Positions 1-34,915 of a stretch of 34,915 nucleotides of DNA are shown in pieces (positions within the stretch are counted from its first letter, which is position 1; each line of letters opens with the position of its first letter). The notes beneath the pieces are model-generated. The model had not been told where the DNA came from and made no database searches. It was given only the letters and a program-made list of their open reading frames with translations. Made by a program: the position numbers and the translations under genes. The stretch lies in the IMG/VR virus record IMGVR_UViG_3300042474_000125, positions 1 to 34,915 of that record; one strand, written 5' to 3'. This DNA comes from a virus.

Positions 1-68
1 CTTTTGAAATAATTTCTGCCTCGCTGGTTCAATCCACCTCGAGGATTTTGATATATTTTTTTAACCAT
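1..68 (-). CDS. Partial hypothetical protein (N-terminus only)
   Basis: An ATG at 68-66 directly follows the TAG stop of the neighbouring membrane-protein gene, and an open frame runs to the window edge. The visible residues are MVKKIYQNPRGGLNQRGRNY followed by FK. The NP-GGLN--GR pattern resembles a small conserved phage protein family that I recall as DUF6321-like; this is memory, not a search. The other copy of the upstream gene, at the right end of the window, is followed by a different gene (a zinc-ribbon protein). This fragment therefore probably belongs to a variant genome that shares the upstream gene. Truncated by the window edge. Confidence 0.5.
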   Translation of the reverse strand, partial: MVKKIYQNPRGGLNQRGRNYFK

Positions 69-299
69 CTAACGCCAAAATTTGAAAATGCTGATCAGTG
101 TGCCAATAACTCCGCCCAATATAATCAACAGCATGATGGCGCCTTTGCCTTTGCTCATGTCCACACGCAAATCTTTGATTTCCACACTCATGTCTTTGAG
201 TTGTGTTTTCATTTCATCAATGGTTTTAATCAGTGTCTTCATTCTTTCAGCACAGATCTTTTCATGCGTGGATAGTGAATTAATCTTGCGCGTCATCAT
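69..299 (-). CDS. Small coiled-coil/membrane protein (XhlA-like), copy 1
   Basis: About 75 residues. The N-terminal two thirds are charged and heptad-like (about 20-52, the IDEMK-QLKDM--EIKDL segment), followed by one hydrophobic segment (about 54-72) and a short basic-aromatic tail (KFWR). This layout matches the XhlA/haemolysin-like accessory proteins found near phage portal or lysis genes; the role (virion membrane protein or holin partner) is inference. It overlaps the portal stop by about 20 bases. GGAG at 304-307 lies 7 bases before the ATG at 296 and 4 before the ATG at 299, so the 296 start is slightly better placed. A second near-identical partial copy ends the window at 34719-34915. 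Confidence 0.7.
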   Translation of the reverse strand: MMTRKINSLSTHEKICAERMKTLIKTIDEMKTQLKDMSVEIKDLRVDMSKGKGAIMLLIILGGVIGTLISIFKFWR

Positions 300-1722
300 C
301 CAACTCCACTACTGTTGCTGCAGGTTCTGCAATTGCTGTCACAGATTCTTCTTCGTCTTCAATCTCCAAAGATTCTTTATAGGGTTCGCCTTTGATAATT
401 TCGTAGATCATCTTGTCAATTTCTGCTTTGATTGCAGGATTTTCAATGTTGGAATCTTTGGCCATCTTCAGCATGGCAATGTCATTGGCCTTGTCCTGCA
501 CAGAAAATGTTCTGCTGTATTCAATCATACCATTCCACACTTGTCCTTGATAGCGTGACCATAATCTCCAAATTTGTTCTTCAGCAAATTCTAAATTCAT
601 TGCAAGGTCAGAAAGTTTGGCATTCAACAGTTGAAATTCAGTCTGCAATCCAATGCCGCTCATTCTGCGTGATTCTATGCTTCTGATGCCGCCCAGTGAT
701 GCCATTCTATCAATGCTGTCCACTTTTTTCTGTATGGCATTCAGCACGCTCTCAATGCTGCTGCCGTTGGGTTGTAGCAAATAAGGTTTTAGATTGGGAT
801 CCATGTTCTGTGGCATCTGAATAATGGCACCAGCACCTGCTGCTGCTTCCACATCTGCTGTTTTGACCAGCGATGGGTGATTGGTCAATCTAATAATTTG
901 TTCAATCTCTGATGAAAATTCAAATATTTCTTTTTGCACGTCTGCAATATCTGCCACAGCACTCACACCAATGCCTCTGATGTTGCTGCGTTGATTGTAC
1001 ACACACACTGCAGGTATTTGTCCCAATTGATTCTGTATGGTGTATTCATACTTGCCTTTGCGATCATCGCCGGTGATTTTGTACACACTGATTTCTGTGG
1101 GAGTGTATTCTCGCACATACTGAGTGCGATCAACCACTTCTTCTTTCACTTTGAGATAGGTCAATTGATAGTAACCGTTGGGTTGACGTTCGTATTTCCA
1201 ATCCAATACATTTTCTGGAGTGAACAAGCTGAGATATGGTCGTATGCCTTGCTGCAATTCATCTGCTCTTGTGTAGGCCTCTGTGGTGGGTTTGTCCACA
1301 ATCACCCAAACATTGCCATACACCATGGCATGAGCACTGACATCTCTCATAAATGCTGTGAAGTTTCTACCATCCAAATCTGTGTCTTCTAAAAAATAAG
1401 GCAGTTGAGGATCTGTGGCAATGCTGCCAAATTCTCTCTTGACTTCTTTTCTCAATAGGAAACTGTTGTAGATGGATACCACGCTCTTCACGTGATTGTC
1501 CAAACCGATCTGTCTCAATCTTTTTTCGTAATCTGATCTGCTCTCATAATTGTAAGGTTCTAGATATTTGCCTAAAAAATATTCATACCCGCCCACATAA
1601 GAATCACTGAGAAATATCCATCTGTTGAGATATCTTTTGAACGCAGGGTGTGATGATAAAATGTAATCCACACTGAGGTTCTCGTTGTTGCCTTTGATTA
1701 TTCTGTCTCTGATAATGGCCAT
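280..1722 (-). CDS. Portal protein
   Basis: 480 residues, the usual size for a siphovirus portal, lying immediately after the terminase large subunit with a 1-bp TAATG overlap. The N-terminal region is rich in aromatic and charged residues (SDSYVGGYEYF), followed by the clip/stem-like middle with the alternating helices expected of portals (QKEIFEFSSEIEQIIRLTNHP, roughly 265-285). A long helical C-terminal part (IESVLNAIQKKVDSIDRMA) and an acidic tail (EIEDEEES, DDDAQD) complete it. The protein forms the dodecameric ring at the capsid vertex through which DNA is packaged. Assignment rests on length, position after TerL and general sequence character. I think of the DUF4055-type portals but cannot confirm the subfamily. 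Confidence 0.85.
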   Translation of the reverse strand: MAIIRDRIIKGNNENLSVDYILSSHPAFKRYLNRWIFLSDSYVGGYEYFLGKYLEPYNYESRSDYEKRLRQIGLDNHVKSVVSIYNSFLLRKEVKREFGSIATDPQLPYFLEDTDLDGRNFTAFMRDVSAHAMVYGNVWVIVDKPTTEAYTRADELQQGIRPYLSLFTPENVLDWKYERQPNGYYQLTYLKVKEEVVDRTQYVREYTPTEISVYKITGDDRKGKYEYTIQNQLGQIPAVCVYNQRSNIRGIGVSAVADIADVQKEIFEFSSEIEQIIRLTNHPSLVKTADVEAAAGAGAIIQMPQNMDPNLKPYLLQPNGSSIESVLNAIQKKVDSIDRMASLGGIRSIESRRMSGIGLQTEFQLLNAKLSDLAMNLEFAEEQIWRLWSRYQGQVWNGMIEYSRTFSVQDKANDIAMLKMAKDSNIENPAIKAEIDKMIYEIIKGEPYKESLEIEDEEESVTAIAEPAATVVELDDDAQD

Positions 1723-2972
1723 TATTGTGATCTCCCTGTTGATGTGGTGCCACCAAATGCCCAGCGTGTGGGTTGTTCTGTGGTGACTTCTGGTTTGATT
1801 GGATATATGAAATCTGTAAGGTAACCCACGGCGTCTGCCATGTGATCGTGCTCACCATCCTTGTGAATCACTGATGTGCCTTCTTTGTATGTGAGTCTTT
1901 CTAAACTTTTGATGATTTGACGACACTTGGGATCTATGAACATGCTGCGAATTCCTTTGGCGTTCTTTAATTTACTATTTACAGAATTTACTCTGTCTCG
2001 CACTGGAGTGTGAACATGACGCACATTCACTTGAAATCCTGCATTTCTCAGTATACTGTGATCTGATCTGCCACCTGATGCTGTGTGTTTGGCCTTGCCA
2101 GCAGGATCTGGATACATGACGATTCTTGCAGTGGGATAGCGTCTTTTCAATTCATCGCACACATCGTCTGTGTTGCTGCCTTTCATCACCAATTCATCTA
2201 TGAATAAAATATTGTGATTTTGAATCACAGCAATGGCCACACTCAATGGATCCACGTTGAAATCTATGCCACAATGTATTTCTGGTATGTGACTCACATT
2301 AATTTTTTTAATAGTTTCATCTCTGCTGAAATTGTAATACACCATGCCTGAATATGTGTTGAATGTGGCATTGTATTCTTGTTCAAATGTTTTTAGATCC
2401 AAATCTCTGCGTGCTTGTTCAATCTCATCCAAGCTGACTATGCCACCTTCTGCTGTGGTAAATTTAAAACTGGCCCAATCTTTGGTGCTCTGTGCCATGG
2501 TGTACATTTCATAACTGAATGAACCAACACCTCTGGGTGTGCCTGTGAACAGTGCTCTGCCCTGTCTGTCTGACAGTGTGGGTCTCAGCACTTCTGTCCA
2601 CACAGTGGGATCCATGTCTTGAAATTCGTCCAAGGCCACAAAGTTGTAACCTCCACCTCTTAATGAATCTTTGTTTTCAGCACCTTTTAAATAGATTTTA
2701 GATCCTGATTTTAATCTTATAATTAATTCAGCTTCATTGGTTTGATCCACCCATCTTAAACTTTTTAACTTGTCTTTGATCTGGTCCCAAATCAAATGTT
2801 TGGCCATTCTGTAACTTGGGGCAAGGAAAAGGCATTCCTGATCTGGCAGTGCTGCTGCTCTGCACAATTCTCTAATACTAAGATAACTTTTTCCAAACCT
2901 TCTGCCGCTAACACACACTCTAAAACGAGCGTTATTTTCAGCAACAAGTTCTTGAGGTTTGCTTAATGGCAT
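1722..2972 (-). CDS. terL: Terminase large subunit
   Basis: 416 residues. The ATPase domain has a Walker A-type motif GRRFGKS (23-29), Walker B FVALDEF (111-117, catalytic Glu 116) and coupling motif LFTGTPRG (141-148). The C-terminal RNase H-like nuclease shows GIDFNVDP (about 235), a DPAG segment and the closing D-MADAVGY motif (about 382-389), giving the three acidic metal-ligand positions. It cuts concatemeric DNA and powers packaging through the portal. The gene follows the small subunit with a 3-base gap and overlaps the portal start by one base. Both catalytic centres appear intact. Confidence 0.96.
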   Translation of the reverse strand: MPLSKPQELVAENNARFRVCVSGRRFGKSYLSIRELCRAAALPDQECLFLAPSYRMAKHLIWDQIKDKLKSLRWVDQTNEAELIIRLKSGSKIYLKGAENKDSLRGGGYNFVALDEFQDMDPTVWTEVLRPTLSDRQGRALFTGTPRGVGSFSYEMYTMAQSTKDWASFKFTTAEGGIVSLDEIEQARRDLDLKTFEQEYNATFNTYSGMVYYNFSRDETIKKINVSHIPEIHCGIDFNVDPLSVAIAVIQNHNILFIDELVMKGSNTDDVCDELKRRYPTARIVMYPDPAGKAKHTASGGRSDHSILRNAGFQVNVRHVHTPVRDRVNSVNSKLKNAKGIRSMFIDPKCRQIIKSLERLTYKEGTSVIHKDGEHDHMADAVGYLTDFIYPIKPEVTTEQPTRWAFGGTTSTGRSQ

Positions 2973-2975
2973 AGG

Positions 2976-3302
2976 TTATATCTTTTCATCACTCCACGGC
3001 AACGGTGCTTTGTTTGCTGTGTCTTCTGGCAGTTCTTTCATGCCCAAATATTGTTTGCTCAAAAAGATTTGCACACGAGTGTCACCATTGATGGCCTTTT
3101 CCCACATGGCCCTACGCAGTGATTTCTTGCCAGCTTCTTTGCCTTTGGCCAAGATGTATTTGAATTTTCTTTTGAGAGCAGATGTTTTCATTCCCACCAC
3201 TTCAGCAATTTCTTCTGGAGTGCATTGAATGCAGGCCAATTTGTAAACCAACTCTTTGTCCACTTTACCTTTTTTAGGTTGTATGGGTGTTTCTTCGCTC
3301 AT
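2976..3302 (-). CDS. terS: Terminase small subunit
   Basis: 108 residues, directly upstream of the large subunit. The N-terminal third contains a helix-turn-helix-like segment (YKLACIQCTPEEIAEVVGM, about 25-43), followed by a basic helix and the segment AMWEKAINGDTRVQIFLSK, which closely resembles the middle of known small terminases (a helix ending in a-GD---QIFLLK). It recognises the packaging site and stimulates the large subunit. Its start overlaps the stop of the preceding gene (ends 3302). No packaging site (cos or pac) could be identified nearby. Confidence 0.88.
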   Translation of the reverse strand: MSEETPIQPKKGKVDKELVYKLACIQCTPEEIAEVVGMKTSALKRKFKYILAKGKEAGKKSLRRAMWEKAINGDTRVQIFLSKQYLGMKELPEDTANKAPLPWSDEKI

Positions 3303-3631
3303 TATCCTTGTCTTTCTATTACCTTGATACGAATGCTGCGAGCATCACGTTTGCTGTTGGCAGTGATAATTCTATATTTTACGTTGTAAATTTTTCCCAC
3401 TGTGCCACCTGATAGATTGGCAGTCACAAGATAAGAGGTGTTGGTGGTAGAGGCCAATGTTAATGGTGTGGCATCTCCTGAGATGGTTTGAACCACCACT
3501 GAAACAGTAGCAATGGTATCACCAGCTGGCATCCAATTGGTCCAATCCACAGTGTAGTCCAAGATTGAGTAGGGATCCTTTTCGATGTATGTGCCTGTGT
3601 TGTCTGATTTGAATCCTGTTAGTGTGGCCAT
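3302..3631 (-). CDS. Small virion beta-sandwich protein, hypothetical
   Basis: 109 residues. The central DYTVDWTNWMPAGDTIATVSV segment, followed by alternating beta-strand-like stretches and a basic C-terminus (AKRDARSIRIKVIERQG-like), is a pattern I recognise from small conserved phage proteins that sit near terminase or tail-fibre genes and probably form an Ig-like fold. Function is unknown; it may decorate the virion or cap a fibre. It lies between the last fibre gene and terS and overlaps terS at its stop. Confidence 0.75.
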   Translation of the reverse strand: MATLTGFKSDNTGTYIEKDPYSILDYTVDWTNWMPAGDTIATVSVVVQTISGDATPLTLASTTNTSYLVTANLSGGTVGKIYNVKYRIITANSKRDARSIRIKVIERQG

Positions 3632-4618
3632 TTAACCTTCTCTCCTGTCTCTTGGTGTGCCAGCAACATCTATCAAAAGATTGTGTTGAACCACCAGATT
3701 ACGTGTTTCGTTTAAGATTTGTTGTGCTCTCGTTTCTTGTGCAATGATATTTATACGAGTTTCTGTATTCAAATTGAATAATCGTGTTTCTTGGGTGATT
3801 TGTAATGATCTGATCTCACTCAATATGGTTAAAATGCGTTCTGGATCAATTTTGTACAATTCACCTGCAAACAATGTGGCAGCAAAACCCTGCATCTGCA
3901 ATGTGCTCTGAAATTGCACCCCTGGTGTGCCCAACAATGTGCTCATAGCATTGGGTGTGAGTGTGACTCTTTTGATGTGGTTGGGTTGAATGTTTATGGT
4001 GGCCGCACTGACAAAATTAGCAGTGCCCAATTCACCTTTCACAGGAGCAGATGAAAAAGTACATTGAGCTTGGAATGGCAATGGCACACGCACAGTGGGA
4101 GTAAATGTGCTTTGTGCTGTGGATGTCACATTCAAATTGGCATTCTTAGCAACTATGGGTGTGCTCACAAATGTGCTCACGCCGTTCATGCCCACAGTGA
4201 TTAAATTCACCACAATGCTATCAGCTGTGAATGTGCTCACGCTGTTGAAATTAGCTGTGCTGGCAAATTTCTGTGTGACGTTGGCAGTGAATGTGCTGCT
4301 GCTGGCAAAGCTGGCCTGACTGTTGCGAATCCTGCTGGTATCCAGCACAAATGTCATGGCCGAATTGATGTCTAATCTTGTTAGAACTTTTTGCGTGCTG
4401 GTGAATGTGCTGGTGGTGTTAAAATTAGCTGTGCTGACAAAGGCCTTCACACCATCTGCAATGAAAGGTTGCCAAATTTCTTGTAAAGGTTCTTCCCACG
4501 TGCCCATGCCGGCCCAATCGCCAGCTGGGTTGCTCTGTAGGTTGAGAGAGGCATCTCTGGTGGCCTTGACATACCCCAGTTCGACGTAACCGTCTATGAC
4601 GTAAAGGATGTCTGCCAG
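3632..4618 (-). CDS. Tail-fibre-like protein with probable CTG start
   Basis: The nearest ATG in frame (4507) has no ribosome-binding site. The frame is open upstream to a TAA, and a CTG at 4618-4616 lies 7 bases after AGGAG (4626-4630). Starting there adds 37 residues beginning (M)ADILYVIDGYVELGYVKA, a natural-looking N-terminus with the YV--GYV motif also seen in the 35-residue protein at 22015-22122. No ATG, GTG or TTG lies between the stop and 4507. The 328-residue product has a Ser/Thr/Phe-rich beta-repeat body (repeated STF-ST, TANFN-TSTF) and a C-terminal coiled coil built on repeated ETR units (about 265-310). It is likely a trimeric fibre or tail appendage. If CTG is not used, the gene begins at 4507 with 291 residues. 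Confidence 0.72.
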   Translation of the reverse strand: MADILYVIDGYVELGYVKATRDASLNLQSNPAGDWAGMGTWEEPLQEIWQPFIADGVKAFVSTANFNTTSTFTSTQKVLTRLDINSAMTFVLDTSRIRNSQASFASSSTFTANVTQKFASTANFNSVSTFTADSIVVNLITVGMNGVSTFVSTPIVAKNANLNVTSTAQSTFTPTVRVPLPFQAQCTFSSAPVKGELGTANFVSAATINIQPNHIKRVTLTPNAMSTLLGTPGVQFQSTLQMQGFAATLFAGELYKIDPERILTILSEIRSLQITQETRLFNLNTETRINIIAQETRAQQILNETRNLVVQHNLLIDVAGTPRDRREG

Positions 4619-4639
4619 ATGCTTTCTCCTATGTGGATA

Positions 4640-5053
4640 TTATGCTAGAGAAACTGTGATTGCACCACTGGCAAATTGCAGAGAATCTCCATCAGCAATA
4701 GTTTTGCTGGTGATAGATCCATAAAAAAGACATTCGCCCGCAGTGGAAGCACTCATCAATGCCACGGCCACTATGGTGCCGTATGCACCACCAGATGCTG
4801 TGAAAGTCACTGTGCTGTTGCTGCTGATGGAACCTGCTGAAGCTGCTGCAAATGTTACTGTTTGTCTGCTGTAACCACCTGTGCTGACTTCATTGGTAAA
4901 AATGCCTGATTCTAGATCTGATAGTATATCCCCTGCTGAATCTGCTGTGAACAATGCCACATAGATGGTGCTGGGTGCTGTGTAAGGTGCTGTGCCATAT
5001 CTTAATGTATGGTTCAACAAGCGTACCTCTAATGCGTTGGAAGCTGCACTCAT
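4640..5053 (-). CDS. Phage tail-fibre-associated structural protein
   Basis: 137 residues. The opening (SAASNALEVRLLNHTLR), the TIYVALFT segment, the NEVSTGGYSRQTVTF block and the closing SKTIADGDSLQFASGAITVSL match a very common small phage/prophage structural family, usually annotated as a tail-fibre or baseplate-associated hypothetical protein. I recognise the family pattern but not a defined function. A good ribosome-binding site (AAGGAG, with ATTAAC before the ATG) precedes it, and an ATAAATA motif lies about 45 bases upstream of the start. Confidence 0.8.
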   Translation of the reverse strand: MSAASNALEVRLLNHTLRYGTAPYTAPSTIYVALFTADSAGDILSDLESGIFTNEVSTGGYSRQTVTFAAASAGSISSNSTVTFTASGGAYGTIVAVALMSASTAGECLFYGSITSKTIADGDSLQFASGAITVSLA

Positions 5054-5128
5054 GTTAATTTCTCCTTATAAGGTTGTGTTGTTGTGTTCGAACATGCTTA
5101 TTTATGGTTGTTGTGGGTTTCATTATGA

Positions 5129-5773
5129 TTATGCTGTTTTTATTATGGTCACATTGGCATCTAAATTTACACTTATATTATTAGGAGCACCTGTGCGCAC
5201 CACATAATACCCGATGCCACTGGGTGATGTTCCTCCCAAACCAGACCATGTGCCACTGCTGGTGCTGCCTAGCAAAGGTGTAATTTCATAGTCGTCAGTG
5301 CCGCTGCCTGTGGCCGTGCCTACCACAATGCCATGCACTGTGATGTCTTCCACATATCCAATGCCTGCACTGTCTATTGCACGTGCAAAATTGGTGGTGG
5401 CAGAAGTGAATGTAAAATTATCTGCTGCAGTGCTGCCATGACCTGCACCGATTCTAAAATCCCAAGTTTCGTTAGCATTGCCCGTTAACAAATAAGTGTT
5501 TGATTTTTTCTTCATGATCACACTGTAGGTGCCTGCAGGCAAGGCCACATACATAAAACCTTTGGCCTCATTGCCTGTGCCTAGATTACGCCCCCAACCT
5601 ATTTTTTTACTCACCACACCTGTGCCATTGCTCACAAGATTCATTGAACCTGTGGGTTCAAACGTACTTGTAACATTTTGTGTAAAACCGTAAGTGAGAT
5701 CGGTTGTCATTCTTGCTGTGCTGCCTGAAGCAGAACCACCAGTGCCAAACATTCTTTGAGTGCCCAAGGCCAT
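5129..5773 (-). CDS. Fibre-cluster structural protein, hypothetical
   Basis: 214 residues, Gly/Ser/Thr-rich and beta-strand-like throughout, without recognisable catalytic motifs. The start overlaps the preceding fibre gene's stop by one base (TAATG), so the two are probably translated together. Composition (GTGGSASGSTARMTTDLTYGF; GAGHGSTAADNFTFTSATT) is typical of phage fibre or tip-decoration proteins. Function is inferred from context only. Confidence 0.7.
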   Translation of the reverse strand: MALGTQRMFGTGGSASGSTARMTTDLTYGFTQNVTSTFEPTGSMNLVSNGTGVVSKKIGWGRNLGTGNEAKGFMYVALPAGTYSVIMKKKSNTYLLTGNANETWDFRIGAGHGSTAADNFTFTSATTNFARAIDSAGIGYVEDITVHGIVVGTATGSGTDDYEITPLLGSTSSGTWSGLGGTSPSGIGYYVVRTGAPNNISVNLDANVTIIKTA

Positions 5774-6324
5774 TATGCGAACGCCGTGCTGAGATTGGCG
5801 TAGTAGTTGGTGCCATCGTAGAACACACCTATAATATCTATAGCACTGTTGGCAGTGCTGAGTGTTTTGAATCCATTGGCAAATTTCATTGTGCTGGTGA
5901 GTGTTCTTGCTGTGCCAGAACTGGGTTGAATCACTATCAGCACCATGCTCTGTCCTGACACTGGATTGGCAAATGCGTTGAATGTGATGTTACCAGTGAG
6001 TGTGATTTTTTGTGTGTTGCCATTTGCACAGTCAGGCGTGATGGTGCCTGTGGTGCTGCCACCAGTGTATATGGTTTCTTTGTAATTTTTTAATCCTATG
6101 CCTGTGATGGTGCTGGTGGGTGCAATTTTGCTTACTGTGGCACTGTCGCCTGCCACAAAATGCAGCACTTGTTGATCAGTGGCAGCACCTATATCCAAAT
6201 AATCGATCACATCATTCACATTGTCTATGTTCTGTTTGATGTCTGCTCGGGCCAGACTGATCTGATCTGTGCCTGCATCCACATTGGTGGTGCTTGCTTT
6301 GGTTGCTGAGGGCCATGTGGTCAT
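5773..6324 (-). CDS. Fibre protein with shared N- and C-terminal modules
   Basis: 183 residues. The N-terminal 40 residues (TTNVDAGTDQISLARADIKQ then D-VNDVIDYL) have the same pattern as the N-termini of the proteins at 21456-21911 and 22122-23918, suggesting a common virion-attachment piece. Residues about 85-183 form a beta module (YTGGSTTGTITPD-ANGN-QKITLTGNITFNAFANPVSGQ ending in FYDGTNYYANLS) that recurs in the 598-residue fibre at 22122-23918. A good AAAGGAG site lies before the ATG, with ATAAATA at 6340-6346 just upstream. Likely a short fibre or adaptor subunit. Confidence 0.78.
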   Translation of the reverse strand: MTTWPSATKASTTNVDAGTDQISLARADIKQNIDNVNDVIDYLDIGAATDQQVLHFVAGDSATVSKIAPTSTITGIGLKNYKETIYTGGSTTGTITPDCANGNTQKITLTGNITFNAFANPVSGQSMVLIVIQPSSGTARTLTSTMKFANGFKTLSTANSAIDIIGVFYDGTNYYANLSTAFA

Positions 6325-6353
6325 TGTGTTCTCCTTTGATATTTATGGTTATA

Positions 6354-8411
6354 TTAAGTGTATCTGTTCACGTGACTTATACGCACTTCATCAATGTAGG
6401 CATTCATGGATTGACCGAATTCAGACCCTATTGAAAATATTGTATTGCCTGCTGTGGGAGTATTGCTCAAAGCAGATGAAACATACTCCACACCATCCAC
6501 ATACCCTTTGGCACCTGTGGCAGTGATAATCAATGCCATGTGATACCACTGACCTGTGACTAAATCTTTTTTGGTAGAATGAACCCAGTTGTTGCCACCA
6601 GACCAGTAATAAAAACTTATGCCTTGCTCAGTGTTGGGTCCAAATGTCCAATAAATGTTTCCTCCTTGATCCATGTGTCCCATCAATTTTGGTAAATGAT
6701 CAGGTGAATTTCTGGATGCGTTGGTGAATGAGTTGATATACACCCAGCATTCAAATGTTCTAGGTGCTGCCTGTAGATCCACATCTCCAGTGTCCGGAAT
6801 GGTTGCTCTGTCGCCACCTGTGCCATCCACACTCAATGATGCTGTGCCAAATTTTTTCGTTGTGGTGTTGAGACTGCTGGTGGTCAAAGTGACAGCTTTA
6901 GCAGTCCTAGTGGTATTGTCATCTGTGAATGTGGTTGAAGCATCTGTGCCATTGCAATGCAACAGCAATAGAGTATCTGCATCATTGGTGAAAGCAGATG
7001 CTGATGGAGTAAATCCAGTGGTGTATCTTGCTGTGTTGCTGATTCTTATTTCATCCATGTGACCATTCATGCTGTTTGTGGTGTTGACTGTGGGATCTAT
7101 ACTGGATCCCACAACTATTGTGCTATTGTCAGACAAATTTCTGCTGTTGGTAGCACTCATCACTTCTGTGCCATCTCTGTAAACTTTAAGACTGCTGCCA
7201 CTTCTGGATATTGCCAAATGGTACCAGGTGTTTGCTGCCATGGTCACCACACTGGTATAAGTGCTTCCTCCATCATAAAGTTCCAATTTGTTATCAGATT
7301 TCATATAAAAAATAAAATGATTATTTGAACTAGTTCTAAAATCACAGTACACTTGTTGATCGTTTATTGCTGCATGTCTCACCCAAAATTCTATTGTGAT
7401 ATCTCCAGCACCCACATTGAAACCACCTGCACTCACAGTTAACCCATCACCAGTGCCATCAAACAGTGCTGACGCACCGCCAAACTTGCTTTGAGCAGTG
7501 TCCACTTGTGCGTTGCCCACTGCGGTGACAGTCTTGGCAGTTCTGTCAATATTATCATCAGTAGTGGTGGTAGCACCGTTGGTGCCATTGAAGTGCAAAA
7601 GTAATTTGGTGTTGGCATCACTAGTAAATTCTGCAGTGGGTACTGTAAAAACTGCGCCTGTGCCATATCTTAATTTTCTAGAAATTCTTACTTCATCCAC
7701 ATAACAAGCAGAATTGTTGCTTTGCATTGCTCCTAGTGTTAAATGAGTACCCAAAGTGTATCCTAGATCTGTTTTTGTTCCTGAAAATTGTAAAACTCCG
7801 TCAACATATCCTTTTACTGCACCCGTTGATGCATTAAAAGTTAATGCAACATGGTACCAAGTGTTCAAACTGAATGATGTTGTGCCTTTGATTGTAAAAG
7901 TATCAATATTTCCATTGGTGTTATCTCCAGCAGTAGCACATAACAAACCTTCAGCATAAGGACCTTCACTGCCGCTGAATCCAAATTTTAAACTTTGTCT
8001 ATTACCTGCTTGATCGCCAGCACACATCAATGTTGGGTGAGGATTATTTTGAGAAGCATGATTAAAACTTGCACCGCTCCAACTGGTGTAGTATGCCCAA
8101 CATTCCCAGGTTAAATTGGTTCTAATAGTACCGTTGTATGGAGCAAAATATCTATCAGTGGTGTGAGCAAAATAATCACTGGTTGAATCAGAAAGATTTC
8201 CTGAATAAGTTCCAAATTTTACAACTGAACTAGAATATCCACCACTGGTATTTAAAGTGTACGCATTGGAACTACTGTCAGTCAAAGCATTATCCAAATG
8301 ATAAAGTACAACAGTGTCTGTATCGCTACTAAATGCGGCAGTAGGTGCGGTAAAATTATCAGTATTAACTGCTGAACTCACTCCCACCATTGAGCACAAA
8401 AATCCTGACAT
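6354..8411 (-). CDS. Triple LamG/concanavalin-like domain adhesin
   Basis: 685 residues when started at the ATG at 8411, which overlaps the previous stop by one base (TAATG); a longer open frame begins at 8468 but would run inside the upstream fibre. Three tandem copies of a jelly-roll lectin/glucanase-like (LamG, Laminin_G_3 type) domain start near residues 25, 250 and 470. Each opens with F-SD-DT-LLLH(F/C)NG or its variant and contains TFECWVY, NTWYH-A and GYVDG---, with the ending YIDEVRIS---RY. Such domains bind carbohydrates, and in phage fibres they probably mediate contact with the host surface. No enzyme motif seen. The three copies are diverged, so the duplication is old. Confidence 0.85.
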   Translation of the reverse strand: MSGFLCSMVGVSSAVNTDNFTAPTAAFSSDTDTVVLYHLDNALTDSSSNAYTLNTSGGYSSSVVKFGTYSGNLSDSTSDYFAHTTDRYFAPYNGTIRTNLTWECWAYYTSWSGASFNHASQNNPHPTLMCAGDQAGNRQSLKFGFSGSEGPYAEGLLCATAGDNTNGNIDTFTIKGTTSFSLNTWYHVALTFNASTGAVKGYVDGVLQFSGTKTDLGYTLGTHLTLGAMQSNNSACYVDEVRISRKLRYGTGAVFTVPTAEFTSDANTKLLLHFNGTNGATTTTDDNIDRTAKTVTAVGNAQVDTAQSKFGGASALFDGTGDGLTVSAGGFNVGAGDITIEFWVRHAAINDQQVYCDFRTSSNNHFIFYMKSDNKLELYDGGSTYTSVVTMAANTWYHLAISRSGSSLKVYRDGTEVMSATNSRNLSDNSTIVVGSSIDPTVNTTNSMNGHMDEIRISNTARYTTGFTPSASAFTNDADTLLLLHCNGTDASTTFTDDNTTRTAKAVTLTTSSLNTTTKKFGTASLSVDGTGGDRATIPDTGDVDLQAAPRTFECWVYINSFTNASRNSPDHLPKLMGHMDQGGNIYWTFGPNTEQGISFYYWSGGNNWVHSTKKDLVTGQWYHMALIITATGAKGYVDGVEYVSSALSNTPTAGNTIFSIGSEFGQSMNAYIDEVRISHVNRYT

Positions 8412-9961
8412 TATGATACGTTTCCAGTGATGATACAGCGTGTGCCTGAAAGGAATAAAATGTTGCACACTCCTCTGGTGGCCAATGATACAGTGGCCTT
8501 GTCTGTGTCTGTGCCCGCTATGTAGGCATCTGTGATGGTGCAGGTGATGGTGATGGCCGCTGTGTGATTATTCGCAATCACCACCACATCGCCCTCTGCA
8601 AATGTGGAGTTGGGAATAGTGATGCTGCCGCCTGATCCCACTTGCACATACTTGCCCACATCACCTGTGGCCAATGTGTAGGAACCTGTCTTGGTGCCCA
8701 CTGCTGGTAAATCTCTGAATCCCACTGGGTTGGTGCCATCCACTGTGGTGTTGCTGAGGTTGCCTGATGCAGGTGTGCCCAACGCTGGTGTGACCAGTGT
8801 GGGTGATGTGGCAAACACCAATGCACCTGTGCCTGTTTCATCTGTGATTGCTGAAATTAAATTGGATGAACTGGGTGTAGCTAAGAATGTGGCCACTCCT
8901 GAACCCAATCCTGTGACTCCTGTGCTGACGGAGACTGATGGTGTGGCAAAACTAAATGTGCCAGTGCCATCTGTTTGCAACACCTGACCATTGGTGCCAT
9001 CTGCTGAAGGCAGTGTCCACACACGGTTAGTGCCCACAGTAACTGGTGCTTTAAAACCCACATAGTTTGAGTTGTCCTGATCGTGCAGTTGTAATTCTTT
9101 CACTGTGCTAGAAGCGGATTTGACTTTTAAATCTGTAAAATTGCCTATGTCTGGAGTGGTAGCACCTATCTCACCTGGAGATGCAGGTGCAAATGAACCG
9201 CCTGTTGCCCAACTGAGTGTGCCTGAACCATTGGTGCTTAACACTTGTCCTGATGTGCCATCTGACACTGGCCACAAGCTGTAATCAATTTTGACCTGAC
9301 CTGTGCCGTTGGGTGTGAGTTCAATGTTGCCATTTGCGCCATCATAGATGCGTATGATGCCTTCGGTGCCAGAACCTTCATTGGTGGTTAAAATCAAATC
9401 GCCTGTGCCACGAGTTGCGAGTGTGGCATTGGTATTGTTGTCACCAATACGCACTGAGTCTGTGTTCAAATGCACATCGCCTGTGCCATCTGGTGCAATC
9501 GTTATGGGACTATTGACACTTTTGCTGGTGATGCTGTCAGTGCTGAGTTCAGTGACCTGCATCTGTCCTGAGCTGGGATTGAATGTGAGTTTGCTGCTGC
9601 TGACGTTGACTGATGTGAGATTGCCTGTGGTCACATCGTCAAACACGATATATCTGGTGGCGTTGGTTGTGGTGTCATCAGTGATGGTGGCACCTGAACT
9701 GGTGTTGGTGATAATAATTTTGGCCTGACCTGCTGAATCTGATGTGACTGCGGTGCTGATGCCTGTGCCGCCCACCACTTGTAAAATTTCGTTGCTTAAA
9801 CTTTGTCCCACCAGCTGTGTGCCTGAGTCGCCACGCACATCTATGGGTTTGATTTTGTTCTGTAAAATATCTATAAAATTGTCATCCAGCTCTGCGTGTG
9901 TGAGTGAACTGCCTTTGGTGGTAGTGCCAGTGGCGCTTTGTGTTCTCAGTGTGATGGTCAT
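8411..9961 (-). CDS. Tail fibre protein
   Basis: 516 residues. The N-terminus (TTTKGSSLTHAELDDNFIDIL) is the typical short motif that begins many phage tail fibres. The body is a run of Gly/Thr/Asn-rich beta repeats (DGTSGQVLSTNGSGTLSWATG, DGTNGQVLQTDGTGTFSFAT) and a segment (ITIAPDGTGDVHLNTDSVRIGD) that closely matches ITLTPNGTGDVRLNTDTVRVGD in the 598-residue fibre at 22122-23918. The C-terminal about 100 residues are a beta module (GSYTLATGDVGKYVQVGSGGS). GGAG before the ATG; the start overlaps the upstream small gene by 4 bases (ATGA), so this fibre is transcribed with the modification operon. Confidence 0.85.
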   Translation of the reverse strand: MTITLRTQSATGTTTKGSSLTHAELDDNFIDILQNKIKPIDVRGDSGTQLVGQSLSNEILQVVGGTGISTAVTSDSAGQAKIIITNTSSGATITDDTTTNATRYIVFDDVTTGNLTSVNVSSSKLTFNPSSGQMQVTELSTDSITSKSVNSPITIAPDGTGDVHLNTDSVRIGDNNTNATLATRGTGDLILTTNEGSGTEGIIRIYDGANGNIELTPNGTGQVKIDYSLWPVSDGTSGQVLSTNGSGTLSWATGGSFAPASPGEIGATTPDIGNFTDLKVKSASSTVKELQLHDQDNSNYVGFKAPVTVGTNRVWTLPSADGTNGQVLQTDGTGTFSFATPSVSVSTGVTGLGSGVATFLATPSSSNLISAITDETGTGALVFATSPTLVTPALGTPASGNLSNTTVDGTNPVGFRDLPAVGTKTGSYTLATGDVGKYVQVGSGGSITIPNSTFAEGDVVVIANNHTAAITITCTITDAYIAGTDTDKATVSLATRGVCNILFLSGTRCIITGNVS

Positions 9962-10140
9962 TTGATTGCTCCTACGTACATTAAATAATTTATCAGTTTG
10001 GTAAACTCTGCTGTGGCCAAACTGCGTTGATAGTCATCTGCCAAACTCTTTTTTAATTTTCGATCGTTTTTTTTTGCACTGGGATAATTGGCCGTATACC
10101 AGTCATCAAATTTAACCGTAAATGTTTTTAAGGTTTGCAT
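9958..10140 (-). CDS. Small hypothetical protein
   Basis: 60 residues from the ATG at 10140; a GTG at 10143 is an alternative one codon upstream. The product is basic and helical, with a KKNDRKLKKSLADDYQRSL stretch, and I do not recognise it. It is joined by a 4-bp ATGA overlap to the tail fibre downstream and follows the upstream gene after about 10 bases, so it belongs to the same operon. No clear ribosome-binding site is visible. It might be a fibre-assembly helper by position, which is a guess. Confidence 0.65.
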   Translation of the reverse strand: MQTLKTFTVKFDDWYTANYPSAKKNDRKLKKSLADDYQRSLATAEFTKLINYLMYVGAIK

Positions 10141-10150
10141 CACGTTTGTC

Positions 10151-10483
10151 TTATTTATCGTTGTGTTGAATTTGAGCGTGTATAAGGTAAAATGCTGGGC
10201 CCTTGAATCCTACCTGTGTGCTGAGTATGGGCACGCACACACATCCTTGTGTGCGATACTGCTGGTTCATCTGTTTTATTTGATGATGTGTCATGCTCTT
10301 GCTCCAATCAAATCCTGCCACCACCACAGCACGGAGATTGAACTGACCATGCAGATGCACAAAATTGTGTATGCTGGTGCGCGGATCTTTCGCAATCACC
10401 ACATGAGTGCGATCATGCTTGTGGATCTGCAAGCGATGCAGTATTTCCTGTTTCATGAGAGATGATTTGATAGTTTTCGCCAT
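10151..10483 (-). CDS. Hypothetical protein
   Basis: 110 residues from the ATG at 10483, which overlaps the upstream gene by about 70 bases. A later in-frame ATG at 10456 would reduce that overlap, but neither has a clear ribosome-binding site. The protein is His/Gln-rich with a hydrophobic beta strand (LRAVVVAGFDW) and a C-terminal GFKGPAFYLIHAQIQ segment. No family recognised. The unusually long overlap for this genome leaves the start uncertain. By position it belongs to the accessory operon between the glycosyltransferase-like gene and the fibre. Confidence 0.6.
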   Translation of the reverse strand: MAKTIKSSLMKQEILHRLQIHKHDRTHVVIAKDPRTSIHNFVHLHGQFNLRAVVVAGFDWSKSMTHHQIKQMNQQYRTQGCVCVPILSTQVGFKGPAFYLIHAQIQHNDK

Positions 10484-10994
10484 AATCTTTGTGCAGCGTA
10501 TTTACACCTTCAGTATGCACATAAAATTTGGTCTTGATATGTGTGTCAAATATTCGTCGCCAATGATCACGCCACTCCACTATCATGTTGGCACGTCCTG
10601 GTCTGGGTATGATTGTATCCATCTGACTGGTGAGATCCAATCTACTCATGCTGTCCATGCCCCACAGATGCACTTGGTCATAACCCATGCGAGCACACTG
10701 ATCTGCTGCGTGATGTCCTGAACTTTTTCTATGCTGTGTTTCCAACAGCGCAACAAAATCACCTTGCACTTGTTTTTTGTGAGCATAATCACGCACCACC
10801 TGTGTGCACCATATGGTCTGAGTGAAACGAACTTTTCTTTCCAGCATCACATCCACCACACGAGTGTCTATGATGGTGGTCACATCAAATGGCACTGAGT
10901 GTGTGGGTATGTTGCAGCTCACTGTGAAATGCACAGGTATATGCACTGAATGATTGCTGGCACCGTTGCCAATCACGTGTGCTGTGCCACTCAT
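10413..10994 (-). CDS. GT42/DUF115-like putative glycosyltransferase
   Basis: 193 residues. The N-terminal VIGNGAS (7-13), the CN pair (27-28), a following IIDTR and the later SSGHHAADQCARMGYDQVHL (91-110) followed by WGMDS (111-115) reproduce the order of motifs in GT42 sialyltransferase-like and DUF115-type proteins: GNGxS nucleotide-binding turn, CN, then SG-xxA---A--GY--I-L-G-D. I recall a related GNGxS family in marine phages. The sugar donor and the acceptor (DNA, surface glycan or virion protein) are unknown. Start overlaps the upstream gene by ATGA. The motif match is visible; the enzymatic activity is inference. Confidence 0.55.
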   Translation of the reverse strand: MSGTAHVIGNGASNHSVHIPVHFTVSCNIPTHSVPFDVTTIIDTRVVDVMLERKVRFTQTIWCTQVVRDYAHKKQVQGDFVALLETQHRKSSGHHAADQCARMGYDQVHLWGMDSMSRLDLTSQMDTIIPRPGRANMIVEWRDHWRRIFDTHIKTKFYVHTEGVNTLHKDYGENYQIISHETGNTASLADPQA

Positions 10995-11176
10995 TTGTGT
11001 TTGGGTGGTTTGGGTTTGTAATTGTGATCTGCCAATATTTGTCTGGCCATCACATCCACACAGGTGTTCAATGCTTGTATTTGTTTTTCTTGTTGAGCAA
11101 TTCTTTTGTTCATGTTTTCACACAACACAGTGATCTTGGTAAGAAATTCGTATGGATCCCATTCAGTTAATTTCAT
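10991..11176 (-). CDS. Small coiled-coil protein
   Basis: 61 residues from the ATG at 11176, chosen because it makes a 4-bp ATGA overlap with the upstream HNH-like gene; a longer frame to 11230 would lie inside that gene. The middle is a probable coiled coil (LTKITVLCENMNKRIAQQEK continuing QIQAL) and the C-terminus is Lys/Pro-rich. No family recognised. The downstream gene again overlaps by ATGA, so translation is coupled on both sides. Confidence 0.65.
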   Translation of the reverse strand: MKLTEWDPYEFLTKITVLCENMNKRIAQQEKQIQALNTCVDVMARQILADHNYKPKPPKHK

Positions 11177-11610
11177 TTGCGTTTGTGCCTGTTTCTGCTG
11201 GGTTTGGTGGCGGCCAGTTTCATATTCCACCCCTTGCGCACTCTCTTGTAATAGGTTCGAGGATTGATGCCATTCTCAATGGCCAATTTTTTAAAACGAC
11301 CATCACCTCGGTGATGCACTCGCATGTTGTTCATGTTTTCAGTCTTGGTGGCCCATATCACATTGCCTGGTTCATAGTGACCAAATGGATTCACACGATC
11401 CAACTGATGTTCGGGTGTGGGTGGCAATCCCATGTGATCATAAAAATTTACAAAACCTTGTTCACCCTTCCAGTCTTCACACACACGCACATTTCTGTAT
11501 GCTGGTTGCAATCGGTCTGTGCATCTGCGTTGCATCTGATACCAACGATGCCAATACAATCGATATTGTTTTCTTAGATGCGTGTATAGACTGTTGCTGC
11601 TGATTCTCAT
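11173..11610 (-). CDS. HNH-like endonuclease/DNA-binding protein
   Basis: 145 residues. The sequence W-RWYQMQRRC (20-30), Y-NVRVCEDW (38-47), F--FYDHMG (53-61), LDRVNPFGHYEPGN (70-83) and WATKTENMNN (86-95) follows the pattern of the widespread phage HNH-type proteins with a degenerate His-Asn-His centre. The C-terminal segment LAIENGINPRTYYKRVRKGW (109-128) looks like the helix-turn-helix that often accompanies them. It may be a homing-type nuclease or a DNA-binding regulator; the classical catalytic His pair is not obvious, so activity is doubtful. A strong AAAGGAG precedes the start. Confidence 0.75.
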   Translation of the reverse strand: MRISSNSLYTHLRKQYRLYWHRWYQMQRRCTDRLQPAYRNVRVCEDWKGEQGFVNFYDHMGLPPTPEHQLDRVNPFGHYEPGNVIWATKTENMNNMRVHHRGDGRFKKLAIENGINPRTYYKRVRKGWNMKLAATKPSRNRHKRK

Positions 11611-11963
11611 TTGTTTTCTCCTTTGTAATTAACTGCATGATGTGGTTGAAAATTTGTTTTTGGAACTCTTCTGGTGTTTTCATACATCAATTTTCTGTAG
11701 TGCATACGATTGCTCACAATGATACAGTTGTGTGGTCCATATGCTTCAATAGGATCCATTCTCACCATGCGATACTGATGAGTCTTGCGACCTTTGTGAC
11801 GCATCACTCCTGAATTCACCCACAGCTGATACCAAGTGTCTGGTGTGAATGCCCAAAAAGCATTTCTGAACAGGGCCTGACATCTGGCACGAGCATAGTA
11901 GGTGTTCCAGGGTGTGGGCAGATCCCATTTGAGTGGAATGCCGTTGCGTTTGCGTGTGCTCAT
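11607..11963 (-). CDS. HNH-like small protein, paralogue A
   Basis: 118 residues from the ATG at 11963, which gives an ATGA overlap with the upstream glycosyltransferase-like gene. Conserved positions include RCQALFRNAFWAFT (27-40), W--LW, GRK, YRMVRMDP (64-71) and NC-IV (79-83). The protein at 15637-15990 has the same pattern in the same order, so the two appear to be paralogues within one operon. I recall this family from cyanophages as a probable HNH-related fold. Function unknown; it could bind or nick DNA. Confidence 0.65.
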   Translation of the reverse strand: MSTRKRNGIPLKWDLPTPWNTYYARARCQALFRNAFWAFTPDTWYQLWVNSGVMRHKGRKTHQYRMVRMDPIEAYGPHNCIIVSNRMHYRKLMYENTRRVPKTNFQPHHAVNYKGENK

Positions 11964-12925
11964 GTGCGATACCATTCACCTGAGTAGATGTCTTGTTTGT
12001 GATAGCAGTCCAGCAACAGTTGTTCACACCAATAGTACACCTGTGATTGATCTGGACATTTAACTGCGCCATCGCTCATATAAAATTCTTCCAAAGTCTG
12101 TGTCATGGGCGCAGTAAGCGCACCTGATTCTGCGTGACCACCACCCTGTGCTGCGTGAGCACCCACGGCCACTGCTGGCACACCTGCCCATAAACTTTCA
12201 ATGGGCACCATGGAGTGATTGCTGATGGTGCAGAGATAATCCTGTTGTGTCAATCTTTGATACAGTCTGTTGTCGCCAATCTCACGAGCTGATCTGCCAG
12301 GTTTGTCTCTCAGTTCCACTTGCAGTCCCATCTGTTTGCAGCGCTGTGTGACTTCGTGAATCCAGTTGGTCTTGTTGAGATTGTAATACTTTTCAAACAC
12401 CACACCACCTGACGGACACAGCAGCACAGTTTTGCTGCGGGGCAGCACTGGTCTGCGTGGTCCCATGATGTCACTCCAATGAGTGATCTGTCCCTGTGTG
12501 AGTTCACTCAATTGACGATTGATTCTCTCCACTGATTGTGTTGCTCTGGTCACAGTGCGAGGTGTTCTCATGGTGTCACCCTCCACCAGTCTGATAAAAT
12601 TTTTGTATCCACGTGGATTCCATGGGCCTTTGTACAACAGATGTGGCACCGGGTTGTCCCAATAGAACCAGCGTATGTTTCTCTTATTGTATTCACGGGG
12701 ATGATGAAATCTCTGTGCTTCCTGTGGATCCTTGTGACACCACACATTGCCAAACACTATGATGGGTCTGTTGTTCACAAGATCCAAATTTTGATTGGGC
12801 AATCGTTCACATGAACCACCCATGTGTTTCAATTGTATGGCATAGCGATCATCATCAATGGTGGAGATGCCCCAGTGCAGTCCGTGCAGTTCCTTGCGTG
12901 CCCAATTTTGATCTGCTTGCAACAT
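11960..12925 (-). CDS. GT-B-like putative glycosyltransferase
   Basis: 321 residues. The N-terminal half carries IIVFGNVWCH and a basic middle. The C-terminal half has a Rossmann-type strand and turn VLLCPSGG (167-174), then a helix-strand pair, ELRDKPGRS (204-212) and the donor-site-like SNHSMVPIESLWAGVPAVAV (235-254), followed by AHAA. The S--MVPIE-L--GVPAV arrangement is the usual nucleotide-sugar site of GT-B enzymes. I recall similar proteins in marine phages, annotated as glycosyltransferase-like or surface polysaccharide-related. Donor and acceptor are unknown. It overlaps the methyltransferase upstream by 1 bp (TAATG) and the HNH-like gene downstream by ATGA. Confidence 0.6.
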   Translation of the reverse strand: MLQADQNWARKELHGLHWGISTIDDDRYAIQLKHMGGSCERLPNQNLDLVNNRPIIVFGNVWCHKDPQEAQRFHHPREYNKRNIRWFYWDNPVPHLLYKGPWNPRGYKNFIRLVEGDTMRTPRTVTRATQSVERINRQLSELTQGQITHWSDIMGPRRPVLPRSKTVLLCPSGGVVFEKYYNLNKTNWIHEVTQRCKQMGLQVELRDKPGRSAREIGDNRLYQRLTQQDYLCTISNHSMVPIESLWAGVPAVAVGAHAAQGGGHAESGALTAPMTQTLEEFYMSDGAVKCPDQSQVYYWCEQLLLDCYHKQDIYSGEWYRT

Positions 12926-14880
12926 TATTCAAACAATCTATCAAATGTGCTGTGAGGTTTGGTCACAGCAACCATAGGTGATTCAGTTTTGATTTTAGTT
13001 TCAATTGGATTTTTCGCACACCAACCCAGAATTCTTCGATCAGCAATGCTCACATAGTTTGCGTCCAAATCTATGCCCACAAAACGATGACCCAACTCCA
13101 CAGCGGCCATTCCTGTTGAACCACTGCCCATGAACGGATCCAGCACTGTGCTATTTGCAGGTGTGACCAATTGAATTAGATAACGCATCAGTGCCACTGG
13201 TTTCACTGTGGGATGATTGTTGCCCACTGCAGATTTTTTGTTGGGATTATACATTACACCCGTGCCATCCACATCATACATTCCACTGGGGTTGGTGGGT
13301 ATGTGTGCCAATGGATCTGCTTTGTCACCTTTTTTGTGTTCCATGCCTTGATGCCATCTTTCGTGTGAGTCAGTGCTGCATCTGCGTGATCCTTTGGGAG
13401 CAGAATCAGTTAAAGGATTAAATTTTTTGCTTTGTGCATGAGCATCAGTTTGGTTTTCTTTGTCATAACAATCATAAATGTCTTTCAAACCATTTGCACC
13501 AGGCATAGGTGTTAATCGTTTGGGCACAATTTCAATGTCCTGCGATTTGCACCAAGCTTCATAAATTTTGCTTAATCCGTGAGCATACACATTGCCAGTG
13601 GTGGGACACCATATATTTTTGCTTTGTTGATCTGTGCGATTGCCTGCCTCGTCTATAAAGTATCCACCCATGCGTGACAGCATTTCTGCGTGAGTTAAAA
13701 TTCCCACTTGTTCAAACCCTGCGTGTCGCTCCTTGCGTGACACCTTGGGGCAGTAGAAATACTTTTGATAGTCTGGTATATCACCCAACACGTTGCTGGG
13801 ATAGCGGCCTTGGGGATTGGCCTCATACACAGGTGTTTCCTCGTGATTGTGATCTGCGGGAGTGGTCTGTGATTCTAAATCACCCAATCTTGCTCCTGGA
13901 TGGCGGCCTGCTCTAATCACTCGCTTGCCATCTTTGTGATCCCTGTCTTCTGGATTAATGCGTGAGAATGTGTTTTTGTCACTGCCAGTATAGCGTCGCA
14001 TACCTTCTAAATTGTCCTTTTTTTGATCTTTATACTTTGCAGGTTCTCTTTCTCCAAATTCTAATCTGCTCAAACCGTCAGCACCACCTGTGGGTCTTTT
14101 GACACGACCTCGTTGCACTTTGAATCCTGTGCGGCCTTCGTGCATACCAATACCCTCACCTGCTGTGGCCGTGCTCCTCTCCAAAGGACCAGCGATGTTG
14201 TTGATGTAGGTGTTGAGATCTGCTTGATCTTCATAAGGTATTCTGCTCATATCTATGTTCAATGCTCCCACACCGTGCTGAAGCACATTATCTATGGTGC
14301 TGCCTTTCATGGGTTTGCGTGCCATCACTATGGGTTCGTGTCCTGGTTTGAGTGCGGTCTTCCAACCGTGCCATTGTTGGCCTTGGGAAGTTTGTGCTGA
14401 ATATTTTTGTCCGCAATCATCTCTTTTACACTTATACACTGCTGTTTGATCTTTTTTACAAACAGAACATAATCTTTGTCCTGGTGTTTCTCCAAATGTG
14501 AGATTAAAACTATCCGTGCCTTTGAATTTTGGATCCATTTTGCCTGCTCTTTTGTCCAGTGCTTTGCCTATGTCCTGTGCTTTGGGAAATCCTGATGAGT
14601 AGATCCACATCAGTTGATCACGGATCTCAAACCCCACTGATTCAATGTTGGTGGCGAGATGATGATAGGTGCGTGCAGCACTGAATGCCAACAGATGTCC
14701 GCCTGGTTTGAGCACTCTCAAACACTGCTGCCAAGTCTCTAGAGTGCCTGTGTGATTGTCCCAGTCTTTGCCCAAAAATTCTATGCCATAGGGTGGGTCT
14801 GTGATGATCACATCAAAATGTGAGTCTGGGTATTGTTTTAAAACTTCTGCGTTGTTGCCTATGTGTAGTTGATGTGTCAT
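12925..14880 (-). CDS. Large DNA methyltransferase with inserted specificity domain
   Basis: 651 residues. The catalytic DPPY motif is at 28-31 and the SAM-binding DPFMGSGSTG at about 581-590, followed by VGIDLD. This DPPY-first order is that of beta-class amino-methyltransferases (N6-adenine or N4-cytosine); DPPY favours N6-adenine. Between the halves lies an insertion of about 450 residues, probably the target-recognition region, with a zinc-ribbon-like set of cysteines at 138, 141, 151 and 156. The full length is roughly twice that of a minimal beta-class enzyme. No cognate restriction gene is visible, so host-restriction evasion is the likely role. It overlaps the smaller methyltransferase by ATGA. 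Confidence 0.9.
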   Translation of the reverse strand: MTHQLHIGNNAEVLKQYPDSHFDVIITDPPYGIEFLGKDWDNHTGTLETWQQCLRVLKPGGHLLAFSAARTYHHLATNIESVGFEIRDQLMWIYSSGFPKAQDIGKALDKRAGKMDPKFKGTDSFNLTFGETPGQRLCSVCKKDQTAVYKCKRDDCGQKYSAQTSQGQQWHGWKTALKPGHEPIVMARKPMKGSTIDNVLQHGVGALNIDMSRIPYEDQADLNTYINNIAGPLERSTATAGEGIGMHEGRTGFKVQRGRVKRPTGGADGLSRLEFGEREPAKYKDQKKDNLEGMRRYTGSDKNTFSRINPEDRDHKDGKRVIRAGRHPGARLGDLESQTTPADHNHEETPVYEANPQGRYPSNVLGDIPDYQKYFYCPKVSRKERHAGFEQVGILTHAEMLSRMGGYFIDEAGNRTDQQSKNIWCPTTGNVYAHGLSKIYEAWCKSQDIEIVPKRLTPMPGANGLKDIYDCYDKENQTDAHAQSKKFNPLTDSAPKGSRRCSTDSHERWHQGMEHKKGDKADPLAHIPTNPSGMYDVDGTGVMYNPNKKSAVGNNHPTVKPVALMRYLIQLVTPANSTVLDPFMGSGSTGMAAVELGHRFVGIDLDANYVSIADRRILGWCAKNPIETKIKTESPMVAVTKPHSTFDRLFE

Positions 14881-15635
14881 GCTATTCCTTTGTGTTGATT
14901 TCTCTCAAACAACCTGTTTACGGGTTGTGCTAATCTATTCTGTGCCAAGTCACAATACACAGGATCTATTTCTGTGCCTGTGCTGTGCCTGCCCAAACGC
15001 TGTGCCACCACCAGTGTGGTTCCTGAACCTGCGAAGGGATCATACACACTATCTCCTGCTTGAGTGGTCAATAGGATGCAGTTCTCTGCCAGTTGTTCAG
15101 GGAATGGTGCTGGATGTCCCTGTTGTCGCTCTGGGGGGATCACCCAGACGTCCGTGCGATATTGCTCCGTGACCTGCTCTTTATAAACATTAGGTTTTTG
15201 TTTGCACAACCAATAGATGCGTTCCGTGGTGTTGAATAGATAACGCGGATCCATGGCCATGGTTGATTTGCGATGCCATACTATCTCTTGGTAGAACTGG
15301 GCCTGTGTCTTGATCAACCACTCCCAGGGATGACTGCCCTTGCGTGCCCAGTTGCGTATCTTGTGCTGGTAGAATATGGATCCTGTGGGACGGATCATGC
15401 GATAGCATTGATTCACAATCTCTATCTGCCAGGCCTGATAGTCCGCTTCTGGCATGTTGTCCGCATAGGTCTCATAATTGATGTTGCTGCCGCGCCAGAT
15501 GTTCTCGCAGGTCTTGACTCCACCTCTCAGGCCCTTCTTGTTGTAGGGCGGTGAGAACAGGATCATGTCCAAACTATCTCCTGGTTGTGATTGCATCCAC
15601 GCTAGGCAATCCTGTTGATGTAGTTGATAGGTCAT
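14877..15635 (-). CDS. DNA methyltransferase (SPPY type, probable N4-cytosine)
   Basis: 252 residues. Catalytic motif SPPY at 28-31 and SAM-binding DPFAGSGTT at 199-207, followed by TGTEID. This is the compact beta-class arrangement; SPPY is most often found in N4-cytosine methyltransferases, though some N6-adenine enzymes have it. It has a recognisable GSIFYQHK segment (about 86-93). It shares the operon with a second, larger methyltransferase that overlaps its stop by ATGA. Likely role: self-methylation of phage DNA against host restriction. Target site not predictable. Confidence 0.9.
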   Translation of the reverse strand: MTYQLHQQDCLAWMQSQPGDSLDMILFSPPYNKKGLRGGVKTCENIWRGSNINYETYADNMPEADYQAWQIEIVNQCYRMIRPTGSIFYQHKIRNWARKGSHPWEWLIKTQAQFYQEIVWHRKSTMAMDPRYLFNTTERIYWLCKQKPNVYKEQVTEQYRTDVWVIPPERQQGHPAPFPEQLAENCILLTTQAGDSVYDPFAGSGTTLVVAQRLGRHSTGTEIDPVYCDLAQNRLAQPVNRLFERNQHKGIA

Positions 15636-15636
15636 G

Positions 15637-15990
15637 CTATGTGTTTGTGTGGGTTGGGTTGGTGTGCAATCTTGCGAGAGTGATTTCGCTCATGTGAGTG
15701 GCGTGTTCCACCACTGCACAATTTTTAAAACTCCAACCCTTGAGTGGGTTCAGCTGCACCAGTCTGAGACTGCGAGGACCACGCCCTCTTTTGGCCCACA
15801 GTGTTGGAGTCCATATTTGCTGCCACTGTGCCCAAGTCAATTGATATGATTCTTTTCTGAATCGTGCTTGGCATCGGTGTTTGAGAAAACCATAGTAAAG
15901 GTCGTGCAGAACGGGATCTTTGAAACGCCTCAGATGTATGCTGCGTCTGGTGCTGATGGGTGTGCGGGCGTATCTAAATCTATCAGTCAT
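15637..15990 (-). CDS. HNH-like small protein, paralogue B
   Basis: 117 residues from the ATG at 15990, one base after the stop of the upstream gene; a longer open frame reaches 16092 inside that gene. It contains HRCQARFRKESYQLTWAQW (38-56), W, RGRG (68-71), LRLVQLNP (75-82) and KNCAVV (89-94), matching RCQALFRN, GRK, YRMVRMDP and HNCIIV of the protein at 11607-11963. The N-terminal 25 residues are Arg-rich. Probably a degenerate HNH-type DNA-binding protein; function unknown. One base separates it from the methyltransferase start. Confidence 0.68.
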   Translation of the reverse strand: MTDRFRYARTPISTRRSIHLRRFKDPVLHDLYYGFLKHRCQARFRKESYQLTWAQWQQIWTPTLWAKRGRGPRSLRLVQLNPLKGWSFKNCAVVEHATHMSEITLARLHTNPTHTNT

Positions 15991-15991
15991 G

Positions 15992-16435
15992 CTAGAACTG
16001 TGTGCCATCCTGATCAAACAAACACTGTATCCATTGTGTGGGCAGTGATTGATCTCCCAACACTGAATGCATGATCTGACTGACAAATTCATAATCTTCT
16101 ATTTGACGTTCACTCACACGACAGATGCCGTATTTTTTATGATTGTTGATATAGTTGGTCAGCAGTCCACCCACTATGGTCACCACTGAATTGGGTCCTG
16201 CACGTCCCACACTCAACTGACGGGGTCTGCGTCGTATCATCTGTTCCCAAATGTAGCTGTCTTTGGTTTGCCCCCATTCGCTCAGTGCTGCCATCCAACT
16301 GACCAACTGATCAAAGTAGTATGCTTGATCCTGTGGTGCTATGTCGCACAAACAGTTGTTGGGGTCTCGGCCTATGGTGGTCTTGCTGTACTTGATCTGA
16401 CGTATGGGTGTGTTTTTAATGATGGTGTTTGCCAT
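15992..16435 (-). CDS. First gene of the modification operon, hypothetical
   Basis: 147 residues, preceded by AAAAAGGAG with good spacing. I do not recognise the family. It is Gln/Trp-containing and mainly helical, with a small Gly-rich stretch (RAGPNSVVTIVGGLLTNYI, about 80-98). It is the promoter-proximal gene: a TTGACA-17-TATACT promoter (16771-16799) and a weaker TTGATT-17-TATTTT candidate (16478-16506) point at it, and TATAAATA lies about 25 bases upstream. Position suggests an early or regulatory product, but no helix-turn-helix is evident. Confidence 0.72.
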   Translation of the reverse strand: MANTIIKNTPIRQIKYSKTTIGRDPNNCLCDIAPQDQAYYFDQLVSWMAALSEWGQTKDSYIWEQMIRRRPRQLSVGRAGPNSVVTIVGGLLTNYINNHKKYGICRVSERQIEDYEFVSQIMHSVLGDQSLPTQWIQCLFDQDGTQF

Positions 16436-16477
16436 TTGAGTCTCCTTTTTGTTGTTAGTATTTATACGCTATAGATA

Positions 16478-16506
16478 AAAATAGCACATTTCGTGGCACA
16501 AATCAA
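16478..16506 (-). promoter_or_regulatory. Candidate secondary promoter for the modification operon
   Basis: On the minus strand TTGATT (16506-16501) is followed after exactly 17 bases by TATTTT (16483-16478). The start would fall near 16471, about 35 bases before the gene at 16435. It matches 5 of 6 and 4 of 6 consensus positions, so it is plausible but unproven. Confidence 0.4.
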
Positions 16507-16770
16507 CCTATTTCTACACACACCGAAGGTGTTGCTCTGCGCATTTTTTTGACCCCTCACCGTGCGAATGTTTTAACCACTGTGGTAAGCACGGTTTCAC
16601 TGCGACGGTTATATTTTGGTAGAGTGGTTTGAAAGCGGCGGATATTTTTGGCAATGGGTGTTTGGGTTTCGAGCTGATGGATATTTTGGAACCCGGTTTT
16701 GATACGAAGAGTTATAAAGCTACACAGGCCGGTGCACAATTTTGCGCAGTAGGACGCCCCCACCACCTAT

Positions 16771-16799
16771 AGTATAACACCATTCACCTATGATGTCAA
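16771..16799 (-). promoter_or_regulatory. Sigma70-type promoter, minus strand
   Basis: On the minus strand TTGACA (16799-16794) is followed after exactly 17 bases by TATACT (16776-16771). Predicted start near 16764, giving a leader of about 330 bases before the first gene at 16435. The leader carries three of the four CCAAAATAT-like repeats, so regulation after initiation or an unnoticed small RNA is possible. Confidence 0.75.
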
Positions 16800-16842
16800 C
16801 CGATGCCCCACCGGCCCCACAGATATTTTGGCAAACATAAGA

Positions 16843-16871
16843 TTGACATCACACCATAACCGTGCTATAAT
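16843..16871 (+). promoter_or_regulatory. Perfect consensus sigma70 promoter, plus strand
   Basis: TTGACA (16843-16848), 17 bases, TATAAT (16866-16871): a full consensus match with optimal spacing. Predicted start near 16878, about 56 bases before the gene at 16934. The short leader contains a six-codon reading frame (ATG ATG AAA CAC AAC AAC TAA, 16901-16921) ending just before the ribosome-binding site. Such strength suggests immediate-early expression by host polymerase. Confidence 0.88.
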
Positions 16872-16933
16872 GATTGTATGTTCTGTCACACAATTGGGTG
16901 ATGATGAAACACAACAACTAAAAGGAGTTGATA

Positions 16934-17503
16934 ATGTTTATTAATCAATACATACGAAACCACAAGTTAAAAACACTGTGGGATACCACACAACCACACA
17001 TACGCAAACATCATGAAAGATTGTGTGATAGTTGGATTCAAATGGTCCAACTGTATCGCAAATGCATACGTCAAGCACACCGACCCAGTCATTTAGACCA
17101 ACCCATGGTGGAGTATGAAGATTGGAATTGGGTAACCTCAATGAGTCAATGGATCTATCAAAATAGTGACCGGTTGCATCAGGACCCCAAACTTGCCATG
17201 GATCCGGCAGATTCACCCTGCTACAACGATGGGATCATGAGTGCTTATTTGGAGTGGGGCGTAAAAAACATTCCCATCACACCACGCGTGACCGAATACA
17301 CATTGCAGTGTTTGGAGGGCAGGTACAAAGGCAAAGAAATGCTGTGGTCTGAATACATTCGTGATGTGAATCAAATTATACAGTATCAAATGGATCGCAA
17401 TCGCAAACCGTTTGAAAAAATGACACGTGAGGAACTGTTGAGATGGATTCAACAGCAACCCGAATCCACTGTGAGACGCGCGGTCACAGCGGTTACCCAA
17501 TAG
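16934..17503 (+). CDS. Early-block hypothetical protein
   Basis: 189 residues. The ATG at 16934 is 6 bases after AAAGGAG; a TTG two codons earlier is less likely. The product is helical, rich in Trp, His, Arg and Gln (HERLCDSWIQMVQLYRKC; EDWNWVTSMSQWIY), with a C-terminal EELLRWIQQQPESTVRRAVT. I do not recognise it and see no catalytic motif. As the first gene behind a perfect consensus promoter it is the strongest candidate for an early host-takeover or regulatory protein. No helix-turn-helix is clear. Confidence 0.78.
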   Translation: MFINQYIRNHKLKTLWDTTQPHIRKHHERLCDSWIQMVQLYRKCIRQAHRPSHLDQPMVEYEDWNWVTSMSQWIYQNSDRLHQDPKLAMDPADSPCYNDGIMSAYLEWGVKNIPITPRVTEYTLQCLEGRYKGKEMLWSEYIRDVNQIIQYQMDRNRKPFEKMTREELLRWIQQQPESTVRRAVTAVTQ

Positions 17504-17507
17504 CATC

Positions 17508-17654
17508 ATGCGCACTGTCACATTGATTTGGTTGTTATGCTCCCTGAGTCAGTGTGGCAGTAATCCTATGGGATACAACTATGCGGATCAATTCTTGAAG
17601 ACACACGGGGCACAATACAGAATCATAGGCGATAGGGTATACTCCGCACGGTAA
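17508..17654 (+). CDS. Small exported or lipoprotein-like protein
   Basis: 48 residues, starting 4 bases after the previous stop. The first 16 residues are MRTVTLIWLLCSLSQC: one Arg, a hydrophobic core and a Cys at position 16, like a lipoprotein signal, although Gln before the Cys is not typical of a lipobox. The remainder (NPMGYNYADQFLKTHGAQYR) is polar. No clear ribosome-binding site, so it would depend on coupling to the gene upstream. If real, it may alter the host envelope, for example in superinfection exclusion; this is speculative. Confidence 0.45.
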   Translation: MRTVTLIWLLCSLSQCGSNPMGYNYADQFLKTHGAQYRIIGDRVYSAR

Positions 17655-18094
17655 CACCACCATTGATGACCATTGATGATTATCCAGGAGTAATTTAGAC
17701 TGGTCTTGGGGGGTTGAAATTGAATGAATCTGGGTGATTCACACCATAGAGAACCATTGAGAGGGGGGTTGAGAAAGGGTGAGGCAGTGGTTTGATCACA
17801 TTTAGAACCAAAACCTTGTCAGCATAAATATATCATTCACACACATATTGCCAATTCAATCCTGTGTGAACCCATGTCTATCCTGCCCAACTCACAGTCA
17901 TTATCACACCGCACTCATATGGTTTCCCACAGTTCTGCCACTGATTTCCGCCACACTGCCCACTTTATCCACACACCTTTGCATTCAGTCACAAATGGTG
18001 TGATTATTCCCATCACTGATAAATATTCAGCGTGCATCAGTCCAAACCTATCTTGCCATATGTTTCCTAGCTGATGCATGCGTAATTCTATCCT
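17655..18094. other. Gene-poor 440-bp interval
   Basis: No convincing gene. Begins with a tandem 10-mer (ACCATTGATG at 17659-17668 and 17669-17678) followed by G-rich runs (GGGGGG near 17708 and 17763). ATAAATA occurs at 17824-17830 and 18019-18025 on the plus strand. A 66-codon open frame at 17874-18074 has no ribosome-binding site and a His/Ser-rich composition, so I do not call it. It may hold a promoter for the gene at 18095 or an origin. Confidence 0.5.
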
Positions 18095-18748
18095 ATGTAT
18101 CTCAACGCAAATATACCGCTAATAGAGTGCTACATACGTGGCAATCACTTGAGGGACCAGCGCGATTCACATGACAAATACTTCTGGTGTGTGGTGTTTG
18201 CTGTGTGCAGTCAACCCAAACAAGCACCTTTGTTTCACGCTCTTTTGGATGATGGAGGGGTGTATAGTCGCTTGCCAATTTCAGCATTCTGCCAATCAGA
18301 AGGAGTAAAGGAACAACCTTTGGGTGAATTGGTGCTGTGGGATTCATTTTCATACAATGTGGCAGTGACCACCTATCATCAATTGTCAGGTGCTAAGGTT
18401 CAATTCACCACTCGCAGCAAACAGAAACAAGAAGGCAAGTATCTGTTTACCATTGACTGGACAGAAGGTGATTTCAATGAATTGAATTATGGTTATGCAG
18501 GCCGACCCGACCAACACAAGTGTGGTCACGTGATTGCACAGGACAACGGCAACTATGCCATCCAACCCAACAACAGATGCAGATTCTTTGACAGCAACAT
18601 GGGAGTGGACTGGAGCAAACCACCTGTGATTAACCGATTAGTTAATACTCACACCTGGAGTGTGGAGGACGAACCCCGTTGGACCACCACCGAAACAGAA
18701 GTGGGTGAATACGCATATGAATACCGTGACACCCAAGCGAAAGAATAA
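18095..18748 (+). CDS. Conserved marine-phage-type hypothetical protein
   Basis: 217 residues. Landmarks are IECYIRGNHLRDQRDS near the N-terminus, DDGGVYSRLPISAFC (about 52-66), LGELVLWDSFSYNV, GKYLFTIDWTEGDFNELNYG and NGNYAIQPNNRCRFFDSNMG. I recognise this order (RGN-LRD, LPISAF, LWDS-SY, Y-FTIDW, NG-YA-QPNNR) from a family common in marine phages whose function is not known to me. No good ribosome-binding site precedes the ATG. Its 3' end overlaps the next gene by 32 bases. Confidence 0.75.
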   Translation: MYLNANIPLIECYIRGNHLRDQRDSHDKYFWCVVFAVCSQPKQAPLFHALLDDGGVYSRLPISAFCQSEGVKEQPLGELVLWDSFSYNVAVTTYHQLSGAKVQFTTRSKQKQEGKYLFTIDWTEGDFNELNYGYAGRPDQHKCGHVIAQDNGNYAIQPNNRCRFFDSNMGVDWSKPPVINRLVNTHTWSVEDEPRWTTTETEVGEYAYEYRDTQAKE

Positions 18749-19274
18749 TTTTCATCAGCAGTTTCCTGGAGCAGGTCCTGGCAAAGCATGGCCACAGATG
18801 CTGCCGTGGATTGCTGCACTGCCACCACGCACACGCATACTGGATTGGGGTGCAGGTGCGGGCGGCACAGCTGCCTGGTTGCGTGACTACACCAGTTTAA
18901 CCATAGACTGCTGGGATCCATCACATCCTGCACACACCGCCACACCCTTGAGCAATGCCTACTTGGGCATATACACATCAGATGTGTGGGAACACATACC
19001 TATGGAGGCGATTCGCACTCATTGGGCCGAAATAGACTCTTACAGTCGTGTGGATAGACCCACGCGTCACTGTCACATCATTGACACCACACCCGCAAAG
19101 AAAATACTCAGCACAGGTAAAAATGCTCATGTGACCTTGCTGACACCAGTGCAATGGCAGGAATTGTTTCAAGAATGGTTGGATGTCAAAGTCACACAGA
19201 CCTTGAGAGAACCTGACGCACAGTACGGTGAGCGAGTGAGAGTGATGCTGCAAGGAGTGAGAAGATGGGCATAG
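18717..19274 (+). CDS. SAM-dependent methyltransferase-like protein
   Basis: 185 residues from the ATG at 18717; a GTG frame reaches back to 18660 inside the preceding gene and is less likely. The class I methyltransferase motif I is clear: RILDWGAGAGG (40-50), followed by an acidic strand end (CWDPS) and a motif resembling the post-motif III region (YTSDVWEHI). No DPPY-type DNA base motif, so the substrate may be a small molecule, glycan or protein rather than DNA. It overlaps the GT9-like gene by 10 bases, suggesting a shared pathway. Confidence 0.72.
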   Translation: MNTVTPKRKNNFHQQFPGAGPGKAWPQMLPWIAALPPRTRILDWGAGAGGTAAWLRDYTSLTIDCWDPSHPAHTATPLSNAYLGIYTSDVWEHIPMEAIRTHWAEIDSYSRVDRPTRHCHIIDTTPAKKILSTGKNAHVTLLTPVQWQELFQEWLDVKVTQTLREPDAQYGERVRVMLQGVRRWA

Positions 19275-20062
19275 GCGACGATCTCATGTGGTTGGCACAA
19301 GCACAACAACAGTTTGCACGCACAGGTCGGCCAGTGAGACCCACGCACCGAGGCAGCACTTATGCTTGGGGCAGAAGCTTGTGGTTGCGAGAGGCATATC
19401 ACAATCAACCCTGCATTGATCCTGTGGGGGGAGTCAATCTGGAAGAAAAACCCCATGGCCGAAGACCCTATCAGTACGATCCTACATACCGACCCAGGCC
19501 AGCACAAATCTTTCTCACCACAGCAGAAATTGCGTGGGCACAGGATCACATGCCTAAGGGACCTTATGTGATCATCAACCCTGATGCCAAACACATGGGC
19601 ATACATCACAACAACAAACATTGGCATGATCCCTATTGGCAAGAGTTGGCACTGCAGTTGTCACAGCTGGGCATCGTCACTGTGAGATTAAAACCTGTGA
19701 CACGCATGGACACCTATTATCCTGCCTGCAATATCGAAACAGATTCAATCAGAAAGGTGATGGCCTGCATACGCACAGCTGCTTGGGTGATCACCACTGA
19801 CGGTGCAGCACATCACATTGCTGCTGCTTGGGGCACACCTTGCACAGTGATTTGGGGCACCTGCACATCACCTTATGCCACTCCAACTCGTGGAGCATTG
19901 GGTTATGTGGGACAAAAGAATTTGATTGCGGCACACGCACAGACTCCTTGCTACACTGAAAAAAGAGAGTGTGCTCATTGTGTGGAATTAAAACAGGCAA
20001 TAACTCCACAGTGTGTGATTGACACCTTGGACATTCAAAAAATCAAAGCACATGGCAGGTAG
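19265..20062 (+). CDS. GT9 (heptosyltransferase-like) glycosyltransferase
   Basis: 265 residues. GIGDDLMW at the very N-terminus (2-9) matches the G-GD-L glycine loop that starts GT9 enzymes. YVIINPDAKH (101-110) matches the strand beginning the donor domain. TTDGAAHHIAAAWGTPCTVI (177-196) is the classic GT9 donor-site motif (T-D-G--H-AAA-G-P---+-G), followed by WG-C-SPY. A Cys/His cluster (CYTEKRECAHC) sits near the C-terminus, as in heptosyltransferases. AAGGAG lies about 8 bases before the ATG. In cells this family extends lipopolysaccharide core; in a phage it could modify surface sugars or DNA. Confidence 0.82.
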   Translation: MGIGDDLMWLAQAQQQFARTGRPVRPTHRGSTYAWGRSLWLREAYHNQPCIDPVGGVNLEEKPHGRRPYQYDPTYRPRPAQIFLTTAEIAWAQDHMPKGPYVIINPDAKHMGIHHNNKHWHDPYWQELALQLSQLGIVTVRLKPVTRMDTYYPACNIETDSIRKVMACIRTAAWVITTDGAAHHIAAAWGTPCTVIWGTCTSPYATPTRGALGYVGQKNLIAAHAQTPCYTEKRECAHCVELKQAITPQCVIDTLDIQKIKAHGR

Positions 20063-20423
20063 ATTCTACAGACTCACAGAAGCACAGAGTGCCAAGTGGA
20101 TTGAGCGCTATCCACAGTTGGCGCCATACTATGATCACAAAGAATATGATTGGGAAGATGATGAGGAGGGTGATGAGATCTATCTGATACCAGAAACAAA
20201 AGATTTGATACTGCACATTGCACTGAGTGAATTTTACACCACAGACTATTCAGAAGATAGACCTAGAGAGGGGTATTGGCACTGTGTGGATTGTGCTCGC
20301 TATGCTGTGCCTCAAAATGAAAGAGTGGAGAATCGCTGTGTGCAGTGTGTGCAACAATTGCAAGATCGTGCTGCACAATTAAAATCAGTGTCAGATCAGA
20401 TAGAACGAATGCGAAAAGATTAG
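20052..20423 (+). CDS. Zinc-ribbon hypothetical protein
   Basis: 123 residues from the ATG at 20052, overlapping the GT9 stop by 11 bases. The N-terminal half is acidic (KEYDWEDDEEGDEIYLI). Residues about 88-112 hold a CVDC--- RCVQC pair (CxxC 16 residues before CxxC), likely a zinc ribbon. A short C-terminal coiled coil follows (LQDRAAQLKSVSDQIERM). No family recognised. A zinc-ribbon plus acidic region could act in transcription, but the sequence does not prove this. Last gene of the plus-strand block. Confidence 0.7.
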   Translation: MAGRFYRLTEAQSAKWIERYPQLAPYYDHKEYDWEDDEEGDEIYLIPETKDLILHIALSEFYTTDYSEDRPREGYWHCVDCARYAVPQNERVENRCVQCVQQLQDRAAQLKSVSDQIERMRKD

Positions 20424-20509
20424 CGTGTGTGAGCGGTATATGCCGGAGGAGACACTCACACTGAATATTTATAATTTTGGCATCATTCAGAATGGTGTGT
20501 GATGGAATG

Positions 20510-20570
20510 GATACGAACTCGCGTTCGTATCACTCACTTCTTTACAAGAAGTTCATGTTTTTCTTTTTGT
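20510..20570 (+). terminator. Double-hairpin terminator after the plus-strand block
   Basis: Two successive perfect hairpins: GATACGAAC/GTTCGTATC with a 4-base loop (20510-20531), and ACTTCTT/AAGAAGT with a 3-base loop (20536-20552). A T-rich tract (20558-20570) follows. It lies about 90 bases after the last plus-strand gene. The first stem would be equally stable on the other strand. Confidence 0.6.
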
Positions 20571-20960
20571 TCTTCTTCTCTCTCCTTTGAAACAAGAGAA
20601 CTTTTAGTAAAATAATACCAAACAGTTCACTTGCTTAAGAGACTCACAACATCAATCTATCACGTCAAAGGGTTTGCATATCTTGACAACCTGTTAAGGT
20701 AGACCACTTCCATCCACACACAGTCAGGTGAGTTGACACTACCAGTGTGCGAACCAGAACGACAAAAGTTTCCAAAATCGTTCTGCATCACTGCTCATTT
20801 GTTTATACAGTCCTTGCTTAACTGTGTCGCTGTACAACCATAGCTGATCAATCAGAGGGTGATCTAAACTCTTTGTGTGTTGGGTTGTGACTGAATGTAT
20901 GAATTGCCTACCATTGCCTACTGTGTATATATGTGGATTAGAGTGTGTGTGTGTGAGTTG

Positions 20961-21005
20961 TGAACAGCAGTGTTCTTCTACCTTGGTATAACTCACTGCT
21001 GTTCA
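20961..21005. repeat. 12-bp perfect inverted repeat
   Basis: TGAACAGCAGTG (20961-20972) and its exact reverse complement CACTGCTGTTCA (20994-21005), separated by 21 bases. Not next to a T-run, so not an obvious terminator. Candidates are a protein-binding site or an RNA stem. Confidence 0.7.
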
Positions 21006-21099
21006 GCATCATATATGACTTGTTGATCCAAAACAAATCAATTCAATTGTATGTGAGTTTGAGTAAGAAAGCAACACTGAGGTTTGCCAAAATGTTTAA

Positions 21100-21154
21100 A
21101 GGGCACCGGGAGACTAGGTGATGAGGTGACAGCTTATCACTAACCTGATGCCCT
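21100..21154 (-). terminator. Folded element, possible terminator of the minus-strand units
   Basis: Outer stem AGGGCA/TGCCCT (21100-21105 with 21149-21154), middle pairing AGGT/ACCT and inner stem GTGAT/ATCAC (21118-21122 with 21136-21140). On the minus strand it is followed by TTTAAACATTTT and lies 20 bases beyond the stop of the gene at 21175. Not a classical simple hairpin, so the call is tentative. Confidence 0.4.
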
Positions 21155-21174
21155 CAAATATTTATGATGAGTTT

Positions 21175-21498
21175 TTATTTGCTCACTGTGTTTGGTCGCA
21201 TGATACGACCGATCACGTATCCGCACACTGCACAATTCATCACATAGGCCCAATCACTCACAGGCAGATTCATGTAGCGATCATGGGGTCTGATGGTTCT
21301 GAATCTGTATTCGGTATTGTCACAATTGGCACAGCAGGGCCATTCGTGTGCCTGCTGCAGAGTGATGATGTCAGGATTGTATTTGCTTCTCAAACCACGA
21401 CGTTTAATTACACCTCGGCGTCGAGTCTTTTCACAAAATTTCTTTGTGGGCATGCTTATGTGGCAGATATTGCAGTGGTAATTGCAATGCGTTTCCAA
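21175..21498 (-). CDS. Cys-rich zinc-binding hypothetical protein
   Basis: 107 residues. Cysteines and histidines fall in zinc-finger-like clusters: CNYHCNICHIS (5-15), a Cys near 22, CCANCD (about 55-60) and CAVCGYVIGR (about 89-98). A basic stretch (KTRRRGVIKRRG) separates the first two. The long start at 21498 is preferred because it includes the first Cys/His cluster, although it overlaps the upstream fibre-type gene by about 43 bases; an ATG at 21453 is the alternative. The family is not recognised. It is the last gene of the tail-side minus-strand cluster. Confidence 0.65.
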   Translation of the reverse strand: METHCNYHCNICHISMPTKKFCEKTRRRGVIKRRGLRSKYNPDIITLQQAHEWPCCANCDNTEYRFRTIRPHDRYMNLPVSDWAYVMNCAVCGYVIGRIMRPNTVSK

Positions 21499-21911
21499 AC
21501 TGGTGTGCCACCTGCGCTGGAATCTTCAATCACACACACTGCTAAACATTCTGTGCCAGAATCTCCATTGGAGCAGAATGCCACATCGCCTTGCACACGA
21601 TCTGTGCGTGCATTCAATTGACTCACAGTTTGTGGTTTCAAATTCAATATTTCTTCCAACAACACTTTGCCTGTGGCAGGATCCAGTGTCAATGCTGTGC
21701 TGGTGCTGCTGTTGATTTCGTCTGGCAAATAGGTAGCATCAATTTTGGTGCTGGCATTCAATGGTGCCACACCACTCACTTGTCCACGGCCGTTGATCAC
21801 AATCACCAGTTCATCCAGTGCTGCTTTGATGTTCACACGTGCTGCTGCAGGTGAATCTGTGTTGGAGTCCAAATTGGTAGTGATAATGTTTGCTGCTGTG
21901 GCCCAGGCCAT
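21456..21911 (-). CDS. Short fibre-like protein with shared N-terminal module
   Basis: 151 residues. The N-terminus (IITTNLDSNTDSPAAARVNI then K--LDELVIVING) has the same pattern as the N-terminus of the 183-residue protein at 5773-6324 (TTN-D--TD----AR--IK---D). The middle has NASTKIDATYLPD, a motif common in phage fibre proteins. The C-terminus carries two cysteines and reads as a small beta domain. Strong AAAAGGAG before the ATG, an ATAAATA site at 21932-21938 and a perfect hairpin just upstream. Probably a fibre or fibre-adaptor subunit. Confidence 0.75.
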   Translation of the reverse strand: MAWATAANIITTNLDSNTDSPAAARVNIKAALDELVIVINGRGQVSGVAPLNASTKIDATYLPDEINSSTSTALTLDPATGKVLLEEILNLKPQTVSQLNARTDRVQGDVAFCSNGDSGTECLAVCVIEDSSAGGTPVWKRIAITTAISAT

Positions 21912-21938
21912 GATTTACTCCTTTTGTTTGATATTTAT

Positions 21939-21959
21939 GGCACTTGGAACACAAGTGCC
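21939..21959. terminator. Perfect 8-bp hairpin upstream of the short fibre gene
   Basis: GGCACTTG and CAAGTGCC (21939-21946 and 21952-21959) with a 5-base loop, immediately upstream of the ATAAATA site on the minus strand. No T-run follows, so it may be a factor-independent pause, an RNA-processing site or an operator rather than a true terminator. Confidence 0.45.
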
Positions 21960-22014
21960 GCATAATGAATATTTTGCCCTAAAAATCAGTGTTTTTGTGA
22001 CTGTACTAGGCATT

Positions 22015-22122
22015 TTAATTGGTGTCTTGAACATAATCTGCATCCACATATCCTGCGTTCACATAGGCATTGTTTTCGGTTTGCACTCGTCCCAATGAGG
22101 TTTGTTTAGCAGCACCTAACAT
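22015..22122 (-). CDS. 35-residue YV-repeat protein
   Basis: The ATG at 22122 overlaps the stop of the large fibre by one base (TAATG), the coupling used throughout this genome, and the frame ends with TAA at 22017-22015. The product ends in NAYVNAGYVDADYVQDTN: a spaced YV pattern (YV--GYV---YV) like the predicted N-terminus YVIDGYVELGYV of the CTG-started fibre gene at 3632-4618. Too short to assign. The tight coupling and the recurring motif argue that it is translated. Confidence 0.6.
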   Translation of the reverse strand: MLGAAKQTSLGRVQTENNAYVNAGYVDADYVQDTN

Positions 22123-23918
22123 TATACATATCCTTTGTTAATGCTGGCAAAATAGGTACCTGCAATAAAACTAATGGTCATGATGTCGGTGCTGTTGGCC
22201 GCTGTGCTGAGTGTGCTCACACCACCTGCAAACAACATACGTCCAGCTGAATCCAATCCCTCTGTGAATGTTCTGTTGCCTGTGCCATCCTGTGTGATCA
22301 GCAGCGTGACTGTCTGACCTTCACGTGCATCTGTGAATCCTGTGAATGTGATGTTGCCGGTCAATCTCATGCGCTGTGTGTTGCCGTTGCTCACTGTGAT
22401 AGAGAATGAACCTGTGACATTGCCCTGATTGTACACAGTTTCAGCGTAGTCTTTGAATTCCACCTGACGCAACACTTTGTCAAAACACACAATGGCCCCC
22501 GTGCCTTTGGTATTGATGCTGATGTCGCCGTTGGTAGCAGGATCTATGGTGATACTGCCGTCTCCGTTGGGTGCTGCCTCCTGCACACTTAAAACCATTT
22601 TTGCTGTGGTGTGTGAAGTGGGAGTGGTCAGTCTCACTTGTGTGGCAGAACTGTTGCCGTGAGCAAAATGCAATTGATGTAAATTGCTGTTGCCACTGTC
22701 TGGTGCTGTCAACAACATTGGACCTCTTTGTGAATTCAACAACAATTGTGTGGTAATATTGCTGGCCAATTGATTGATGCTGCCGTTGTTGCCAATCAGC
22801 ACAGTTTGCGCTTTGAGATTGATTTGTCCAAATGTAGTGCTGGAAGCAACAATGTCTATGTTTTGTGCATCAAGATTGGTGGGGTATTGAAATCTTATGT
22901 ATTGTTTGCTGAACACAAATTGATTGGGATCATTTTGATTGCCAATAATCAAATCGCCATTGCCTTGATTGATCAACAGCGTGGGTTCTCCAGAACTGGA
23001 TTGAATATTCAAAGGTGCTCCAAATCTTGTAACATCTGATTGCAAACGTATAGAATTGTAGGTGCCGCTGTAGGCAGTGGCCAGAATGATGTCAGCATCT
23101 GCTATGCCAGTGCCTTGTTCAATGGTAATGCTGGAACTGTTGCTGCCGTTGTTGGTGTTCAATATTAAATCCGCAGTGCCATTTGTGGTAATGGTTACAT
23201 CAGCATTGCTGTCACCTACTCTCACAGTGTCTGTGTTCAATCTCACATCACCGGTGCCGTTGGGTGTAAGGGTGATGTGCCCATTTGCCACGTTGTTCAC
23301 GATGGCAAAATTATTCACATCAAAATCTGCATTCAAAGGATTGGTCAATCCTGTGGCACCTGATATGGTAACCACATCATTCACCACACTCACTGTGGCA
23401 CCATTGCTGCCAGTAAATTGCAGAGTGTTGCCTAGTTGAAATGTGCTGCCGGAAGAATCATCTCCTACAATGTCAAAGTCTGCTCTATACACTTCTACCG
23501 AACCATGTGCAAATCTCATCTCAGCAAAATAATTAGTGCCATCAAACAGTATGTCAGCAGTGTCCACAGCGCCGTTGATCTGTGTGAGACTTTCTGCACC
23601 ATTCTCCCACAGCATGTTGCTGGTAAGATCAAATGTGCTGCCTGCTGCAGGTTGTTTGAATATCATAGTGAGACGCTGACCTGCCACTGGATTGGCAAAA
23701 GCATTCATAGTGATGTTGCCTGTGAGTGTGATGCGCTGTATTTCTCCATTGGCCACATCTGGTGTGATGGTGCCTGTGGTACTACCAGCAGTGTACACAT
23801 TGCTGGCCATAGTGTTCACAGCATCTGACATCTTCTTGAGTTCAGGTCTGCTGGCCGCTACGGAATCTGCATCTGCATCAAATGCAGCACTGTTGGGTAA
23901 TATGTTGGGCCAAGTCAT
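22122..23918 (-). CDS. Large tail fibre with repeated beta modules
   Basis: 598 residues. Residues 41-137 (YTAGSTTGTITPDVANG, ITLTGNITMNAFANPVAGQ, FDGTNYFAEM) and about 498-598 (YNQGNVTGSF, MRLTGNITFTGF) are two diverged copies of one beta module, also present in the protein at 5773-6324. The middle holds ITLTPNGTGDVRLNTDTVRV, shared with the fibre at 8411-9961, and further Asn/Gly-rich repeats. No catalytic or cleavage motif seen. Likely a trimeric tail fibre or side fibre. Confidence 0.85.
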   Translation of the reverse strand: MTWPNILPNSAAFDADADSVAASRPELKKMSDAVNTMASNVYTAGSTTGTITPDVANGEIQRITLTGNITMNAFANPVAGQRLTMIFKQPAAGSTFDLTSNMLWENGAESLTQINGAVDTADILFDGTNYFAEMRFAHGSVEVYRADFDIVGDDSSGSTFQLGNTLQFTGSNGATVSVVNDVVTISGATGLTNPLNADFDVNNFAIVNNVANGHITLTPNGTGDVRLNTDTVRVGDSNADVTITTNGTADLILNTNNGSNSSSITIEQGTGIADADIILATAYSGTYNSIRLQSDVTRFGAPLNIQSSSGEPTLLINQGNGDLIIGNQNDPNQFVFSKQYIRFQYPTNLDAQNIDIVASSTTFGQINLKAQTVLIGNNGSINQLASNITTQLLLNSQRGPMLLTAPDSGNSNLHQLHFAHGNSSATQVRLTTPTSHTTAKMVLSVQEAAPNGDGSITIDPATNGDISINTKGTGAIVCFDKVLRQVEFKDYAETVYNQGNVTGSFSITVSNGNTQRMRLTGNITFTGFTDAREGQTVTLLITQDGTGNRTFTEGLDSAGRMLFAGGVSTLSTAANSTDIMTISFIAGTYFASINKGYV

Positions 23919-23919
23919 G

Positions 23920-24648
23920 TTATATCTCCCTTATGTTGCCGTTGATGTCACTGCTGACCAGTGGCAAATATTGTGCCTGCACATCCAGTCTGCAGTCTAT
24001 TCTTTTTCTTTTGCCGTAGCTGTCTGCGTCAAATATATTTAACACCACTGGTGTGCTGCTTTTGTCCACCAGCACTATGGGCACTTCTGAATCCTGTGCT
24101 GAATCTCCCAAACTTTGAGTGTGTGCTTGTGTGAGTATGTTTTTGATCTTGCCCACATTGATATCAAATGTGAGATTGCGCTGCCCCACAGAACCAGAAA
24201 GTGTGCTGGTGTTGATGTCTGCTTTGCTGATGGTTTCAGAACGATTGTTGAAACGCAAGTCCACAGATTCAATAACAGGTGCTGTTTGACCTGCGCTGTC
24301 TTGTGTGAGGGTGATATCCACTTCAAAATATCTGCCATACACAGAGGATACAGTAGCGGTGTTGGGGTAGATGGTGGTAGTGGTTGGAGTCACAATTGCT
24401 CCTGCGCTGTCCACAGCAGTGCCTGCACGAATCACTGTGGTCACAGGAAGACTGGCCTGCACTTCAGTAAGCAAATTAAACCAATCCACTGTGCCTGTGT
24501 CCTGCACAATGGTGGTGTAAGTGAGTGTGCTGCTGGGTGTGCCCTGCCATTGTGTGAATGCAGTCCATGTGGCATAACTGCTCCAAGTTTGTGTGCCCAA
24601 ACTGTTGTAGGTGTTGCTGTATTGGTCGTAATATCCTGTGCCTGGCAT
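23920..24648 (-). CDS. Tail tip/fibre-connector structural protein, hypothetical
   Basis: 242 residues, starting 1 base after the tail-tip gene's stop. The N-terminus is rich in Tyr, Trp and Gly (GYYDQYSNTYNSLGTQTWSS). The middle is beta-rich (GRYFEVDITLTQDSAGQ, VIESVDLRFNNRSE), and the C-terminus is basic then hydrophobic (DSYGKRKRIDCRLDVQAQYL). No family recognised. Its place between the host-specificity protein and the large fibre suggests a connector or decoration subunit. Confidence 0.7.
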   Translation of the reverse strand: MPGTGYYDQYSNTYNSLGTQTWSSYATWTAFTQWQGTPSSTLTYTTIVQDTGTVDWFNLLTEVQASLPVTTVIRAGTAVDSAGAIVTPTTTTIYPNTATVSSVYGRYFEVDITLTQDSAGQTAPVIESVDLRFNNRSETISKADINTSTLSGSVGQRNLTFDINVGKIKNILTQAHTQSLGDSAQDSEVPIVLVDKSSTPVVLNIFDADSYGKRKRIDCRLDVQAQYLPLVSSDINGNIREI

Positions 24649-24649
24649 T

Positions 24650-26821
24650 CTAACCTCCTAAACTTTGACTGCCGCCTGTGGCAGGCACATTGGGATTGGT
24701 GTCCACAATGAAATTGATATAACCTTCAATGCTGTAATCGGTGATGGGAGGACTGCCAGCAATGCTGTAGGTGTATCCTGGAAAATTAATTGGTGCAAGG
24801 CCCAAATCTCCGCCAATTCTAAATTCTGTGTCTCCCATGTATCTTATTTTGTATCTGTAACCTTTGGCCAGTACTATAGGTTCTTGAATTGGGTTACCTT
24901 GAGGAAAATATGCGTATGGTAATGATTTGAGAACCAACAGTGTGTTGCCTTTGAACACTTGAATGGTAAGACGATTGACCAATGTGGATATGGGTTGTCT
25001 AAATTGCAATGATGTGGTTCTTGCTCCATAGAATGGGTATCCCGCAGCAGTACCATCTCCATTTTTTACAAATGTAAATGTTCCTTGTGAATATTGACTC
25101 AACCAATCACTGGATGGACTTTTTCTTCGAAAAGTAGGATTTAAAGCAGTTTGTTCAAACAAACCACCAGGATCGCCAACAGTTCTAGTTACCCAACCTT
25201 GAATGTATCTGATAGGTGGCGGTGGTGGCGGTGGTGGCGGTTGGTCCGGTGGTGGTGGCACAATAATAGGATCACCTCTAGGCGGTGGTGGATTTTCTGG
25301 CAAATAGATGGGTGGTGGTATGTCTATCTGCGGACCTGGCACATAGGGATAATTGGTGGCCACATGTTCAGTGCAACTCATGCTGATTGTGCCGTCCACA
25401 TTCAATTTCATATTCACCACTCTAAATGTTTTGTTGCTGAGATTCAGCACTGTGTCTGTGATGCGTATGATATCACCTGGTATCACATCCATTAATTCTT
25501 GTGTGGCAGTTAATTCTATGCCAGATTGATTTCTGCTTTTCTTGTAGATACTTTCCGCCATAAATTTTGCTATGTATGGACTGCTGATGGTACCAAATGT
25601 GAATTCACCTGTGAGTTCTTCATCTTGATCCACTGTCAAATCTCCTGACACACGATACACAGCTTGTTGCACAGTGAAGTCTATATTAGGATCCACATAG
25701 TTCACAATCACTTGATTGTATTTGGTGCCTTTGGTTTCACCTGTGAGTGTGATGCCTCCCACAATTTCTGATTTGTCCACATCATAAGCTATGTTGATGG
25801 TGGCACTGGTGATATCTGTGGCATTGCCACCATCTTCCACAATCAATTTGTATCTGCCCTGCACATATGGCATCATGCCGCGACATCCGCCCACTAGCAC
25901 TTTGACATTGTCAATTAATTTTTGTCTAGTGTCGATCACAGCACAGCAGGTCATGGCAGCTCCAGGATACAATGTTAATCCTTCTTTGTAATACGTCACT
26001 GATTGATTGTATTTGTTGGCAGCAATTTTAAAACTGTCTGCATCAATCTCATCTCTGCTGATGCCACAACCATATCTGGTATTCATCATGTAATCCAGCA
26101 AACAATTGGCAGGATTGGTGCCTTCCACTCCTGTGTAGGTCTTTGTTAAATTGGCATAGGTATTGCTCAATTGAGCGCCTGTGGTGTGAGTGGTCACATC
26201 AAAAACTTTTTTGCCACACACATCAAATTGCACAGTGGGCACTCCACCTTGATAAGGATTGGCATCTGCTTCTGCTTGTGTGGTGATGGTGCGCCATTCA
26301 AATCTCATGGCCACATAGGCCACACCTGGCAAAGTTCTAGATTTTGTGGGCCAACTGGGTGTTTGATTCAGCAATGAACTTTGTGATTGATTTTCTGTGC
26401 CTGAGAACACCTGCAATTGACAACGACCTGCATATTTGCCTTCAGTCACATCAATGATTGTGCCCACTGCATAGGTGCCTGCGGCGGGTTGTGGCAGTGC
26501 TTCATCATCTATTAATATTTTTTTTATGCCAGCAATTTCTCCTTCGCATACCACATAACACACATACAAATAACTGTTGTTGGTGCCATTGGTTTCCACA
26601 AATATCACTGTGCCACCCACACGTCTATAACCATAGATCACAGGTATCTGTTCATTGGTGCCTGATTTGTTCAACAAAACTCCTTGTTCTTGTTCTGCAC
26701 CACCCACATCAGGTGCTCCCATAGGTTTGATGTTGAATCCAAAAAAGTCTCCCACAAATGAAACCACTTTTTTAAAAGCTCTCACAATGGGATTGGTAAT
26801 TCTTCTGATCTGTCTGCCCAT
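24650..26821 (-). CDS. Tail tip / host-specificity protein (J-like)
   Basis: 723 residues from the ATG at 26821, which overlaps the previous stop by one base; an open frame to 26857 would run inside that gene. The N-terminal region (RAFKKVVSFVGDFFGFNIKP, GGAEQEQGVLLNKSGTNEQI, PVIYGYRRVGG) matches the conserved start of lambda J/GTA-type tail-tip proteins. The sequence continues with QTPSWPTKSRTLPGVAYVA and DVTTHTTG. A strongly proline-rich linker (about 512-545, including nine consecutive prolines) separates this core from a C-terminal beta domain of about 175 residues, which is probably the receptor-contact part. Confidence 0.9.
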   Translation of the reverse strand: MGRQIRRITNPIVRAFKKVVSFVGDFFGFNIKPMGAPDVGGAEQEQGVLLNKSGTNEQIPVIYGYRRVGGTVIFVETNGTNNSYLYVCYVVCEGEIAGIKKILIDDEALPQPAAGTYAVGTIIDVTEGKYAGRCQLQVFSGTENQSQSSLLNQTPSWPTKSRTLPGVAYVAMRFEWRTITTQAEADANPYQGGVPTVQFDVCGKKVFDVTTHTTGAQLSNTYANLTKTYTGVEGTNPANCLLDYMMNTRYGCGISRDEIDADSFKIAANKYNQSVTYYKEGLTLYPGAAMTCCAVIDTRQKLIDNVKVLVGGCRGMMPYVQGRYKLIVEDGGNATDITSATINIAYDVDKSEIVGGITLTGETKGTKYNQVIVNYVDPNIDFTVQQAVYRVSGDLTVDQDEELTGEFTFGTISSPYIAKFMAESIYKKSRNQSGIELTATQELMDVIPGDIIRITDTVLNLSNKTFRVVNMKLNVDGTISMSCTEHVATNYPYVPGPQIDIPPPIYLPENPPPPRGDPIIVPPPPDQPPPPPPPPPIRYIQGWVTRTVGDPGGLFEQTALNPTFRRKSPSSDWLSQYSQGTFTFVKNGDGTAAGYPFYGARTTSLQFRQPISTLVNRLTIQVFKGNTLLVLKSLPYAYFPQGNPIQEPIVLAKGYRYKIRYMGDTEFRIGGDLGLAPINFPGYTYSIAGSPPITDYSIEGYINFIVDTNPNVPATGGSQSLGG
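25215..25259 (+). repeat. GGT/GGC triplet repeat encoding polyproline
   Basis: Near-perfect GGTGGC/GGTGGT triplets on the plus strand, encoding the polyproline linker of the tail-tip gene on the minus strand. Such runs can expand or contract by slippage, changing linker length without breaking the frame. Confidence 0.75.
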
Positions 26822-27306
26822 TATGCCAATCCTTTCATGTGAATGTAACCCACACATTCAGCACCTTTGCTGCGATAGAATGATTGTGCTCTGTCCAAAA
26901 ACTTCACAGTGGGTTTGAATTCAGCTGTGTGTGCCACACAAGCGGCCTCCATGCTGTTGGCGCCAGATGAATAAAAAAAATCTTCGCACACCTCCCACAA
27001 TTGATCTGAAAGTGTTTTGCTGCGTGCTTCAGGCAGCACAAAGAACATCACAATGTGTCCTACCACTATGTCATTGTATAATTTTTTGCTGAGTTGTGCC
27101 ACAGCATAGGCCACCATCTGCTGATCTTGTTCGCACACAAATATTCTAAAATTAGGATCAATCATTGCTTCTCTCAGTCTATCAAAACAAACTTTTTCAT
27201 CCAGCGGGTCGTGGGTGTCTAATTCAGCACTGCGACCATGTGCATGTATGATGGGCATCAATTTGTTAATTTCTTTGGGTTGTAATACTCTTATGTCGTG
27301 TATCAT
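26821..27306 (-). CDS. GNAT-fold acetyltransferase-like tail-module protein
   Basis: 161 residues. Features consistent with a GNAT fold are the strand RIFVCEQDQQMVAYAVAQL (about 54-72), the strand IVMFFVLPEARSKTLSDQLW (about 87-106), which matches the +-V-P--R--G---L pattern although the usual Gly of the acetyl-CoA loop is replaced by Thr, and a later FYRSKGAECVG near the end (motif B-like). It sits where many siphophages carry the tail assembly/peptidase gene. GNAT-like proteins of unclear role are known in phage virion modules; activity here is doubtful given the changed loop. Confidence 0.65.
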   Translation of the reverse strand: MIHDIRVLQPKEINKLMPIIHAHGRSAELDTHDPLDEKVCFDRLREAMIDPNFRIFVCEQDQQMVAYAVAQLSKKLYNDIVVGHIVMFFVLPEARSKTLSDQLWEVCEDFFYSSGANSMEAACVAHTAEFKPTVKFLDRAQSFYRSKGAECVGYIHMKGLA

Positions 27307-27884
27307 TAGACTCTACCCCATCTAATATCTTTGAGACTCACTGCACTGAATTCCATGCTGTTGTCCTGAGGATGTTCCACTTGAAAATTACCTAGATTGG
27401 TTCTGCGACCTGATCGTTTGTCAAAGTTAATAAACTGACTGCTGACCTGTAGAGTTATTTCTGCTGTGTTCACATTGTTGTTCACACTGTAACCGCTAAT
27501 TCTTCCTCTGAATATAGTGATGGCATTTTCACCTGCAGAATCACCTATCAGTTGATTGGTGCTAAAATTTATGAATGCTCTGCGAATGGTCACCAACTGA
27601 TTGATTTGTGCACTGGTGGCAAATGAAGTCACATAACTGGTGTCTAACGCACTGAGTGTGATAGTGGCACTAACAATTTGCACATCGGCATTTTCTTCAG
27701 TTTCGCTGACGCCTAAAAAAACTCCTTGAGCAGTATAAGTGTTAGAATTAAAAGTAATATTGTAAGGAGCGTCAGTGTATCTAGTGGTACTACCATTAGA
27801 CATGCCTATGTCTATCAATAGTATACTGATAATGCTGTTGCCAGCAAGATAAACATTTTGATCTGTGGTAAGATTCCTTACCAT
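27306..27884 (-). CDS. Minor tail (tip) protein, DUF2163-like
   Basis: 192 residues in the position of the tail-tip hub component, after the distal tail protein and before the tail-tip J-like protein. Beta-rich, with TTRYTDAPYNITFNSNTY early, a VQIVSATITLSAL strand pair and a C-terminal SQFINFDKRSGRRTN segment, which is the typical ending of hub-type proteins (F----RRTN). Overlaps both neighbours by one base. The DUF2163/gpL-like label is a guess from position and general look. Confidence 0.7.
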   Translation of the reverse strand: MVRNLTTDQNVYLAGNSIISILLIDIGMSNGSTTRYTDAPYNITFNSNTYTAQGVFLGVSETEENADVQIVSATITLSALDTSYVTSFATSAQINQLVTIRRAFINFSTNQLIGDSAGENAITIFRGRISGYSVNNNVNTAEITLQVSSQFINFDKRSGRRTNLGNFQVEHPQDNSMEFSAVSLKDIRWGRV

Positions 27885-28510
27885 TAGATAGTCTCCTGTA
27901 CATCCACTCTGTATGCTACCAATCCATCATTGGTGTATTGGTATTCTTGTAAATCGCTGGTGGCAAACATTTTAAAATACACATCCTTGTAGGTTATGGT
28001 AGCACCTGGAGAAGTTTGTGTCACAATGGGCGGTTCTATGGTGAATGTGCTCACACCTGAAGTGACAGTGACATCTGCCACCACCATGTACACTTTGTCA
28101 TGACCAGCAAGTTGAATCACATTGCCTGCTTTGATCACAGAGTTGCTGCCACTGATGCGGTTTACGCTGAGAGAAGTAGCACCCACCGACGCTAAAAGAT
28201 TCAATTGTAATGTGTTTACACCATCAATGCCAATAAAATTGCTCACACCTGGTATCTGCACATAGAAATCATTGAGAGGTCCGCGTGCTTTGGCAAAGAA
28301 TGCTTGAATGGGTCTGTATTCTGCCTGTGTGCCTGGCACGAATTGCAGTGTGCCTGCCCACAGTGTGGTGGCGTTGCTGGTGCGCACTGATCTGCCACTT
28401 TGAGTCTGTGTGATTTTAGTAATGTTGCGCTGTTGAAAATTCACTGCTGTGAATCCTATGTCTGTGGCCAGTGTGGCCGATACTCCGTTAAGATATCCTA
28501 TGTTGGCCAT
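27884..28510 (-). CDS. Distal/minor tail protein
   Basis: 208 residues immediately after the tape measure, the usual place of the distal tail protein that caps the tube. The segment SGRSVRTSNATTLWAGTLQF then TQAEYRPIQAFFAKARGPLN (about 38-78) matches the pattern of tail-tip ring proteins (R--SG---R-----W--TL-------E---I-AF---+RG). It continues with FYVQIPG and several beta strands. Start and stop overlap neighbours by one base. Exact subfamily not determined. Confidence 0.75.
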   Translation of the reverse strand: MANIGYLNGVSATLATDIGFTAVNFQQRNITKITQTQSGRSVRTSNATTLWAGTLQFVPGTQAEYRPIQAFFAKARGPLNDFYVQIPGVSNFIGIDGVNTLQLNLLASVGATSLSVNRISGSNSVIKAGNVIQLAGHDKVYMVVADVTVTSGVSTFTIEPPIVTQTSPGATITYKDVYFKMFATSDLQEYQYTNDGLVAYRVDVQETI

Positions 28511-30495
28511 TATTGTGTGACTCCTACTCTACCACGCTTGTTGGTTGCTTCATTAATTATGCCCACTATGGTGCTTCTGCGATTGATCAAGATTTCATCA
28601 AAACCATCTGCATCCACTGTGCTGATGTTGAAGTTCACTGTGACACCTTGACTCATTTGATCATTGGGTGTGATTCTGCCTGATGAGCTAGGAGTGAACA
28701 TTTCTGGTCCATCTTCCCCAACGAGGTATGATTGATTTTCTCCCACCAATCCACCTTGACGTCTGGCACCTGTGTATTGTGTGCCTCTGATCTTTTGAAC
28801 TTCTGCGTAACCTCGAGCGGCCATAATACCAGCAATGGCAATGTTTAATGGAAATGGAAAAGTGGCCAATGCATTGCTCACAGCTCTGTAAGTGTTTTGC
28901 AATGATTCTGCGATGGCCAATGCTTTGGCAATTTTGAATGCTTTTTCGTTGAATTGTGCCAGTGCGTTTAATGCATCCTTGCCACCTTGATATAATACTT
29001 GAATTTTTTGTTCTTGACTTAATTTTTCAATGTCAGCTTTGCTGGCATTGCCTTCCGTGATCATTTTTAAAGCGTCGTTAACTTCTTGCTTCTGCCTTTC
29101 CAAATTTGCTCTAGCAGCATTGGCCTTAATAACGCCTATTGCTGTTTGATAATCCTGTTCAGAAATTATACCATTTTCTTTTAAAATTCGTAATTGCTCT
29201 TGTTTTAATCTTTCTGCTTCCACTTCTGGAAATTTATCTGCAAGAGTGCCACCCACTTGTTTGGCAATACCAGGCAATGCACGTTCTGCTTCTTTTAAAT
29301 ATTTTTTATCTAATTCAGCGTTAATTTTTTGTTCATTTTCTAAAAAATCTTTACCTAACGCCAATCTTGCTTGTTCAATGTCTTTGAGTCTTTGATTGGT
29401 TTCATATGAATTTCTTATTTGCTGTAGATATTTTTCAGCATTGCTCAAAGTGCCCGCTTGCACAGCATTCACTGCCTGACCAGTTTCAAGATAATCCATC
29501 CAGTTGTCAGCAATGGCGTTGGAAATTGTATCTACTTTTGTAAGATTTTCATAAATTCTGTAACCTTCCACAGCTGCCACACTCAACAAAGTGGCCACTA
29601 TGCCTATGCCTGGTATAGATTGAATTGCCACTCTCAAACCTACAAATGCTGCAGTCAAACCTCCAACTGCTGTGGTTATAGCAACAATTTTGCCCACTGC
29701 CAACACTGTAAAAAATACTCCTAAACCCACAATCACAGCATCGATATTTTTGCTTAAACCATCCAATATTATGGACAACCCTCGAGTGAATCCTGTGGCC
29801 TCATTAATCTTGCCTATGGTTAAAACAAATTGTGTGCTTAGATTGGATAAACTTTGTCCTAATGTGACATCTTGACTTCTTGCTGTGGCAGCAGCTTGAG
29901 CAGCAGTGTTTTGCAATGCTTGAATCAATCCTTCAGAAGACAATCTGCCTTCTTGTGCTAATTTTTGCAATTGATTAATGGTTAGTCCTGTGGCCTTAGC
30001 ATATCTTTGCAGAATATCTGGAGCAGTGGCCAACAATTGATTAAAGTCTCTGCCATCAATGGTTCCTTTGAGAAATGATTTGCCAAGATTGTCTATGATG
30101 CTGGCCTGATTTTGAGCACTAACGCCATTAATTTTAAAACTTGCAGTGATAGTATCAGTTAATTTAATTAAATCATTTTGAGTTACATTATAATCGCCTG
30201 TGGTTAATTTTAATCTAGCATACAAATCAGCAGTGTTGCTTAATGAAGAATAATTTTTTATGGCAACACTGGTTAGAGCACCTTGCACTGCTGTGAATTC
30301 TTGCACACTGCTGGTGGCATTTTTTACTCTAATATTAAATTCTTGATAACTGTTTAATGCTTGAGCAATTTCTTTTACTCCAAATGCCACTCCTGCCAAT
30401 TTACCAATGGTACCAAGACTGCCACCAATGTCTCGCAACACCTTGGAGGCATTATCCTTAACTTCTACATTTATAGTAGTTGTGTTCGGTGCCAT
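28510..30495 (-). CDS. Tape measure protein
   Basis: 661 residues, the largest tail gene in the usual position after the chaperone pair. The N-terminus (TTINVEVKDNASKVLRDIG, then Q-FNIRVKNATSS and LYARLKLTTGDYNVTQNDL) matches the N-terminal tape-measure domain of siphoviruses. Long hydrophobic segments lie at about 247-315. A helical, Gln/Lys/Glu-rich part (about 375-490) follows, then a C-terminal GGLVGENQSYLVGEDGPEMF typical of tape measures. It sets tail length; at about 1.5 angstroms per residue a helical 661-residue protein would fit a tail of roughly 100 nm. Confidence 0.92.
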   Translation of the reverse strand: MAPNTTTINVEVKDNASKVLRDIGGSLGTIGKLAGVAFGVKEIAQALNSYQEFNIRVKNATSSVQEFTAVQGALTSVAIKNYSSLSNTADLYARLKLTTGDYNVTQNDLIKLTDTITASFKINGVSAQNQASIIDNLGKSFLKGTIDGRDFNQLLATAPDILQRYAKATGLTINQLQKLAQEGRLSSEGLIQALQNTAAQAAATARSQDVTLGQSLSNLSTQFVLTIGKINEATGFTRGLSIILDGLSKNIDAVIVGLGVFFTVLAVGKIVAITTAVGGLTAAFVGLRVAIQSIPGIGIVATLLSVAAVEGYRIYENLTKVDTISNAIADNWMDYLETGQAVNAVQAGTLSNAEKYLQQIRNSYETNQRLKDIEQARLALGKDFLENEQKINAELDKKYLKEAERALPGIAKQVGGTLADKFPEVEAERLKQEQLRILKENGIISEQDYQTAIGVIKANAARANLERQKQEVNDALKMITEGNASKADIEKLSQEQKIQVLYQGGKDALNALAQFNEKAFKIAKALAIAESLQNTYRAVSNALATFPFPLNIAIAGIMAARGYAEVQKIRGTQYTGARRQGGLVGENQSYLVGEDGPEMFTPSSSGRITPNDQMSQGVTVNFNISTVDADGFDEILINRRSTIVGIINEATNKRGRVGVTQ

Positions 30496-31010
30496 TTATC
30501 TTCTTCTCTTTGTACTCATAGAGTCTGATCTTTTTTTCTCCAGATCATACTCCCATTTGTAATAAGCGCTCCACGTGCTCAATTCTAGGACACTGAAGTT
30601 CATAACTTCTTCAATGCTTTTGCCCAACCTGTCCGCAATCCGACAGATCAAGAGCAGTTCAGTGTCCTCTAGGAGTTTTTTGAGATTGCCTCAACCGACT
30701 CCGGAGCAGCGTTTAAGGCGCCACACACTCTTAAGATCACATTGGGATCAACCTCATTCATAAATGTGAACTTGTCAAATTTATTGAACATGGGTTTGCC
30801 TTCTGGATCCAATGCTTTGGCAATGATGGTTTCCACCAATGCTTCCACAGTTTTACCTTCCTGTTGCAATTGAATGATTCTGCTTTCCACTGCAAAAGGA
30901 TAAGCGGTTTTGTAATAGATATCTGTCTTCCATTCATCCACAGTGATCTTTTTCAATCCGCCTGCTAATCTTTCTTTAAAATGCCCTTTGGCATTGTCTA
31001 ATATACTCAT
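30496..31010 (-). CDS. Tail assembly chaperone GT (frameshift product)
   Basis: The G reading frame (30669-31010) ends ATC TCA AAA AAC TCC TAG. The heptamer A AAA AAC (30681-30675) is in the correct phase for a -1 shift. After shifting, the frame runs on for 59 codons to TAA at 30498-30496, just before the tape-measure ATG. The fusion would be 171 residues. The added part contains RIADRLGKSIEEVMNF, then ELSTWSAYYKWEYDLEKKR, a pattern I recognise from T-type domains (R---L---+-E+--M---E---W-AYY). In lambda both products chaperone the tape measure. The efficiency and any downstream stimulator hairpin are not visible with certainty. Confidence 0.88.
30669..31010 (-). CDS. Tail assembly chaperone G
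   Basis: 113 residues, the unshifted product of the G/GT pair, positioned between the HK97 gp10-like protein and the tape measure. Mostly helical: AVESRIIQLQQEGKTVEALV then ETIIAKAL, ending FMNEVDPNVILRVCGALNAA PESVEAI. Overlaps the upstream gene by ATGA. It coats the tape measure during tail assembly in lambda-like phages and is absent from the virion. Confidence 0.82.
   Translation of the reverse strand: MSILDNAKGHFKERLAGGLKKITVDEWKTDIYYKTAYPFAVESRIIQLQQEGKTVEALVETIIAKALDPEGKPMFNKFDKFTFMNEVDPNVILRVCGALNAAPESVEAISKNS
30675..30681 (-). promoter_or_regulatory. Programmed -1 frameshift slippery site AAAAAAC
   Basis: A perfect X XXY YYZ heptamer in phase with the G frame, located six bases before the G stop codon. 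It allows ribosomes to move into the T extension that ends at 30496. Confidence 0.88.
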
Positions 31011-31297
31011 TTGGTTCTCCTCATAGTTTGTCTAATGGCAGGTTCAATCATACCATTAGGTGCTTGTTTACTGTGTCCTTCTTCAAGAACATTAATATAT
31101 GGCACACGATTATTCACATGCCATACTTTTTGTTTGCGGTATAAGTTCCATCCGCGTCTTGCTCTGCCTTTGTCTATGGGTGTGGCCCGTTTGATTTCTT
31201 CATAGAAAGTTTGAGCAACCTGGGCAGTGTATTTCTCCAAATCTCTTTGAAGATCTTGCACTGCCTTGGGACCATTTGTTATTTTTACATTCAACAT
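31007..31297 (-). CDS. Head-tail connector / tail component (HK97 gp10-like)
   Basis: 96 residues. The segment ATPIDKGRARRGWN (about 39-52), then VPYINVLEEGHSKQAPNGMI (about 67-86), is the signature pattern of HK97 gp10-like proteins (TP-DTG+-R-W---, PYA-+LE-G-S-QAP-G). These proteins sit at the head-tail junction or help complete the tail. Upstream is the major tail protein; downstream the G chaperone overlaps by ATGA. Confidence 0.85.
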   Translation of the reverse strand: MLNVKITNGPKAVQDLQRDLEKYTAQVAQTFYEEIKRATPIDKGRARRGWNLYRKQKVWHVNNRVPYINVLEEGHSKQAPNGMIEPAIRQTMRRTK

Positions 31298-31320
31298 AGT
31301 CTGGTTGCTCCTGTGCCTTA

Positions 31321-31731
31321 TTATACTGTGCCTACTGTTATGCCGCCTGTGCCTTGGAAGTTCACTGTGGCAGTAATCAAGTCATCATAACTTGCTGTTC
31401 TTGACACTGATGTCACAATCACTTGTCCTGAAAACTTTTGACTGCCTGCTGCTGAACTGGTAATAAAGTCCACAAACAAGTCGTCATTGCTTTCTGGTGA
31501 AAATGCTTTGGTTGCTGTGGTGTGCAGCGTGTCATAGATCACTTCCATAGATCCTGTAAAGTCTTGCAGACCTTGCAAGTAAGTTCTTGAAACATCTCCC
31601 ATAGCTGTGTTTTCAATCACTTCTTTGGTTACTTCCACTGTCCATGATCTGATTTCTGCTATGGCCGTTTCTGCGCCTGCTGAATCGTTTCCGATTTTCA
31701 CTTGGCCTAATTGTCCTGTTAATGTTGCCAT
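31321..31731 (-). CDS. Major tail protein
   Basis: 136 residues with a strong AAGGAG before the ATG. The pattern GQVKIGNDSAGAETAIAEIR then SWTVEVTKEVIENTAMG, LQGLQDFTGSMEVIYD and a final beta run ATVNFQGTGG resembles the TP901-1/lambda-V type tube subunit (--SW+++---+---+++-G----+-G---+-G++-). It polymerises into the flexible non-contractile tube. Its position before the G/GT chaperones supports this. Confidence 0.88.
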   Translation of the reverse strand: MATLTGQLGQVKIGNDSAGAETAIAEIRSWTVEVTKEVIENTAMGDVSRTYLQGLQDFTGSMEVIYDTLHTTATKAFSPESNDDLFVDFITSSAAGSQKFSGQVIVTSVSRTASYDDLITATVNFQGTGGITVGTV

Positions 31732-31735
31732 TTGG

Positions 31736-31882
31736 TTACTCCTTGGGTTTAATGTTGTTGTTTACTTGACGCAATTCTACATTGCGCCAATCCTTAATCA
31801 GTATGCCTGTGGCCTGCAATTGTAATCGCTTGCTCTGAGGCACTGAATTTTTTTCTTTTGGTTGTGAAAAAAATATCTTCAT
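31736..31882 (-). CDS. Small hypothetical protein
   Basis: 48 residues, filling the whole gap between the tail completion gene and the major tail protein. It begins MKIFFSQPKEKNS, continues KRLQLQATGILIKDW and ends NNNIKPKE. Its last codons overlap the ribosome-binding site of the next gene (AAGGAG). No ribosome-binding site of its own is visible; it starts 3 bases after the previous stop, so coupling would be needed. Not recognised. Confidence 0.5.
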   Translation of the reverse strand: MKIFFSQPKEKNSVPQSKRLQLQATGILIKDWRNVELRQVNNNIKPKE

Positions 31883-31885
31883 TGT

Positions 31886-32335
31886 TTAAACTGCGCTGAT
31901 GGTGAATGAGTATTGCACTTCAGCAATAATCAAAAACTCACCCAATGGCGGAGTCCTTTCTATAATTTCTACTGATCGCACCAGTGTGGTTGCTGCTCTG
32001 GTTGCTCCCAATTCTCTGTTTCTTGCAGTGTTGAGAGTTTCTTCTATGCGTTCGATCATTTCGTTGCGTTTTTGATCCACGGTCTGTATCTGTCCCACTC
32101 TGCCATCAGATCTCACAAAACCTCTGATGTTCACTTCTATCACACCACGTCTTGCTCCACCCATGCTGATGTCTGTGCGTGTTTCATTGCCAGTGGTGAT
32201 CAGCACAGCTGGAAACTGTGTGATGGCCAATTTGTTCACATCAAATGGTTCGCGTGTGATGAATGCAGGTCTGGGTGGTGTCATGTCTGACAACACCTGT
32301 ATGATATTGACTGTGATATCTTCTCTGTTGCTCAT
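31886..32335 (-). CDS. Tail completion / terminator protein
   Basis: 149 residues. The DITVNIIQVLSDMTPPRPAF start, the FPAVLITTGNETRTD strand pair and the VIEVNIRGFVRSDG segment, followed by the helical IERIEETLNTARNRE, match the general plan of tail terminator (gpU-like) proteins: an N-terminal helix, then V-V++G-E------------G--+-++ and a C-terminal helix-strand pair. The place between connector and major tail protein fits. Start follows the upstream stop by 3 bases. Confidence 0.75.
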   Translation of the reverse strand: MSNREDITVNIIQVLSDMTPPRPAFITREPFDVNKLAITQFPAVLITTGNETRTDISMGGARRGVIEVNIRGFVRSDGRVGQIQTVDQKRNEMIERIEETLNTARNRELGATRAATTLVRSVEIIERTPPLGEFLIIAEVQYSFTISAV

Positions 32336-32338
32336 GCC

Positions 32339-32794
32339 TTACCTTTTGAGGCGTAGGAATGATTCAGTTTGTCTTTCGGAATCTGTCACTGTGCCCGAAC
32401 TGTCCAAATCATACTCCACTCCGTCTCTCAACACCAAATCAAATTCTCTCTCATACTCTTTGCGATAGAATTCCATTTTGCGTTCAAATAAATCTAGGTC
32501 TGGTTCAAACTTGGCCAGTTTGGGATAGATGTGAAACCCCAATGCTTGATAGGCAGTTGCTCTTCTAAATTGAGCTGTGTTGTATAGGTCCTCGTCAGGT
32601 TCCTGTTGTCCAGTGCCCAAAACTTTGATATCAAACAATCCTATTTGTTGTGTGGGCCACCATCTGATGCGTAAATCTCTCAACACATCTTCTTGTGCTT
32701 TCAATAGTTCGTTGGTGAAATCAGCTATGCCGTAATTTAAGATGTCAGGTTCGTATTCCTTGACGTGTTCTATAGTCGCTAGGGTTATGCCCAT
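32339..32794 (-). CDS. Head-tail adaptor (connector) protein
   Basis: 151 residues, mostly helical. It opens MGITLATIEHVKEYEPDILN, and has EDVLRDLRIRWWPTQ, then AYQALGFHIYPKLAKF and a helical EFYRKEYEREFDLVL. The gp6/gp15-type connector, which forms the ring below the portal, has the same small helical character and genome position. Separated from the capsid gene by a terminator-like hairpin and its own leader with a second hairpin and an ATAAATA site (32850-32856). Confidence 0.7.
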   Translation of the reverse strand: MGITLATIEHVKEYEPDILNYGIADFTNELLKAQEDVLRDLRIRWWPTQQIGLFDIKVLGTGQQEPDEDLYNTAQFRRATAYQALGFHIYPKLAKFEPDLDLFERKMEFYRKEYEREFDLVLRDGVEYDLDSSGTVTDSERQTESFLRLKR

Positions 32795-32813
32795 AAGGTA
32801 CTTCCTTGTGTAG

Positions 32814-32837
32814 GGTTACAGGTACTGCCTGTGAACC
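32814..32837 (-). promoter_or_regulatory. Leader hairpin before the connector gene
   Basis: On the minus strand GGTT-c-ACAGG pairs with CCTGTAACC (loop CAGTA, one bulged C). It lies between an ATAAATA site and the ribosome-binding site of the connector gene, so it may stabilise a 5' end, attenuate, or help terminate read-through from the capsid gene. Confidence 0.5.
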
Positions 32838-32876
32838 AGTTGTGATTGTTATTTATCTATCTGGAGTTTTATAAAC

Positions 32877-32904
32877 AAGAAAGGGCCCTTGCAGGCCCTC
32901 TCTT
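32877..32904 (-). terminator. Hairpin terminator after the capsid gene
   Basis: Minus-strand stem AAGAGAGGGCC with GGCCCTTTCTT (11 pairs, one G-U; loop of 6), starting 20 bases beyond the capsid stop. The 3' arm itself supplies TTTCTT, then GTTTAT follows. It is probably a partial terminator that lets the capsid gene be expressed above its downstream neighbours. Confidence 0.75.
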
Positions 32905-32923
32905 ATTCAACTGACTAATTGGA

Positions 32924-33778
32924 TTAGTTAGTTACTCTTGCATCAGCAAGCAATTTAACACCATAAGTGTCAACTAACTCTGATACACCGTACGCCATAG
33001 AACCTACATATTCTGTAGCTCTAAATGACGCATCTCTTTGTTCTTCAATACGCATATTTCTTTTTAGAACGTATGCAAGTGCTTGTGAGCTCATTACTGC
33101 TCCCACAAATGCACCGTCTGATGCTCCTGTTACCACTGTGGATTCAAATATGCTGATTCCATTTATAGTAGTAATAAACCCAGATCTTAACGCTTCATTA
33201 CCCACGTCTGAAAGATTGTGGTTGATCACGTTAGCGCCTGCGTTTGTAAGCACTTTTCTTAGTTGATATCCTTGATAAGGATGAATCACAGCAACAAGTG
33301 GTCCTGGAGCTTGTGCATTTCTTAATAATGCACCTGCTTTGAAAAACAAGTCTGCTGTTAGTTCTGTGTTGCCTGTGCCCACTGATTGTGAGAAACCAGT
33401 AAACAATGCTGCCAAGTCTGTGTCAACTTTTTTGGCCATTGCATCGCCTAACTGTCTTCCGATAGCAACCGCAACATCTTGTGCTGCTGATTCTCTACCT
33501 AAGTCAGTTAATTTGATCATAGCACCAATTTCACTACAAGTCACGTCAACTTTTGTGGTGTTGAACGCTGTGTTTGAAAGATCAGCATTATCATTAACTG
33601 CTGATGCTGATACCGCTGGGAAGATTGGTATTTGTGCTACTAATCCTGGTGTGCCGCTTAGATCATAATTGGCCACTAGGGGTCTTATTACTGTTTGTTC
33701 ACTCAGCGTGTAAATTGCTGACTGAACTATATTTGCGTAGAGTTCTGATATAATCGACGCTGTTACTTCATCTGCCAT
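32924..33778 (-). CDS. Major capsid protein
   Basis: 284 residues, HK97-like in size and layout, directly downstream of the scaffold gene (15-base gap) and before a strong hairpin. The motifs IISELYANIVQSAIYTLS near the start, then DVTCSEIGAMIKLTDLGRES, VDTDLAALFTGFSQSVG and LVAVIHPYQGYQLRKVLT match coat proteins of the P22/N4-gp56-like type (helical N-arm, VTL---G---++TDL). Codon usage here looks more even than in the fibre genes, as expected for high expression. Good ribosome-binding site (AAGGAG). Confidence 0.88.
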   Translation of the reverse strand: MADEVTASIISELYANIVQSAIYTLSEQTVIRPLVANYDLSGTPGLVAQIPIFPAVSASAVNDNADLSNTAFNTTKVDVTCSEIGAMIKLTDLGRESAAQDVAVAIGRQLGDAMAKKVDTDLAALFTGFSQSVGTGNTELTADLFFKAGALLRNAQAPGPLVAVIHPYQGYQLRKVLTNAGANVINHNLSDVGNEALRSGFITTINGISIFESTVVTGASDGAFVGAVMSSQALAYVLKRNMRIEEQRDASFRATEYVGSMAYGVSELVDTYGVKLLADARVTN

Positions 33779-33792
33779 TTTAACTCCTTAAG

Positions 33793-34497
33793 TTAAATGC
33801 GAACGCCCTTGCTTTTGAGAATTTGTTTGTATTGTTCTCGATCACCAGGGTTGTTCATGTTTAGTTTGGTTATGTCTGTTTCAACCACTGACGCCTGTTT
33901 GCCCACCGCATTGCCAGTGCCAGAACCTTGAGGCCCAGCTGCTTTGAAATGTGGATTGGCATCCAGAAATTCTGTCACAAGTTGTGATACTTGCACAGGG
34001 TTTCCCTTGTCATCGTATCTCACCTTGCCTTGATTGTCGAGAACGTCCACTGCACCTGCTTCGTTCAGCTTGATCTGATCTTTCAACAATCTTACCACTT
34101 GTTGTGGATTGATTGCTTTGTTTTCAGATGCTGCCGACAACAATGTGCCGTCAACTTTAATAGTGGTTAGTTCTGATTCGTATTGTTGGATCTTACTGTA
34201 AAATTTTTCAGATTGCTCCTTCAAAAGTTTTTCAAATTCCCCGCGCTTTTGTAATTCAGCTTGGCGTTTTTGTTCAGCTTCTTCCACCAGTTGTTTGTAG
34301 TGATCTGGATCTATGTTTCCGAATTTCTTCTCGAACTTGGATCTTTCTCGTTCTACACGTTCTGCCACAATCTTGTTGACTTCTTCTTGTGTCAACATTT
34401 TAGAATTTGTGTCTGGGTTGTCCGCCTGTTGTTGCACCTTTGTAGGTTCAGATTGAACAGTTTTCTGAGAGTCTTTTACCGCGTTTTCTGCGTTCAT
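33793..34497 (-). CDS. Capsid scaffold protein
   Basis: 234 residues, acidic and basic in alternation, with a long predicted coiled coil (about 35-110: QEEVNKIVAERVERERSKFE, then EEAEQKRQAELQKRGEFEKL). A C-terminal basic/Gly segment (AAGPQGSGTGNAVGKQ) follows. This is the plan of GP20-type scaffolds: a helical rod that guides capsid assembly and leaves the head. No protease motif is seen. The gene lies immediately upstream of the capsid gene. AAGAGGT before the ATG serves as ribosome-binding site. Confidence 0.85.
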   Translation of the reverse strand: MNAENAVKDSQKTVQSEPTKVQQQADNPDTNSKMLTQEEVNKIVAERVERERSKFEKKFGNIDPDHYKQLVEEAEQKRQAELQKRGEFEKLLKEQSEKFYSKIQQYESELTTIKVDGTLLSAASENKAINPQQVVRLLKDQIKLNEAGAVDVLDNQGKVRYDDKGNPVQVSQLVTEFLDANPHFKAAGPQGSGTGNAVGKQASVVETDITKLNMNNPGDREQYKQILKSKGVRI

Positions 34498-34551
34498 TAT
34501 ATTACCTCTTGGTTTGAGTTGAGTCTACTCCCTGCCTATGCAGTGATGCTG

Positions 34552-34722
34552 TTATTTAGCACAAATGGTGTGAGTGGTGGGTGTTTTGGGATATTTCAAT
34601 TCTATTTTGGATTGTTCTGCTCTGCGATTGTAGTAGCAACCTACACACACAAAACCTTTTGCGGTTTGATGCCAATGCAGAGTGTGATTGGGCAATGCAC
34701 AACACTTACAAATGGTGGTCAT
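34552..34722 (-). CDS. Small zinc-ribbon protein
   Basis: 56 residues. The ATG at 34722 overlaps the stop of the membrane-protein gene (ATGA). Cysteines at 5, 7, 8, 26 and 29 (ICKCC near the start and CVGCYYN in the middle) suggest a small zinc-binding fold. C-terminal half is basic/Thr-rich. No family recognised. The gene is present only on the right-hand copy: on the left-hand copy a different gene follows the membrane protein. Confidence 0.68.
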   Translation of the reverse strand: MTTICKCCALPNHTLHWHQTAKGFVCVGCYYNRRAEQSKIELKYPKTPTTHTICAK

Positions 34723-34915
34723 CTCCAAAATTTAACAATGCTGATCAGTGTGCCGATAACTCCGCCCAATATAATCAACAGCATGATAGCGCCTTTGCCT
34801 TTGCTCATGTCCACACGCAAATCTTTGATTTCCACACTCATGTCTTTGAGTTGTGTTTTCATTTCATCAATGGTTTTAATCAGTGTCTTCATTCTTTCAG
34901 CACAGATCTTTTCAT
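34719..34915 (-). CDS. Small coiled-coil/membrane protein (XhlA-like), copy 2, partial
   Basis: Second copy of the gene at 69-299, cut by the window end after its N-terminal codons. Compared base by base with the left copy, positions 34725-34915 differ at four sites; the differences include silent changes and one Phe-to-Val change near the C-terminus (FKFWR versus VKFWR). It ends TGG AGA TGA, with the stop overlapping the zinc-ribbon start. If the ends are joined this is the copy that belongs to the main genome, placed between portal and scaffold. Confidence 0.75.
   Translation of the reverse strand, partial: EKICAERMKTLIKTIDEMKTQLKDMSVEIKDLRVDMSKGKGAIMLLIILGGVIGTLISIVKFWR
34725..34915. repeat. 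Terminal direct repeat of 75-265
   Basis: 191 bases repeat positions 75-265 with four mismatches (at 84, 86, 105 and 138 of the left copy). The last 127 bases, 34789-34915, match 139-265 exactly. An exact 127-base end overlap is the length expected from an assembler using a 127-mer graph. Confidence 0.95.

Follow-up and report, generated by a model that had tools for sequence, protein, structure and literature searches.

The tail assembly chaperone gene described here very probably uses a lambda-type programmed -1 ribosomal frameshift, with a long-range stem and a Shine-Dalgarno-like GAGG as predicted stimulators. The gene lies in an IMG/VR virus record (IMGVR_UViG_3300042474_000125; 34,915 bases, 44% G+C), analysed over its whole length and referred to below as the window, whose head and tail module is on the minus strand (Table 1). 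A sequence-only reading had already proposed a tail-chaperone -1 frameshift, and this proposal is supported by heptamer conservation, an open T frame and matches to PHROG chaperone and tape-measure families. The downstream stem and the upstream Shine-Dalgarno-like (SD-like) element were absent from that reading.

Table 1. Features of the frameshift region and its neighbours (window coordinates)
Feature	Position	Strand	Basis and remarks
Tape measure protein, 661 aa	28510..30495	-	PF20155 TMP_3, E 1.5e-42; many PHROG tape-measure families
T frame (-1), C-terminal part of GT fusion	30496..30681	-	61 codons from heptamer, then TAA
Stem 3' arm TTCAGTGTCCT	30587..30597	-	fold z -2.98, covariation, synonymous-site constraint; 60-nt loop between arms
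Stem 5' arm AGGACACTGAA	30658..30668	-	same basis as 3' arm; first pair 6 nt after heptamer
G gene, tail assembly chaperone	30669..31010	-	ORF, 113 aa; TAG stop 30671-30669; PHROG_344, E 1.3e-4
Slippery heptamer A AAA AAC, zero phase	30675..30681	-	sequence; kept as A AAA AAC/G in relatives
SD-like GAGG	30689..30692	-	sequence; ends 7 nt before heptamer
Major tail protein	31321..31731	-	PHROG_10528, E 4.6e-18; upstream of G

The chaperone ORF (G) sits directly upstream of the tape measure gene within the tail module. Searched alone by profile, G matched PHROG_344, 'tail assembly chaperone', weakly; 17 of 20 aligned G relatives matched the same family (best E 9.8e-8) and 7 of the 20 matched Pfam family PF16459, Phage_TAC_13 (best E 0.0085). 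Neither G nor T of the window matched a Pfam family at E 0.1, and a search of solved structures with the G profile gave nothing at E 1. T alone gave a weak PHROG match (PHROG_337, E 0.0032). The best PHROG for the tape-measure ORF was PHROG_3336 (E 5.1e-59), and the major tail protein is the expected partner of T. The phage collection yielded no relative of the tail region at the DNA level. Elsewhere in the window, two adjacent, overlapping minus-strand ORFs (12925-14880 and 14877-15635) both match DNA methyltransferase family PHROG_67, as either a duplication or a split gene, and a ferredoxin-like auxiliary gene (18095-18748; PHROG_3704, E 7.9e-54) is on the plus strand, opposite to the structural genes.

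The end of G reads TCA AAA AAC TCC TAG, placing AAAAAAC in the zero phase exactly where the sequence-only reading had it. The distance to the stop given there, six bases, is obtained only when counting starts at AAC; three bases separate the end of the heptamer from TAG. Because in-phase A AAA AAC occurs once only, at the G stop, among the 8922 codon sites of the 31 minus-strand ORFs of the window, it is not there by chance. The -1 frame (KKLLEDTELLLICRIADRLGKSIEEVMNFSVLELSTWSAYYKWEYDLEKKRSDSMSTKRRR) stays free of stops for 61 codons from the heptamer, equal to the 59 previously reported when counted after AAA AAA, and closes with a TAA at 30498-30496 that directly abuts the tape-measure ATG (30495), with zero bases rather than the supposed two between them. 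That annotation based on start codons would miss T was likewise correct, and is a practical point: all five annotated phage records of these clades that we examined lack a T annotation, either with nothing in its place or with an antisense gene across it. The public records of DSL-LC06, HTVC202P and HTVC026P leave it unannotated. In HTVC111P (gp45, L084 3406-3558) and HTVC112P (gp41, L403 1906-2052) an antisense 'hypothetical protein', probably a spurious gene, overlays an unannotated T.

The shift site is conserved in every relative in which it could be read. The best 80 of 83 relatives from a first scan, together with DSL-LC06, HTVC202P and HTVC111P, gave 83 loci; L003 and L075 run off their contigs before the G stop, and the remaining 81 of 81, plus the window, carry a heptamer at that stop. 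In this first set it is A AAA AAC at 80 loci and A AAA AAG in HTVC111P alone. Three more scans and one alignment scan, which returned largely the same contigs, enlarged the sample to at least 399 loci, many of them repeat fetches of one contig. Seven of the 399 end before the stop and one on the minus strand was dropped; all 391 readable loci have a heptamer (310 A AAA AAC, 81 A AAA AAG), a redundant count that reduces to 170 distinct sequences. The search accepted every in-phase XXXYYYZ up to 60 nt from the stop, and all those found lay 0, 3 or 12 nt from it. Conservation of heptamer and T frame in relatives, named earlier as a check on the proposal, was borne out at all 391 readable loci, none of which keeps the G stop while losing the heptamer or acquiring stops in the -1 frame.

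By best query, which is a label and not a tree, the distinct sequences fall into three clades, A (with the window), B (with HTVC202P) and C (with HTVC111P), of at least 67, 56 and 47 members, lower bounds that are biased toward the nearest relatives. Among sequences with the end of T on the contig (64 A, 55 B, 46 C), the T frame contains 0 stops and the other two frames average 5.8-7.9. In each of the three clades T varies least at the second codon position and most at the third. A pattern scan of genome contigs returned 250 matches and one confirmed relative. This is a chaperone of clade A, complete with heptamer, GAGG and stem, on NZEU01000001.1 (L400), a contig filed under the bacterial Porticoccaceae MAG MED754 that may come from a phage and have been binned along with its host. 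Sinorhizobium phage phi3LM21 (L401 1860-2003), a distant relative, has A AAA AAC at 3 nt from the stop and a T-like frame 48 aa long; its annotation gives the T region as a hypothetical protein in its own right, p41. A more distant single-cell contig, marine virus AG-345-A17 (L402, about 1501-1900), has a G-like gene without a heptamer, and its T-like frame, read by eye, appears to be at +1 rather than -1, with an assembly error possible.

Comparison of the relatives indicates that the stem downstream of the heptamer is part of the frameshift signal. The 107 nt from the heptamer fold at -32.7 kcal/mol, compared with -22.9 for shuffles (z -2.98), around an 11-bp helix. The minus strand of the window has just two perfect stems this long or longer whose loop is at most 90 nt: this one and another, at 20961-21005, that is possibly a terminator. 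A search of the window against Rfam gave nothing at gathering score. When 48 clade A sequences were aligned without regard to structure, pairing was seen in 91.5% of stem cells as against 31-44% in slid controls, five pairs carried changes on both sides, and none of 500 shuffles reached the covariation score of the stem. RNAalifold recovered six of its pairs unprompted; it kept only those six pairs of the closing helix and found no conserved inner stems in the loop.

The stem has been maintained through substitution of both arms. Variant arm pairs include GGACAGAGAA/TTCTCTGTCC (L056), GGACGTTGAA/TTCAGCGTCC (L061), GGACATTGAA/CTCAATGTCC (L077) and GGATGCTGAA/TTTAGCATCC (DSL-LC06). On a parsimony tree of 67 clade A sequences, built with the stem arms left out, we counted 10 events that changed both sides and kept the pair, 17 one-sided wobble changes, 5 regains and 18 losses, of which pairs 8 and 10 on the loop side account for 10. 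At least 9 of 10 pairs are retained in 64 of the 67 sequences, which are related and so do not count as independent evidence. In L165, L167 and L168, which have few pairs, GTGTCC is found upstream of the usual place, 55 nt after GGACAC; since it sits in different codons, the 3' arm has relocated and still faces the same GGACAC.

The position of the stem in the junction between G and the tape measure gene would also suit a different role, for example in tape-measure translation or mRNA stability. We give this only a small chance, as some 90 nt separate the end of the 3' arm from the tape-measure ATG, the 5' end of the stem keeps a fixed distance from the heptamer, and a hairpin unrelated to it is found in clade C at almost this spacing (5 nt).

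It is also distinctly unlikely that the stem just follows from the conserved T peptides EDTE and FSVLE and plays no part as RNA. The protein does favour part of the pairing: when codons were redrawn synonymously 2000 times in 48 sequences (50 minus two members of other clades), the mean was 7.02 of 10 pairs, and for this reason the same test on single sequences was weak (P 0.01-0.08 in the 8 tested). However, the observed value was 9.15 of 10 pairs against a maximum of 7.56 in the redraws. Same-residue codon identity is far above background in the arms and near background between them, with GAG in 63 of 67 and GTC in 61 of 67 clade A sequences at the arm codons (a 50-sequence version of this count covered all clades). 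Codon conservation is also high at the end of T, as would be explained by overlap with the tape measure gene, whose start appears to sit within the end of T in many clade A relatives, for example L016. In L056 and L057 a serine codon changes from AGT to TCT along with a Thr-to-Arg replacement and pairing is kept, which, like the relocated 3' arm and covariation above that of controls, argues against an origin in the protein alone. Measured against synonymous recodings, the fold of the 93 nt downstream is unusually stable in clade A (mean z -2.83; p<=0.05 in 88% of 67), and that of the first 42 nt is unexceptional (mean z -0.82).

Codon choice at the SD-like element, as at the stem, goes beyond what the protein needs. 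The SD-like codon is GAG in 60 of 63 glutamates in clade A (67 sequences), compared with 15% over the remainder of the gene, and in 41 of 47 in clade C, compared with 37%. Clade B uses GAG in just 4 of 40, compared with 21%. The bias toward GAGG is seen in clades A and C, from codon data, at a spacing of 7 nt as against 10 in dnaX.

The three clades carry three kinds of signal. Clade A combines the long-range stem with GAGG 7 nt upstream and a short A run, with six or seven As before C in 64 of 67 sequences (six in the window) and nine in 3 of 67. Clade C, the HTVC111P-type pelagiphages, has A AAA AAG with seven As before G, GAGG, and a different, local hairpin that begins 5 nt after the heptamer: AGCGA and GGTCGCT are present in 47 of 47 sequences, and 42 of 47 have the entire 5' arm AGCGACC. 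Here it is the first 42 nt that are unusually folded relative to synonymous recodings (z -2.09; 57% of 47) and not the 93-nt stretch (z -0.40). Clade B, the HTVC202P type, also has A AAA AAC, within a run of nine As in 56 of 56 distinct sequences, and its 93-nt fold gives no sign of selected structure (z -0.46; 9% of 55). As clade B keeps the heptamer with neither stem nor GAGG, neither element appears indispensable to the family.

The run of nine As raises the question of whether GT could arise by ordinary translation of transcripts with an extra A, made by RNA polymerase slipping on the A run. Slippage of bacterial polymerase on nine As is described as efficient, and Thermus thermophilus dnaX as using it on a nine-A run like that of clade B (PMC5009743). 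Across 143 kb of sequence flanking the clade B sites there are 5 runs of nine or more As, and the missing structure and rarity of GAG in that clade point the same way. These features and that account together make clade B a candidate for transcriptional slippage, although its A AAA AAC can also serve ribosomes and, AAA being the usual Lys codon, the nine As may simply reflect Lys-Lys-Asn. As an explanation of the window, polymerase slippage is very unlikely: the run is of six As, as it is of six or seven in nearly all of clade A, and the selected stem and SD-like elements would act on ribosomes.

It is hardly credible that T is made separately, by re-initiation or from an internal start: T of the window does contain an ATG codon (in EEVMNFSV), but that Met is Ser, Val or Leu in other members of the T alignment, and the in-phase heptamer is conserved in all readable loci.

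We thus favour ribosomal frameshifting, and from the features above we infer the slippage itself, its rate, and the roles of the stem, GAGG and protein domains. In the proposed mechanism most ribosomes would stop at TAG and release gpG. A minority, with two tRNAs on AAA AAC, would slip back one base to AAA AAA and go on into T to give gpGT. The stem (11 bp, with a 6-nt spacer and a 60-nt loop) would meet the ribosome entrance when the heptamer occupies the P and A sites, and most 3' stimulators are reported to start 6-9 nt after the shift site (PMC5009743). The upstream GAGG would pair with the anti-Shine-Dalgarno of 16S rRNA, and both elements would raise slippage, as in the E. coli dnaX signal. 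In lambda, G is described as binding the tape measure and T the major tail protein (PMC5009743); by analogy, G would bind the tape measure here and T would recruit the major tail protein.

Several parts of this signal have precedents. Work by Levin in 1993 and Xu in 2004 reportedly covers gpG/gpGT of lambda and the G-T frameshift conserved among long-tailed phages. As in the window, the lambda gene precedes that for the tape measure, its stop is near the heptamer and T is a short -1 frame. Lambda differs in its heptamer, G GGA AAG (PMC7618472) rather than A AAA AAC, and neither a covarying stem nor an SD-like element is mentioned for lambda in the available parts of two accounts (PMC5009743, PMC7618472). 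Acinetobacter phages Loki and IME_AB3 have AAAAAAC immediately at the chaperone stop, as in the window, with no stimulator described in the part available (PMC5313236). Structures are said to be found often at phage G-T sites, and those of Burkholderia phages KL1 and AH2 have predicted downstream stem-loops (PMC3483164). The KL1 and AH2 stems were obtained by running mfold on one sequence at a time over 35 nt, and the available text gives them no comparative backing (PMC3483164); a 35-nt stretch would miss the window stem, which closes a 60-nt loop. The insertion sequence IS911 shares with the window a large 3' structure, in a transposase gene (PMC5009743), but its structure has constituent stem-loops where RNAalifold finds no conserved inner stems in the window clade.

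A further comparison in layout is E. coli dnaX, which also has an upstream SD-like element, an A-run heptamer and a downstream stem. In the dnaX record (L405), AGGGAG ends 10 nt before A AAA AAG and the stem begins 5 nt after it. Clade C is close to this, with the same A AAA AAG and 5-nt spacer. The window differs in its SD spacing (7 nt versus 10) and in having a long-range stem rather than a compact hairpin, and clade A can be read as a long-range variant of the dnaX layout. In a literature search covering mostly non-subscription papers, we found no comparative proof of a stimulator at any G-T site and nothing on these pelagiphage shift sites. The G-T frameshift, A AAA AAC at a chaperone stop and single-sequence stem predictions are already known. 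What is new is the remainder of the signal, namely a comparatively supported stem, the SD-like element and the differences between clades; the novelty is moderate because single-sequence stem predictions at other phage G-T sites have been published.

The GT:G ratio is described as critical for lambda tail assembly (PMC5009743), and how phages tune this ratio therefore matters. Among the relatives, nature has varied the heptamer, the kind of stem, the SD-like element and the length of the A run at homologous sites, and two of the three signal types occur in cultured pelagiphages (HTVC111P and HTVC112P; HTVC202P and HTVC026P). These sites make it possible to ask directly whether one stimulator can stand in for another, and whether slippage by the ribosome and slippage by the polymerase substitute for each other as phages evolve. 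From these comparisons, a single homologous gene seems to arrive at one fusion product with stimulators that can be exchanged, and perhaps by two mechanisms. A fuller version, which we put forward as a tentative possibility, is that the G/GT fusion is made by exchangeable routes: in clade A by the stem and SD-like element with A AAA AAC, in clade C by a dnaX-like hairpin and SD-like element with A AAA AAG, and in clade B, which lacks both elements, by a move to polymerase slippage at nine As. If this is true, the split between E. coli and Thermus dnaX would be repeated within one viral gene family.

Follow-up and report, generated by a model that had tools for sequence, protein, structure and literature searches.

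A 127-base end overlap displaced by a probable strain-variant branch in a viral metagenome contig points to a complete circular map of a tailed-phage genome, about 34,650 bp in length

Genes and repeated sequence at the contig ends

The window analyzed here is the whole of the viral record IMGVR_UViG_3300042474_000125 (34,915 nucleotides). Its two ends carry head and packaging genes, two copies of a short overlap and the remains of a second gene arrangement, as listed below (positions and strands as printed).

1..138, no strand: proposed side branch from a sister haplotype, outside the main circle (136/138 identical to each of the contigs L002 and L003)
3..68, minus strand: first 22 codons of the side-branch gene that follows the membrane protein (89-aa DUF6321 protein; 22/22 residues equal to L002)
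69..299, minus strand: membrane-protein gene (76 aa) with the side-branch 3' end (PHROG 37133, E=1.6e-13)
139..265, no strand: left copy of the overlap, proposed to be the k-mer at which the graph branches (a vertex), its boundary set by the mismatch between 138 and 34788
280..1722, minus strand: portal protein (PHROG 145, E=9.9e-63)
1722..2972, minus strand: terminase large subunit (PHROG 2, E=3.8e-47)
32924..33778, minus strand: major capsid protein (PHROG 267, E=7.2e-20)
33793..34497, minus strand: head scaffolding protein (PHROG 206, E=7.9e-18)
34552..34722, minus strand: zinc-ribbon-like frame of 58 codons with two CxxC motifs, next after the membrane gene in the main genome
34719..34915, minus strand: 3' part of the membrane-protein gene of the main genome, continuing at 266-299 over the join
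34789..34915, no strand: right copy of the overlap, the main genome's own, inside the membrane-protein gene and equal to 139-265

When position 34915 is joined to 266, the genes follow one another in the order terminase, portal, membrane protein, zinc ribbon, scaffold and capsid. For the membrane protein, the matching PHROG family is annotated as of unknown function and there is a weak match to a hemolysin family; its main and branch versions differ by phenylalanine against valine at one residue. The zinc-ribbon frame gave no match in PHROG, and its first ATG overlaps the stop codon of the membrane gene as ATGA.

A previous sequence-only reading had described an exact overlap of 127 bases between the ends, preceded by 64 bases with four differing sites, and both descriptions hold letter for letter. 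The final 127 bases recur unchanged at 139-265 and are the longest suffix of the window with a second occurrence in it, while the stretches just before the two copies (75-138 and 34725-34788) differ at four positions (left/right alleles: 84 G/A, 86 A/C, 105 A/G, and 138 G/A). Leftwards of 75 and 34725 the flanks show no kinship. A repeat finder reported the pair as a direct repeat of 191 bases, 98% identical, at a spacing of 34,650 bases, and no further exact repeats of at least 40 bases were found in the window. Chance was ruled out as the origin of the overlap, since suffix matches in shuffled sequences reached at most 12 bases. Because the side branch is attached at the left end, the left copy starts at 139 and not at base 1, and a test comparing the first with the last bases returns zero.

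Additionally, a 146-base direct repeat with 73% likeness was observed between 5924-6069 and 23650-23795, in two predicted coding regions whose products are likely related, putative tail or fibre proteins.

Relatives across the join and along the side branch

A test sequence of 430 bases, made of 34701-34915 followed by 266-480, was compared with the relatives found through the portal protein. Two contigs from two other metagenomes, L001 (IMGVR 3300042868) and L011 (IMGVR 3300042317), span the join with 430/430 identical bases, and both carry the right-hand (main) version at all four branch sites. The four branch sites are the only differences between L011 and the window over 75-1336 (1,262 bases), and along 75-6722 (6,648 bases) L001 differs at these same sites and at position 2300. 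Since both contigs depart from the window at the branch sites, it is the printed left end that is foreign, and the portal gene has the right end as its natural neighbor. The main haplotype over site 138 was found in these two contigs only.

More distant relatives provide further evidence of continuity. The 30,865-bp relative G004, which shares 77-90% DNA identity over long aligned blocks, runs in window coordinates from 12816 down to 3, then from 34725 to 33028 and down to 18091, with further matches beyond that point to the regions of 13.0-14.8 and 17.5-17.8 kb. G004 thus shows the same circle in permuted form, crossing the join and breaking where the window runs unbroken. Two other relatives (G006 and G007) are likewise continuous through the join.

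The arrangement of the head genes was also compared. Portal and scaffold lie on one strand at a spacing of 416-2,718 bases in all 70 relatives that have both genes, while the window as printed separates them by 32 kb, and the membrane gene occurs once in each of the eight relatives carrying it. The nearest named phage is DSL-LC06 from Dishui Lake (OR003941.1, circular, 29,811 bp), whose terminase large subunit is 58.8% identical to that of the window and whose order (terminase, portal, two small genes, scaffold, capsid and tail genes) agrees with the joined window, although its genome is about 5 kb shorter and its two small genes were not matched to those between portal and scaffold in the window. 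The Pelagibacter phages HTVC112P, HTVC202P, HTVC111P, and HTVC026P are distant (45-46% identity in the terminase large subunit). Of these, HTVC112P was inspected for gene order and has terminase, portal, one gene, scaffold and capsid, but the interval between portal and scaffold holds a single gene of 340 codons, unlike the window. As in DSL-LC06 and HTVC112P, a homologous terminase is accompanied in the window by portal, scaffold and capsid in order on one strand. Taken together, the identical contigs, the collinear but elsewhere broken G004 and the order in relatives and in DSL-LC06 bear out the earlier proposals that joining 34915 to 266 gives a circle of about 34,650 bp and restores the standard gene order.

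The side branch has relatives of its own. Bases 1-80 occur exactly in L002 and L003 and in no further records, and in these contigs the membrane gene is followed by the 89-aa DUF6321 protein (PF19846; E=3.8e-16 for the full L002 protein) and then by an FkbM methyltransferase (PF05050). The sequence-only reading had taken 1-138 for a branch from a related genome with a different gene after the membrane protein, which the 136 shared bases and 22 shared residues corroborate, with a refinement regarding the donor. Inside 139-265, however, L002 disagrees with the window at 8 sites and L003 at 6, and the two contigs were therefore ruled out as direct donors of the branch. The exact branch haplotype across 138/139 (about bases 88-192 as printed) was not found in other viral contigs. 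On these comparisons, the putative donor must be a third haplotype that has the 127-mer in common with the main strain, unless the link is a product of chimeric reads. One relative (L004) has both genes, in the order membrane protein, DUF6321, zinc ribbon and scaffold, and the two forms may have arisen from an arrangement of this kind by separate losses or replacements.

Assembly graph and alternative readings

Based on these comparisons, we estimate a probability of about 95% that the contig represents a tailed-phage genome of about 34,650 bp (34915 - 138 - 127 = 34,650) in full, as a circular assembly map, with 138 bases of a co-occurring sister strain attached at the left. As part of this explanation, the contig is opened within the membrane-protein gene. 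The circularity refers to the assembly map, and the packaged molecule may be circularly permuted or have its ends elsewhere. A record that looks linear would thus become a complete genome map of a circular phage, in which the absence of a gene could be read as a real absence.

The length of the overlap, which had been suspected to reflect the k-mer size of the assembly, equals a usual maximum k-mer of metaSPAdes, from which we infer k = 127 for this assembly. In the metaSPAdes setting of JGI, k goes up to 127, and 127 and 77 are usual k values of SPAdes. Among related near-complete records, the exact end overlaps of G015 and G017 measure 127 and 77 bases, while those of G013 and G014 measure 153 and 123, so not every overlap in the group equals a usual k. 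In metaSPAdes assemblies, contig ends at break points have in common a sequence as long as the maximum k-mer, and strain variants appear as alternative paths of low coverage, and the k-mer end overlap is the basis of the COBRA tool (PMC10914622). The window resembles such cases in the exact end overlap of usual maximum k-mer length but departs from the simple form, as its left copy lies 138 bases inside the contig and has a strain-variant branch attached.

In a de Bruijn graph with the presumed k of 127, the 127-mer at 139-265 would be a vertex entered by two edges and left by one. The edge leaving it would circle the genome and return to the same vertex, which would leave the 127-mer printed at both ends, while the second incoming edge would derive from a strain with the DUF6321 gene after the membrane gene and would have been used by the assembler as the start of the contig. 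Base 138 would then mark the point where the two incoming edges diverge. An exact overlap of k-mer length that is offset by a strain branch escapes the simple end-repeat test, and since offset overlaps are missed in this way, public collections may list further complete genomes as fragments. A second offset overlap that the simple test would miss was observed in G010 (IMGVR 3300025141_000463), where an exact end overlap of 79 bases begins 6 bases in from the left end.

The repeated 3' part of the membrane gene, 98% alike in its two printed copies and set in unlike flanks, could also belong to a genuine second gene copy on a longer molecule, such as two related phages joined in a concatemer or tandem, or a duplication, with the membrane gene present twice before different downstream genes. 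We consider this very improbable, given that L001 and L011 cross the join directly, that the relatives with the membrane gene are single-copy, that the printed gap between portal and scaffold is unlike all 70 relatives, and that 127 exact bases next to four differences in 64 would not be expected of a gene duplicate. The exact recurrence at the right end of a sequence lying near the left end might likewise recall the true direct repeats found at the termini of linear phage chromosomes such as those of the T7-like phages. Such a repeat would occupy both physical ends, but the left copy lies inside the contig, beginning at 139, and the overlap falls within the open membrane-protein gene, which is read through unbroken in other contigs, leaving this explanation with a negligible probability.

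A further alternative keeps the circular map and competes only with the strain-branch detail, with circularity unaffected. Here, 1-138 would have been joined to 139-265 by chimeric reads, and the third strain would not be real. The absence of the joined haplotype from all other viral contigs searched and the 6-8 sites at which the sister contigs differ from the window inside 139-265 speak for this possibility. Conversely, mosaicism is plain to see among the related phages (L001 matches the window base for base over the join and is 97% alike over 33525-34915), and for this reason a recombinant strain is easy to accept. We therefore regard a chimeric origin as unlikely and favor a branch contributed by a real sister strain.

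The variable interval between portal and scaffold

In the window, the interval between portal and scaffold extends from the portal end at 280 to the scaffold start at 34497, over the join. Across relatives (variable intervals were noted in L002, L003, L009, L012, L029, L034, L040, and L045), this interval varies between 416 and 2,718 bases and holds a varying selection of genes, drawn from the membrane protein, DUF6321, the zinc ribbon, small basic proteins and FkbM methyltransferases, as well as family-9 glycosyltransferases (PF01075), an asparagine synthase (PF00733), a methyltransferase (PF13578), and a 325-aa protein. Moreover, an opposite-strand island of the window holds homologues of two interval families, with 18095-18748 (plus strand) being 74% identical to an interval protein of L012 and 19265-20062 being 26-32% identical to interval proteins of L034 and L045. 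We lean towards the view that the interval is a site of gene exchange and that the assembly branch point marks a recent swap within one population; the assembler would then have met two forms there because the branch falls at a gene-swapping site.

The gene at 18095-18748 encodes 217 aa without a Pfam family and lies in the plus-strand island of both the window and G004. Its homologues in L009 (3202-3839) and L012 (4642-5259) stand directly after the portal gene and in the portal's orientation, so that the gene has changed both place and relative strand between genomes.

The end overlap is of a kind that short-read assembly commonly leaves behind. In biological terms the case is an ordinary one, and the variable interval between portal and scaffold is a modest addition. 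A search with the portal protein for a host or prophage among 84,980 bacterial and archaeal genomes returned 21 pattern matches and no relatives, and thus no evidence of a host.

Positions 6458-7851 of L001 correspond to the 97% region of the window described above, with differences in the capsid and scaffold genes, and the change from identity over the join to 97% in this region suggests that recombination has taken place within the head genes. Additionally, the matches of window 13021-14832, in the region of a DNA-methylase gene (12925-14880), are inverted and relocated in G004, at 29124-30203.
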